From an uncultured Lachnospiraceae bacterium (lineage in GTDB: Bacteria; Bacillota; Clostridia; Lachnospirales; Lachnospiraceae): a DNA stretch of 54,997 bases. The DNA lies in contig CANQEL010000016.1 in the NCBI GenBank assembly GCA_947594855.1, forward strand, positions 1 to 54,997, read 5' to 3'. Of the stretch, positions 1 through 54,997 are shown one piece after another. Within the stretch, counting starts at the first letter, position 1. The number at the start of each line of letters is the position of its first letter. The translations under genes and the position numbers were made by a program. The notes under the pieces were generated by a model. That model worked only from the letters and a program-made list of their open reading frames with translations, made no database searches and was not told the origin of the DNA.

Positions 1-1
1 A

Positions 2-394
2 AAGCTGATTTTACTTACGCCTTTCACCTTTACTTATCATAGAAGATCTTATTTACAGACTTTTGTTCATAGTCTCGATACTGAAATTTCAGCTGCATCC
101 AAGACAATTACCAAAACCAAAACTACGTATTATAAAAATTCAGCCGGTACCACTCTTTGGTCTGTAGCAATCACAGCAACTTTCACTTACAACGGCAGTA
201 CGTCAAAATGTACATCCTGCTACCATAAAACTACATGTCCCGCATCTTCATGGATAATTAAATCATCTTCTTCCAGTAAAAGCGGAAACTCTGCTACTGC
301 TACAGCAACTGCTACACATTTTGTTGACAACTCATCTAAAGATTACTTTGCATCCGTTAAAATTACCTGTAGCAAAACTGGTGTGGTTTCATAA
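2..394 (+). CDS. C-terminal part of a secreted protein (partial at left edge)
   Basis: The reading frame is open from base 2 to a TAA at 392-394, so only the last 130 residues are inside the window. The residues are rich in Thr, Ser and Ala with no membrane segment. A block around residues 50-105 (TLWSVAITATFTYNG, then SSSSKSGNSATATATATHF, ending KITCSKTGVVS) alternates beta-type stretches with cysteines. That pattern resembles small exported Firmicute proteins of unknown function. No signal peptide can be checked because the start is outside. A hairpin lies about 40 nt after the stop. No function is assigned. Confidence 0.6.
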   Translation, partial: KLILLTPFTFTYHRRSYLQTFVHSLDTEISAASKTITKTKTTYYKNSAGTTLWSVAITATFTYNGSTSKCTSCYHKTTCPASSWIIKSSSSSKSGNSATATATATHFVDNSSKDYFASVKITCSKTGVVS

Positions 395-435
395 ATGCCA
401 TGTGTTTAATTAAAACAAAATTACACTAATCGAAC

Positions 436-466
436 AAGAAAGTTAGCCTTGTATGCTGACTTTCTT
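436..466 (+). terminator. Hairpin terminator after the partial secreted-protein gene
   Basis: A 12-bp stem (AAGAAAGTTAGC with GCTGACTTTCTT, one G-T pair) encloses a 7-nt loop and begins 42 nt after the stop codon. The tail is short (ATTTATAT), so termination may be modest. Confidence 0.6.
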
Positions 467-566
467 ATTTATATAACCATAATTTATTATATATTAACCA
501 TATCAGCGATTTTTATTGTTCTATATCATTTAAAATTGTTACTACTTTGATAAATATATAATAACC

Positions 567-809
567 CTATTTCCCCACGACTAATTTTTTAGAAGTGTAC
601 TCATCTATCATATTCTGTAATTCAGCGAAAATTTTATCAGCAGCCTACTGTATTTCCTTTTCCGTATGCGTATAATAAAATGACGGCGGAAACAAATCAA
701 AAGAACTTCCATCCATCAGATACCACAATAAATCCATTTGTCTTAATCTAATACGGAATCTAACTTTTTTTGTCAAAACACCTATTAAGCCAATAAATTG
801 TTTTAACAT
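567..809 (-). pseudogene. Small gene with an in-frame amber codon
   Basis: An ATG at 809 preceded by AAAGGATG opens a 54-codon frame beginning MLKQFIGLIGVL. It stops at TAG (645-647), then continues in the same frame for 25 more residues (AADKIFAELQNMIDEYTSKK) to a second TAG at 567-569. The second half reads as natural helical protein, so the simplest view is an 80-residue gene broken by one nonsense change. A free-standing 54-residue peptide is the alternative. The product is not recognised; an inverted repeat lies just upstream. Confidence 0.4.
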
Positions 810-820
810 CACTATATCAT

Positions 821-866
821 CCTTTCGTTATAAATTGGCTTGAACAACCTCATTATAACGGAAAGG
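821..866. repeat. Imperfect inverted repeat upstream of the broken small gene
   Basis: Arms CCTTTCGTTATAA (821-833) and TTATAACGGAAAGG (853-866) are reverse complements apart from one extra base, separated by 19 nt. The left arm contributes the ribosome-binding site of the small minus-strand gene. It could be an operator, a leader hairpin or the scar of a mobile end. Confidence 0.5.
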
Positions 867-889
867 TGATTTTTTGTGTATAACGACCG

Positions 890-958
890 TTGCGCACCCG
901 CATAGCAGGTGGTTTATATCTCGCACGCTTTGCGCACTCGACTGGGTCTATCCGACCC
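890..958. other. GC-richer structured stretch with two hairpins and a direct repeat
   Basis: Inside very A+T-rich DNA there are a hairpin CACCcGC-ATA-GCaGGTG (895-911), a second hairpin GGGTC-TATCC-GACCC (944-958), and an 11-bp direct repeat TTGCGCAC(C/T)CG at 890-900 and 930-940. No convincing protein is encoded on either strand. The mix of a short repeat and hairpins resembles transfer-origin or element-end DNA, but no relaxase gene is present to support that. Confidence 0.35.
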
Positions 959-967
959 ATAATCAAA

Positions 968-996
968 GGCTAGACAGCAGAATCTGCAGTCTAGCC
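968..996 (-). terminator. Strong near-perfect hairpin downstream of the three-gene operon
   Basis: GGCTAGACaGCAGA and TCTGCaGTCTAGCC form a 14-position stem with a single A-A mismatch around one central base. Read on the minus strand it is followed by TTTGATT. It lies 145 nt after the stop of the last gene of the 10068-1141 operon and could end that transcript. The stretch from 1004 to 1140 is A+T-rich and shows nothing else. Confidence 0.45.
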
Positions 997-1140
997 CTAG
1001 CAATTATCATAGAAAAGCTAAATTTACAAAAAACATTTAATGTATTATATAAACTCCTTATGATACACCCTCAAACAATATCTTACAACAAATAATTCTG
1101 TTTTTAGCAATAAATTGATATATGTATTATCTTAAAAATT

Positions 1141-2364
1141 CTAAATATGATTAATATTATTTGTATTATAAGGTATTCGAGATTCACATATTTCAACATT
1201 TCTGAGCCAATATTTATTCTTACAGTATATTTCTAATTTTTTTCTCTGCTCCCGACGATCATTAGTAGGAGCCACGGTTATCTTTGTAATAGGAAGGTGT
1301 CCCCTACATATTATACTAGGACCCTTGTAAAACATATTTTTTTCGTCTTTTTTTATTCTTTTCATTCTTTCTTTAATGGCCTTTTCAACTAAATTATATA
1401 TCTGTTCCTGATTATACCCTTGTGGTATTACTATAGGAGAAATCCCACTTTTAAATTTTATTGCATCAATTGCATCTATCTTTTCCTTTATCTCCTTCTC
1501 AAGCAAGGATTCATCAGTAGTTGTAACAAAATTGCATGGTCGATTATTTGCATCCATATCACCAAATTTTAACATTATGTAAGGTACTTTGGTACCATCT
1601 TTTTTTTCTAGAAAATTAATACACCTTACCAAACGGTTATTCTTATTTAAATAAACCAATCGAGCTTCTCTTTCCTGACAAAATCCACCATGCTTAAAAT
1701 AAGGTAGTATATCCTCCCTGTTTAATCCTTTAATTTGATTACAAACGTAATTTATTTGTGTTAGAAAGTCATCTCTTAGTCGTCTTTCACCTCCAATTAT
1801 ACTATATACACTATCATTATAGTATCCTACTTGTATAGGATATGCAGAATATTTGATAAATTCAAAATCACCTTTAGGATTACCGTATATTAAACTATAA
1901 TCAAATAATTCCGAATTATCCTTAACTATAGTTTTTACCTTATCATTATATTCACTATCACCAAAATTTTTACTTAAATTAATTATATCTTGTCCAAAAT
2001 AAAATTCAAATGAGACACCTCCTTCTCTGCAATAACTCATCCACTGGCTATATATATCATTTCCATCAAACTTCCCCTGATTAACTTTACTGCTTTGATA
2101 AAAACAAGAAATATAAGTATCAACTGCTTGGTCCACAGAGAAAAATGTATTTTCCGAAAAATCATTTGATAATTCTGAACAAAATAAATATAGAGAATCA
2201 CTCTCTAGAATATTATAAACGGTCGATATTGGAGTATACTTTACATAAACAGAGTTCCCATCTATTGAATAAAGGTCAGAAAAATCTTCTGGGTATATTT
2301 TGCTTAAATTATACCTAAACTCTAAAACTTTAGACAATTCATCCAATCCAATTTCAGAAATCAT
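1141..2364 (-). CDS. DUF2971-like protein, third gene of the putative defence operon
   Basis: 407 residues, no signal peptide or membrane segment. The N-terminal third matches the DUF2971 pattern: VKYTPISTVYNILESDSLYL, then a SNDFSENTFF segment, then ISCFYQSS, then QWMSYCREGGVSFEF (compare the family's W-x-x-Y-x(4-6)-G-V-x-x-x-F). The C-terminal part (about 230-407) is basic and charged and not recognised. DUF2971 has no settled biochemical activity; in this setting it is the best candidate for the effector, which is inference. The start lies 1 nt after the stop of the receiver-like gene, so the three genes should be co-translated. Base composition is far more A+T-rich than the core genes to the right. 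Confidence 0.65.
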   Translation of the reverse strand: MISEIGLDELSKVLEFRYNLSKIYPEDFSDLYSIDGNSVYVKYTPISTVYNILESDSLYLFCSELSNDFSENTFFSVDQAVDTYISCFYQSSKVNQGKFDGNDIYSQWMSYCREGGVSFEFYFGQDIINLSKNFGDSEYNDKVKTIVKDNSELFDYSLIYGNPKGDFEFIKYSAYPIQVGYYNDSVYSIIGGERRLRDDFLTQINYVCNQIKGLNREDILPYFKHGGFCQEREARLVYLNKNNRLVRCINFLEKKDGTKVPYIMLKFGDMDANNRPCNFVTTTDESLLEKEIKEKIDAIDAIKFKSGISPIVIPQGYNQEQIYNLVEKAIKERMKRIKKDEKNMFYKGPSIICRGHLPITKITVAPTNDRREQRKKLEIYCKNKYWLRNVEICESRIPYNTNNINHI

Positions 2365-2365
2365 A

Positions 2366-3247
2366 TTAAACCTCCTCTTTTTCTAAACATTGAGATATTT
2401 TTACATAAAGGTAGTCTCCTTCATTATCAAACGAATTTTCACCATCTCTTTTATATATTATAATATCTTCAGATGAATCATATATTTTTTTATAGGTATT
2501 TTTCCATGCACGTATACCTTTATCTGGTATACAAAAACTGGAATAAAGAAATACACCACAAAACTGTTTGTTTTTTAATTGATTATATAATCCCATAGAA
2601 AGTATAGGAGCCATATATGGTTGAGTTTCACTTCCTTCTTTGCCCTGTGTTGTATTTACTACAAATTCCTTGCTTTCAAAACACATTTTGTAATAGTCAT
2701 CTTTAAGGAGACATAAATCGAGTGCAACGGCAATATTTTCTTCATTATCATCAATTAAAGATTTTAATAAATACTCTGTTCCTTCAGTAAGTTTTTCAAC
2801 CGATTCCTTATATAATTTCACAAAATTACTATCATCATCTTCATTGTTATCAAATCGCAGTTTTCTCCAATCTTCTATGCATTCTGTATTATCAAGAAAA
2901 ACATCTGATTTACTTAAAGCCACGTCACATTCTGAATTTTCTTTAATATCATTATATGATGACATATATACTTTTTTTAAATTATCTTGTATTTTTTGCT
3001 CATCATCAATTATATTTTTATCTATTATAAAAGAAACAAATCTGTCAAATATTGCAAAATTCAGATCACTAATAGCTAATTTTTCATTATCCTTATATTT
3101 ATCTAAAGTATCTATATCTCTGACAGCGTCACCAAATATATAAATTTGAGATATAACATCATTTTCCCACAATGGTATAAAATTATTAGAAACTATCTCT
3201 TTCATAGCGTTTGTATCATCATCAATCCATATAACTTTTTTATACAT
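2366..3247 (-). CDS. Receiver (REC)-like protein with a long internal insertion
   Basis: 293 residues. The hallmarks of a response-regulator receiver appear in order: acidic cluster after strand 1 (VIWIDDD, Asp9-Asp11), a candidate phospho-acceptor after a hydrophobic strand (VALDLCLL, Asp177), a Ser after strand 4 (GVFLYSS, Ser236/237) and a Lys after strand 5 (IIIYKRD, Lys267). The gap between strand 1 and the acceptor is about 165 residues instead of about 45, so roughly 100 residues are inserted, largely helical and acidic. There is no DNA-binding output domain. It starts 2 nt after the giant gene. Likely role: partner that takes a phosphate or signal from the GHKL domain of that protein (inference). 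Confidence 0.6.
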   Translation of the reverse strand: MYKKVIWIDDDTNAMKEIVSNNFIPLWENDVISQIYIFGDAVRDIDTLDKYKDNEKLAISDLNFAIFDRFVSFIIDKNIIDDEQKIQDNLKKVYMSSYNDIKENSECDVALSKSDVFLDNTECIEDWRKLRFDNNEDDDSNFVKLYKESVEKLTEGTEYLLKSLIDDNEENIAVALDLCLLKDDYYKMCFESKEFVVNTTQGKEGSETQPYMAPILSMGLYNQLKNKQFCGVFLYSSFCIPDKGIRAWKNTYKKIYDSSEDIIIYKRDGENSFDNEGDYLYVKISQCLEKEEV

Positions 3248-3249
3248 TA

Positions 3250-6200
3250 TTATTTACTCTCCTTTTTTATAATTGGTAGTCTTGTTATAAAATAGTCATT
3301 TTCAAATCTAAACATATTATTATTTAAAATTTCCTCATCATCTTTATCTAAGAACTTTGCAAAGTACTCTTTTTCAGTTAATAAAGACATATGACCATCC
3401 TTAAAATCTAATGGATCCTTTAGTTTTGCGATTATTTCTTCAGTTGTAATATTAGTAACTGTATGCAATTTGTTCTTTATAACAAACCAATCAAATCTTG
3501 TTCCCTCTGAATTTTCAATATCAAATATAATTTCACATGAATGTTTACCAATATACGGTCTTAAAAGAAACTCAACAATTTCTTGTTCATATTTTAATTT
3601 ACGTAAGCTTTTTTTCTTAAATTCATAATGGCACTCAATTCTTTTCAAAAAATTGTTAATACCTGCACCTGCACCTACACTAAATCTCAAAGCATCAAAG
3701 CATATACGATAAATTATATTCTTAGTATAATCCAAATTATACGTATATTCCATCCCCATTTTATCCTTTTTAGTAATTATTGATGATTTATATAAGTTGT
3801 CCTTATTTAATATATTAAAATATATTATATCTTTAAAGAGCATATATATATAATCACTTTCATTATCATTAGGCAAGATATCCATTATGCTATTTACAGG
3901 AAAACTATTTCCATCACTTGAGTTTTGCGGAACATATAGCTTCATTACATCACGGTTTTCTATCATCTTGCTGTCATCAATTATTTCGTCAAATGTTTTG
4001 TTTATATTTCTGAACACTCGATTATACAATCTTGCCACCATTGTATTGCAGTAATCGCGAGCAAGTACCCATTTTAACATAGTTTCATTATTTGGTCTTC
4101 CACAATTATTATTTTTATCAAAATTGCCATTATTTCCTAAAATCTTTAAAATTTCCTTATCTTCTCTCATAGGAGTATGGCTTATAACTTTTTCATGTTC
4201 TAATATAGCCTCCGTATCAATAGTATGTGCATATTTTTGCATAACATCACTAGTAAAGTCCTCTGCTAAATGCTTCATTATTTTATTCCTATAAGATAGA
4301 ATATCACGCATTATTAGCCATGGAAGCATCTTACGTTTTTTTTCATTTTTTATTACCATACTCACATATAAATATACTGGTACAATTTTTTTTGTTTCTG
4401 TGTTCGCTCTAAGTTCTATATCAGAATTATCAAAACATAGTATAAAATAAGGTATACGATGAGATGTTTGAATCGAATTTCTATCTGTATTCATTATATT
4501 ATTCCAATCTAAAATACTTTGATGCATTTTATATGTTTTTTCACATATACCTAAAGCATTCTTTATAAAATATCCCGTATCTTTAAACAAATTATTATTC
4601 AATGCAATCATTATTCTTTCTTTGATTATGTACTTTGCTTTTGTCAAGTCTGAATTTTTATCCAAAGATATGGTATGTGTAATTATATCAAGATCCCTGT
4701 GAAATATCTTTGATTGATCATTCATATCTGATCTTGTTAATAAAGCCAATCTTATACCATCTTTATCTAATCCATATTTCTTAATAACCATTTTCTTTAT
4801 GTTACTAAGCAATGTTTCATAACGATCTTTTATTAAATCCCTTCCTTGCTTTTTATGTGCGAGAACGCCTTTGTTTTTGTATGACTCATTGTTATATAGG
4901 TTTATGGTTTCAAAACTTTTATATAAAATTTTTTCCTCCTCAATTACATCTTCTTTCAAACTTTTTTCATAATACTCTTCATTATTGAAATCATCTTCGT
5001 TTTCACAGAAGCATAATCTATCTATATTTTTGAAAGAATCTAATCTTTCTTTAAAATATTTATTTTCTCCCACATAAAAATTTTCTTCGTTTCTACTTTT
5101 ACTACATAACTGCTTCAAAGCATCCATTACCAAATGATTATTAGATAAAAATACTTCATTACAGAATGTTTTAAAGGCATGACAATCTTTTACATCTTTG
5201 CCTTCTTTAATACTGGCAGCAGATTTTATACGATTATAAAAGAAATCATCACACTCCAAATATTTTATCATCTTAACCTGTTCTGTATTTTCTTCTCCTG
5301 TAACAAGTAAATGTTCTAACCAAAGTGAGCGTATTTCATCAGAACTTCTATCAATAACTTTTTGGACAAAAACTGAATAAGTCAACCAAAATTCCTTGGA
5401 ATATTTTTCATATTCACTTGGTTTACCGAATTTATCGGCTAATCTGTTAAAATAACAAAATGTTTTAGTTATTGTACTTTTTCGTATCAGGTATGTACTA
5501 TTCATATCCACAGTTGCTTCATACAAACAATCTTTAAGAAAATTTAACTCTTTAATGGGATCTGCATATAATTTTTTAATATTATTAAGTACATATAAAT
5601 ATTTTGAATCAAGAGTTTTAATACTACTATCTGATTCGCTATCAATTATACTTTCTGACAATAAAATTATAAATTTAAGTATAACTGTTTTTATATTATG
5701 ATTATATATAATAAAGGGTCTTGTGATTACTTTTATCAAATTTGATATTATAATGCCTTTATCTTCACTTTTATCTATAAGGCCATCAGATAATATGCGT
5801 ATATATTTATAATTATTATTTTCAATTTTACTTTCTGTAAAATAATTAAACAGTTCAAAAATCATATCACTGTATACTTCTTCCTCTTGTTTCATATTCT
5901 GCTCAAAAAGATTTTTTACTATATGAGATAATACAAGACGATAATAATAATCATCTTTGCATTCCTCTTCAACAAGAATTTCTTCAAATGATTTCGGCAT
6001 ATAATTTATAATCTTATTATTCCAATAGTTTACAGCTTGGCGAGTTGCACTTCTCTCCATAAGATACTTCGAGTCTGCAAGAATCTTACAACCAATACAG
6101 GAATCTCCCTGCACACGTATATTAGATACATCTATATGACAAAACGAATAGAAATAATCTGTAGGAATAACATACGAAGCTTTTGAGCTATCTGAAATCC

Positions 6201-9200
6201 TATCTATTAAGAAAAAACATTTTTCAAAAACAGCTGTTGTATAAAGTTCAAGATATTCTTTTGGTATAAGTGATTGTAACAAATTACTTGCTTTATGTAC
6301 TGTTGTTCCTGTAATCACAGTATCGTCTGCAAAATAAAATCTCACAGGTCTAAAAGAACTGTTTGTTATATGATATAACGAATAAAAATCCTTAAACAAT
6401 TTATAAATGGTGTTTTTAAGAGCTGAATGCTCACAGATAAAGTTAGATCTAAACTCCTTATCTTCATTAACCGATATAATTTCTGCTGTGCCATTAAAAT
6501 AAAATGCATTTACAAACTGAGAAAATCCCACATTTGTATTATGCTCTGGAGAAAAAATTACGTTAATATATGGAAGAAAACTATTATCAGACAAATTATT
6601 ATCCTTTTCAGATAATTTTTTCAACCATTTCTTAATTTCCTCACTTGCTTTCGCAAAATAGTATTGAGTATTAATATAATATTGATAGTGATTTTTCCCA
6701 CGCTTTATATGCCCATAATATACAACCCCTTTAAGAAGTGAAATTCGTTTATTATTTTCTACAATATCTTCTTTACATTCATATATTGGGGAAACCAACT
6801 TTTTATTAAATATTTGCTGTGCTGGAACTGTCGATGTTGGATCTGTTTCTATAAGCGGAATCTCGTCCGTAACACACTTAGGATAGCAAAGAGGACACTT
6901 TTCAGGCCAGTTCCAATAGGTATTACCTATAATAATATAATATATTTTATTACTTTTGCCAAGCTCGTCAAAATATGTTTCTATATAGCCTTTATTAAAA
7001 GACTTATAGTATTTATCTTCTATATTAGTTACAGGTAAACCATTATATTTTTCAATAATATTATTTTCTACTGTTTTTTTACATATATCATCTCTTACAA
7101 GCATTACAGTATGATTATGAACCAATTTATGTATATTTTTTATACTGTTGAATTCATTTTCAAACTTAACCCACATTTTACTGAAAGTTGTTAAAGTAGA
7201 ACTTATAGGAACAATCTGTACAACTTTAATATCCCTTAGTTTTCTAAAATCTTCATATCCTTTATAGTAAATCTGTATATTATTTGCATTTGCTTCAGAT
7301 TGTAAATTATATTGATAAACAGCATAAGTAACTTTTGCTACAGAATCATTTGCCTTCCTATAATAATCTAATATCATAGTTATGGACATAAGTATAGCCT
7401 GAGAATATGAGGCATATCCATAAAATAATATATTATCATTTTTCAAATCTATACCACTATTTTTTATATTTCTAAGTATTTCAAATGCCACACTATTTGC
7501 TATAGTAGTACGATAAAACAAAAATGACATCTCATAAAATTTATTCATATGAACCTTGTTTCCTACTCTTATGTGAGTATTTTCAAATTTATAACCTTTC
7601 ATTTCAGTAATAGATTTTTCAGCTATTTTTGATATCTTTTCAAAATACATATTAGGATAAATATTATTATTAGACTGCAAAAACAAGGCAAACGGTACTA
7701 ATAGGAACTTATTTTGACTATTAATAACATATTTTGAAAACGGCATAAATAGATTATTAATCATTTCATAAATATCACTTCCATAACATTGTGTACCATG
7801 TTCTATAGATAATATATATGAATTTTTTACTGCTAAACCATAACTATTACCAAACATATGTATCTGTTTAAAGTACTCTTCTCCTATTTCTTTTGTTTCA
7901 TTACTACATGCAACAAAAAGCTGTAAATTTTCTGGAAATTTTTTGAGAGACAAAGATACAGTCACATCTTCAAAACAATTTATAAAAGTGTCAGGCACAT
8001 TTATAATTGCAAGATTAATATTGCATGAATAATTCATGTTTGAAAAATATCCTATAGCACTAATAAATCCTTTTATTATTATCTCATATTCTTGATTAGT
8101 GCAATGTTCTTTAATAAATAACATCTTATTAAAATCAATTTTATAAATTTTATCAGAACATTTGTTTGATATGTAACACGTAAATATTTTAAACCAAAAA
8201 TTAGTCCATACAAGCTGACGAACAAATTTAACTGATATATTATTACCTAATTTCATCAAAACAGAATTTACAATTTCATTAAACCTTTGTTCATCATATT
8301 TATATAATATAGGAACAATGCTGCTGTCAATAAATGCTGCATATGTTTCATAATTATCATAATAATTTTTATTAAAATTAAGCTGAGCCATATTAAAATC
8401 ACTTTTCGGATTAAATACCTTAAGAGGCAAAGAAATATTAAATTCCGTTCCAGGGATATTGGGACTATTATCTTTTTTATCAAGTATAGTACTATCTATA
8501 TTATAATTGCAATAAAAATTATTTTTTTCAAAATCAAAAGTACTATTGCTATTTACACTGAATTGGGCATCGTTTTTTTTCATTATATGTGAAAAAAGAG
8601 CAAGACCTATATGAGCCGATGAATCAGTCTGTCTGAAATTATACCATGTCTGAATCAAATCATTGTTATCAATATCAAAAGAATTAAAAAAATTCCTCAA
8701 TTCTATTCCAATTAATGCCAATTCAGAATTTGCTTTACATATTTCTTTCTTATAATTATCAAAATTTATATTAAACAACTCAAGTTTGGTTACTGCATTT
8801 AATATTTTATTTTCAATATCTAATGTTTCATAAAAGGAATCAAGTATTGTCTTTGTGCTGTAATCAGAAATAATAATTTTTAAAATTTTTTCTGATTCAA
8901 CAGAATCATCCTGTCTAAGAAATGTTACAGAACACTCTTTTGCAGAAGAATATTGTAGTGCATTTTGCACTATCTGACTCACGGCATTGCATATTTCATC
9001 TGCAGTTTTTGCAGTTTTTTTAATTAACTGCAAAATCTCCAATTTATTATTCTCAAAATCAATAATAAACGAAAAAACAATAAACGAAAATATACTTTTT
9101 TCTGCAAAGCAATCAAGAAAAACATCACAATATTTTTTCCATTCTTCTTTAATATGCTCAAGTTTATCTTTCAGACAAATAAAAGCTGACTCAAATAGGA

Positions 9201-10068
9201 AATCAACCAATGCCAAATTCGAATTAGTATTATTAGCATAACCAAATCTTCTATTATTTTTTAATTCCTTATATTGTTCAATATATATCCCGGCATTACC
9301 ATTATCAAACAATAAATCGTAATGATTTAATTTTTCACTGTCTTCATTACTTATATTATTTGAATTTGCCGTCTTAGGAGTATTAACATATATATCTTGA
9401 ATTGTATAGTCAGTATTAATATTATTATGCAAAGTAATAATAGGAAAGCAATCGTTATTTTTTGGTATAGATTTAAAATCCAATGCTTTTACAATATTAC
9501 AATCATTATCTGTTGCAGCCTTTTCAACACCATATATGATGCCACGATTATCATGTTGTATTAAAACTCTTAAACGTGAAGATGCCTCTTTATATAAATC
9601 CGTATCTGTTTTAACATTATTATATACGTTTGTAGCAAAAGGATATTCATGGCCTGATCTAGGTACTAAAAAAATACTAAATCTTTTTTCCTTAATTAGA
9701 CTCTTACTATATGTAATTAATAATGAAAGATAGTGTAAATTTGTCAAATATTCATTCATATTACTATTATTATAATTTATTCTTATATGAAAATGTATAT
9801 CAGTTAAAATATCAACATTATATTTCCATATATTTTCTGGAATAATTTTAACAGATGAATTCATATTTTTCCCATCTATAGGTTCTTCCAATTTTACGGG
9901 AACTATTTTATTATTCTTATATTCTTTTATGGAAACTCTTAATTCAGAATATTTTATTACTTTAAAATAATCATAATTGGTTGAGTAATTATTTATCAGA
10001 AATATACATTTTGCATAGTCATAATAAATATTATCTATATCAATAAATAATACATTTTTTCTTGCCAT
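3250..10068 (-). CDS. Giant GHKL-ATPase / phosphoribosyltransferase-like protein of a putative defence system
   Basis: 2272 residues, soluble, no membrane segments. Visible parts: an N-terminal receiver-like start (NVLFIDID; VDILTDIHF with Asp90); a GHKL-type ATPase at about 345-550 with N-box VQNALQYSS (Asn369), IISDYS in place of DxG, G2-like HIGLAL (Gly488) and terminal PGTEFNISLPL (Pro539); a VPISSTLTTFSKMW segment at 953; a CPLCYPKC cysteine motif (1058, 1061, 1065); a phosphoribosyltransferase-type signature FADDTVITGTT at 1246-1256; a second CxxC at 1324/1327; then about 900 mostly helical residues. The C-terminus (YRICFDALRFS onward) may be a second, degenerate kinase-like fold. ATG follows AGGAGAACACG. 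Probably senses a threat and signals to the next two genes (inference). No named family is claimed. Confidence 0.7.
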   Translation of the reverse strand: MARKNVLFIDIDNIYYDYAKCIFLINNYSTNYDYFKVIKYSELRVSIKEYKNNKIVPVKLEEPIDGKNMNSSVKIIPENIWKYNVDILTDIHFHIRINYNNSNMNEYLTNLHYLSLLITYSKSLIKEKRFSIFLVPRSGHEYPFATNVYNNVKTDTDLYKEASSRLRVLIQHDNRGIIYGVEKAATDNDCNIVKALDFKSIPKNNDCFPIITLHNNINTDYTIQDIYVNTPKTANSNNISNEDSEKLNHYDLLFDNGNAGIYIEQYKELKNNRRFGYANNTNSNLALVDFLFESAFICLKDKLEHIKEEWKKYCDVFLDCFAEKSIFSFIVFSFIIDFENNKLEILQLIKKTAKTADEICNAVSQIVQNALQYSSAKECSVTFLRQDDSVESEKILKIIISDYSTKTILDSFYETLDIENKILNAVTKLELFNINFDNYKKEICKANSELALIGIELRNFFNSFDIDNNDLIQTWYNFRQTDSSAHIGLALFSHIMKKNDAQFSVNSNSTFDFEKNNFYCNYNIDSTILDKKDNSPNIPGTEFNISLPLKVFNPKSDFNMAQLNFNKNYYDNYETYAAFIDSSIVPILYKYDEQRFNEIVNSVLMKLGNNISVKFVRQLVWTNFWFKIFTCYISNKCSDKIYKIDFNKMLFIKEHCTNQEYEIIIKGFISAIGYFSNMNYSCNINLAIINVPDTFINCFEDVTVSLSLKKFPENLQLFVACSNETKEIGEEYFKQIHMFGNSYGLAVKNSYILSIEHGTQCYGSDIYEMINNLFMPFSKYVINSQNKFLLVPFALFLQSNNNIYPNMYFEKISKIAEKSITEMKGYKFENTHIRVGNKVHMNKFYEMSFLFYRTTIANSVAFEILRNIKNSGIDLKNDNILFYGYASYSQAILMSITMILDYYRKANDSVAKVTYAVYQYNLQSEANANNIQIYYKGYEDFRKLRDIKVVQIVPISSTLTTFSKMWVKFENEFNSIKNIHKLVHNHTVMLVRDDICKKTVENNIIEKYNGLPVTNIEDKYYKSFNKGYIETYFDELGKSNKIYYIIIGNTYWNWPEKCPLCYPKCVTDEIPLIETDPTSTVPAQQIFNKKLVSPIYECKEDIVENNKRISLLKGVVYYGHIKRGKNHYQYYINTQYYFAKASEEIKKWLKKLSEKDNNLSDNSFLPYINVIFSPEHNTNVGFSQFVNAFYFNGTAEIISVNEDKEFRSNFICEHSALKNTIYKLFKDFYSLYHITNSSFRPVRFYFADDTVITGTTVHKASNLLQSLIPKEYLELYTTAVFEKCFFLIDRISDSSKASYVIPTDYFYSFCHIDVSNIRVQGDSCIGCKILADSKYLMERSATRQAVNYWNNKIINYMPKSFEEILVEEECKDDYYYRLVLSHIVKNLFEQNMKQEEEVYSDMIFELFNYFTESKIENNNYKYIRILSDGLIDKSEDKGIIISNLIKVITRPFIIYNHNIKTVILKFIILLSESIIDSESDSSIKTLDSKYLYVLNNIKKLYADPIKELNFLKDCLYEATVDMNSTYLIRKSTITKTFCYFNRLADKFGKPSEYEKYSKEFWLTYSVFVQKVIDRSSDEIRSLWLEHLLVTGEENTEQVKMIKYLECDDFFYNRIKSAASIKEGKDVKDCHAFKTFCNEVFLSNNHLVMDALKQLCSKSRNEENFYVGENKYFKERLDSFKNIDRLCFCENEDDFNNEEYYEKSLKEDVIEEEKILYKSFETINLYNNESYKNKGVLAHKKQGRDLIKDRYETLLSNIKKMVIKKYGLDKDGIRLALLTRSDMNDQSKIFHRDLDIITHTISLDKNSDLTKAKYIIKERIMIALNNNLFKDTGYFIKNALGICEKTYKMHQSILDWNNIMNTDRNSIQTSHRIPYFILCFDNSDIELRANTETKKIVPVYLYVSMVIKNEKKRKMLPWLIMRDILSYRNKIMKHLAEDFTSDVMQKYAHTIDTEAILEHEKVISHTPMREDKEILKILGNNGNFDKNNNCGRPNNETMLKWVLARDYCNTMVARLYNRVFRNINKTFDEIIDDSKMIENRDVMKLYVPQNSSDGNSFPVNSIMDILPNDNESDYIYMLFKDIIYFNILNKDNLYKSSIITKKDKMGMEYTYNLDYTKNIIYRICFDALRFSVGAGAGINNFLKRIECHYEFKKKSLRKLKYEQEIVEFLLRPYIGKHSCEIIFDIENSEGTRFDWFVIKNKLHTVTNITTEEIIAKLKDPLDFKDGHMSLLTEKEYFAKFLDKDDEEILNNNMFRFENDYFITRLPIIKKESK

Positions 10069-10124
10069 CGTGTTCTCCTAATTAATAAATATTTTAATCG
10101 TATAGTAATTTACAAATTATCATT

Positions 10125-10153
10125 ATAATATCATATATTATATATAATTTCAA
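10125..10153 (-). promoter_or_regulatory. Promoter of the three-gene operon
   Basis: On the minus strand TTGAAA (10153-10148) and TATTAT (10130-10125) are separated by 17 nt, about 60 nt before the ATG at 10068. The stretch 10069-10202 has no other recognisable content. Confidence 0.5.
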
Positions 10154-10202
10154 TATATTTTAATCAAAAATATAATTTAATTATGTAGGATTATAATGCA
10201 TA

Positions 10203-11227
10203 TGTTACAACTGAACAATTAAAAAGCAGAGATACTGCCTTTGTGTTATAGTTTAATCACCACAAAAAACAAAACGTAAAGGAGTTCTCTGCCATGAATA
10301 CTATAACACAAGATATGAAGTATCGTTTATCATTAATAAAATATGCTGAAAAGTATGGTGTTACCAAAGATGCTATCAAATACAAAACTAACAGGCAGTA
10401 CATTTACCGTTGGAAACACGGCTATGATGGCACTTTGGAATCTCTGCGCAATAAATCCCACAGACCCCATTATCATCCACAGCATACACCTGAAGAAATC
10501 AAACTCATTTCAGATATACACAGGCACAATTGCAATGCCGATCTTGTCATCTTCTGGGTAAAGCTTAAACAGCGGAGGTATTCACGCTCAATCTCCGGAC
10601 TTTACCGCTTTCTTAAAAAACGTGGGCTTATGGCAGTCAAACCGCCAAATCCCAAATATGTCCCGAAGCCTTATCGCAGATGGATCATCACGTCTAGCGC
10701 ATCCAGATTGATGTTAAATTCGTTCCCTCCGTCTGTTTAGTGGGCAATGCCAAAGGCAGCGTTTCTATCAGTATACCACAATTGATGAGTATTTCCGCTG
10801 GCGCTTTGTGGAAGCATTTTGGGAACACAGTTCCTACTCCTCCATGATATTTCTGTAACATATGGTCAAGGCATTTCCATCCCCGGTCGAATGTGCGCAG
10901 ACAGATAACGGGCAGGAATTCACAAAGCGTTTCAGTTCCAATGGCGGCAGTGACAAACCAACTATTTTTCAGATACGGTTACAGCAGTTGAGAATACGTC
11001 ATAAGCTGATTAGGCCATTTACGCCGCGCCACAAATGGAAAAGTTGAGAAAAGCCATAGAAAGGACAATGAACGGTCCTATGCCATTCATACCTTCTATT
11101 CCTTTGACGATTTCAGCAAACAGTTAAAAATATATAATCGCAGGGATTATAATAACCCTCCAATGTGTCCTCTTGGCTAGGAAACACCCAGGCAGGTACT
11201 AATGGATTATTCAGGGTCAGTGTAACA
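10203..11227 (+). mobile_element. Decayed IS481-type insertion sequence
   Basis: The remains of an integrase-type transposase are bracketed by short imperfect inverted ends, TGTTACAACTGA at 10203-10214 and TCAGTGTAACA at 11217-11227. AATGC occurs close outside both ends (10195-10199 and 11228-11232), but three extra bases sit between it and the left end, so a target duplication is only suggested. The copy cannot transpose by itself. Confidence 0.55.
10294..11225 (+). pseudogene. IS481-family transposase, broken by frameshifts and stops
   Basis: The first 128 codons are intact: two helix-turn-helix stretches (YGVTKDAIKYKTNRQYIYRW; EEIKLISDIHRHN). The DDE core then has to be read across frames: a segment QIDVKFVPSV after an in-frame TAG, TTIDEYFRWRFVEAFWEHSS in the next frame, a TAA, then AQTDNGQEFTKR, and after another shift NGKVEKSHRKDNERSY, interrupted once more by TAG before the terminal TAA at 11223-11225. 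First and second catalytic Asp and the final Glu can all be placed. Start ATG follows AAAGGAGTTCTCTGCC. It is a neutral relic beside the restriction-modification genes. Confidence 0.8.
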
Positions 11228-11432
11228 AATGCTTGACAAACCCACATTCCGCTGAATCCAATTTAATTTTTTCATCGTCTCCCGAAAATCATCAAAAAAT
11301 ACACAGAAATGGTCGTTAAGATTGATTCCCTTATATTTAAGCTCTGCGCATAATGATACTCTTCTTATATGAATTGCACTTTTCATCTTTATCCATAAGA
11401 TAATCATATTTTACGCCCGAATAATATGACAT
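11207..11432 (-). pseudogene. Possible gene remnant next to the insertion sequence
   Basis: On the minus strand an ATG at 11432 opens MSYYSGVKYDYLMDKDEK...MRRA and hits TAA. Another frame overlapping it continues with natural-looking sequence (AELKYKGINLNDHFCVFFDD, then KKLNWIQRNVGL) and runs into the end of the insertion sequence. This could be one gene with a frameshift, cut by the IS. No family is recognised. The rest of 11226-11581 carries only the C-box region. Confidence 0.25.
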
Positions 11433-11515
11433 ATACCTAAACTGCTTTGCAATTAACTAAAAAGAACATACATAAAGGCTTTCTCGTATACACAGGAAAA
11501 AATTTTTTACTACTT

Positions 11516-11561
11516 ATGTGACTTATAGTCCGTTGACTTATAAACAACAAAAAAGTAATGT
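11516..11561 (+). promoter_or_regulatory. C-box operator overlapping the controller-gene promoter
   Basis: ATGTGACTTATAGTCCGT (11516-11533) followed by TGACTTATAAACAACA is very close to the paired operator known for C proteins of the Esp1396I/AhdI type (half-site GACTTATAGTC). The second half-site supplies the -35 TTGACT (11533-11538), with a possible -10 TAATGT 17 nt on (11556-11561). A C dimer on the left half could activate, and on the right half repress, as in those systems. Confidence 0.65.
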
Positions 11562-11581
11562 GTAAATAAGGAGGACTCCAA

Positions 11582-11779
11582 ATGATTACACATGAAATTG
11601 GAAATAAAATTAGATACTTTAGAAAACAAAAAGGACTATCGCAAGAAAAATTAGCGCTCTTAGCTGGTTTGGACAGAACATATTTAGCAGGGGTTGAATC
11701 GGGCAAAAGAAATGTCACTATAATTAGTCTGGAAAAAATAGCAAATGCTTTAGAGACGCCATTAAAAGAATTATTTTAA
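11582..11779 (+). CDS. Controller (C) protein, XRE-type helix-turn-helix regulator
   Basis: 65 residues, the usual size of a restriction-modification controller. A single HTH fills it: GLSQEKLALLAGLDRTYLAGVESGKRN at residues 18-44, followed by SLEKIANALETPLKELF. C proteins bind their own promoter as dimers and delay expression of the nuclease until methylation is established. RBS is AAGGAGGACTCCAA before the ATG. C-boxes upstream of this gene and again upstream of the nuclease gene fit that role. Only 49 nt separate it from the nuclease gene. Confidence 0.85.
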   Translation: MITHEIGNKIRYFRKQKGLSQEKLALLAGLDRTYLAGVESGKRNVTIISLEKIANALETPLKELF

Positions 11780-11785
11780 CAAATG

Positions 11786-11814
11786 TTGACTATAAGTAAC
11801 AAATAATGTACAAT
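11786..11814 (+). promoter_or_regulatory. Promoter with an embedded C-box half-site before the nuclease gene
   Basis: TTGACT (11786-11791), 17-nt spacer and TACAAT (11809-11814). GACTATAAGT at 11788-11797 is the exact complement of the half-site ACTTATAGTC found upstream of the C gene. The start point would be near 11821, giving a very short leader before the ATG at 11829. Confidence 0.55.
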
Positions 11815-11828
11815 TAGGAGGAAACAAT

Positions 11829-12686
11829 ATGCCAATTAAAATAGGAAGATATCCGATTGAAGTTTTTGGACATGTATATACAGATATGGGAGAGGAAGCT
11901 GTATATGATAGAAATTGTCAACATTGCCCTTATTTAGGAAGAGAATGTACAAAACCAAGAAAAAGTGAGCCGCATATAAAAGTCGGAATATGTACATTAG
12001 GATATAGGGGTTCTTTTTTAGACCATTATGAGCCAGTGATAATCTGTCCCTATAGATTTCTGGATGAAGTAGTTTACCAATCAATACATGATAGATTTTT
12101 TCCTGATTGGGAAAATACAAGATGGGTTAAAGAAGTTAATATGGGTGTAAGCGGTAATGTTGATTATGTTGCTGTAAAAACTGATGAAAAAGGAACCACT
12201 GTTGATGATTTCTTTTGTATTGAGTTTCAAGCTAATGGAACAACAGGTTCTCCATATCCATATGTAAAAGATTTATTGCGTGTTGGACATTATGAAGGAA
12301 ATTATACATACGGAATGAATTGGGCAAATGAATTTATGAAAACTATGATGCAGCAAGTATATAAAAAGGGACAGGTTGTATCACAATGGAATCGGAAAAT
12401 AGTTTTTGTAATTCAGGATGTTGCTCTGCAGTATCTTGAAAGTGCTGTAGATACGTCAGACCTTAGAGCTGATATGAATGATGTTGTACATTTTATGACA
12501 TATTCTTTAAGATGGAATGAAAAAGATAACAAGTTTGATATGTATCATGACAGATGGGTAAGTACTGATTTGGAAGGCGTCAATAGAATTCTGGCAGGTG
12601 CTAATTCATCCGATTATTTAACTGAAGAAAAGTTCCTTAGAAATACAATAAGAAAAGGAAAAGAGGATGGTGTATTAAGTGATTAA
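11829..12686 (+). CDS. NotI-family type II restriction endonuclease
   Basis: 285 residues. The start aligns with the NotI family by eye: IEVFGHVY, then CPYL (Cys33), ECTK (Cys40), GICTL (Cys55) and IICPYRFLDE (Cys73). These match the order of the four cysteines that bind iron in NotI (TCPFL, SCVKAE, GVCVV, LVCPNRALD). The nuclease core follows as NVDYVAV (Asp112) and FCIEFQANG (Glu132, Gln134), the E-x-Q variant of PD-(D/E)xK that NotI also has. It cuts unmethylated DNA at an unknown site. The gene follows the controller gene and its stop overlaps the methyltransferase start by 8 nt. RBS TTAGGAGGAAACAAT. Confidence 0.8.
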   Translation: MPIKIGRYPIEVFGHVYTDMGEEAVYDRNCQHCPYLGRECTKPRKSEPHIKVGICTLGYRGSFLDHYEPVIICPYRFLDEVVYQSIHDRFFPDWENTRWVKEVNMGVSGNVDYVAVKTDEKGTTVDDFFCIEFQANGTTGSPYPYVKDLLRVGHYEGNYTYGMNWANEFMKTMMQQVYKKGQVVSQWNRKIVFVIQDVALQYLESAVDTSDLRADMNDVVHFMTYSLRWNEKDNKFDMYHDRWVSTDLEGVNRILAGANSSDYLTEEKFLRNTIRKGKEDGVLSD

Positions 12687-13728
12687 AAACGTATTAGACG
12701 GAAAAGATGAATACTGTTTTGAAATAGGTGATAATGTTGAAGTGCTTAAAACATTACCAGATAATTCAATTGATTGCATAATAACGTCTCCGCCATATTG
12801 GAAACAGAGAATTTACGAAGATTATGACGGAGAATTAGAGAATATTATTGGTTCAGAGGACACTCCTGAACAATATGTTGAAAATTTGATGAAAGTTATA
12901 AGAGAGTTAAAAAGAGTATTAAAGGATGAAGGGACTTTCTGGTTAAATATCGGTGATAAATTTATTAATAAATGTCTTATGGGAATGCCCTGGCGAGTAG
13001 CATTACAAATGCAACAAGAAGGTTGGATTCTTAGAAGTGATATTATTTGGGACCAAATGAAAGGCACTCAAAGTTGCAGGGATAGAATGAGAGATATATA
13101 TGAACATGTATTTCAGTTTGTGAAAAAGCCAAAATACTATTTTGATGCTGACGCAATAAGGATTATTCCTGAAAAAGATGCATACGAGAAGGATGGACAT
13201 ATAATTTCAGCTACGGGAGTATCAGGAAAGAAGTACTTTAAACAAATAGAAATATCCAAAGTTTTGTCTGAGGAAGAAAAGGCAAACGCACTAAACGCAT
13301 TAAATGAAACATTAGAAGAAATGTCCAAAGGTGAAGTGGTGGATTTTCGCATGACTATTCGAGGTGAACAGAGAACATATCATGGCGAAAGCCAAAAATT
13401 AAGTGGGCGGGCAAAAGAATTAAATGAAAAAGGTTATTTTATTATCAAAATGAGAAAAAAAGGGTTTCTTCCGTCTGATATATGGAGAATTGTACCAGAA
13501 GATACATGGAGAAAAGATGCACATTGCGCTGTTTTTCCTGAGGAATTGCTGAAAAATCCAATTTTATCTACATGCCCTATTGGAGGAATTGTACTTGACC
13601 CATTTTCAGGTACAGGAAGTACAATTCATGCAGCTGTTTCCCTAAAACGAAAAGGAATTGGAATTGATTTAAGCACTCAATATACCGAAATTGCTAAGAA
13701 AAGATTGAATCCGAACCAAAGAACATAA
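12679..13728 (+). CDS. Beta-class DNA methyltransferase (probably N4-cytosine) of the R-M system
   Basis: 349 residues, GTG start inside the end of the nuclease gene (GTGATTAAA overlapping AGTGATTAA). Catalytic motif IV ITSPPYW sits near the N-terminus (Ser37-Tyr40) and the AdoMet-binding motif I LDPFSGTGST near the C-terminus (307-315): the beta-class order IV - target recognition - I. SPPY is typical of N4-cytosine enzymes, but N6-adenine cannot be excluded. It protects host DNA from the neighbouring nuclease. The last six residues (NPNQRT) and the stop lie in DNA that is a copy of the 3' end of the ATPase gene at 17116, read antisense, so the original C-terminus may have been different. 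Confidence 0.85.
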   Translation: MIKNVLDGKDEYCFEIGDNVEVLKTLPDNSIDCIITSPPYWKQRIYEDYDGELENIIGSEDTPEQYVENLMKVIRELKRVLKDEGTFWLNIGDKFINKCLMGMPWRVALQMQQEGWILRSDIIWDQMKGTQSCRDRMRDIYEHVFQFVKKPKYYFDADAIRIIPEKDAYEKDGHIISATGVSGKKYFKQIEISKVLSEEEKANALNALNETLEEMSKGEVVDFRMTIRGEQRTYHGESQKLSGRAKELNEKGYFIIKMRKKGFLPSDIWRIVPEDTWRKDAHCAVFPEELLKNPILSTCPIGGIVLDPFSGTGSTIHAAVSLKRKGIGIDLSTQYTEIAKKRLNPNQRT

Positions 13729-13765
13729 TATAGTAAATCAGATTATAAATTATTTTTCTCTTTTG
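13705..13765. repeat. 61-bp direct repeat, copy 1 (relic of an ATPase gene 3' end)
   Basis: 57 of 61 positions match 17139-17199 in the same orientation. Read on the minus strand it encodes RKIIYNLIYYIMFFGSDS, nearly the C-terminus of the AAA/DUF4143 ATPase (KIIYIPIYYIMFFGSDS). Weaker similarity continues to about 13780 after a 16-nt deletion. The stretch 13729-13809 holds no other feature. Confidence 0.85.
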
Positions 13766-13809
13766 TTATAAACAATAAACCAGCCGCGATTATACAAGGT
13801 AAACTGATA

Positions 13810-15840
13810 TCAACGCCATTTACCATATGTAATGGCTATTGACGCACCCGCGCACACAGCGCATACAACGGCAGCTGGCAAAATCCATGCCATGCCCAGA
13901 TTATATATCGTATACTCAGATACTCCTGATAAAAGACCGGCAGGAAGCAAAGGAAGCGATGCAAGATATGCCCTGTCCTGCCTTACATTAAACACCGAGA
14001 TACACATGCTTATACATGCCGCCGCAAACAATACAAGCGTCCTTACAGCATACCATATTCCCAAAAACGCACCTATACTGATATCAAATGGAAAACTTTC
14101 AAGAAGCTTTATGTTCTGAACAGGGGCGGCAAGCCCCTTAAGACTGTAATTCAGCATAATCTCATATAATTCAGCAGCATATATAATTGTCGAGACTGCA
14201 AAAGTACACAATACCACATATATCAATTTCCGTACAAATATCTTTCCCCTGCCTTTTTTTGTACAGCGAATGATATTTTCAGCCTCAGACTGCCTTTCCG
14301 CCGAATACACCGGAACAATAAGAAGTATCAGGGCCAGTACGCCCAATATGCCGCCTGTTAGTCTTTTAAGCATATTATTTTTACCGATAATCCATTCAAA
14401 ACCGCGCTCATCAATAAACCAGCCTGATATTCCCCTCTCTGCAAGTCTGTCCTTACGTTCTATCTGACTGTGCAATTCATCAAGCATCTTATTTTCCGAT
14501 TCAAGTGATATCATATATTTTTCTTCGGATTCTTTTACCTCACGCTCCATATTTTCATAAAGCCTGAGCATATCATCATTTATTTCGCATGTATGCTCCG
14601 CATAAAAATCACTTAAAAGCTCCCTTCCCGGGCTCATGAATATCTCGCCGGTATTAACTGCCGATACCATTATATAAGCAAATACCATAAAGACAATTAT
14701 TCCCTTACACTGTATAAGGCACTTGTAAAGTTCATAACTCATTCCGTTAAAAGCACACAACACTCTACGCAAACGGTCAAAAAATCTTTCAGATATTTTC
14801 TCGAATCTTCCGGGAACATAAACAGGTCTTGTAAATACGCCGGCAACAATTACCCATACCGCAAAAAGGAACACAAGCGCCACAGCAAGCCACGTAAAAT
14901 ATTCCCTTAAATTAAACAACATGCCGAAAGCAGCAAAATTCCGGTATTCCGTAAATATCTGCCTTGGGCATGCTATAAAAAACATATTGGTATATTTGAA
15001 TATGCAAAACGGATTCTGTGGTGACAGAACATTATATATATAAAATTCAAATCCGTATACAGCAACACATGTTATCATGCCTGTATTCCGGTTATGTATA
15101 GTTTCAAGTATACACCACACAAATGCCCCACTTATAAAAAGAGCCGCCGAATATACAAATATGTAATATATAACAAATTCATATACTTTAACGGTCATTA
15201 CAAAATCCTGAAGGGCTGTCGCCGACTGCGCCGCAGCTCTCAGTATATCCTCTCCCCCATAGTCAATAAAGCTTACTGTAAGCGTTTCGGCAATAAGCAG
15301 AAATCCGGTAAAGAATGATACAGCCATAAGTATGACTAGCCGTTTCATCGTCAGTATAAGCCTTCCGTTCCTGCAGCTGTACACAAGCTGCCACAATCCT
15401 TTTTTTCTCTCGTCAAAAAACGAAAGCACGGTAAACATTACTATAATGAATCCTATAATATACAGTTCGTCATATTCAAGGAACGCAGTAACAGCCCTGT
15501 CATTAATATTATCAATGTGAACCTGCGAGAGCTTCTCAAAATCCTTTTGTGTCTTTATGATGTTTTTATAAGCAAAGGAATCCTCATTGGCAAAAATACT
15601 TATACCGAGCATAGATTCCTTCTGTTCTTTTATAATGTCATGCCTTTCATAGAATTCACGGATTTTATCTTCTCTTTCCTGTTCCCACACAGCAAGAATA
15701 CCGTCATGATATTCAGGGTTGTTAAGCATCATTACCGTATCGAGCTGAAAATATTGAAACAGCAATATATTGATAACAAACAGGGCAATTACCATAAATG
15801 CATATTTTTTTCTTCCGACGATTCTTTTTACCTCACCCAT
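13810..15840 (-). CDS. Large polytopic membrane protein, ABC-2-type permease-like
   Basis: 676 residues with about 11-12 membrane segments in two halves: one N-terminal (AFMVIALFVINILLF, 14-32), about six between 120 and 345, then a long soluble acidic stretch (about 410-490, coiled), and five more to the end. An N-terminal helix, an extracytoplasmic loop and then a bundle is the layout of ABC-2-like permeases used for lantibiotic immunity or export, but no ATPase gene is adjacent. It lies 13 nt behind the lipoprotein gene, probably in one transcript. GC is higher than in the R-M genes next to it. Function unproven. Confidence 0.55.
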   Translation of the reverse strand: MGEVKRIVGRKKYAFMVIALFVINILLFQYFQLDTVMMLNNPEYHDGILAVWEQEREDKIREFYERHDIIKEQKESMLGISIFANEDSFAYKNIIKTQKDFEKLSQVHIDNINDRAVTAFLEYDELYIIGFIIVMFTVLSFFDERKKGLWQLVYSCRNGRLILTMKRLVILMAVSFFTGFLLIAETLTVSFIDYGGEDILRAAAQSATALQDFVMTVKVYEFVIYYIFVYSAALFISGAFVWCILETIHNRNTGMITCVAVYGFEFYIYNVLSPQNPFCIFKYTNMFFIACPRQIFTEYRNFAAFGMLFNLREYFTWLAVALVFLFAVWVIVAGVFTRPVYVPGRFEKISERFFDRLRRVLCAFNGMSYELYKCLIQCKGIIVFMVFAYIMVSAVNTGEIFMSPGRELLSDFYAEHTCEINDDMLRLYENMEREVKESEEKYMISLESENKMLDELHSQIERKDRLAERGISGWFIDERGFEWIIGKNNMLKRLTGGILGVLALILLIVPVYSAERQSEAENIIRCTKKGRGKIFVRKLIYVVLCTFAVSTIIYAAELYEIMLNYSLKGLAAPVQNIKLLESFPFDISIGAFLGIWYAVRTLVLFAAACISMCISVFNVRQDRAYLASLPLLPAGLLSGVSEYTIYNLGMAWILPAAVVCAVCAGASIAITYGKWR

Positions 15841-15853
15841 GGCTATATATGGC

Positions 15854-17008
15854 TCACTCTTCTTCCTCTGCCTGATATGTATCTGTCACTATCTCATTTC
15901 CGGTTTTAATGTCGTAAATACTGTACTGTCCGTTATCACTATCGTAAAGCAATATCTTTTCCATATCAGACCATATGACACTTTTGTTAATTCCGATATC
16001 AGCTATATCGCGCACCATATTTCCGTCATAATCAATTACCGTAATCCTGCGCTGCATATCCGAATTTTCAGAAACATATAGTTCATTATCCAGGTAAAGA
16101 TAATTCCTGTCTCTGAATATCAGCGGCATCGTGTTATCATATGTATACATTTCCTTTGCATCATTTCCGCTCTCATCCATTGAGAACACTTTAATATTAT
16201 CATCGCTCCTGAGCATTGAGTATATTCTGTTATCTATGCCCGCAAGCATGGAGTATCCGTCAGGTTCCTTTATCTCCGTTATTTCATCAGTCATGATATC
16301 CAGCCTGTAATCATGGTCGGTTATATTAGCATAATCTGCTTCATCATAACAGCTTGCGGTAAAATATATATTATTTGTGTCTGCAAATAATATATGTATA
16401 AGCGGCTCGTATCCCTCAAAGCTAAACAGCTCTGTCCTTTCTTTTCCGGTAAGCGGTATACGGTATAGAGACTGCTTTCTTTTATTTGAACGGTTATTTT
16501 CCTGCCAGTTGATAACCATATATCCGCATCCTCTGTGAATTATCAACTCATAGCTGCAGGAAGCGTCATTTTCCTCCTCTGTCCTGAACAATTCCCTGAG
16601 TTCAACCTTTTCGCTCCCGTCAGGGCTCAGTCTGTATAATGAGGTTGCCATAAAATCACTTTCGCTTTGCGCAACAGCATATATATAACCGTCATAGGCA
16701 ATTACATCCGTCAGGTTATTAAAATGCGCGCTGCATGAATCATCATTATGCTTACATTCAGGTCTGCTGCAAAGCGGAGCGGCTTTTTTGTTCGCGCAGT
16801 CAATAAAATCTATATTGCCGCTTCCTGCGTTTACAGCATAGAATCCTTTATCGGTATACGCTCCCGATTTTATTACCGTAAACGTCTGCGCATCCTGCTC
16901 AGGTACATAAGAATCTCCATAGTCTGCCTGCTCGTATTTTTTATTTTTGCATGAAACAAGCAAAAGCATAGCAGCAAGCAGCATAAATAGCAATAAATGT
17001 TTTTTCAT
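15854..17008 (-). CDS. Lipoprotein with beta-propeller-like repeats
   Basis: 384 residues from the ATG at 17008, chosen because GGAGGGAGATATACA stands directly in front; an upstream in-frame start has no such site. A lipoprotein signal peptide ends LLLVSCKN (Cys about 20). The motif PLCSRPECKHNDDSCSA (about 75-91) is shared by many clostridial lipoproteins of unknown role. The rest reads as repeated beta blades (DGYIYAV, NNIYFTAS, RNYLYLDNELYV), as in six-bladed propellers. First gene of a two-gene unit with the membrane protein. Confidence 0.7.
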   Translation of the reverse strand: MKKHLLLFMLLAAMLLLVSCKNKKYEQADYGDSYVPEQDAQTFTVIKSGAYTDKGFYAVNAGSGNIDFIDCANKKAAPLCSRPECKHNDDSCSAHFNNLTDVIAYDGYIYAVAQSESDFMATSLYRLSPDGSEKVELRELFRTEEENDASCSYELIIHRGCGYMVINWQENNRSNKRKQSLYRIPLTGKERTELFSFEGYEPLIHILFADTNNIYFTASCYDEADYANITDHDYRLDIMTDEITEIKEPDGYSMLAGIDNRIYSMLRSDDNIKVFSMDESGNDAKEMYTYDNTMPLIFRDRNYLYLDNELYVSENSDMQRRITVIDYDGNMVRDIADIGINKSVIWSDMEKILLYDSDNGQYSIYDIKTGNEIVTDTYQAEEEE

Positions 17009-17065
17009 TGTATATCTCCCTCCATATTTTCTCACGCTATTTGATATTATTAACTATTCAATATT

Positions 17066-17095
17066 ATTATATTACGATGTTTTTATATCTGTCAA
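17066..17095 (-). promoter_or_regulatory. Promoter of the lipoprotein/permease unit
   Basis: On the minus strand TTGACA (17095-17090) and TATAAT (17071-17066) match consensus exactly, with an 18-nt spacer, 58 nt before the start codon. Confidence 0.7.
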
Positions 17096-17115
17096 TTATT
17101 ATTTGTAATTCAATA

Positions 17116-18465
17116 CTATAACTGATTGGCTTTATTATTTGAATCCGAACCAAAGAACATAATATAGTAAATTGGAATATAAATTATTTTTCCCTTTTGC
17201 GTAACTGTTCTTTTGTTAGAAACAACAAACGCTTTTTTTATGTGATAATCCTCATTTTTTACGAATGTATTCAGCGCGCTGTGAACAGCGTAATCCTTGC
17301 CCGATTTTACCTCAATAGGCACAGTGGAAAGACTGTCATAATCATCAATGAGATAATCGACTTCGCCTTTGCTCCGGTTATCATAATAAAACAGCTTATG
17401 ACCATGAGCAATTAACTCGCTTGCAACAACGGTTTCATAAACAGAACCGAGGTTTATGCCTGTTTCGTCGCCAAGAACAGCACGAATATTATTACCGTAT
17501 AGTATGCCTGTGAGAATACCGACATCATTAAGATACAGTTTCAGTAAATTTTTACCTGCGGACTCAAGCAACGGAAAAACGGGGTTTGAGATTGCCTGAA
17601 CATTAAGCGCTATTCCCGCATTTATGAGATATTCAAATTCATTAGCATAATCTTTAAAAGTTTTGCCTTTTTTATTTTCAATGTTCTGTGCAATTACACG
17701 CTTTTTCCTGTTTTCCATATTAGAGGGAATAAGGTCGTAAATCCTGCGGATTTTCAGCTTGTTTTCTTCATCGTATTTTGAAGCATCGACTGCATAATAA
17801 TCGTGAATTTCGCCTTGAATCGCACGGACAGACTGAATGTTCTTTTCAGCAAGATAGGAATTTACTGCGTCAGGCATACCTCCGACAAGTAAAAACTTAC
17901 GGAACAAGTCCATCATTTTATTGTGCATAGGTTCGTCAAGCGCTTCCAGACGTTCAAACTTCTTTTTCATAGATAAAATGGCAATTTCATTCATGCCATT
18001 GGCGTAAAGAAATTCTTCAAAATCAAGAGGAAACATTCTGACCTTACGGATACTTCCCATCGGAACAGAGGTTGTCTGAGAAAGGGCAACGCCGAGTAAT
18101 GAACCGCTTGCAATATAGGTAAACTTATTATCCTGCGACAAAAATTTAAGCAGGGTAAGCAAATGCGGATACGCCTGAATTTCATCAATAAAAATAAGGG
18201 TGTTGTCTTTTTCTTTCATTTTGTTTCCTGCAATCATACTTACCTGAAGATAAAAGTCCTCAACGGTTTTCGTATTTTCAAAAAAGCGGCTGCCAAGAAA
18301 ATCCTCAACCATATTTATTTCAATAAAATTCTCAAACATTTTTTTACCGACATAACGTATTATATATGTTTTGCCAACCTGACGTGCTCCATCGATTAAA
18401 AGGATTTTTTCAGAGTCCGATTTCAGGTGTTCCTCAATAAGCGCTTCTATTTTGCGATATAGCAT
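17116..18465 (-). CDS. AAA (AAA_14) ATPase with C-terminal DUF4143 nuclease-like domain
   Basis: 449 residues. Walker A GARQVGKT at 26-33 and Walker B TLIFIDEIQ near 90 define the AAA_14 domain. The DUF4143 domain follows, with GEVDYLID...VPIEVKSGKDY near 375-400, the D...ExK arrangement of PD-(D/E)xK folds. Such proteins are common and often multicopy in clostridia; their role is not settled. Regulation: a consensus promoter framed by two copies of a 16-bp motif. The last codons lie in the 61-bp repeat that recurs next to the methyltransferase gene. Confidence 0.8.
   Translation of the reverse strand: MLYRKIEALIEEHLKSDSEKILLIDGARQVGKTYIIRYVGKKMFENFIEINMVEDFLGSRFFENTKTVEDFYLQVSMIAGNKMKEKDNTLIFIDEIQAYPHLLTLLKFLSQDNKFTYIASGSLLGVALSQTTSVPMGSIRKVRMFPLDFEEFLYANGMNEIAILSMKKKFERLEALDEPMHNKMMDLFRKFLLVGGMPDAVNSYLAEKNIQSVRAIQGEIHDYYAVDASKYDEENKLKIRRIYDLIPSNMENRKKRVIAQNIENKKGKTFKDYANEFEYLINAGIALNVQAISNPVFPLLESAGKNLLKLYLNDVGILTGILYGNNIRAVLGDETGINLGSVYETVVASELIAHGHKLFYYDNRSKGEVDYLIDDYDSLSTVPIEVKSGKDYAVHSALNTFVKNEDYHIKKAFVVSNKRTVTQKGKIIYIPIYYIMFFGSDSNNKANQL
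17139..17199. repeat. 61-bp direct repeat, copy 2 (within the ATPase gene 3' end)
   Basis: This is the intact source version: it lies inside the ATPase gene, ending 23 nt before its last base. With copy 1 at 13705 it encloses about 3.4 kb carrying the membrane protein and the lipoprotein. Recombination between them would delete that block. Confidence 0.85.
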
Positions 18466-18486
18466 AAAAGTACCTCCGTTTAATAT

Positions 18487-18574
18487 TGCAACTTTTCAAA
18501 CTAATTATAGTGCAATATTTCTGACTTTTCAATATTTTTTCAGATTCAGAAATAAATCTGCAACTTTTCAAACT
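18487..18574 (-). promoter_or_regulatory. Promoter of the ATPase gene with paired 16-bp motifs
   Basis: On the minus strand TTGAAA (18532-18527), 17 nt, TATAAT (18509-18504). Two identical 16-bp blocks (plus strand TGCAACTTTTCAAACT) occupy 18487-18502, just past the -10, and 18559-18574, upstream of the -35; a shorter version, TTGAAAAGT, is the -35 itself. This layout suggests a repressor or self-regulation. Otherwise 18466-18602 holds only a small hairpin at 18541-18560. Confidence 0.6.
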
Positions 18575-18602
18575 TAAGCTTATTCAGATACCTTTACACT
18601 AA

Positions 18603-18630
18603 ATCAGGGAACCTTTTACAGTCCCCTGAT
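18603..18630 (-). terminator. Terminator of enolase gene
   Basis: Minus strand ATCAGGGGA and TTCCCTGAT form a 9-bp stem around a 10-nt loop, 38 nt after the enolase stop. The following T-tract is weak. Confidence 0.6.
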
Positions 18631-18667
18631 AACACATATATTATTTTATCAAATACCTTTTCCTGCC

Positions 18668-19969
18668 TTAAAAAGGTGATTTATAGGTTGCGCTGTAATG
18701 AAGCTCTTCCTCTATTCTAAGAAGCATATTGTACTTTGCAACCCTGTCTGTGCGGCATGGCGCGCCTGTTTTTATCTGACCCGAATTAAGCGCAACTGCC
18801 ATATCCGCTATAGTCGTATCTTCTGTTTCCCCGGAACGATGTGAAATTATAGTTCTAAATCCCGCATCATGCGCTGTCCTCACAGCTTCTATCGCCTCGG
18901 TAACGGTACCTATCTGGTTCAGCTTTATAAGAATAGCATTGGCGCATTTATTTCCTATGCCTTTTACAAGACGCTTCGAGTTGGTTACGAACAGATCATC
19001 CCCTACAAGCTGTACTTTATCTCCAAGTTTCACTGTAAGCTTTTTCCAACCGTCCCAGTCTTCTTCATTAAGTCCGTCTTCTATAGATTTAACCGGATAT
19101 TTTTCACATAACTTTTCATACAGTTCTATCATCTCATCAGCGGTACGTGTTACTCCCTTTTCTACTGAATCGCCCTTTTGTTCATTTGGAAAATGATACA
19201 TTCCCGAATCTTTCTGATAAAGCTCGCTTGCCGCTGCATCCATTGCAAACACAATATCTTTTCCGGGTTCATATCCCGCTGCCTTCACTGCATTTGTAAG
19301 GTATTCAAATACCTCAAATGAATCTTTTAAATCAGGGGCAAATCCTCCTTCATCGCCTACTGCCACATCTTTCTTATGGTCGCTCAGTATCTTTTTAAGA
19401 GCATGGTATACTTCAGTTCCCATTCTGAGGCCTTCAGCAAAGGTATCTGCGCCTACCGGCATAATCATAAATTCCTGAAAATCAATTCCATTTGCAGCAT
19501 GTCTTCCACCATTGAGAATATTCATCATAGGAACCGGCATTTTATGAGACTGCGCGCCTCCCAGATACATATATAAAGGCATACCAAGCGCTTCGGCCGC
19601 CGCTTTTGCGCACGCTATTGATACCGCAAGTATCGAATTTGCTCCAAGCCGCTCCTTATTTTCTGTTCCATCAAGACTACACATTACATGGTCAATTAAC
19701 GCCTGTTCAAGCACGTTATGTCCGATAAGGCTTTTCTTTATCTCGGTATTGATGTTCTTAACGGCCTGCCTTACTCCTTTTCCGTTATAACGTTTTTCCT
19801 GTGTATCTCTCAGTTCCGACGCTTCATATTTGCCTGTAGATGCCCCACTTGGCACACTAGCCCTTCCAACATAATAATCATCAACCGTTACTTCTGCCTC
19901 TACAGTAGGATTACCGCGTGAATCGAGTATTTCTCTTCCATGTACATCCGTTATTTTTAAATAATTCAT
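18668..19969 (-). CDS. eno: Enolase (phosphopyruvate hydratase)
   Basis: 433 residues, the full family length. It interconverts 2-phosphoglycerate and phosphoenolpyruvate in glycolysis. Seen: [12 protein letters not shown] (16-27), [10 protein letters not shown] loop (41-50), GANSILAVS (109-117), catalytic Glu207 in VGDEGGF, Mg ligands Asp244, Glu297 (SIEDGL) and Asp324 (GDDLF), catalytic Lys349 ([13 protein letters not shown]) and the signature [17 protein letters not shown] (376-392). All key residues are present. RBS GGAGGTAATTTT before ATG. Single-gene transcript ending in its own hairpin. Confidence 0.97.
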
Positions 19970-19997
19970 AAAATTACCTCCATATCCAATTTATATT

Positions 19998-20027
19998 ATT
20001 ATGTGGACGTGAAGATTTTTTATTCAA
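19998..20027 (-). promoter_or_regulatory. Possible enolase promoter
   Basis: Minus strand TTGAAT (20027-20022), 18 nt, CATAAT (20003-19998), 28 nt before the start codon. A moderate match only. Confidence 0.35.
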
Positions 20028-20033
20028 AAGCAT

Positions 20034-20138
20034 TTATTTGCAAAATTTTTTCTGCAAGGTGTATATAATGCCAAAAACGGTAAATAATATTAACAAGCCG
20101 ATAAGAACCTGAATATTCAGTCTTACGGAACACGTCAT
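20034..20138 (-). CDS. Small hydrophobic peptide, type I toxin-like
   Basis: 34 residues: a short polar start (MTCSVRLN), one membrane-spanning stretch (IQVLIGLLILFTVFGIIYTL) and a basic tail (QKKFCK). This is the shape of type I toxins, which sit in the membrane and are silenced by an antisense RNA. The start is chosen at 20138 because AGAGGGGG stands 9 nt before it; a longer frame opening at 20225 has no such site. A large hairpin lies in its leader and a possible antisense transcript runs the other way. No sequence match to a named toxin is claimed. Confidence 0.5.
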   Translation of the reverse strand: MTCSVRLNIQVLIGLLILFTVFGIIYTLQKKFCK

Positions 20139-20253
20139 GGAGTGCGACCCCCTCTTACACGCATGGCGTAACACTAAGGATGAAGTTTTAATACTTAATC
20201 CTCCCCTAAAATAAGCCTCATGCATACTCAGATGCGTGGGGCTTATTATTTGT
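20038..20253 (+). ncRNA. Candidate antisense RNA opposite the small peptide
   Basis: A weak plus-strand promoter (TTGCAA 20038-20043; TATAAT 20064-20069) lies at the 3' end of the peptide gene. A strong hairpin followed by T-rich sequence ends at 20247. A transcript between them, roughly 170 nt, would cover the peptide's coding region and ribosome-binding site. The spacing of 20 nt is long, so the promoter is doubtful. Confidence 0.3.
20210..20247. terminator. 16-bp hairpin, probable terminator on the plus strand
   Basis: AATAAGCC (20210-20217) pairs with GGCTTATT (20240-20247), extended inward by TCATGCAT with ATGCGTGG (two G-T pairs) around a 6-nt loop. On the plus strand ATTTGTT follows. 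On the minus strand it would be part of the leader of the small peptide gene. Confidence 0.6.
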
Positions 20254-20255
20254 TA

Positions 20256-20284
20256 TTGAAACAATATCCAACTTTTGTTAATAT
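20256..20284 (+). promoter_or_regulatory. Promoter of the small membrane protein gene
   Basis: TTGAAA (20256-20261), 17 nt, TAATAT (20279-20284), 35 nt before the start codon at 20319. Confidence 0.5.
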
Positions 20285-20318
20285 GAAAAAAATACTATAT
20301 CAAACCGGAGGTACATAT

Positions 20319-20576
20319 ATGAAAAAAATACTTGCCATAGCAGGAACCGTGTTTCTTTTACTCATATATATAGCAACGCTTATATCTGCAATCTTTACAT
20401 CGCCTTATACTCCGCAGCTATTTAAAGCATGCGTATATGCTACGCTTATTATACCGGTCATATGTTACGGATATATACTTATGTACAGAGTTCTCAAAGC
20501 AAAAGCAAAAGATATGAAATATGACTTTACTCCTGCAGAAGACGAGACTGAAGATTCCGAAAATACAGAAGAATAA
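20319..20576 (+). CDS. Small two-helix membrane protein, unknown function
   Basis: 85 residues from the ATG preceded by CCGGAGGTACATAT. Two hydrophobic helices (ILAIAGTVFLLLIYIATLIS, 4-23; CVYATLIIPVICYGYILMY, 37-55) and an acidic tail (EDETEDSENTEE). It ends 3 nt from the stop of convergent rarA, leaving no room for a terminator. Upstream in-frame codons are open but lack a ribosome-binding site. Not assigned to a family. Confidence 0.7.
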   Translation: MKKILAIAGTVFLLLIYIATLISAIFTSPYTPQLFKACVYATLIIPVICYGYILMYRVLKAKAKDMKYDFTPAEDETEDSENTEE

Positions 20577-20579
20577 AAC

Positions 20580-21905
20580 TTAATCTCCGCTACGTTTGGT
20601 TTTTTTCAGATATTCTTTCTGTACTTTTTCATAACCGTTATCCGAAGGCTCATAAAATATTTTATCTGCATGTTCATCAGGCAGATACTGCTGTTTTACG
20701 TAATGGTTTTCATAACTGTGCGCATATTTATAACCTATACCGTGTCCCAGTTTTTCGGCGCCGCTGTAATGCGAATCCATAAGATATGGCGGTATGGACA
20801 CATTATTATCCTGCGATGCTACGCTCATTGCCTCATCTATTGCCATTATTGCCGAGTTGCTTTTCGGCGCACATGCCACATATGCCGCCGCCTGCGCAAG
20901 TACAATTCTTCCTTCCGGCATACCGAGCCTCTCTACTGCCTGTGATGCAGCCACGGCTACAACAAGCGCATTAGGATCTGCATTTGACACGTCTTCCGCT
21001 GCACATATCATTATCCTTCTCGCAATAAATGCTACATCCTCACCTGCGTTAAGCATACGCGCCAGATAATATACCGCCGCATCCGGATCCGAACCTCTCA
21101 TACTCTTTATAAAGGCTGATATCGTATCATAATGATTATCTCCCTGCCTGTCATATCTTAACACTCTCTTTTGTATACATTCTGAAGCCACGTCAAGCGT
21201 TATGTGTATCTTTCCGTCTTCACGGGGCGTACTTGTAAGCACTCCAAGTTCAACGGCATTAAGCGCATTCCTCGCATCCCCGTTAGCCATGTCTGCAAGA
21301 AAAGAAAGCGCATCATCATCTATTACCGCATTATATATCCCCATCCCATCTTTCTTGTCATTAAGCGCCCTGTTAATCAGTATTTTTATATCATCAACTG
21401 CAAGAGGTTTCAGTTCAAAAAGCTGCGACCTTGACAAAAGAGCCTGATTCACCTCAAAAAACGGATTCTCTGTTGTAGCTCCGATAAGTATTATCGTACC
21501 ATCCTCTACAAACGGAAGAAGATAATCCTGCTGCCCTTTATTAAATCTGTGAATCTCATCCACAAACAGAATAGTTTTTTTACCATACATGCCCAGGTTA
21601 TCCTTCGCTTCTTTAACTACCTCTTCCATGTCCTTTTTTCCCGCTGATGTTGCATTAATCTGCGTAAAAACAGCTTTTGTCGTATTGGCAATAACCTTGG
21701 CAAGAGTGGTCTTGCCGGTGCCTGACGGTCCGTAAAATATTACAGAGCTTAATTTATCGGCCTTGATTGCACGATACAGCAGCTTGTCTTTTCCTATAAT
21801 ATGCTGCTGCCCTACAACGTCTTCAAGAATCTTAGGTCTCATTCGTGATGCAAGAGGCGATTCCTTTTCTTTTTTATTTTCACTTATATAATCAAATAAA
21901 TCCAT
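20580..21905 (-). CDS. rarA: Replication-associated recombination protein A (RarA/MgsA)
   Basis: 441 residues from the ATG at 21905, 9 nt after AGGAG; the ATG at 21914 overlaps that site. A clamp-loader-like AAA ATPase that acts at stalled replication forks. Walker A GPSGTGKT at 59-66, Walker B with LFVDEIHRFNKGQQD, the sensor GATTENP, and the C-terminal MgsA domain (PPYLMDSHYSGAEKLGHG, later YLPDE). Length and order match the family. It is 15 nt behind yigZ and likely shares its transcript. Confidence 0.95.
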   Translation of the reverse strand: MDLFDYISENKKEKESPLASRMRPKILEDVVGQQHIIGKDKLLYRAIKADKLSSVIFYGPSGTGKTTLAKVIANTTKAVFTQINATSAGKKDMEEVVKEAKDNLGMYGKKTILFVDEIHRFNKGQQDYLLPFVEDGTIILIGATTENPFFEVNQALLSRSQLFELKPLAVDDIKILINRALNDKKDGMGIYNAVIDDDALSFLADMANGDARNALNAVELGVLTSTPREDGKIHITLDVASECIQKRVLRYDRQGDNHYDTISAFIKSMRGSDPDAAVYYLARMLNAGEDVAFIARRIMICAAEDVSNADPNALVVAVAASQAVERLGMPEGRIVLAQAAAYVACAPKSNSAIMAIDEAMSVASQDNNVSIPPYLMDSHYSGAEKLGHGIGYKYAHSYENHYVKQQYLPDEHADKIFYEPSDNGYEKVQKEYLKKTKRSGD

Positions 21906-21920
21906 AACCAACATCTCCTG

Positions 21921-22580
21921 TCATTTATCAAATACATGTACATTTCCATCAGCCGTACAGCCATACCACACTTCGCCTTCATTTTGTATACCGGCGGATG
22001 CTGAAGTAGCAGACGTAATCATTTCAATAAATTTATCAATCATATTCTGCTGAACAAGCATTACAAACTCCACCTTATCCCCATATATTATATCATGTAC
22101 TGCTATATCATGCGATGCGGCTGTATACTGTATCTTTCCCATAAATGTATAATCAGCAGTTACCCGTACTTTATATGCCCTGTACTTTTGCATTATATCA
22201 GACGCCTTTATACCTTCTTTTACAGCATCAGTATAAGCCCTTATAAGTCCTCCGGTACCAAGAAGCGTTCCTCCAAAATATCTTGTAACCACTACAAGTA
22301 TATTATATATTTCTTCCCCGCACAGCACATCGAGCATAGGTCTGCCCGCCGTTCCCTGAGGTTCACCGTCATCACTGCATTTTTTAAGAACAGTATCGCC
22401 TTTTATTACGTATGCATAACAATTATGTCTTGCATCCCAGTATTTCTTTTTTACCTGTTCTATAATATTTTCAGCTTCTGCGGTATTTTCTACTGAGAAT
22501 ACACTGGCTATAAACCGTGATTTCTTTACAACTATTTCACCGCTTCCCCCGGCAAAAACCATTTTGTATGAATCCTTCAT
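21921..22580 (-). CDS. yigZ: YigZ/IMPACT (UPF0029) family protein
   Basis: 219 residues from the ATG at 22580, which follows TGGAGGAAAT; the longer frame to 22610 lacks a site. The N-terminal Impact domain is clear: KKSRFIASVFSV, YWDARHNCYAYVI, SDDGEPQGTAGRPMLDVL, VVVTRYFGGTLLGTGGLIRAY. A DUF1949-type C-terminal half follows. The molecular role in bacteria is not settled; the eukaryotic IMPACT relative regulates translation under stress. It sits upstream of rarA. Confidence 0.9.
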   Translation of the reverse strand: MKDSYKMVFAGGSGEIVVKKSRFIASVFSVENTAEAENIIEQVKKKYWDARHNCYAYVIKGDTVLKKCSDDGEPQGTAGRPMLDVLCGEEIYNILVVVTRYFGGTLLGTGGLIRAYTDAVKEGIKASDIMQKYRAYKVRVTADYTFMGKIQYTAASHDIAVHDIIYGDKVEFVMLVQQNMIDKFIEMITSATSASAGIQNEGEVWYGCTADGNVHVFDK

Positions 22581-22643
22581 ATTTCCTCCACAATAAAAAA
22601 TTCCTGCCAAATCTGATTATAAATATAGCATATCACATTCTTA

Positions 22644-22673
22644 TTGGACATAATACTGTTTTTTTGCTATAAT
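22644..22673 (+). promoter_or_regulatory. Promoter of the class A PBP gene
   Basis: TTGGAC (22644-22649), 18 nt, TATAAT (22668-22673), 46 nt before the GTG start. Confidence 0.55.
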
Positions 22674-22719
22674 AATCAATTAATCAGATATCTATTAAGA
22701 TTTATTGGAGGCATTGGTT

Positions 22720-25131
22720 GTGGATTACAGAAAAAAGGCAACGGCAAAAATTGCCCATGGACTTACTTCTCCCAACAGACGAATACTATCAAAATTCAGC
22801 GTACTGTCTTTCAGGCTTCTTCTGGTTGTAATTATAACCACAGTACTTTTAGGCATAACAACGGTACTGGGCGTTTTACGCGGTCTTATAGATACTGCAC
22901 CAAATATTGATTCTATTGATGTATCCCCTGAGGGTTATTCAACTACAATATATGACGCAGACGGACATCCTACACAGACGCTCGTAGGACAAAATGCCAA
23001 CCGTATATATGTTACACTTGACCAGATTCCCAAATGTGTACAGAATGCTTTTATTGCAATAGAAGATTCCAGGTTCAGGGAGCATAACGGCATTGACATA
23101 ATGGGTATAATACGTGCCGCTGCTAATATATTCCAGACCGGAGATTTAAGCCAGGGCGCAAGTACCATTACACAGCAGCTTCTTAAAAACACGGTATTTG
23201 AAGGCGGAGCCGAGAATTCCGATGTCGATAAAATACAGCGTAAAATACAGGAACAATATCTTGCTGTCCAGCTTGAAGCCAAAATGAATAATAAAGACCT
23301 GATACTTGAATATTATCTTAATACAATTAACCTCGGTCAGAATACCCTTGGAGTACAGGCTGCATCAAAAAGATATTTTGGCAAAAGCGTAAGCGAGCTT
23401 AATGTATCTGAAGCCGCAGTTATTGCCGGAATTACACAGAACCCTGCTGCATATAACCCTATATCACATCCTGAAGACAACAGGGAAAAACGTGCAATTG
23501 TGCTTCAGTATATGAATGAACAGGGTTATATAAATAATGCCGAATATAATGAGGCGCTTAATGATAATGTATACGAAAGAATAGCGGAATATAATGAAAA
23601 CTTTTCGTCTGAATCGGATTCAGCTTCAGTAACGTCATACTTTAATGACGCACTTTTTGAGCAGGTAATTAATGATTTGAAAGAGGAGCTCGGATATACG
23701 GAAACGCAGGCCTATAACGCAGTATACCGCGGAGGCCTGGACATATATTCTACACAGGATTCGGAAATACAGAAAATATGTGATGATGTCCTTAACGACC
23801 CTTCTTACTATCCATCCAATTCCGAATACCAGCTTTCATACCAGCTTTCAGTACTTTCGGAAGACGGTACACAGACTAATTATAACGAACAAACACTGAA
23901 AGCATATTTTCTTAAAAGTAATCCTTACTTTGATATATATTTTACAGACAAAAAATCTGCCAAACCTTATATCAAAAAATATAAAAAATATGTATTAAAA
24001 GACACTGATAAAATTACCGGTGAAAATATCAATTATATAATACAGCCGCAGATATCATTTGTAATTATGGACCAGAGCAATGGAAAGGTACTTGCACTTG
24101 TCGGCGGCCGCGGCAAAAAAACAGGTTCAAGAACACTTAACCGTGCTTCGGATTCTCTGCGCCAGCCCGGTTCCACTTTCAAAATACTGTCAACATATCT
24201 TCCGGCATTTGACACCGCCGGAATGACTTTATCAACAATAGAACGGGATGAAAAATATTATTATCCCGGAACCAAAATTCAGGTCCATAACTGGACAGGA
24301 AGCGCATATAAAGGTAATGTAACCCTGCGTCAGGCAATATATGATTCTATGAATGTAGTAACAGTAAAAACTCTTGATAAAGTCACACCAAAAGTTGCAT
24401 ATGATTATCTTTTGAATCTAGGATTTACTACACTAGTAGATAGAAGAGTGGGTGCCGATGGAAAAGTATATAGCGATATACAGCTCCCTATGGCTCTCGG
24501 CGGACTTACTGACGGCGTTACCAATCTTGAACTCACAGCCGCATATGCTTCCATTGCAAACGGAGGCGTATACACTGAACCGATATTATATACAAGGATT
24601 CTGGACCATGACGGAAATGTCCTTCTTGAAAAATCACCTGTAACGCGCCAGGTATTTAAAGAATCCACAGCAAGTCTTCTTACAAGCGCTATGGAAGACG
24701 TTATATCAATAGGTACCGGAACAGCCGCAAAATTTACATCCATAAATATGCCTGAGGCGGGAAAGACGGGTACAACATCAAATGATATAGACCTTTGGTT
24801 TGAAGGCTTTACACCATACTATACTGCCGGAATATGGGGAGGCTGGGACCTCAATAAGGACCAGGTTAATACTACATATCACAAAACTCTGTGGAAAACC
24901 ATTATGGAAAAAGTTCACACTGCAAAGAAACTCCCTGCAACTGAATTTAATATACATTCTTCGGTAAACAGTGTAGCAATATGCCGTACATGCGGCAAAC
25001 TCGCTATACCGGGTGTATGCTCTGCCTATGGCGATGAAAAAACAGAATACTTCTCTGATGAAGCGGCTCCAAAGGATTATTGTACATGTCATCCTACCAA
25101 ATCAACCAGGAAATTTAACGAAGGGGAATAA
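22720..25131 (+). CDS. Class A penicillin-binding protein (glycosyltransferase-transpeptidase)
   Basis: 803 residues from GTG 22720, 8 nt after GGAGG. Builds and cross-links peptidoglycan at the outer face of the membrane. One N-terminal anchor (LLLVVIITTVLLGITTVLGV, about 33-52). GT51 domain with catalytic Glu in IEDSRFREHNGID (about 115) and QGASTITQQL. Transpeptidase motifs in order: SxxK GSTFK (about 483), SxN SMN (about 542), KTGT (about 681). After the catalytic domain a tail has CRTCGKLAIPGVC and CTCH, five cysteines that could bind metal or form disulfides. It converges on ygiQ with 9 nt between. Confidence 0.93.
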   Translation: MDYRKKATAKIAHGLTSPNRRILSKFSVLSFRLLLVVIITTVLLGITTVLGVLRGLIDTAPNIDSIDVSPEGYSTTIYDADGHPTQTLVGQNANRIYVTLDQIPKCVQNAFIAIEDSRFREHNGIDIMGIIRAAANIFQTGDLSQGASTITQQLLKNTVFEGGAENSDVDKIQRKIQEQYLAVQLEAKMNNKDLILEYYLNTINLGQNTLGVQAASKRYFGKSVSELNVSEAAVIAGITQNPAAYNPISHPEDNREKRAIVLQYMNEQGYINNAEYNEALNDNVYERIAEYNENFSSESDSASVTSYFNDALFEQVINDLKEELGYTETQAYNAVYRGGLDIYSTQDSEIQKICDDVLNDPSYYPSNSEYQLSYQLSVLSEDGTQTNYNEQTLKAYFLKSNPYFDIYFTDKKSAKPYIKKYKKYVLKDTDKITGENINYIIQPQISFVIMDQSNGKVLALVGGRGKKTGSRTLNRASDSLRQPGSTFKILSTYLPAFDTAGMTLSTIERDEKYYYPGTKIQVHNWTGSAYKGNVTLRQAIYDSMNVVTVKTLDKVTPKVAYDYLLNLGFTTLVDRRVGADGKVYSDIQLPMALGGLTDGVTNLELTAAYASIANGGVYTEPILYTRILDHDGNVLLEKSPVTRQVFKESTASLLTSAMEDVISIGTGTAAKFTSINMPEAGKTGTTSNDIDLWFEGFTPYYTAGIWGGWDLNKDQVNTTYHKTLWKTIMEKVHTAKKLPATEFNIHSSVNSVAICRTCGKLAIPGVCSAYGDEKTEYFSDEAAPKDYCTCHPTKSTRKFNEGE

Positions 25132-25140
25132 ATATATACT

Positions 25141-26940
25141 TTATTTTCTCGGTCTTATCAGACATTTCTTTCCAAATCCTATAAGGTCTTTCCGGCCGCA
25201 TTTTATAAGCGCCTCTTTTACAAGCTCATAATTCTCAGGACGTCTGTACTGTATCAGCGCCCTTTGCATTGCCTTTTCATGAGGATTTTTGGGTACATAT
25301 ACCTTTTCCATTGTCCTTGGGTCAAGCCCTGTATAATACATACATGTGGATATAGTTGAAGGCGTTGGATAGAAATCCTGTACCTGCTCAGGCATATAGC
25401 CGAGATCTCTTATATACTCTGCAAGCATTACTGCATCCGAAAGTGTAGAACCGGGGTGCGAGGACATAAAATAAGGTACAATATACTGTTTCTTCTTACT
25501 TCTTTCATTAATTTTATTAAACCTTCTGCAGAACTTCTCATATGTGGAATGAGAAGGTTTTCCCATATACTTAAGAACCGAATCAGATACATGCTCAGGA
25601 GCAACTCTGAGCTGTCCGCTTATATGATGTTTACACAGTTCATTCAAAAATGCATCATCTTTATCAGCGGCAGCATAATCATAACGTATTCCGGACCTTA
25701 TAAATACCTTTTTCACACCCGGAATACTCCTTACTTTTTTAAGCAGCTTTACATAATCGCTATGATCCGTGCGTACATTTTTGCACATATCCGGAAACAG
25801 GCAAAGCCTGTCCTTACATGCGCCAAATCTGTTCTGTTTTTTACATGCCGGAAACCTGAAGTCTGCCGTCGGTCCTCCTATATCATGTATATAACCCTTA
25901 AAATCCGGAGCTTTAGTCATCTTTTCTGCCTCAGCAATTATGGATTCATGGCTTCTTGCCTGTACTATACGGCCCTGATGGAATGTAAGCGCACAGAAGT
26001 TACAGCTTCCAAAACACCCCCTGTTGCCCGTTATACTGAATTTAACCTCTTCTATTGCTTTTACACCCCCAAGCGGCTCATAAGATGGATGATATGTATT
26101 CATATAACCGTAAGAATACACATCGTCCAGTTCACGCGTTGTAAGAGGTTCAGCAGGCGGATTCTGAACAACACATACTTTATTAGGATATTCCTCACAT
26201 AACATTTCAGCCGTAAATGGGTCTGTGTTGCAGTACTGTATATAAAAACTTTTTGCATATTCTCTTTTACTTTTTGATATCTCGCTAAATGAAGGAAGCA
26301 TCAATGCAGTATCAGGAACATTTTCCTTCTTTGTACGGTATACCGTTCCTTTTACATAAGTAATATCTGATACGTCTATTCCTGCGTCAAGCGCCTCTGC
26401 AAGTTCTATCATCGCACGCTCACCCATTCCATACATGAGTATATCTGCTCCTGAATCTAAGAGAACAGAGCGCTTTATACTATCAGACCAGTAATCATAA
26501 TGCGCCATACGTCTTAAACTTGCTTCTATACCCCCTATAAGTATCGGCGTATTTTTATATACATGACGAATCAGGTTGCAATATACAACAACCGCATAAT
26601 CTGGTCTCTTTCCAGTCTTACCTCCCGGCGTATATGCATCAGTCTTTCTTTTTCTGCCTGCCACGGTATAATGATTTACCATAGAATCCATATTGCCTGC
26701 TGACACCAGAAATGCGAGACGCGGCTCTCCAAGCTGCATAATGCTCCTATCATCTTTCCAGTCAGGCTGGGCAATAACTCCTACCTTATAGCCAAATGCC
26801 TCAAGCGTTCTTGTAATTATAGCCATACCAAAAGAAGGATGGTCAACATAAGCGTCACCGCTTATATACACAAAATCACACTGCTTCCATCCGCGTTTTT
26901 CCATATCCTTTTTTGAAACCGGCAAAAAATCATGTATCAT
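25141..26940 (-). CDS. YgiQ family radical SAM protein
   Basis: 599 residues. N-terminal YgiQ domain ([20 protein letters not shown]), then a radical SAM core with [17 protein letters not shown], the CxxxCxxC that binds the [4Fe-4S] cluster (near 306-313), and extra cysteines at [12 protein letters not shown]. The C-terminal part has [23 protein letters not shown], typical of the family. The substrate is not known. ATG follows AGGAGAAGATA and overlaps the end of uvrC by 11 nt, so translation is probably coupled. Confidence 0.92.
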
Positions 26941-28807
26941 TATCTTCTCCTGTTATTCCATTTTTATCATGAACATCAGACCTGAAAAATTCATACACCT
27001 GCTTTGCAACTGCCATATTCATTCCTTCAACCTGTGAAAGTTCTTCTATTGAGGCATCTCTTATTCTTTCAAGCGATTTGAAATACTGCATAAGAGCCCT
27101 TCTTCTCTGTGGTCCGATACCTTTAATATCATCAAGTACCGATCTTACCTGCTCCTTACTTCTAAGTGAACGATGATATTCAATAGCAAATCTGTGGGTT
27201 TCGTCCTGTATTCTTGTAATCAGTTTAAAGCACTCACTAGTAACTTTAATCGGAATCTCTTCTCCATTATAATACAATCCCCTGGTTCTGTGATTATTAT
27301 CTTTAACCATTCCACATACCGGTATATCAAGCCCAAACTCATTTAATACAGACAGGGCGATATTTACCTGTCCCCTGCCTCCATCCATCAATATAATATC
27401 AGGAAAAACTGCAAAACCGGAATTCTTCTCCATATCGCGCAGCCCGTGTTCCAGACGTCTCGTAAGTACTTCTTTCATAGAAGCATAATCATCAGGCCCT
27501 TTTACAGTGCGGATTCTGAACTTTCTGTAATCATGTTTTCTCGGTTTTCCATTCTCAAATACTACCATGGAACCTACGCTTTCAAATCCATTTGTATTGG
27601 ATATATCATATGATTCTACTCTTGTAATATCAGGCAGCCCCAGGCACTCTGACAACTCATGCATTGCTCCTGTAGTTCTTTCCTGCTCTTTTCTTATTCT
27701 CTCTGCATCCTGCATAAGAACAAGTTCTGCATTCTTTTTCGCAAGCTCCATAAGTTTTCCCTTTTCACCTATTTTAGGTGTCTTTAAATATACCCTTCGG
27801 CCTCTTTTTGATGACAACCATTCAGATATTATACCTGCATCAGCAATTTCACAGGGGAGCATAAGTTCTTTTGGAATATCAGGAGTATCAGCATAGTACT
27901 GTTTGACAAAAGAAGCTATGACGTCTTCTTCTTTCTCGCCATAAACCCCTGTAAGATAATGATGCTCCCTGCCAATCATCTTTCCCGCGCGTATAAAAAA
28001 TACCTGCACGACAGCTTCATCATCAGAAACCGCCATTGCTATTACATCCCTGTCTTCATCTCCGTTTCCGGAGGCTTTCTGTTTCTCACTAATTCTTTGT
28101 ATATTTGCTATACTATCTCTGTAGACAGCTGCTTTTTCAAAATCCATTCGTGATGAAGCTTCAGACATTTTTTCTTTTAAATCATTAATTACGGTTTTAA
28201 CATTTCCTGAAAGTACGGCAATAGCGTTTTCAAAATTTTTCAGATATTCTTCTCTGCTAATATACCCCTGACACGGCGCGCTACATCTGTTAATATGATA
28301 ATACAGACACGGTCTTCCGTCTGTTACGCCTTCAGTAAGTTTTTTATTACATGTCCTTAGAGAGAATGTCTTTATAAGAAAATCCAGCGTCTCCTTCATT
28401 GCACTTATATTGGTATATGGTCCGAAGTATCTGGCGGCGTCACGCTTTCTTTTATGCGTAAAAAGGAGCCTTGGGTACGGCTCCTGTATCGTCGCTTTTA
28501 TATAAGGATAACTTTTATCGTCCTTAAGCATAGTATTATACTTTGGTGAATGTTCCTTTATCAGATTACATTCCAAAACAAGTGCCGTAGCCTCAGAATC
28601 AGTAATAATATACTCAAAACTGGCAATCTGGCTTATCATTCTTTCAATTTTAGGAGAAACGTTCCTTCCCGGCTGAAAATACTGCCTCACCCTGTTTTTA
28701 AGGCTTATTGCCTTTCCCACATATATTATGGCATCAGATGCATCATGCATCAGGTATACTCCGGGATTATCAGGAAGTTTCTTAAGCTCTTCTTCCAAAT
28801 TAAACAT
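26930..28807 (-). CDS. uvrC: Excinuclease ABC subunit C
   Basis: 625 residues. It makes both incisions in nucleotide-excision repair with UvrA and UvrB. Domains in order: GIY-YIG nuclease ([19 protein letters not shown], 15-33), a cysteine-bearing segment, the UvrB-binding UVR motif ([11 protein letters not shown], about 213), the RNase H-like 5' nuclease ([23 protein letters not shown]), and two helix-hairpin-helix units at the end ([31 protein letters not shown]). Complete. AGGACGTGCCGGA precedes the ATG. It lies between the Cof-type phosphatase and ygiQ in a run of closely spaced genes. Confidence 0.97.
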
Positions 28808-28818
28808 TCCGGCACGTC

Positions 28819-29646
28819 CTATTCCGTTTGATTATAAAAAAATCTTTTAATTGCCTTAAGCACTCCGTTATTATCATTTGAGTCTGTAATATAATCCGCT
28901 TTGTCTATAAGAAGCGGATTGGAATTAGCCATTGCAACTCCCATTCCGGCATACTCAATCATAGTAATGTCATTAGCTCCATCGCCAATACATATAAGCT
29001 CTTTTCTGTCAACCCCAAGTTTATGAATAAAACTTTCAAGCGCAGCAGCTTTATGTACGTTATCAGGTAATACCTCAATAAAAAATTCTTCAGACAAAAA
29101 TATATTCAGCCTGCCTTCAAAACGTTTTCTTACATTATCAAGGACTTCCCTAAGATGCTCCGGCTCACCTGTAAGCAAACACTTATTAAAAGGTTTCTTA
29201 AAATATACCGGGAAATTTTCCACTTCCTTTAATTTCATTTTGCATGCCCATGCATCATATTCCTGATATTTATCAATTCCATTTCCGCTTATAAGGCAGT
29301 CATTTTCATAACCTATAATTCCAAGGTTATTTTCAACCGCTACTTCATATATTTCAGGCAGATATGTCAATGCAAGAGGATTATCATATACAATTTCCCC
29401 TGTGGCGCAGTTGATTATACGACCTCCGTTAAATGACATTACATAACTTCCAAACTTCACAAATTCAAGCTCGTCTACAATATGCCTGAAACCATACTCC
29501 GACCTTCCTGAAGCAATAATTACTTTTATCCCGTTCTCCTGAAGCCTGATTACCGCTTCCTTTGTTTCCTTTGTAATAATCTTATCGCTTGTAGTAAGCG
29601 TTCCGTCTATATCCAGCGCAAGTATTTTATACCTGTTGTTCATCAT
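28819..29646 (-). CDS. Cof-type HAD phosphatase
   Basis: 275 residues. Motif [14 protein letters not shown] (nucleophile Asp in the first ten to fifteen residues), motif II IIASGRS, motif [25 protein letters not shown], with a IIB-type cap between. Members dephosphorylate sugar phosphates or cofactors such as pyridoxal phosphate; the substrate cannot be read here. The gene start overlaps the end of ftsH by 20 nt. Two adjacent ATG codons (29646, 29643) follow AAAGGGT. Confidence 0.88.
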
Positions 29647-31504
29647 CTTTTGTACCCTTTACGTCATTATATATTTCCATAAACTCTTTGCCTGTAATCG
29701 TCTCTTTTTCCTTAAGGTATGTGGCAATCCTGTTCAAAGCATCCATATTTTCCCTAAGAAGCATTTTAGCTCTTTCATAGCATCTTGCAAGAAGCTCTTT
29801 AACTTCTTCATCTATCTGGGCCGCCGTTGCATCCCCGCAGTTGGTTACCGCTCTGTTATCAAGATATACGCTCTCCATGCTTTCAAGTCCCATAAGGCCA
29901 AATTTTTCTGACATTCCATACTGCGTAATCATTGCCCTGGCTATGGATGTTGCCTGTTGTATATCGTTTGCCGCGCCTGTAGTTACTGAGTCAAATTTCA
30001 GTTCCTCTGCGGCCCGGCCTGCAAGAAGCGTAACAAGCCTTGCCTCAAGTTCAGACTTTTTCATAAGGTATTTTTCTTCTTCAGGCACCTGCATTACATA
30101 ACCAAGCGAACCCATTGTTCTTGGTACAATCGTAATCTTCTGTACAGGTTCTGCATTTTTCTCAAGCGCAGTAATAAGCGCATGGCCAACCTCATGATAT
30201 GAAACAATATTTTTCTCTTCATCACTGAGTATGCGGTCCTTTTTCTCTTTTCCTGCAATTACAACTTCTACTGCTTCAAACAAATCTTTCTGCGCAACTG
30301 CCCTTCTTCCTCCCCTTGCCGCCATAATTGCCGCTTCATTAATCATATTCGCAAGGTCAGAGCCTACAGCGCCGGAAGTTGCAAGCGCAATCTCTTCAAG
30401 GTCTACCGACTCATCCATCAGTACATCCCTTGAGTGAACTTTAAGAACATCTATCCTTCCTTTAAGGTCAGGTTTCTCAACAATAATACGTCTGTCAAAT
30501 CTTCCCGGCCTCAGAAGAGCTTTATCAAGTACTTCAGGCCTGTTCGTTGCGCCAAGCATAATAATTCCTTTTGACGAATCAAAACCATCCATTTCTGACA
30601 ACAGCTGATTCAGAGTCTGCTCGCGCTCATCATTGCCTCCGCCATATTGTGTATCCCTGCTTTTTCCTATCGCATCTATCTCATCAATAAATACAATACA
30701 TGGAGCCATCTGCTGAGCCTGCTTAAATAAATCCCTCACCCTTGAAGCTCCGACTCCGACAAACATTTCAACAAAATCAGAACCCGACAACGAGAAAAAC
30801 GGAACCTTCGCTTCTCCTGCAACTGCTTTTGCAAGAAGCGTTTTTCCTGTTCCCGGAGGTCCGACAAGGAGAGCTCCCTTTGGAAGCTTGGCTCCTATCT
30901 GAGTATATTTCGACGGATTATGCAGGAAGTCAACAATCTCCCTCATTGATTCCTTTGCTTCTTCCTGCCCTGCAACATCACGGAATGTTACGCCGGTCTC
31001 TTTCTGTACATACATTTTGGCATTGCTCTTGCCAACTCCCATAAGTCCCCCGCCATTCCTTGACATCATCCTGAACAGCAGCCACAATAACAGCCATAGC
31101 ATTACCAGCGGAAGAACGTATATCTTAATAAAATCAAGTATTCCGGTACTTGTATCCTGTATTTCTCCCTTAAATTCAACACCGGCCCTTTCAAGCCTGT
31201 CAATAAGGCTGTCGTCTCTCAGGGCGCTTGTATAATATATCTTTGTATAATATATACTGCCATCTTTTTTCTTCGGTGCAATATATATCACATTTGCAGA
31301 AAATTTTACTGCCGCAACCTCTCCGTTATCAATCATTTCAAGAAATCTTGAATAAGTTATCTCTTCACGCGAGCTTTCCTGAAGTTTTTTATTCATAAAG
31401 GATATGAGCATAAAAGCTATCAGTGACGCCGCAATACATATGATAATGAAATACATATTGCTCTTTTTTTTCTTATTGTTGTTATTATTGCTATTATTAT
31501 CCAT
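29627..31504 (-). CDS. ftsH: ATP-dependent zinc metalloprotease FtsH
   Basis: 625 residues. A membrane-bound AAA protease that degrades unfolded or regulatory proteins. An Asn/Lys-rich start, first membrane segment ([20 protein letters not shown]), extracytoplasmic domain, second segment ([16 protein letters not shown]), Walker A GPPGTGKT (near 213), Walker [13 protein letters not shown], arginine-finger region LLRPGRFDR, zinc site HEVGH (near 435) and a following acidic ligand region. All parts present. GAGGTAAAGT precedes the ATG. It is the first gene of the ftsH-phosphatase-uvrC-ygiQ run. Confidence 0.97.
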
Positions 31505-31539
31505 ACTTTACCTCAATTCAAATTTTGTAAGATTCTCTT

Positions 31540-31598
31540 ATTATAAGTCTTAATATAATATAAATCAACTTGAAAAATAAGATTTATTTTGATATAAT
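31540..31598. promoter_or_regulatory. Back-to-back promoters of ftsH and pyrG
   Basis: ftsH (minus): TTGATT (31568-31563), 17 nt, TATAAT (31545-31540). pyrG (plus): TTGAAA (31570-31575), 17 nt, TATAAT (31593-31598). The two -35 boxes are separated by one base, so the two promoters probably compete. No G-run or hairpin attenuator of the Bacillus pyrG type is seen in the pyrG leader. Confidence 0.7.
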
Positions 31599-31670
31599 AA
31601 TGAACGTGTGTTATTAACCTTTGTCAATTAATTTATATATATATGTTTTTATAGAACCAGGAGGGGTTTT

Positions 31671-33284
31671 ATGTCAGTTAAATACATATTTGTTACGGGC
31701 GGTGTCGTATCAGGTCTTGGTAAGGGAATTACTGCAGCATCACTTGGAAGACTCTTGAAAATGAGAGGCTACAGCGTTACCATGCAGAAATTTGACCCAT
31801 ATATTAATATAGACCCGGGAACCATGAACCCGATACAGCATGGGGAAGTATTTGTAACGGATGACGGTGCCGAAACAGACCTTGACCTTGGACATTATGA
31901 AAGATTTATTGATGAAAGCCTGACAAAGCAAAGCAATGTGACTACAGGCAAAATATACTGGTCTGTTCTGTCCAAAGAACGAAGGGGAGACTACGGCGGA
32001 GGTACAGTTCAGGTTATTCCACATATAACAAATGAAATCAAAAGCCGGTTTTACAGAAATGACGGTTCAGACGAAACACAGATTGCAATTATCGAAGTTG
32101 GCGGAACCGTGGGCGATATTGAAAGCCAGCCGTTCCTTGAGTCAATAAGGCAGTTTCAGCATGATGTAGGCCGTGAAAATGCAATTATTATACACGTTAC
32201 GCTTATTCCTTATCTTTCCGCATCAGGCGAAATGAAGACGAAACCTACACAGGCAAGCGTAAAGGAACTTCAGGGAATCGGCATACAGCCTGACATACTG
32301 GTATGCCGTACCGAAAAGGAACTTGAACCCGGCATAAAAGACAAGATTGCCCTGTTTTGTAATGTTCCTCCGGAAAACGTTATACAAAATATAGATGTTG
32401 AGACATTGTATGAGGCTCCTCTTGCGCTTGAAAAAGAACATCTTGCAGACATAGCGTGCAAATGCCTTAATCTTAAAAATCCTACGCCGGATCTTACAGA
32501 ATGGAGAACAATGGTTGACACTATCAAGAATCTTAAAGGCGACGTAACAGTTGCGCTTGTAGGAAAATATACCGCTCTGCATGACGCTTATATAAGCGTT
32601 GTGGAATCGCTTAAACATGGCGGTTTTGCACACAATACATCAGTTAATATCAAATGGCTTTCTTCAGAAGATGTAACAGATGACAATGCTTCCGTACTTC
32701 TTGGAGACGTAAGCGGAATCCTTGTACCTGGAGGTTTTGGAAGCCGTGGTATAGATGGAAAAATTGCAGCTATACGATATGCGCGCGAGAATGGAATCCC
32801 TTATCTTGGCCTATGCCTCGGAATGCAGCTTGCGCTCGTTGAATATGCAAAAAATGTACTCGGCTATACAGATGCGCACAGCGCAGAGCTGGACCCGTCT
32901 ACAACACATCCGGTAATCCACCTGATGCCTGAACAGGACGGAATAGAAGATATCGGAGGCACTCTCCGTCTGGGAGCATACCCATGCGTACTTGATAAAT
33001 CAAGTATCGCATATGAGCTTTATCAGAGTGAAACAATATATGAGCGCCACCGCCACCGTTATGAAGTAAATAATTATTACAGAGATGATTTAATCAAATC
33101 AGGACTCAGGCTTTCAGGTCTTTCTCCTGACGGAAGAATTGTCGAAATGCTTGAGCTTCCTTCACATCCATGGTTTGTGGCAACACAGGCGCATCCTGAA
33201 TTTAAATCAAGGCCAAACAGACCTCATCCTTTATTTAAAGGCTTTATAGGCGCAGCGCTCAAATATCAGAAAAAAGCAGAATAA
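31671..33284 (+). CDS. pyrG: CTP synthase
   Basis: 537 residues. Makes CTP from UTP with glutamine as nitrogen donor. Synthetase domain: [21 protein letters not shown] (6-26), [38 protein letters not shown]. Glutaminase domain: PGGFGSRG, the nucleophile Cys in [11 protein letters not shown] (near 381) and the His-Glu pair in THPEFKSRP. Complete. RBS CCAGGAGGGGTTTT. The last 26 nt overlap the 3' end of lspA on the other strand. Confidence 0.97.
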
Positions 33285-33708
33285 TAATACCTGCAAAGAT
33301 TGAAAAATCACCCAGATTAAATACAATATGTTTTATAAAAGGCAGATTAATACTGAAATAATCAGTAACGCTGCCTTTTTTTATTCTGTCATATCCATTG
33401 GAAACCGCCCCGGCAAGTATAAGGGCAGTTCCAAGCTTTTTACCTGTACTTTTTTTCATTACAAACAAAGCTATATACATAATAAAAATAACTATAATAA
33501 GCACACAGTTCATTACCTTTAAAAACTTTTTATATCTTTTAAATAATCCCAAAAAAGCGCCTTTGTTACTGCTTCTTTGTACTACAACTGCCCCGGCAAG
33601 TATATATTTTTCATCCTTGCCGGTATAATGACGTTCTATATAATTTTTAAGAATGATATCTGCCGCCGCAATAAGCGCAAGCACAATTATACTTATCAAT
33701 ACAATCAC
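33259..33708 (-). CDS. lspA: Signal peptidase II (divergent)
   Basis: 149 residues with four membrane segments. Cleaves prolipoprotein signal peptides. Family motifs are present though altered: NKGAFLGLF (usually NxGAAFG), [15 protein letters not shown] with the first catalytic Asp, and [11 protein letters not shown] with the second. A GTG start 6 nt behind the recJ stop without a good ribosome-binding site suggests translational coupling to recJ. Many lipoproteins in this window would be substrates. Confidence 0.82.
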
Positions 33709-33714
33709 CCATAT

Positions 33715-35505
33715 TTACAATTTTTTACTGTCCGGTATAATTTTATAATTTTTTATAATAAGCTGCACATTTCTAAACCCGTTATATTCATTTATCCTCG
33801 CATTAAACGTAAATGCCGCGCATACATCATTTGCTGCGCCGCGCAGCATCATTTCCATTTGTTCCGTTCCATATATCCTCTCCACATCATTCAGGAAATT
33901 ATCCATATTATCAAACATCATGGCATTGCATGAAGTTTTTTCGGAATCAGCAATTGTCATTTTGAGAACATTGCTGTTCTTTCCAATAATACGGGCACGT
34001 ACGATACTGAAACGTCTTCCGAAAAACAATGGCTCCCTGTTACCTTCACCAAATGGCATAAGCACAGAAAATGATTCTATCACGGGTATTGAAACATGCC
34101 TGAGATTCACCTCTGCGTCTATATCTACCACAGATACAAAATCCTCTTCGGTAAGCGGTGAATTCTCATTAAGAATCTTTTCAAGCATATCAAAATTCTC
34201 TTTTGGAAGCGACATCCCGGCAGCCATTGCATGACCTCCGAACCTGCAGAAAAGATTCCTGCATTTTGCAAGCTCGTCGTACATATTATAAGCGGGTATC
34301 GAGCGGCCTGAGCCTTTATATATACCATCTTCCGCTTCTGCAAATATTATTACAGGCTTATTATATTTTTCCTTTATCCTTCCTGCAACAATTCCCGCGA
34401 TGCTTTCGTGACAGTCTTTTATATATATAACAAGCACATCCTTATCCCTATACCTGGGAGACTCTGCAATACCGGCGGCAATACAGGCTCCTTTTTCAGT
34501 CATTTCCTTACGGTAATCATTTAAGGACTTTAATGTCAGCGCAATATCATAAGCTTCTTTCTTATTATCTGACGTAAGCAGGTCAAATGCAGGTTTCACC
34601 GTACCAAGCCTGCCCGCGGCATTAAAACACGGCCCTATTATGAAACCTACATGATAAGGCGTAATATCCCTTTCATTTATTTCATTTACTTCCTTTATTG
34701 CCCATAGTCCGGGATTATCCGTATGCGACAGCAGCTTAAGGCCTTCGCGCACAATTATTCTGTTTTCTCCACTAAGCTCCATCACATCAGCCACAGTTGC
34801 AATTGCCGCATACTGCAGAAGTATATTCATCTCATCTTCAGGAATACCACACATCTCATATAAAATACCCATAAGCCTGTAGCATACCCCTGCACCGCAC
34901 AGTCCTTTGAACGAATATCCACAATCAGCCTGTTTGGGATTGCAAACAGCATCTGCAGGAGGAATTATGTAATTGCGCTTATCATTATCACAGGCTAAAA
35001 AAGGTACCTCATGATGATCGGTAATAATAACAGTCATTCCAAGTTTTTTTGCATATTTTACTTCTTCCGCCGCAGCTATTCCGTTATCACATGTAATCAA
35101 AAGGCTTATGCCCTTACCATATGCCTCATCTATGATACGCCTGTTTATTCCATAACCTTCCTTTACACGGTCAGGAGTAAAAAGCTCAGGCTTTGCCCCG
35201 GCTTTTTTTAACCCTGTATACAGAATCATTCCGGCAAATATTCCGTCACAGTCATAATCAGTAACAACAGCAATACTGTCACCTTTATCTGATGCTTTCT
35301 TCAATATATCCGACGCCTTATCAATATCTTTCATTTTATGCGCATCAGACAGTGAATTTATTGTTCCGTACAGGTACTCTTCAATATCTTCTTCTTTTAT
35401 CCCACGGTTTACTATAAGCTTTATAATAAGAGGCGGCAGATTAAATTTTGCTGCAAGCCTCCCAAAATCTGCCTGTGTCCTGTCAGTAACCCATTTTTCT
35501 TTCAT
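33715..35505 (-). CDS. recJ: Single-strand-specific DNA exonuclease RecJ
   Basis: 596 residues from ATG 35505, chosen because GGAG lies 6 nt before it; the ATG at 35517 contains that site. A 5'-3' exonuclease in recombination and mismatch repair. DHH phosphoesterase motifs: VTDYDCDGIFAGM, TCDNGIAAAEEV, IITDHHEVP (near 161), FNAAGRLG; then DHHA1 (GSGRSIPAYNMYDELAKC, FGGHAMAAGM) and a C-terminal OB-like part. Slightly longer than B. subtilis-type minimal cores and complete in motifs. Confidence 0.93.
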   Translation of the reverse strand: MKEKWVTDRTQADFGRLAAKFNLPPLIIKLIVNRGIKEEDIEEYLYGTINSLSDAHKMKDIDKASDILKKASDKGDSIAVVTDYDCDGIFAGMILYTGLKKAGAKPELFTPDRVKEGYGINRRIIDEAYGKGISLLITCDNGIAAAEEVKYAKKLGMTVIITDHHEVPFLACDNDKRNYIIPPADAVCNPKQADCGYSFKGLCGAGVCYRLMGILYEMCGIPEDEMNILLQYAAIATVADVMELSGENRIIVREGLKLLSHTDNPGLWAIKEVNEINERDITPYHVGFIIGPCFNAAGRLGTVKPAFDLLTSDNKKEAYDIALTLKSLNDYRKEMTEKGACIAAGIAESPRYRDKDVLVIYIKDCHESIAGIVAGRIKEKYNKPVIIFAEAEDGIYKGSGRSIPAYNMYDELAKCRNLFCRFGGHAMAAGMSLPKENFDMLEKILNENSPLTEEDFVSVVDIDAEVNLRHVSIPVIESFSVLMPFGEGNREPLFFGRRFSIVRARIIGKNSNVLKMTIADSEKTSCNAMMFDNMDNFLNDVERIYGTEQMEMMLRGAANDVCAAFTFNARINEYNGFRNVQLIIKNYKIIPDSKKL

Positions 35506-35574
35506 ATTTTTCTCCATTTTGTATATATTTATATTTATTTTACTCCAAAACCCTGATATATGTAAATATCATAT

Positions 35575-35603
35575 TTGAACCTGTCTTACTTTTCTGATAT
35601 TAT
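35575..35603 (+). promoter_or_regulatory. Promoter of prmA
   Basis: TTGAAC (35575-35580), 17 nt, TATTAT (35598-35603), 37 nt before the ATG. Confidence 0.55.
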
Positions 35604-35639
35604 AGATAACACAGATAATTGCGAAAGGCGGACTTTTAT

Positions 35640-36605
35640 ATGAAATGGACACAATATACATTATACACAACCACACAGGCAACAGACCTGATAAGTTACG
35701 AACTCGGCGAACTTGGGGTTGAAGGTATTGAAATAGAAGATAACGTACCGCTTACAGAGGATGAAAAACGCCAGATGTTTGTTGACATACTTCCTGACCC
35801 TGTATCAAACGATAATACGGCTGTTATAAAATTCTACAGGGATTTTGAAGAAGACAGCGCGGCTTTCACCGCAAAGGTACGCAACGTCATTAATGAGCTC
35901 AGAAACTTTACCGATATCGGAAGCGGAAAGATAGAAGTATCTGAAACTGCCGACAGGGACTGGATTAATAACTGGAAAGAATTTTTTCATACATTCAGGG
36001 TATCGGATAAAATGATAATCAAACCAAAATGGGAATCCATAGATAATTTTTCAGATTATAAAAAAGATGACATTGTAATCAGCATAGACCCCGGTACCGC
36101 ATTCGGAACCGGCTCACACGACACTACAAAACTGTGTATACTCGCCATTGAAAAATATATCAGAAAAGGTATGGAAATCCTTGACGTGGGATGCGGAAGC
36201 GGTATTCTTTCAATTGCCGGGATAAAATACGGCGCGAAACACGCACTCGGAATAGATATAGATAAATACGCCCTTCCATGTACATTTGACAACCGTAACA
36301 TCAACAATATATCTGAAAAACAATTTGAGGCAATATGCGGCAATCTTCTCACAGACGAAAACCTTCAAAACAGTATTGGCGATAATTATTACGATATCGC
36401 CGTCGCCAATATACTTGCTGACGTAATCATTCCATTATCAGCAGAAATACCGCGCCACATCAAACCTGGAGGACTGTTCATCTCGTCAGGAATAATAAAT
36501 ACGGCTGCCGAAAATGTAAGGCATGCAATAATTTCAGCCGGCTTTGAGATAATTGAAACAACCACCCTTGGCGAATGGTACTGCTTTACGGCGCAAAAGA
36601 ATTAA
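35640..36605 (+). CDS. prmA: Ribosomal protein L11 methyltransferase
   Basis: 321 residues from ATG 35640, which follows AAAGGCGG by 8 nt. Trimethylates ribosomal protein L11. N-terminal substrate-binding domain (ELGVEGIEIED, DWINNWKEFFHTFRVSDKMIIKPKW), then the AdoMet-binding fold with PGTAFGTGSHDTTKLC, ILDVGCGSGILSIAG, and VANILADVIIPL, all family signatures. It converges on the ABC ATPase gene with 12 nt between. Confidence 0.95.
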   Translation: MKWTQYTLYTTTQATDLISYELGELGVEGIEIEDNVPLTEDEKRQMFVDILPDPVSNDNTAVIKFYRDFEEDSAAFTAKVRNVINELRNFTDIGSGKIEVSETADRDWINNWKEFFHTFRVSDKMIIKPKWESIDNFSDYKKDDIVISIDPGTAFGTGSHDTTKLCILAIEKYIRKGMEILDVGCGSGILSIAGIKYGAKHALGIDIDKYALPCTFDNRNINNISEKQFEAICGNLLTDENLQNSIGDNYYDIAVANILADVIIPLSAEIPRHIKPGGLFISSGIINTAAENVRHAIISAGFEIIETTTLGEWYCFTAQKN

Positions 36606-36617
36606 TATATTAAATCC

Positions 36618-37511
36618 TCAGGGCTTTTCTATAATTATTTTTCCGTCCTTAAGCTCAAGTTTAACACGGTTTCCGTCTATTCCAAGCCCGCTAAGAAGCT
36701 CAGAAGGTATCTGCAGTCTTCCGGAACGGTCAAGAACTGCATATTCCTCCTGTGTTTCATCTGCATTATTCCAGTTAAACGACATATCTTTAAGCTTTTC
36801 TACGTAATCTTCTTTCATAATTCTTTCACTGCTTGTCTTGCCGTCACGTATTGACACTACCCTGTTTACTTTTCTTGCAAGCCCTTTATCATGAGTAACA
36901 ATAACTATTGTAATCCCAAGCTGTTCATTTAAGTTTCTGAACATATCCAGAATATAATCAGATGTATTTCTGTCTACCGAGCCTGTAGGCTCATCTGCCA
37001 AAAGCAGTTTCGGTTTATTGGCAAGCGCTATCGCAATAGCCACGCGCTGCTGTTCTCCTCCCGAAAGCTGGCTTAACCTGCTGTTCTTTCTGTGACTTAA
37101 CCCAACCATTTCAAGGAGTTCAACAGCCCTTTCTTTTTTATTGGCTTCTTTCGTAAAAAGCATGGGCGTCATTATATTTTCAATTGCCGTAAGGTATGGA
37201 AGAAGATTCCGCGCGTTATTCTGCCACACAAACCCTACCGTATTTTTCTTATACTCAACCAGTTCGTCCTCAGTAAGGCGGAACAGATTCTTTCCATCTA
37301 CATATAATTTTCCGGCACTGGGTCTGTCCAGCCCTCCAATCATATTAAGGAACGTTGATTTTCCACTTCCGCTGTTACCTATAATTGCCATAAGCTCACC
37401 ACGCTCTACAGTAAGGTCAAGACCCTGTAAAGCCAGAACTTCTATATCTTTCGTTTTATATATCTTTACAAGATTATCACATTCTATCATTGCGTCAGGA
37501 TTAATCCGCAC
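36618..37511 (-). CDS. ABC transporter ATPase with C-terminal AbrB-like domain
   Basis: 297 residues if started at GTG 37511, 7 nt after AGGA; the frame is open to 37604 inside the upstream gene, so the start is uncertain. MacB/LolD-type ATPase: Walker [10 protein letters not shown] (45-53), [14 protein letters not shown]-loop region, signature LSGGEQQR, Walker [13 protein letters not shown], switch His in VTHDKG. After it, residues about 255-297 read [16 protein letters not shown]...[18 protein letters not shown], the swapped-hairpin pattern of AbrB/MazE-like domains. Second ATPase of the efflux operon; with the other it may form a heterodimer under the FtsX-like permease (inference). Confidence 0.88.
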
Positions 37512-37533
37512 ATCATTGTCCTGGGTAATAATA

Positions 37534-38226
37534 TCACTCTTCTCCCGTTTCAGCTGTTTCAACAACTTCACCATCCTCCAGTTCATATATACAATCAGAA
37601 GCACCCATAAGTCCTGTATCGTGTGTAGTCATGACTATCGTTATTCCCTCATTCAGGGTAAGCTCCTTAAATATCTTAACAACCTGAAGACCTGTATTTG
37701 AGTCAAGCTCTGCAGTAGGCTCATCTGCAAATATTATCTCAGGTTTATGCGCAATCGCCCTGGCTATAGCCACACGCTGCTGTTCTCCTCCCGAAAGTTC
37801 CTCAGGCATATGGTTAGCCCTTTTTAAGAGACCTACCATTTTAAGGCACTCCATTACACGTTGTTTTCTGTTTCCCCTATACCCTGAAAGCCTTAGCGCA
37901 AATTCCACATTTTCATAAGCGGTCATAATAGGTATAAGCGCAACCGACTGGAATACGAAACCAATCTTCGTTTTCCTTATCTCCTCACGCTTTTTCTCAG
38001 ACATAACAGTTATATCTTCGCCATGAAAAGTAATGCTTCCGGATTTTGGTCTGTCCAGCGCCCCAAGCAGATTCATAAGAGTAGTTTTTCCCGAACCGGA
38101 ACGCCCCCTAAGAATTGTCATTTTCTTTTCAGGAATACTTATATTAATATTTTTCAGAGCATAAAATTCACCGTCTGAGACAGGAAAGCTCTGTACAATA
38201 TCATGGGTTTCAATAATTGCCGCCAT
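37534..38226 (-). CDS. ABC transporter ATPase (MacB/LolD type)
   Basis: 230 residues from ATG 38226, 6 nt after GGGGAGG. Walker [10 protein letters not shown] (41-49), Q-loop [18 protein letters not shown], signature LSGGEQQR, Walker [13 protein letters not shown], switch His TTHDTG. It starts 1 nt after the permease stop. Drives the FtsX-like permease that precedes it; the exported substrate is unknown. Confidence 0.93.
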
Positions 38227-38227
38227 A

Positions 38228-41053
38228 TTAATCCTCCCCAAGTTTTAATGCCTGTGATATTCTTATTTTTGTAATTATAAATGCAAGTATTATCATACAG
38301 ATTAAAATTACAAATCCTATCACCCCAAACAGCCTTACCATATCAACATTTTTATTTACTACAACAAGCGGTACTGCCTGTTCCGTCGTAGAATAGAATA
38401 TCTGTACGAGCGGAACAAAAAATTTTGAAGCCAGAACTCCTATCACCGCTCCGATTACAATAGACAGTCCTGAGCTAAATATCTGCTCATTTACAAGCAT
38501 CATTATAATCTCGCTTTTTTTCATACCCATTGCGCGGAATACACCAAATAGCAGCTCCCTCTGGCGTATTGACAGAATCCAGTATATAAGAAATCCCGCG
38601 CAACATAATATAAGCACGACAATAAAACTCATTGTAAGTATTCCGTTTGTTCCCTGAAACAGGGTGTTGTTCCTTATATCAACCATGTCTGCTGACAGGT
38701 CATCAAATTCAGTAAACATAAGACCTGTTTCTTCTGCGTAATCATATATAAACTGCGATGAACCATTTGTCTTAATCCAGATTTGATATGGCGTTACTCC
38801 CCATATTTCCTGTACCTTTGAAAGATTTGCTATAATAAGATACTGTTCGTTAGTCGCAAGCGCACCCTCATCGGTTATGCTGTAATCTGTCTGCATATAT
38901 GAAGGCCAGTAATCAACAAATCCGTACACGGTAGCAGATATAGCATCACCATCATCATTCACGTATTCAATCTTATCGCCTATGTCATACTCAAGAATAG
39001 TGTGAAAATTCATTGATAAAAGTACTGCGTCCATATTAGAGCCAAGCACATTCAGGTATGTATTAATATGTTCCGGCAAAAGTGAAGTATCAAAATTGGC
39101 CGTCTCCCCAAATTCTTTCGTACTGATGCCCATTAATGATATATTTAACGGCTCTGTTTCTTTATTTCCCGAAATAGTAACTTCTTCTTTCAGGACACGC
39201 GCAACAGACTCCGCGCCCGGCAAATTCCCAAATCGCGAATAATCAGGCTCGGTATATGTAAGTTCAAGATTTTCATCCGCCTCATACGTCGCTGTCGAAA
39301 CCAGAAATGCCGAATTATCTTTCCATACCTCTTTAAATACGATATCAGCACCATTTTTATATTCAAGGTTCTTCTCAGCATTAGACAATATTGTACGCGC
39401 AACCGTAGTATTGTATATTCCAAGCGCAACAGTAAGTATCAGAAATACCATCATAAACCTCTGCTTACCTCTGCTTCTGAGTATCTGAAGAAACGATGCA
39501 AAAGGCGCCGGTTTTAAGAACCTTTTTGATATCAGGTATACAATCTTAACAATAACCGGCTGTATCCTTAAAGCTACTATGCCTGCGCTTATAATAAACA
39601 GTGATGCGCACAGGAACAGCATAGGGTCAATTGAGTCTCCCGATAATACCCTGAATATAAGATTTTCCTTCCTGTCATTAAATGAATATATACCGTAAAC
39701 TGATACCGCAAAAAGTATAACATCCAGATATACCCTGCGCCATAATGGCTTTTTAACTTTATTTTTCTGCTGCTTATAATTGACAATAGTAATATTGGCA
39801 TCTTTAAGTACCGGAAGCACCATTACCGCAATTGATATTATAATTGCTGCCAGTCCGTAAAGAACAACCTGTCCATCTATCCTCACTTTAAGAGAACCCC
39901 TGTGTACAAATTCCAAAAATCCATTGGCCGAGCCCAGGACTTTACACAGAAATGCGCCAAGCGGAAGCGCTATTACTGCGCTCACAAAAGTGATTACTAC
40001 AGACTGCAGAAAATAAATTGTAATTATCTGCGACTTACTTGAACCACGGCTTTTAAGAAGCGCCATCTCATTCTGCTCCAAATCAAGCATCTGCCTCGAA
40101 ATCATAAATATAAATGCACACAACAATACAAGTACCGGCACCTGAAGAATTAAAAGCGTTGCAACAATCTTATTCTGCGACAATATAAATTCTTTAAGAA
40201 CCGACATATATGCAGGTTCATCGCAACGCATGGTTTTGGTGTTATACTCATTTACATACTTTTCAGTATTCCGTACTATTCTGCTTGCCGCGGAAGGTTC
40301 AATCTTTTCATAATCAAAAAACATATACCACAGAGCTTCTACATTATATAACTGTTTTTCTGTATTAATAAACTGCTTTTCAAATAATTCAGGAGAAACA
40401 AAACATTCCGTTGAATATTCAGACGGACTATGTACCCAGTACGAATCCTCCGTCTTACTGTTTGTAAACACTCCTACTATTTTTACGACAACCGGCTTGC
40501 CATCCGGCCCCTTTTCATCATTAAACTGTATTACTTCATTCAAAATAAGATTAGCTTCCACAAACGCTTTCTGGCTTACTATAGCTTCAATAACGCCATC
40601 TTTTACGGAATTATCATACATATGTCCTGCAAGAAGTTTTATATGTTCATCCATTCCGGTCATTGCGGCTATTCTCATGGTATGGGATTTGGTATTATCT
40701 TCTCTTCCCATAATTGAAGCAGCATTTGACTTCATTGTAGAAATCATCTTTACACGGTCTGTCTGTACAAGTCCGATATCTGACAAAACTGTTTCTGAAA
40801 GTTCTGACATTTTAATATAGTCAGCTTCATTGGACTGGTCCTTTGTCATAGCTGATTCAATGGTAAAAACTCCCGGATATACTCCTTCTTTTTCTATGTA
40901 ATCTCCAAATGATTTTCTCAGTGTTCTTTGCAGAGAAGCATTCTTATACATAGGATTACTGCACGCTATGGCAATCAATAAAATATTGCCAATAAGCAGA
41001 CTTATAACCATCCACTTTTTGTACAGAAGCTTCTGCAGCATAAATCTTATCAT
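38228..41053 (-). CDS. FtsX-like ABC permease, double length
   Basis: 941 residues with two FtsX-type units. A helix at 14-33, a large extracytoplasmic domain (about 35-290), four-helix membrane bundle between about 295 and 450, more helices near 475 and 530, a second extracytoplasmic domain (about 560-810) and three helices at the end (SFIVVLILCCAGFLIYWIL; LSIVIGAVIGVLASKFFVPL; FGVIGFVILICMIILAFII). LKSRGSSKSQI and FRAMGMKKSEI are the paired short motifs seen after TM2 in such permeases. Partner of the two ATPases and three adaptor lipoproteins; role probably peptide/antimicrobial efflux or lipoprotein handling (inference). Confidence 0.88.
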   Translation of the reverse strand: MIRFMLQKLLYKKWMVISLLIGNILLIAIACSNPMYKNASLQRTLRKSFGDYIEKEGVYPGVFTIESAMTKDQSNEADYIKMSELSETVLSDIGLVQTDRVKMISTMKSNAASIMGREDNTKSHTMRIAAMTGMDEHIKLLAGHMYDNSVKDGVIEAIVSQKAFVEANLILNEVIQFNDEKGPDGKPVVVKIVGVFTNSKTEDSYWVHSPSEYSTECFVSPELFEKQFINTEKQLYNVEALWYMFFDYEKIEPSAASRIVRNTEKYVNEYNTKTMRCDEPAYMSVLKEFILSQNKIVATLLILQVPVLVLLCAFIFMISRQMLDLEQNEMALLKSRGSSKSQIITIYFLQSVVITFVSAVIALPLGAFLCKVLGSANGFLEFVHRGSLKVRIDGQVVLYGLAAIIISIAVMVLPVLKDANITIVNYKQQKNKVKKPLWRRVYLDVILFAVSVYGIYSFNDRKENLIFRVLSGDSIDPMLFLCASLFIISAGIVALRIQPVIVKIVYLISKRFLKPAPFASFLQILRSRGKQRFMMVFLILTVALGIYNTTVARTILSNAEKNLEYKNGADIVFKEVWKDNSAFLVSTATYEADENLELTYTEPDYSRFGNLPGAESVARVLKEEVTISGNKETEPLNISLMGISTKEFGETANFDTSLLPEHINTYLNVLGSNMDAVLLSMNFHTILEYDIGDKIEYVNDDGDAISATVYGFVDYWPSYMQTDYSITDEGALATNEQYLIIANLSKVQEIWGVTPYQIWIKTNGSSQFIYDYAEETGLMFTEFDDLSADMVDIRNNTLFQGTNGILTMSFIVVLILCCAGFLIYWILSIRQRELLFGVFRAMGMKKSEIIMMLVNEQIFSSGLSIVIGAVIGVLASKFFVPLVQIFYSTTEQAVPLVVVNKNVDMVRLFGVIGFVILICMIILAFIITKIRISQALKLGED

Positions 41054-41072
41054 TTACCGGATTCCCGCCTTT

Positions 41073-42311
41073 CTATTTGTTGTATATAGCTACTTTCTGT
41101 CCTTCGTCAAGTCCGGAAAGAACAAGATAGTCCTTATTATTGCTTCCAAATACCTGTATATATCTTTTGAATATATTACCGTTATCATATATATATACAT
41201 ACGGTACCGATACTGCATTGCTGCCTTCATTCTTACTTTCAAACAATACAGCTTTGGAATCTACCATAAGCACATCTTTTACAAGTTTACTTTCAAAATA
41301 AACTTTTATTGCACCGGACCAGTCAACGCCTTCAGGTTCTTCAAGGATTTCCACATATGCATCCTCCGTAGCATTGCCGTAAGATAATATATTAGAGCAC
41401 ATAACAACCCTGCCCGGCATACTTATCTCCCCGCCTTTAGACGAAGCTACCGATATCGTAACATCTGCATTGTATCTTAACATTCCATGCGTAGTATCGT
41501 TAACCTTGATGCAATAATCTTTTTTAGGTGAAATTACTGCTACAATGTTGCCTTTCCTTATGATATTTTCATTATCCGCTTCACCAAGCTCCATTATATA
41601 ACCGCTGTGCGAGGCAACTACCTCTGTTTTTTCAAGTCCCTTTCTATACTCTTCAAGGGATTTTTTCTGCTCAGCCATACTTTCTGAAGTTTCCTGATAT
41701 TTTTCCAGGGCAAGCCTGAGTTTTTTTATTTCAAGTTTTTTAATTTCCCTTTCATTAGTATCTTTGATTTGTTTGAGCTCATGCTCAGCCTTTATTATCT
41801 CCGCGCGCCTTGTATCATATCCTGCCGCATATTCCTTTTCCTTCTGTTCTACCTCTGCTGCTCTTTGTTTGTATCCCGCCTCATCATATACAGGCTTATA
41901 CTCAAGTATTACATCCCCTTTATTCACCTTATCGCCTATCTTAACCTTATATTCAACGATTTCAGCTTCTTCGGTTTCCATTGTATCATAATAAAGGTCT
42001 CTGTATTCTACGTTTCCAATAGCAAACATTTCATATTTAAAATCGCCGCGCTTTACTTCCGTAATCTGATAATTAACATTTTCTCCGGAAGAACCATATC
42101 CATTTAAAGCTTCCGTATATAAAAGTTTCTCATTTTTTTCTTCCTTTTCCGCATCTGCCGCCGGTTTCTCTGTTACCACATTTTCACTTGTAGAAGCTTT
42201 ATTTTCCTTATTGGAATTACTGCATGCGCCAAAGGAAAAAGAAAGGATGCACAGGCACGCCATACTGCAAAAAATTAACGCTGCCTTTTTCAAAATGTTA
42301 TTGCTGGACAT
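41073..42311 (-). CDS. Membrane-fusion-type lipoprotein, third of three
   Basis: 412 residues from ATG 42311, 9 nt after GGAG, overlapping the previous gene by 14 nt. Lipobox SFGACS. An HlyD/MacA-like layout: half-lipoyl strand (KVKIGDKVNKGDVILEY), a coiled coil of about 60 residues (EVEQKEKEYAAGYD to SLEEYRKGLEKTE), the second half (VVASHSGYIMELGE) and beta-barrel domains ending LSGLDEGQKVAIYNK. It would bridge the permease to the outside of the cell. GC and codon use match its neighbours. Confidence 0.82.
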   Translation of the reverse strand: MSSNNILKKAALIFCSMACLCILSFSFGACSNSNKENKASTSENVVTEKPAADAEKEEKNEKLLYTEALNGYGSSGENVNYQITEVKRGDFKYEMFAIGNVEYRDLYYDTMETEEAEIVEYKVKIGDKVNKGDVILEYKPVYDEAGYKQRAAEVEQKEKEYAAGYDTRRAEIIKAEHELKQIKDTNEREIKKLEIKKLRLALEKYQETSESMAEQKKSLEEYRKGLEKTEVVASHSGYIMELGEADNENIIRKGNIVAVISPKKDYCIKVNDTTHGMLRYNADVTISVASSKGGEISMPGRVVMCSNILSYGNATEDAYVEILEEPEGVDWSGAIKVYFESKLVKDVLMVDSKAVLFESKNEGSNAVSVPYVYIYDNGNIFKRYIQVFGSNNKDYLVLSGLDEGQKVAIYNK

Positions 42312-43416
42312 ATACTTCATCTCCTTCCCCGACGCCATCAGTTATCTGCACATAAGAAGGCGTGGTGGTTCCAATAGTAACCTCCGTTTTCACTTTTGTG
42401 TCACCGACCTTTTTATATACATAATAAGTATGAGATTCTTCGTAAAGCGCATTTATCGGAATAACAAGCGCGTCACTGCAGAAACCTGATTCCACACACA
42501 TATTTACATACTCTCCAACCTCAAATTCGGTATTCTGTTCATCCAAATCATAATAAACATATGCCGTCTCTTCATTCGCAATAATCTGCGATATCTCCTC
42601 AGCATCATACGGAAGCTGTGTTATTCCGTACTCTTTATCTTTATATTTAACATAATATTTATCTGCCTTTCGTAAATCAGAACTGCTTATAAACTCCCCT
42701 TTAATCTGTTTACGCGTCTCAGATGAAACAGCCAGTACAAATGCTTCGCTGCTTACCTGATCTCCTGTACTCTTTGATATATATGTAACTATTCCATCCA
42801 TATCCGCATACAGAAAATATTTCTGCAAATCTTTCTGTACTTTCTCTTTTTTATGTTTAAGCTCCTTGAGCTCTATATTCTGCAGTTCCTTCTGATCTGC
42901 AAGTTTCTGCTTTTCAATAACAATATCCGCTTCCTTTATCTGCTTTTCTTTTTTTAACTGCTTTTTCTCTTTGCCCGATGCTTTTTTTATTTTATCATCC
43001 AGAATATTACTTTCTGCTTCCATAATACTTATATCGTATTCCATAATAAGGTTACTCTCTGCATTATCTTTATGCGCATTATCTATACTATCCGTAATAT
43101 CGTCATAAACCGCATTATCGGTTGCTCCTACTAATGTCGCAAGTATATCGCCTTTTTTTACATGCTGTCCCTGCTCAACCTTTATATCTTCAATAACTCC
43201 GTTAGTACTAAAACTAAGTTCCTCAGTATACGGAATTACCTGCGCATCCCTGTATTCCATATTGCATATCGGCTGCCTTTTAACCGCAACCACATCGCTT
43301 GTATCTCCCTGCGGCTCATTAAGCACCGGAATACTCATCACCTGTTTTGATTTACCGCAGCCTGCAGACAGCATAATCATACAAAGCACAGCAGCCAAAA
43401 AATATATTCTCTTCAT
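42298..43416 (-). CDS. Membrane-fusion-type lipoprotein, second of three
   Basis: 372 residues from ATG 43416 after AAAGGAAG. Lipobox LSAGCG. Lipoyl half IKVEQGQHVKKGDILATL, coiled coil (MEAESNILDDKIKKAS to KEKVQKDLQKYF), DMDGIVTYISKSTGDQV as the second half, and a C-terminal domain ending ITDGVGEGDEVYVQQ. Same design as its two neighbours but with low sequence similarity, so an old duplication. Confidence 0.82.
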   Translation of the reverse strand: MKRIYFLAAVLCMIMLSAGCGKSKQVMSIPVLNEPQGDTSDVVAVKRQPICNMEYRDAQVIPYTEELSFSTNGVIEDIKVEQGQHVKKGDILATLVGATDNAVYDDITDSIDNAHKDNAESNLIMEYDISIMEAESNILDDKIKKASGKEKKQLKKEKQIKEADIVIEKQKLADQKELQNIELKELKHKKEKVQKDLQKYFLYADMDGIVTYISKSTGDQVSSEAFVLAVSSETRKQIKGEFISSSDLRKADKYYVKYKDKEYGITQLPYDAEEISQIIANEETAYVYYDLDEQNTEFEVGEYVNMCVESGFCSDALVIPINALYEESHTYYVYKKVGDTKVKTEVTIGTTTPSYVQITDGVGEGDEVYVQQ

Positions 43417-43430
43417 ATAATTTCTTCCTT

Positions 43431-44516
43431 TCACCGTACTATAACGGCATCTCCAAATTCCAAACCACCTGTTATCTCAATTTTATTTTCAGCTTTCAGC
43501 CCGACGGTTACTTCTTTAGCATTTTTCAGACCGTTCTCATCTTCATAATATACCACATATGAATCACCCATCTTATTAACCGAAATATCAGGAAGATACA
43601 AAACATTCTTATGTTCTTCAATAACATATTCAGCATTGGCAATATTGCCGTCACTTATATTATCCGGCACATAATCCAGTGTAAAATAGACATAATTCTT
43701 ATCATTCTTAGGAAAATGTACTTTCGTATTATATTCCTTATCAACACATGTTACTGTTATCTCCTGTCCTTCAGAAAGTTTGCTTATATACTCTGAGGAA
43801 TCCTTTTCTGCGCTGAAGAATGGCATACCACCGTCTGATATGGATACCACCGTAATCTCCTGCCCCATATCAAATCTTGAATTATTTCCCCTCACATTAT
43901 TTCTCTTAAAACCTGCCGAACCTGAATCCGCATATGTAACAGTACCTGAAATAGATGCTTTTATCTGATACATGCTCTGTTCCTCAAGGGCATCGGCTAA
44001 TTGCTGTTCAAGTATCGAAAGTTCCCCCTCATAAGAGGATATCTGTGCATCATAATTTTCTCTTATAGCTTTTATCGAAATTTCTTCATTAAGAACAATC
44101 TTTTGCCTGGCAATCTCCAAATCACACATTCTTCGCGCCTGCTCAATAATTTTCTTCTGTTTTTTTATTTCATATTTTATTGAATCAATATCCAGCCCGC
44201 TTTCTTCTGAATCGAGTTCAACTAATATATCACCGGCCTTTACCTTATCACCGGCCTTTACGCATATTCTCTTTATATTAATCCACAACGGGACAGTTAT
44301 ATTTTGTATATTTGACTGGTTAAATTCACAGGGAATATTACGATAATCCCTTATATCACCACGCTTTACAGTAGTCATATTAAACTCTGTACCTTCATAC
44401 TCCTGAACAATCGTTGTTGTCCTAAACACTTCTTCTTCAGGAAGAATACCGCATGCTGATATACAGGGAAAAGTAAGAACAGTTAAAAACATAATCAGTA
44501 CTTTTTTTAAATACAT
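43431..44516 (-). CDS. Membrane-fusion-type lipoprotein, first of three
   Basis: 361 residues. Lipobox CISACG. Lipoyl half ICVKAGDKVKAGDILVELD, coiled coil (KYEIKKQKKIIEQAR to LEQQLADALEEQ), second half IKASISGTVTYADS and a terminal domain ending ITGGLEFGDAVIV. First gene of the six-gene efflux operon (44516 to 36618), which is all on the minus strand with gaps or overlaps under 25 nt, given the GTG start chosen for the last gene. Confidence 0.82.
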   Translation of the reverse strand: MYLKKVLIMFLTVLTFPCISACGILPEEEVFRTTTIVQEYEGTEFNMTTVKRGDIRDYRNIPCEFNQSNIQNITVPLWINIKRICVKAGDKVKAGDILVELDSEESGLDIDSIKYEIKKQKKIIEQARRMCDLEIARQKIVLNEEISIKAIRENYDAQISSYEGELSILEQQLADALEEQSMYQIKASISGTVTYADSGSAGFKRNNVRGNNSRFDMGQEITVVSISDGGMPFFSAEKDSSEYISKLSEGQEITVTCVDKEYNTKVHFPKNDKNYVYFTLDYVPDNISDGNIANAEYVIEEHKNVLYLPDISVNKMGDSYVVYYEDENGLKNAKEVTVGLKAENKIEITGGLEFGDAVIVR

Positions 44517-44556
44517 GGTACATCCGGTTCCTTTCAGTGAAATGTATATCTTAGAT

Positions 44557-44562
44557 ATTATA
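44557..44562 (-). promoter_or_regulatory. Probable -10 box of the efflux operon
   Basis: TATAAT on the minus strand 40 nt before the first gene of the operon; no good -35 hexamer is seen at the right distance, so an activator may be needed. A short palindrome-like ATATCTAAGATATA follows. Confidence 0.4.
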
Positions 44563-44611
44563 CCATATAAATAATTGTACTGCTATATTTTTTATAAGAT
44601 TTAAAAATACC

Positions 44612-44965
44612 TTATTTCATTTTCGGATTAAATATAAGAGAGGCGATATATCCCATAATAAGAGCCCCCGATATGCCTGCGGCAGCTGCCGTAAACCCGC
44701 CTGTGAATACACCTATAAAACCGTCTTTTGCAATATCCTCTTTTATACCCTGGAATAAGGTATTGCCAAACCCCAAAAGCGGTACTGTTGCCCCAGAGCC
44801 GGCCCATTCTTTAAACGGTTCATATACTCCCACAAATCCAAGAACAGCGCCAAGGCATACAAGAATAACCATAACATTACCCGGCTGAAGCTTAGTGTTG
44901 TCGAGCACAATCTGCGCCGCTGCACATATTAATCCGCCAACTACAAATGCAATAACATAATCCAT
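44612..44965 (-). CDS. spoVAE: Stage V sporulation protein AE
   Basis: 117 residues from ATG 44965, preceded by AGGAGGTTATGG; the open frame upstream to 45076 lies in the neighbouring gene. Three to four membrane segments (YVIAFVVGGLICAAAQIVL; VMVILVCLGAVLGFVGVY; GFIGVFTGGFTAAAAGISGALIMGYIA). Part of the SpoVA channel of the spore inner membrane that carries dipicolinic acid. 13 nt behind spoVAD. Confidence 0.9.
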   Translation of the reverse strand: MDYVIAFVVGGLICAAAQIVLDNTKLQPGNVMVILVCLGAVLGFVGVYEPFKEWAGSGATVPLLGFGNTLFQGIKEDIAKDGFIGVFTGGFTAAAAGISGALIMGYIASLIFNPKMK

Positions 44966-44978
44966 AAACCATAACCTC

Positions 44979-46034
44979 CTATAACGCCGACTGAAGTACA
45001 ATTCCGTGCGCAATTCCCGGAATACTGTTGCCTTCATGATAACTAACCGTTGACATAAGCGCTCCTGTCGGCACAAATAATACTTTTTTCCATATACCTT
45101 TCATGAGCTTATCCATAACAAGCCCGCAAAGCGTAATCGCAGCGCAACCGCATCCACTTCCTCCTGAATGTGTATCCTGTTTGTCACTATTATATATTTC
45201 AATGCCGCAATCCATATATATCTTACTTATGTCAATCCTGTCTGAGGAAAGCATATTCATAAGAATATCCCTGCCTACAACTCCCAAATCACCCGTAATA
45301 ACCCTGTCGTATTCACTGAAATCAGTATTAAAATCATCCGCATGTGTTTTTATCAGGTCATACGCTGCAGGAGCCATAGCTGCTCCCATATTATTAGGGT
45401 CCTTTATTCCATAATCCACAATTTTTCCCGTGGTTATACCCGTAATGCTGACATACTGTTTTTTATCATCGCAGTTTTCAACTGCCAGTTCCCTGGAACT
45501 TAATATAATAGCTCCGCTCCCTGTAACAGTAGTCGTAGCGGATAACGGTCTTTGGCTTCCATATCCCAAAGGAAATCTAAACTCTTTTTCTGCTGTGGCA
45601 AAATGGCTTGATGTGAGAGCAATAGTTCTTTTAGCAAATCCTCCATCTATAAGCATGGAAGCAAGCGCTGCTGATTCTCCCATTGTAGAACAAGCTCCGT
45701 ACACGCCAAATAATGCTATATTCAGGTTTTTAATTCCAAATGACGTTGCCATAAGCTGTCCCAGCAAATCTCCCGCTACAATATAATCAATATCCTCTTT
45801 TTTTACATTAGCCTTTTCTATCGCCCGCCTTACTGCCGACATCTGCATCTTGCTTTCAGCCTCTTCCCAATTTTCAGAGGAAAATAACGCCGAATCAGAT
45901 GTTATATCAAAATACCTTCCAAGAGGACCTTCAGATTCTTTCTTGCCAGCAACAGACGCCCAACCGACAATAACAGGCGGATTATCAAAACAAATACTTT
46001 GCTTTCCTCTCTTTTTACTATCAGTCAATTTCAT
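44979..46034 (-). CDS. spoVAD: Stage V sporulation protein AD
   Basis: 351 residues. Thiolase-like fold that binds dipicolinic acid at the inner membrane of the forespore. Seen: MKLT start as in Bacillus, EGPLGRYFD, IVAGDLLGQLMATSFG, GVYGACSTMGESAALAS and SSHFATAEKEFRFPLGYGSQRP. Full length. ATG is only 2 nt after AGG; a TTG two codons on has better spacing, but MKLT is conserved. spoVAC, usually first in this operon, is missing: a recX terminator stands upstream. Confidence 0.93.
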   Translation of the reverse strand: MKLTDSKKRGKQSICFDNPPVIVGWASVAGKKESEGPLGRYFDITSDSALFSSENWEEAESKMQMSAVRRAIEKANVKKEDIDYIVAGDLLGQLMATSFGIKNLNIALFGVYGACSTMGESAALASMLIDGGFAKRTIALTSSHFATAEKEFRFPLGYGSQRPLSATTTVTGSGAIILSSRELAVENCDDKKQYVSITGITTGKIVDYGIKDPNNMGAAMAPAAYDLIKTHADDFNTDFSEYDRVITGDLGVVGRDILMNMLSSDRIDISKIYMDCGIEIYNSDKQDTHSGGSGCGCAAITLCGLVMDKLMKGIWKKVLFVPTGALMSTVSYHEGNSIPGIAHGIVLQSAL

Positions 46035-46142
46035 CACCTACTTTATACATTAATGTATATTTTATCCGGAATCATATTTTTTATGTGCGTATGCAAAATT
46101 TAATTAAATATTTTAACTAAATTTTTAGTCTGATTAAAAAGC

Positions 46143-46179
46143 ACCAGGCGGCATCCATATAATATGGACACCGCCTGGT
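46143..46179 (-). terminator. Terminator of recA-recX
   Basis: Minus strand ACCAGGCGG and CCGCCTGGT pair over 9 bp with an inner CCATAT/ATATGG stem, followed by GCTTTTTAATC. It lies 43 nt after the recX stop and separates recX from spoVAD. Confidence 0.85.
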
Positions 46180-46221
46180 TTGAAATTCCGGTGTAAACTA
46201 TGTATAATATGTAAAATCTTT

Positions 46222-46674
46222 TTAAGAGAAAAGATTTTTTATTTTGTCAACAGAATAACCCTGTCTGTATAAAGCCTCCGATATCTTATTTCTGGCAGCA
46301 TAATCAGCTTCTGATATATTAGAAAGTTTTCTTTTAACGAGCTGCTTCCCAAGCGCCTTTTCCAGTGCATCAGAATCATCCGCCCCGTCAAGCACCTCAT
46401 CTATTATATATTCTTCTATTCCTTTACCTGCAAGTTCCCTGCGTATTCTTCCAAGACTTCTTCTGCCGCTGTAACATGTCACATAGTACTCTGCATATCT
46501 TCTGTCATCAAGAAAATGCTGCTCCTCAAGATATATAATTACTTTATTAACAACATCATCCGAAAAACCATTTTTCAGCAATCTGTCTTTTATTTCCCGG
46601 CATGTTCTGTCATTATACTTCAGAATAACAAGAGCCTTATTAAGAGCCTGTTTGTATTCAGTATCAGAATCCAA
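46222..46674 (-). CDS. recX: RecA regulator RecX
   Basis: 150 residues, TTG start after AAGGAGAGAGAATA. Three repeated three-helix units: ALVILKYNDRTCREIKDRLLKNGFSDDVV; LEEQHFLDDRRYAEYYV; SLGRIRRELAGKGIEEYII. Binds RecA filaments and modulates their activity. It follows recA by 71 nt and ends at a strong terminator, so both are probably expressed together in the SOS response. Confidence 0.9.
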   Translation of the reverse strand: MDSDTEYKQALNKALVILKYNDRTCREIKDRLLKNGFSDDVVNKVIIYLEEQHFLDDRRYAEYYVTCYSGRRSLGRIRRELAGKGIEEYIIDEVLDGADDSDALEKALGKQLVKRKLSNISEADYAARNKISEALYRQGYSVDKIKNLFS

Positions 46675-46745
46675 TATTCTCTCTCCTTATACCGTATATT
46701 AAGATTTTCTTCATAAAACAGCTTTAATAAAATAATCTATATGTT

Positions 46746-47789
46746 TTATTCAAAAAAATCTACATCATCTTCCGGGTTCTCTGCATCTGCTGAACTATTA
46801 ATATTAAAAAGCTCCCTTACTTTTCTTTCTACTTCATCCATTATATCCGGATGGCTTACAAGAAATTGTTTTGCATTCTCACGGCCCTGTCCAATCTTCT
46901 CACCATTGTATGCAAACCATGCTCCACTCTTATCAATAACATTCTTCTTTACTGCAAGATCAAGTATATCTCCTTCTTTGGATATACCTTTTCCAAACAT
47001 TACGTCGAACTCTGCTTCCCCGAATGGCGGCGCTACTTTATTCTTTACAACCTTTACCCTTGTTCTGTTTCCTATAAATTCTCCATTCTGTTTAAGAGTT
47101 TCTATTCTTCTTACATCCATTCTGACGGATGAATAAAACTTAAGGGCGCGTCCTCCGGTAGTAGTTTCAGGGTTACCAAACATAACTCCTACTTTCTCAC
47201 GCAGCTGATTAATAAATATCACAACACATCCGGACTTGCTGACAACCGGTGTAAGCTTACGAAGCGCCTGTGACATGAGCCTTGCCTGAAGGCCTACATG
47301 TGAATCACCCATTTCGCCGTCTATCTCCGCCCTTGGCACAAGCGCTGCAACAGAATCCACAACTATTACATCAATAGCACCTGATCTGACCATCGTCTCT
47401 GTAATCTCAAGCGCCTGTTCACCATTATCAGGCTGTGATATGTATAAATTATCTATATCTACCCCTATGTTGCCTGCATATACCGGGTCAAGTGCATGTT
47501 CTGCATCTATGAAGCCTGCAATACCGCCTCTTTTCTGTATCTCGGCAATAACATGAAGCGCAACTGTTGTCTTTCCGCTTGATTCAGGACCATATATCTC
47601 AACAATCCTTCCTCTCGGAATTCCTCCTACCCCAAGTGCAATATCCAGGCTAAGCGAGCCTGTAGGTATGGCTTCCACATTAAGTACAGCCCCCTTATCG
47701 CCAAGCTTCATAACCGTGCCTTTTCCATACTGTTTTTCAATCTGAGCAAGCGCAGATTCCAACGCCTTTAATTTATTACTGTCTGCCAT
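46746..47789 (-). CDS. recA: Recombinase RecA
   Basis: 347 residues. Strand exchange and LexA cleavage. Walker [10 protein letters not shown] (66-74), [40 protein letters not shown], loop L2 with [21 protein letters not shown], and a short acidic tail [11 protein letters not shown]. Complete. CAAGGAGGACATATA precedes the ATG, and a LexA box lies 18 nt upstream. Confidence 0.98.
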
Positions 47790-47806
47790 TATATGTCCTC
47801 CTTGTT

Positions 47807-47859
47807 CGAACTTATGTTCTTATGTGTTTTATCATAATATAAAAACATATGTTTGTCAA
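47807..47859 (-). promoter_or_regulatory. SOS-regulated recA promoter (LexA boxes)
   Basis: Minus strand TTGACA (47859-47854), 17 nt, TATGAT (47836-47831). A perfect Firmicute-type LexA box CGAACTTATGTTCT is at 47807-47820, just after the start point. A second, weaker one (AAACATATGTTT, 47843-47854) fills the spacer. Confidence 0.85.
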
Positions 47860-47946
47860 CTTGTTTTGTTAAGCTAATTATATCAGGATATGTTTCAGAT
47901 GTACATATCAGTAATACACAAAATATTTCATAATCTTTTGTACATA

Positions 47947-48402
47947 TTATCTCAATCTGTCAGTCTCAAACTTCACTCTGGTCTCAAGGTATTGTACAAT
48001 CTGCTCATATAACTCTGCAGGATGTTCAGTATCAGGAGCTATATCAAATGCTACGGCCAGATTGCCAAGCATCCTTGCGTCAAGCATATCCTTTTTTTCC
48101 GTAATCATTTCAAGTTTCTTTTTTATGCTCTCCGCATCCAGTATACTTTCAAGCAGATTCTGTTGTTCATCCTCTTCTGTCTGTCCGGACATCCTGACAA
48201 ACCTCTTCTTGCCTTCTTTTGTAAACCCTCCAAACATATCGGCTGGTCTTGCATATACCTTAAAGTCATCATAAAGCGCCTGGTATATTACAAGCTCTTC
48301 TCCGCTTTCAGTATGGGTTGCCATAGTAACAATCTGATATTCTCCTCCCTTATAATGACGGTATCTTTCTCCCGGAACCGGTCTTTTAGATTCATATGAC
48401 AT
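47947..48402 (-). CDS. DUF1653 domain protein
   Basis: 151 residues. The N-terminal half is the DUF1653 fold: PVPGERYRHYKGGEYQIVTMATHTESGEELVIYQALYDDFKVYARPADMFGG. The remainder is helical and charged (LLESILDAESIKKKLEMITEKKD). DUF1653 is a small beta domain of unknown role. RBS AACAGGAGGAGTCATAT. Single gene; the gap 47860-47946 to the recA promoter shows nothing. Confidence 0.85.
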   Translation of the reverse strand: MSYESKRPVPGERYRHYKGGEYQIVTMATHTESGEELVIYQALYDDFKVYARPADMFGGFTKEGKKRFVRMSGQTEEDEQQNLLESILDAESIKKKLEMITEKKDMLDARMLGNLAVAFDIAPDTEHPAELYEQIVQYLETRVKFETDRLR

Positions 48403-48502
48403 ATATGACTCCTCCTGTTAATTTATTAAAACTTCTTATTTACTCCACTGACATTATAACAGAAATATGCAGAGCATACACATAAAATATCTGCATTTTA
48501 AT

Positions 48503-48530
48503 TTGACAACTATCCCTATTGATTTATAAT
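48503..48530 (+). promoter_or_regulatory. Promoter of the aldolase-VOC gene
   Basis: TTGACA (48503-48508), 16 nt, TATAAT (48525-48530), 34 nt before the ATG. Confidence 0.65.
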
Positions 48531-48564
48531 GTATAAAAGAAATATTTGTAAAGGAGACTCTTAT

Positions 48565-49542
48565 ATGAATACTGTTTTAGAAGAAATATCCAAAATAGGT
48601 ATAGTTCCCGTAATAAAGCTGGATGATGCAAAAGACGCCGTTCCTCTTGCAAAAGCGCTCTGTAGCGGCGGGCTTTACTGCGCGGAAATCACATTCAGAA
48701 CTTCCGCTGCTGAAGAATCCATAAAACTTATAACAAAAGAATTTCCTGACATGCTGGTTGGCGCAGGAACCGTACTGACTACAGAACAGGCAGACAGGGC
48801 TGTAAACGCAGGAGCACGTTTCATTGTAAGTCCGGGTCTTAATCCTGACGTAGTAAAATATTGTATAGATAAAAACGTTCCTGTAACTCCGGGCTGCGCA
48901 AATCCGAGCGATATAGAACAGGCAATCGCGCTGGGACTTGACGTAGTTAAATTTTTCCCTGCTGAAGCTGCAGGGGGGCTTCCTATGATTAAGGCAATGT
49001 CAGCGCCGTATACCGGAATAAAATTCATGCCTACAGGCGGAATAAACGCAGATAATCTGAATTCATATCTTGCATTTTCCAAAATAATCGCCTGCGGCGG
49101 AAGTTTCATGGTAAAAGACAGTTTTATTAAAAATGGCGAATTTGATAAAATTACAGAACTCACAAAGCAGGCTGTTAATACAATGCTTGGTTTTGAAGTC
49201 GGACACGTCGGTATCAATACCGAAAGCAAAGAATATGCTGGTTCACTCGCAGACTTTTTCGCGTCATCTTTTGGTTTTAATACAACAGACGCTCCGGGAA
49301 ATGTCGGTTATTTTGCAGGGAAAGGCATAGAACTTCTGTATGATGCTGCAAGCTTCACCGGAGAAAAAGGCCATATTGCGATTCTTACCAACTCAGTTGA
49401 ACGCGCAATATACCATCTTGGCAAAAAAGGTATTGAATTTGAAGAAAATACTGCAAGATACAATGATGACGGAAACCGCACTTTTATATATCTGAAAGGT
49501 CTGTATTCAGGATTTACCATTCACCTCTCACAAAGAAAATAA
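48565..49542 (+). CDS. KDPG/KHG aldolase fused to a VOC-like domain
   Basis: 325 residues from ATG 48565 after AAAGGAGACTCTTAT. Residues 1-205 are a class I KDPG/KHG aldolase: GIVPVIKLDDAKDA, general acid Glu in CAEITFRT, GAGTVLT, SPGLNPDVVKYC, GCANPSDIEQA, Schiff-base Lys in DVVKFFPAEAAGG and GGINADN. Such aldolases are about 205-215 residues, so the rest is extra. From about 217 on (VGHVGINTESKEYAGSLADFF ... NRTFIYLKGLYSGFTIHL) it resembles a glyoxalase/VOC fold. The aldolase splits 2-keto-3-deoxy-6-phosphogluconate to pyruvate and glyceraldehyde-3-phosphate. No neighbouring sugar-acid genes. Confidence 0.88.
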   Translation: MNTVLEEISKIGIVPVIKLDDAKDAVPLAKALCSGGLYCAEITFRTSAAEESIKLITKEFPDMLVGAGTVLTTEQADRAVNAGARFIVSPGLNPDVVKYCIDKNVPVTPGCANPSDIEQAIALGLDVVKFFPAEAAGGLPMIKAMSAPYTGIKFMPTGGINADNLNSYLAFSKIIACGGSFMVKDSFIKNGEFDKITELTKQAVNTMLGFEVGHVGINTESKEYAGSLADFFASSFGFNTTDAPGNVGYFAGKGIELLYDAASFTGEKGHIAILTNSVERAIYHLGKKGIEFEENTARYNDDGNRTFIYLKGLYSGFTIHLSQRK

Positions 49543-49557
49543 CCATATATAACCTTT

Positions 49558-49591
49558 GGGAGCTGCCTGCTGATACCAGCCTGCAGCTCCC
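49558..49591. terminator. Bidirectional terminator between the aldolase and lipoprotein genes
   Basis: GGGAGCTGC (49558-49566) pairs with GCAGCTCCC (49583-49591) over 9 bp, with a small inner TGCTG/AGC stem. T-rich DNA follows on the plus strand. It sits between two convergent genes. Confidence 0.8.
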
Positions 49592-49633
49592 TTCTTATAC
49601 TTTCCGCTCCCACCTGTCTGTCATTATTATTTT

Positions 49634-51985
49634 TTATCTGTTTTCATTCACATACTTTTTCATTCTGTCCTGTATAACGCTTACGGTTTCATCAAGCGAT
49701 TTCTCACCGGAAAAATACTTTTCTGCCTCTTCGGCTATTATCTTATATCCGTCATCGTCATTATCTAATACAGTCACAATTGAATGTTTTATAATATTTC
49801 TTAATTCAGATACTTCTTTTTCGGTTGCCGGGCCTATGTCATATACGTTACCGTCATAAGCTGTATATTCATCATCTATCGGCTTTACAGTCTGTCCGTT
49901 TTCGTCGGTATACTCCTCCGTTGCTGTACATCTTCTTACCATTTTTTCAAATTCCGCCTTAGAAGCCGGAAATCCGTTCATATCCTCATCATATTTACTG
50001 GAAGTAATAACATTCTTTATAAATTCCCAGGCAGCTTCCTTATATTCTGAAGATGCCCCTATTGCCAATGCATTTCCCAATACAATATACGATACTCCGC
50101 CGGTGCTTCCCGGATAGCCGATGTATGCGACTTCTCCGGCTGTACGTTCTTTCATGGACATTTCAGACAGGCTATATATACCGGTTTCTGTAAACAGCAC
50201 ATCCCCCGCCCTTAAAGCGCCGTCTTCATCCCTTATGATATCCACATCCTCTTCATCGGGAAGCGAATTGCAGAATTCCATAAATTTTCTGAACTCTTCC
50301 CCGTCAAAAAATACCTCTCCCGTATTCCAGTTAATATATGCATTGACGTTATAAATAAGCAGAGTTTCAAATACCGAGTGCTTATCTCCTATATCAAATA
50401 CCGCTTTGCCGGCTTTGGAATTACAATATTGCATAAATGAATCCATAGTCCAGTTATCCTTATACTCTTTAAGGGATGATGCTTTGCCTGCAATGGTGTG
50501 TATAATAAAACTGTCTGATAAATAGTATTGTCTGCCATCTACAGCCGTGCAGTCAGCCAGCCCGTCAACAAAATAATCAAGACCTAAGACATCATCTTTT
50601 TCCATAAAAGGCGTAAGGTCACATAACACGCCTGCAGATATGAATATATCTTTATTTATATCCGACATGTCAATAATATCCGGCACCTTGCCCGCCGTAA
50701 TATCAAGGTTCAGCGCATAATACGGGTCTTCCTTATCATCATAAGTCTTATACTCTATCTTATACTGCGCATTTTCCCTGTTGAACGCAGTAATCTTTTT
50801 CCTTATATCATCATTGTTATATAAACCTGCAAGAGTAAGCGTTGTTTTTTCTGAATCATTAACATTGCTTTTTTCAAAGATAACTATATCTCTATCGCCA
50901 TTGTCATTTTCCGTAATACTGCACAGGAATCTCTCATCATCAATCGGGATAACTTCCACGACACTGCTTTCTATGATTCCTAAATCCAGCCATTTAAGCA
51001 AAGGAGTAATGGTATTGTCGGACATATTATAATCATACATGTATACATTATCCCCAATAAGAAAATTATTCTCTCCGGCGCATCCGAAAAATTTATATTC
51101 ATGTCCCTCTGTACTTTCTTCTGCTTTATTATCTTCATCCTCTTCTTCAGACATTGTATTTATGAATTCTTCCAAAGGCTTAAACTTACCATTTTCAAAA
51201 TCGGCAGCCATATATTTATTCCCCTCAGCTGTATTGCTCTTTATCAGCATGTTGCCGTTATCATCCGTAATAATGTCCACGACATCCTCGTTGCCGCAGT
51301 CTATTTCCCCTATAAGTTTCTTTTCGGAATCCATTTTAAAAATACAGCTTATCCCATAATCATCACTAGGTACTTCCCCATATATATTGCCTTTTTGATC
51401 AAAGGTTATGTCGGCTGCGCCATATTCGTCATAACCCGTATACTCTTTAAGTGACTGCGAAGATAACTCCGTTCCATCTGCTGTCACCTGTTTGACGGAT
51501 ACCGTGTACATTTCGCTTCCCTTGTCTGCTGCCGGGTTTAATTCTTTAAAAATTATCATAAGCGAACCGTCGTCATTAATAAAATATTCCGATATATTAT
51601 CATTTATATAATATTCTTTTTCATATACTACGCTTTTTTCTCCCGATTCCGGATTATATTTCCAAATTCCCGCATGTATTATGCTGTTATATTTCTTATA
51701 TAAATTATCTGTCAGTTCTTCTATATTATCAGGCGACTCTTCATCAAGTTTGTCCTGTTCTTCCAAAAATCCATCCGGTATGTCAGGGTATTTCTCGGCA
51801 AGAAAATATATATTACCATCATGCTTCTTTATATTGCTTACTATGCTGCCCTTTAAAGTTTCATCATATTCACTGTACGTATATACGCTAAGTTCTTTTT
51901 TTTCATCTTTTTTATTTTTACCGCATCCTGCGATACACAGCAGTGATAATCCTATACATACAGATAACATTATTTTTTTTAACAT
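49634..51985 (-). CDS. Solute-binding lipoprotein with propeller-like N-terminus (copy A)
   Basis: 783 residues. Lipoprotein signal peptide ending CIAGCG (Cys21). Residues about 40-380 are acidic with repeated strands (DGNIYFLAEKYPDIPDG, DQKGNIYGEVPSDDYG, DNGNMLIKSN), as in beta-propellers. Residues about 385-783 are a family 1 extracellular solute-binding domain (LAGLYNNDDIRKKITAFNRE, GKVPDIIDMS, LCDLTPFMEKDDV, AWEFIKNVI, FPASKAEFEKM). No permease or ATPase is adjacent, so a sensing or scavenging role is as likely as import. RBS AAAGGGGAGATTTTA. Paralogue of the next gene. Confidence 0.82.
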   Translation of the reverse strand: MLKKIMLSVCIGLSLLCIAGCGKNKKDEKKELSVYTYSEYDETLKGSIVSNIKKHDGNIYFLAEKYPDIPDGFLEEQDKLDEESPDNIEELTDNLYKKYNSIIHAGIWKYNPESGEKSVVYEKEYYINDNISEYFINDDGSLMIIFKELNPAADKGSEMYTVSVKQVTADGTELSSQSLKEYTGYDEYGAADITFDQKGNIYGEVPSDDYGISCIFKMDSEKKLIGEIDCGNEDVVDIITDDNGNMLIKSNTAEGNKYMAADFENGKFKPLEEFINTMSEEEDEDNKAEESTEGHEYKFFGCAGENNFLIGDNVYMYDYNMSDNTITPLLKWLDLGIIESSVVEVIPIDDERFLCSITENDNGDRDIVIFEKSNVNDSEKTTLTLAGLYNNDDIRKKITAFNRENAQYKIEYKTYDDKEDPYYALNLDITAGKVPDIIDMSDINKDIFISAGVLCDLTPFMEKDDVLGLDYFVDGLADCTAVDGRQYYLSDSFIIHTIAGKASSLKEYKDNWTMDSFMQYCNSKAGKAVFDIGDKHSVFETLLIYNVNAYINWNTGEVFFDGEEFRKFMEFCNSLPDEEDVDIIRDEDGALRAGDVLFTETGIYSLSEMSMKERTAGEVAYIGYPGSTGGVSYIVLGNALAIGASSEYKEAAWEFIKNVITSSKYDEDMNGFPASKAEFEKMVRRCTATEEYTDENGQTVKPIDDEYTAYDGNVYDIGPATEKEVSELRNIIKHSIVTVLDNDDDGYKIIAEEAEKYFSGEKSLDETVSVIQDRMKKYVNENR

Positions 51986-52021
51986 TAAAATCTCCCCTTT
52001 TATTAATCATGTAAACTGCTT

Positions 52022-54394
52022 TTATCTGTTTTCATTCACATACTTTTTCATCCTGTCCTGTATAACGCTTATGGTTTCGTCAAGCGATTTTCCCCCGGAA
52101 AAATATTTTTCCGCTTCTTCATAGACTATCCCATATCCCTTATTTTCTTCATACGGAACAATTATTTTTGAATGTTTTATCATATATCTTAATTCAGATA
52201 CATCTTTTTCAGTCGCCGGACATATATCATATACCGTACCGTCCTGGTCTTCATATTCGTCACTTATGGGCCTTACCGTCTGTCCGGTTTCGTCCATATA
52301 CTTTTCTGCCGCTGTATATCTTTTTAACATTTTTTCAAATTCTTCATTAGAAGCCGGAAATGAGTCTGAATCATCATATTCATCCGTAATGACCTGCTTT
52401 ATAAATTCCCATGCGCCGTCTTTTTGTTCTGACGCTGCGCTTATTGCAAATATTCCTCCATCCCCCGGCATCATATGTGAAAAGCCCCCTGCTTTATCCG
52501 GATAGCCAATATATGTATAATTTCCTTTGGAAGCAGCGTTTCTTAATAATATATTATCCATGCAAAATATATAATCTTCCATAAAAAGCAAATCTTCTGA
52601 CCCAAAAGCCTTATTTCCATTAAGCGTAAAATCAGCGCCTCCCTCATCAGGGAATGAGTTGCAGAATTCCATGAATTTTCTGAATTCTTCCCCATCAAAA
52701 AATACTTCTCCCGTATTCCAGTCAATGTATGAATCAATACTCTCTTTCAGTATAGTAAAAAATATATTGTTCTTATAATCAAAATCAATTGCCTTTGTAT
52801 TTTCTGGAGCCGAATCACAATACTCCATAAATGAATTTATATTCCAGTTGTCTTTATATTTATTAAGGGCTTTTTCATGTCCCGCCATAGAAGTAAGCGT
52901 AAAATTTCTCAGCAGATAATACTGTTTGCCGTCCACAGCCGTACTGTCAAGCAGCCCCGGAACAAAATAATCCTTATTAAGAATGTCATCCTTTTCCATA
53001 AAAGGCGTCAAATCGCACAATATTCCTGCAGCAATAAACATATTTTTATCCACGCTTGATACGTCAATTATATCAGGCGCTTTGCCTGCCGTAATGTCAA
53101 GTGTAAGCGCATAAGCAGGATCCGACTTATTGTCATATGTCCTGTATTCTATTTTATACTTATCGCTCTTTTTATTAAACTCAACTATTTCCTGCCTTAT
53201 GATATCATTGTTTTCAAGCCCTGTAAGCGTAAGTACCTGCTTTTCCTTTTCATCTTCATCACTCTTTTTTAAAATGACGGCAGTTGTCATCCTGTCATAA
53301 ATTGTACCGTCATCTCCAATCATGCCGCACAAATAACTGTCATCACCGGCAGGCACGGCACTTTGCACATGTCCTCCGACTATCCCGCAGTCCATCCATT
53401 TAAGCAAAGGTGTAAGTGTATTATCTGACATATTGTATATGTACATATATGTATTATCTTTCAGAAGATATGAATCTCCTCCTGCGCATCCCAAAATAGA
53501 ATAATCGCATCCTTCTTTTGCTTCTTCTGCTTTATTGTCATTATCAGCTTCCCCAGTCATGGTATTTATAAATTCTCCTGCAGGTTCAAGCTTGCCATCG
53601 TCAAAACTGGCTGTCATATATTCATATCCCGGTTCGCTATTACTGCATTTTATCAGCATATCACCGTTATCATCAATACTGCTTCCTGCCATGGTTGCAT
53701 TTATATTCCATTCTATTTTCCCTATAAGCTCTTTATCAGGGTTCAGTTTAAATAAATATTCAATTTCATGATTATCATTTGTTTTCACGCCATATATGTT
53801 ACCGTAAGAATCAATATCTATATCCGAATCACTATACTCTTTTCCACCCATATATTCTTCCATTGTCTGCCACGATATCTCCGTACCATCGGCTGCCACG
53901 CTCCCAACTGCCTTTGTGAATCCATAAGCCCCATCATCAATGTCAGCTTCCGGGTTATATTTACTAAAAAATACAGCAAACGTACCGTCTTCATTAACAC
54001 AATACTCGTCAAAAACTTCATTATCATAATATTCCCTTTCGTATACCGGTTTTTTCTCTCCGGATTTCTTATTGTACTTCCATATGCCTGCCTTTATCTT
54101 AAGCTCATATTTATCATATAATGCGGTCTTTAATTCAGCATAATTATCGGGAGCATCTTTGCGAAGCCGGTTACTTTCTTCTATAAATTCATCCGGAATA
54201 TCAGGATTCTTCTCTGCAATAAAATATATGTCATCACCATATACCTTGATATGACTTATATCATTATACAAAAGGGCCTCATCAAGTTCACTGTACGTAT
54301 ATGTGCCAAGTTCCGGTTTTTTATTTTTACTGCATCCTGCAATGCACAGCAGTGATAAGCCTATACATACAGATAACATTATTTTTTTTAACAT
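52022..54394 (-). CDS. Solute-binding lipoprotein with propeller-like N-terminus (copy B)
   Basis: 790 residues. The first 21 residues equal copy A, the last 21 differ at one position (SLDETISVIQDRMKKYVNENR), and similarity runs throughout, densest in the solute-binding half (LCDLTPFMEKDDI, NWNTGEVFFDGEEFRKFMEF). Divergence is greatest in the propeller-like half, which suggests different targets. 36 nt upstream of copy A, so one transcript from tandem duplication. RBS GGAGGAGGGAGTTA. The region 54395-54550 upstream shows A+T-rich DNA only. Confidence 0.82.
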   Translation of the reverse strand: MLKKIMLSVCIGLSLLCIAGCSKNKKPELGTYTYSELDEALLYNDISHIKVYGDDIYFIAEKNPDIPDEFIEESNRLRKDAPDNYAELKTALYDKYELKIKAGIWKYNKKSGEKKPVYEREYYDNEVFDEYCVNEDGTFAVFFSKYNPEADIDDGAYGFTKAVGSVAADGTEISWQTMEEYMGGKEYSDSDIDIDSYGNIYGVKTNDNHEIEYLFKLNPDKELIGKIEWNINATMAGSSIDDNGDMLIKCSNSEPGYEYMTASFDDGKLEPAGEFINTMTGEADNDNKAEEAKEGCDYSILGCAGGDSYLLKDNTYMYIYNMSDNTLTPLLKWMDCGIVGGHVQSAVPAGDDSYLCGMIGDDGTIYDRMTTAVILKKSDEDEKEKQVLTLTGLENNDIIRQEIVEFNKKSDKYKIEYRTYDNKSDPAYALTLDITAGKAPDIIDVSSVDKNMFIAAGILCDLTPFMEKDDILNKDYFVPGLLDSTAVDGKQYYLLRNFTLTSMAGHEKALNKYKDNWNINSFMEYCDSAPENTKAIDFDYKNNIFFTILKESIDSYIDWNTGEVFFDGEEFRKFMEFCNSFPDEGGADFTLNGNKAFGSEDLLFMEDYIFCMDNILLRNAASKGNYTYIGYPDKAGGFSHMMPGDGGIFAISAASEQKDGAWEFIKQVITDEYDDSDSFPASNEEFEKMLKRYTAAEKYMDETGQTVRPISDEYEDQDGTVYDICPATEKDVSELRYMIKHSKIIVPYEENKGYGIVYEEAEKYFSGGKSLDETISVIQDRMKKYVNENR

Positions 54395-54550
54395 TAACTC
54401 CCTCCTCCGCTATTATAAAATACATAACATAAATTAGATTTTTCTATATGATATGTTTATAGTTTTATATTATATCTTATACCTTATATTGTCAAGTACC
54501 GATTTAAATATATATGCTTCTTTGCAAAATTTTTACGAATAATACTGATA

Positions 54551-54593
54551 CAAAAAGATGTAAGGTCTCTATCATTGATAAACATCTTACATC
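54551..54593 (-). terminator. Terminator of the heptad-repeat gene
   Basis: Minus strand GATGTAAG (54593-54586) and CTTACATC (54564-54557) pair over 8 bp, with a small TATCA/TGATA stem inside, followed by TTTTTG. It starts 29 nt after the stop codon. Confidence 0.7.
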
Positions 54594-54622
54594 CCATGAA
54601 ATTATTATACTTAATTTGCATT

Positions 54623-54997
54623 TTATGATATATTTTTCAATATCTGACTATGTTCTGCAACCACTGTTTTCAATACATCTACATCCTGCCTTATCTTATC
54701 TGTCTGTTCTGTTTTATCAACATATCTCTCGTATGTTGATACATAACAGGCTTCTATGTTTTGCAGGCGAGGCAGTATCTCATTTTCATTTTGAAATTTC
54801 AGATAACTAACATCATCCCTTAATAAACTCATGCTGCTTTCCAAAGAACCTACCCTATATTGCAGTGAACCAACATCTTCTTTGAGTGAACCCACTTCTT
54901 TTTTCAGTGACCCCACATCCTTTTTCAGTGACCCCACATCCTTTTTCAGTGACCCCACATCCTTTTTCAGTGACCCCACATCCTTTTTCAGTGACCC
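54623..54997 (-). CDS. Coiled-coil protein of heptad repeats (5' end outside window)
   Basis: The frame is open to the window edge; at least 124 residues with no start inside. The visible N-terminal part is a run of seven-residue units G-S-L-K-K-D-V, perfect at the edge and drifting inward (GSLKKEV, GSLKEDV, GSLQYRV, GSLESSM). Then about 75 non-repeated residues follow (VSYLKFQNENEILPRLQNIEACY ... DVLKTVVAEHSQILKNIS). Hydrophobic Leu and Val at positions 3 and 7 make a parallel coiled coil. The pattern is common in phage tail-fibre-like and surface proteins, but the missing part prevents assignment. Confidence 0.7.
   Translation of the reverse strand, partial: GSLKKDVGSLKKDVGSLKKDVGSLKKDVGSLKKEVGSLKEDVGSLQYRVGSLESSMSLLRDDVSYLKFQNENEILPRLQNIEACYVSTYERYVDKTEQTDKIRQDVDVLKTVVAEHSQILKNIS
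54842..54997. repeat. 21-bp tandem repeat array
   Basis: Units start every 21 bp at 54842, 54863, 54884, 54905, 54926, 54947, 54968 and 54989 (cut by the edge). The four complete units from 54905 are identical (CAGTGACCCCACATCC and five T); the three before carry increasing changes. The array continues beyond the window. Confidence 0.92.

Follow-up and report, generated by a model that had tools for sequence, protein, structure and literature searches.

The genes of Detocs encode a protein of ATPase/kinase type together with a receiver and an effector, and in DarTG the antitoxin, DarG, is a macrodomain protein. In excerpts of the published account, Detocs is described as a three-gene family with a PNP effector (PMC11249213). 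PRTases serve other conflict systems, as type III retron effectors and in Ter systems (PMC12548924, PMC7824862). The Ter PRTases have been proposed to make nucleotide signals, while cRec, a divergent Rec domain linked to NAD/ADPr enzymes, is presented in the excerpted text as not found with histidine-kinase systems (PMC7824862, PMC9503650).

A three-gene unit from a Lachnospiraceae genome is compared here with these systems. Among the open-licence papers searched, none was recognised as an account of these three genes, and the one that contains 'DUF2971' is a genome reannotation. In the DefensePredictor text, mention of HATPase, REC and PRTase is confined to figure legends (PMC13092281), and the gene set may overlap one of its unvalidated predictions. 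The unit is real, conserved and mobile and, within the parts of that literature covered, undescribed.

The operon and its sequence setting

The window (54,997 nucleotides) is an entire contig, C16, of a 2.48-Mb genome that is 97.6% complete, and it ends 1.1 kb beyond the operon. Three minus-strand genes make up the operon. Gene 1 (3250..10068) encodes a giant protein of 2272 aa with putative sensor, ATPase and PRTase parts, gene 2 (2366..3247) a stand-alone receiver-like protein of 293 aa and gene 3 (1141..2364) a DUF2971-family protein of 407 aa, possibly a DarT-like effector of ADP-ribosyltransferase fold. Coordinates and lengths were given exactly in the preliminary description; the genes are separated by 2 nt (genes 1 and 2) and 1 nt (genes 2 and 3). 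No Pfam or NCBIfam model reached its cut-off with any of the three proteins, and in PADLOC v2.0.0 (E ≤ 10) their sole match was PbeD, with gene 3 (E 0.085).

A promoter-like TTGAAA-17-TATTAT with TG ahead of the -10 (10125..10153, minus strand) was placed 57 nt upstream of the start of the giant. As a consensus match only, it makes the single promoter claimed earlier no more than plausible, positions 1-12000 holding 110 such sites against 89.9 +/- 9.9 expected. The operon has a G+C content of 24-30%, below the 35-41% found at 14 to 30 kb, in agreement with the A+T-rich surroundings already reported. Between operon and restriction genes (10294-11180) there is a degraded IS transposase (a 148-aa ORF, then interrupted); the IS relic described beside the operon is thus recognised by eye. 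Further on (11583-13728), a gene resembling type II restriction enzymes and a methyltransferase come after a 65-aa ORF that by eye looks like a helix-turn-helix controller. PADLOC matched both (E 2.1e-10 and 9.2e-71, respectively), confirming the adjoining restriction-modification pair.

Conservation of the three-gene unit

Matches to the giant or its core occurred in 6/299 genomes of the family, 4/392 of the order and 2/398 of the phylum, with the own genome counted every time; one match in the order (G527), of 33 positions and with a stop, was dropped. Scanning about 85,000 species genomes with a pattern yielded 25 loci, six of them in genomes already found. These loci, the own locus, L014 and L025 form the locus set (n = 28); L019, a partial second copy of 3.5 kb, is excluded.

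Next to the giant comes the receiver-like gene in 26 of 27 loci (L037 stops with its giant). The DUF2971 gene, in two pieces in L038, belongs to the unit in 25 of 26 (L036 and L037 end too early), and on this count chance gene adjacency was rejected. Spacings within the unit range from -68 to +37 nt when the first possible codon is taken as gene start, L027, with its giant in fragments, excepted. In L025 the giant is split into a GHKL gene and a PRTase gene, and several further loci resemble it by gene position. Pairwise distances of the three proteins are correlated (r = 0.87 for the 19 loci in all three alignments; 0/2000 permutations as high). The conserved co-occurrence for which a neighbourhood survey had been proposed was therefore found, supporting the view that the three genes are a conserved unit, which recurs with its gene order intact in some two dozen distant bacteria.

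L014 is without the receiver-like and DUF2971 genes. Its divergent giant (1129-8031, 8054-8958 of that locus) has a C-terminal metallophosphatase domain (3.9e-11), possibly an effector swap. Other Pfam matches of giants (E 0.03-1.8) were taken as chance.

Domains of the three proteins

The giant has no clear transmembrane stretch (maximum 19-mer Kyte-Doolittle score 1.63). Its N-terminal GHKL (HATPase-type) module (8389..9036, minus strand; residues 345-560) reached 95.5% in hhalign against 25 HATPase_c domains of its own genome (E 1.6e-8). The N-box Asn is kept in 20 of the 21 relatives' rows with a letter there, the lone exception, L033, starting at a contig edge; the G1 Asp is present in 20/20 rows and the HxG of the G2 box is also conserved. 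Profile similarity and the Asn, Asp and Gly of these boxes thus bear out the GHKL ATPase domain proposed earlier. Within residues 1-372 no column (among those with at least 15 rows) has 70% His. Ahead of the N-box, His lies at no common distance in 20 rows, 5 of which are His-free over 110 residues. As the giants share no histidine ahead of the GHKL module, the Detocs-type histidine phosphorelay once suggested is unsupported, and the simple form of a classical two-component system was rejected.

The C-terminus (3265..3711, minus strand; residues about 2120-2268) carries the motif pattern of a degenerate GHKL-like domain by eye, a weak assignment because hhalign reaches only 6%. The two GHKL-like pieces failed the similarity test with each other (0.75%, hhalign). 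This C-terminus and a second PRTase-fold domain were absent from the preliminary description, as was the fact that the window is an entire contig. A profile of the giant core gave a single, ribosomal match among PDB sequences (E 0.55).

PRTase-fold domain 1, of orotate-PRTase type (6904..7689, minus strand; residues about 794-1055), has the PRTase fold by structure comparison, with PurR among its best fold matches; the fold matches lie mainly over model residues 450-711. The similarity test of this domain with PRTases of its own genome failed (0.25%, hhalign). Its PRPP loop (IVPISSTLTT) is degenerate and without the acidic pair, whose place is taken by Pro then Ile/Val in 23/23 rows. Because of this degenerate loop, the domain is probably ligand-binding rather than catalytic.

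PRTase-like region 2 (6007..6759, minus strand; residues about 1104-1354) has a canonical PRPP-binding loop, FADDTVITGTT (6301..6333, minus strand; residues 1246-1256). The first Asp and the Gly of this loop are present in 23/23 rows and the second Asp in 21/23. By hhalign the region reached 30% (E 5.4e-4) over only 29 columns at the loop, and in comparison with domain 1 it failed the similarity test (0.37%, hhalign). The PRTase-type motif noted earlier is therefore conserved, and the fold is present in domain 1, whereas the PRTase nature of region 2 itself is only weakly indicated by its sequence. Two CxxC pairs, C1058/C1061 (6886..6897, minus strand) and C1324/C1327, have every Cys invariant (23/23 rows) and are possibly a metal site.

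Gene 2 reached 58.8% (E 9.4e-5) in hhalign against 29 Response_reg domains of its own genome. Its profile had three matches in PDB, all response regulators and weak (E 0.42-0.98); its sequence alone gave three chance matches. Two Asp columns are invariant in the family (26/26) and, by eye, all 26 proteins have a Ser/Thr after the next hydrophobic strand, while the beta-5 Lys is not consistently aligned. With profile similarity, acidic pocket, phospho-Asp and Ser/Thr positions all found, the stand-alone receiver-like protein is upheld.

The canonical loop of region 2, the want of a DHp histidine and the inconsistent receiver Lys would also fit a different system, in which a nucleotide signal is formed or degraded by PRTase 2, and the receiver-like protein acts as a ligand binder or cRec-type enzyme instead of a phospho-receiver. 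The excerpted accounts of Ter PRTases as proposed signal makers, and of the tie between cRec and NAD/ADPr enzymes, point the same way (PMC7824862, PMC9503650). In those excerpts, however, cRec is absent from histidine-kinase systems, yet the partner giant carries a GHKL module; in addition, the profile test cannot separate cRec because it used classical Response_reg only. On this evidence a nucleotide signal seems improbable.

Gene 3 scored 13.4 of the 22 bits of DUF2971 (PF11185), below the Pfam gathering score; among four relatives, two pass (24.5 and 25.8) and two do not (19.1 and 16.8). By score, the DUF2971 assignment thus holds for half of the relatives scanned, the own protein being under the cut-off. 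Fold and profile comparison gave a weak but specific similarity to DarT of DarTG, weakly indicating an ADP-ribosyltransferase fold on the basis of the model. Foldseek alone found nothing at E ≤ 0.001 among PDB and viral models, and the profile had no match among PDB sequences. E231 and E233 are invariant (24/24 rows). The earlier proposal of DUF2971 as likely effector is supported by way of the weak DarT-like fold match. DUF2971 matches were found in 45/299 sampled genomes of Lachnospiraceae.

Mobility, role and likeness to known systems

In the tree of giants (23 rows; split giants, for example L025, L047, L049 and L050, left out), the otherwise-Bacillota clade of the own giant holds two Spirochaetota rows, one Cloacimonadota-labelled and one Bacteroides-labelled record. 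Errors in MAG labels are possible, though for L034 the flanking genes have a spirochaetal look by eye. In a contig of a congener (G1030), similarity of 86.7% stops at position 13773, so that this site in the congener lacks the operon, the IS relic and the restriction-modification genes. These data support horizontal movement of the three-gene unit.

In the own genome, synteny with a congener is lost at two places, past metF (identified by eye) on contig C13 and ahead of the permease gene on C16. The stretches concerned (L126 3625-7114 on C13; 1-13773 on C16) are likely to be a variable site, and the left end of C16 may join C13 as its other side. A tblastn search of 72,556 plasmid and 50,697 phage records found nothing matching the giant, and plasmid or phage carriage was rejected on this ground; 3 stretches of viral contigs fit the peptide pattern, none a relative of the giant.

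The variable site would suit a toxin-antitoxin-like module, with a DUF2971 toxin held inactive by giant and receiver and island maintenance as its main role. DarT is the toxin of DarTG, according to the title of structure 7yk3, and 40/299 genomes have a DUF2971-type protein with no giant found. A 2272-aa ATPase-PRTase antitoxin would nevertheless be extraordinary, and with the giant unmatched in plasmid and phage records such a module is very unlikely.

Named defence neighbours are type II restriction-modification (own locus), AbiE (L027), PDC-S27 (L036) and a SoFic-like protein (L044), with two further matches to PDC-S01, unassigned, in the neighbour scan. In L037 a HEC-02A/B candidate defence pair (6145-7703) lies immediately upstream of the giant. 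In L025, BREX-type genes (14229-19901; by position from the tally) lie on the opposite strand, 349 nt from the split giant, and on the other side (1-5001) are a SIR2-like gene, seen by eye, and an NTPase-like gene.

Counting against a purely defence reading, ten of 15 loci (L014, L037-L050; L049 with almost no flank) lie by eye among glycosyltransferase, sugar-nucleotide or chain-length genes of surface-polysaccharide clusters, and sugar-nucleotide families come first when 134 proteins from the flanks of this set are tallied by Pfam. The giant may then sense PRPP/nucleotide status outside defence, receiver and DUF2971 adjusting, for example, surface polysaccharide synthesis, as the match to PurR, a PRTase-fold regulator, would allow. 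By eye, however, none of the 13 other loci (own, L025-L036) has such a setting, and patchy occurrence with horizontal spread is unusual in a housekeeping regulator. Being variable regions in their own right, polysaccharide clusters may be mere landing sites; the setting of the ten relatives may reflect either such a hotspot for landing or a link in function. Signalling outside defence is thus rather unlikely.

Defence is the best reading of the unit, though unproven. We consider it an evenly balanced question whether this is a horizontally transferred conflict system, probably anti-phage and abortive-type, in which a giant sensor and switch acts through a receiver relay on a growth-stopping DUF2971 effector. 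Infection would be the trigger. The PRTase pair, a PurR-like degenerate ligand binder and a canonical-loop domain, would read or alter the phosphoribosyl/nucleotide pool, sharing sensing with the N-terminus, and the GHKL ATPase module would convert the sensed state to a signal, conformational or phosphoryl. The receiver protein would relay or gate this signal and release the DUF2971 protein, which, as a DarT-like ADP-ribosyltransferase-fold enzyme, would modify a cell target and stop growth.

Only tentatively can the unit be called a new class of bacterial immune system. Its one giant protein would couple a tandem PRTase that senses PRPP/nucleotides, with a pseudo-enzyme and an active member, to a GHKL ATPase, and by way of the stand-alone receiver would license an ADP-ribosyltransferase of DarT-like kind. 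In that case the large DUF2971 family would form a set of ADP-ribosyltransferase effectors not recognised before. If the conflict system is real, bacterial immunity gains a type of sensor that joins a PRTase pair to a GHKL ATPase, nucleotide state is linked to a receiver-gated toxin and the DUF2971 family gets a testable fold and activity.

Among known systems, type III retrons with PRTase effectors differ in that no reverse transcriptase is among the three genes, and Ter systems in that no TerB/TerC/TerD or HAD gene is. The DUF2971 protein resembles DarT, but no antitoxin-looking partner of the DarG kind is encoded in the operon. Bacillus subtilis PurR and orotate PRTases share the fold of PRTase domain 1, which differs from them in its loop and in lying within a 2272-aa GHKL protein. 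Detocs, compared by description only, is unlike the operon in that the ATPase here is without a shared preceding histidine, the giant has PRTase domains and the third gene is DUF2971, not PNP; it is like the operon in its three genes for an ATPase/kinase-type protein, a receiver and an effector.
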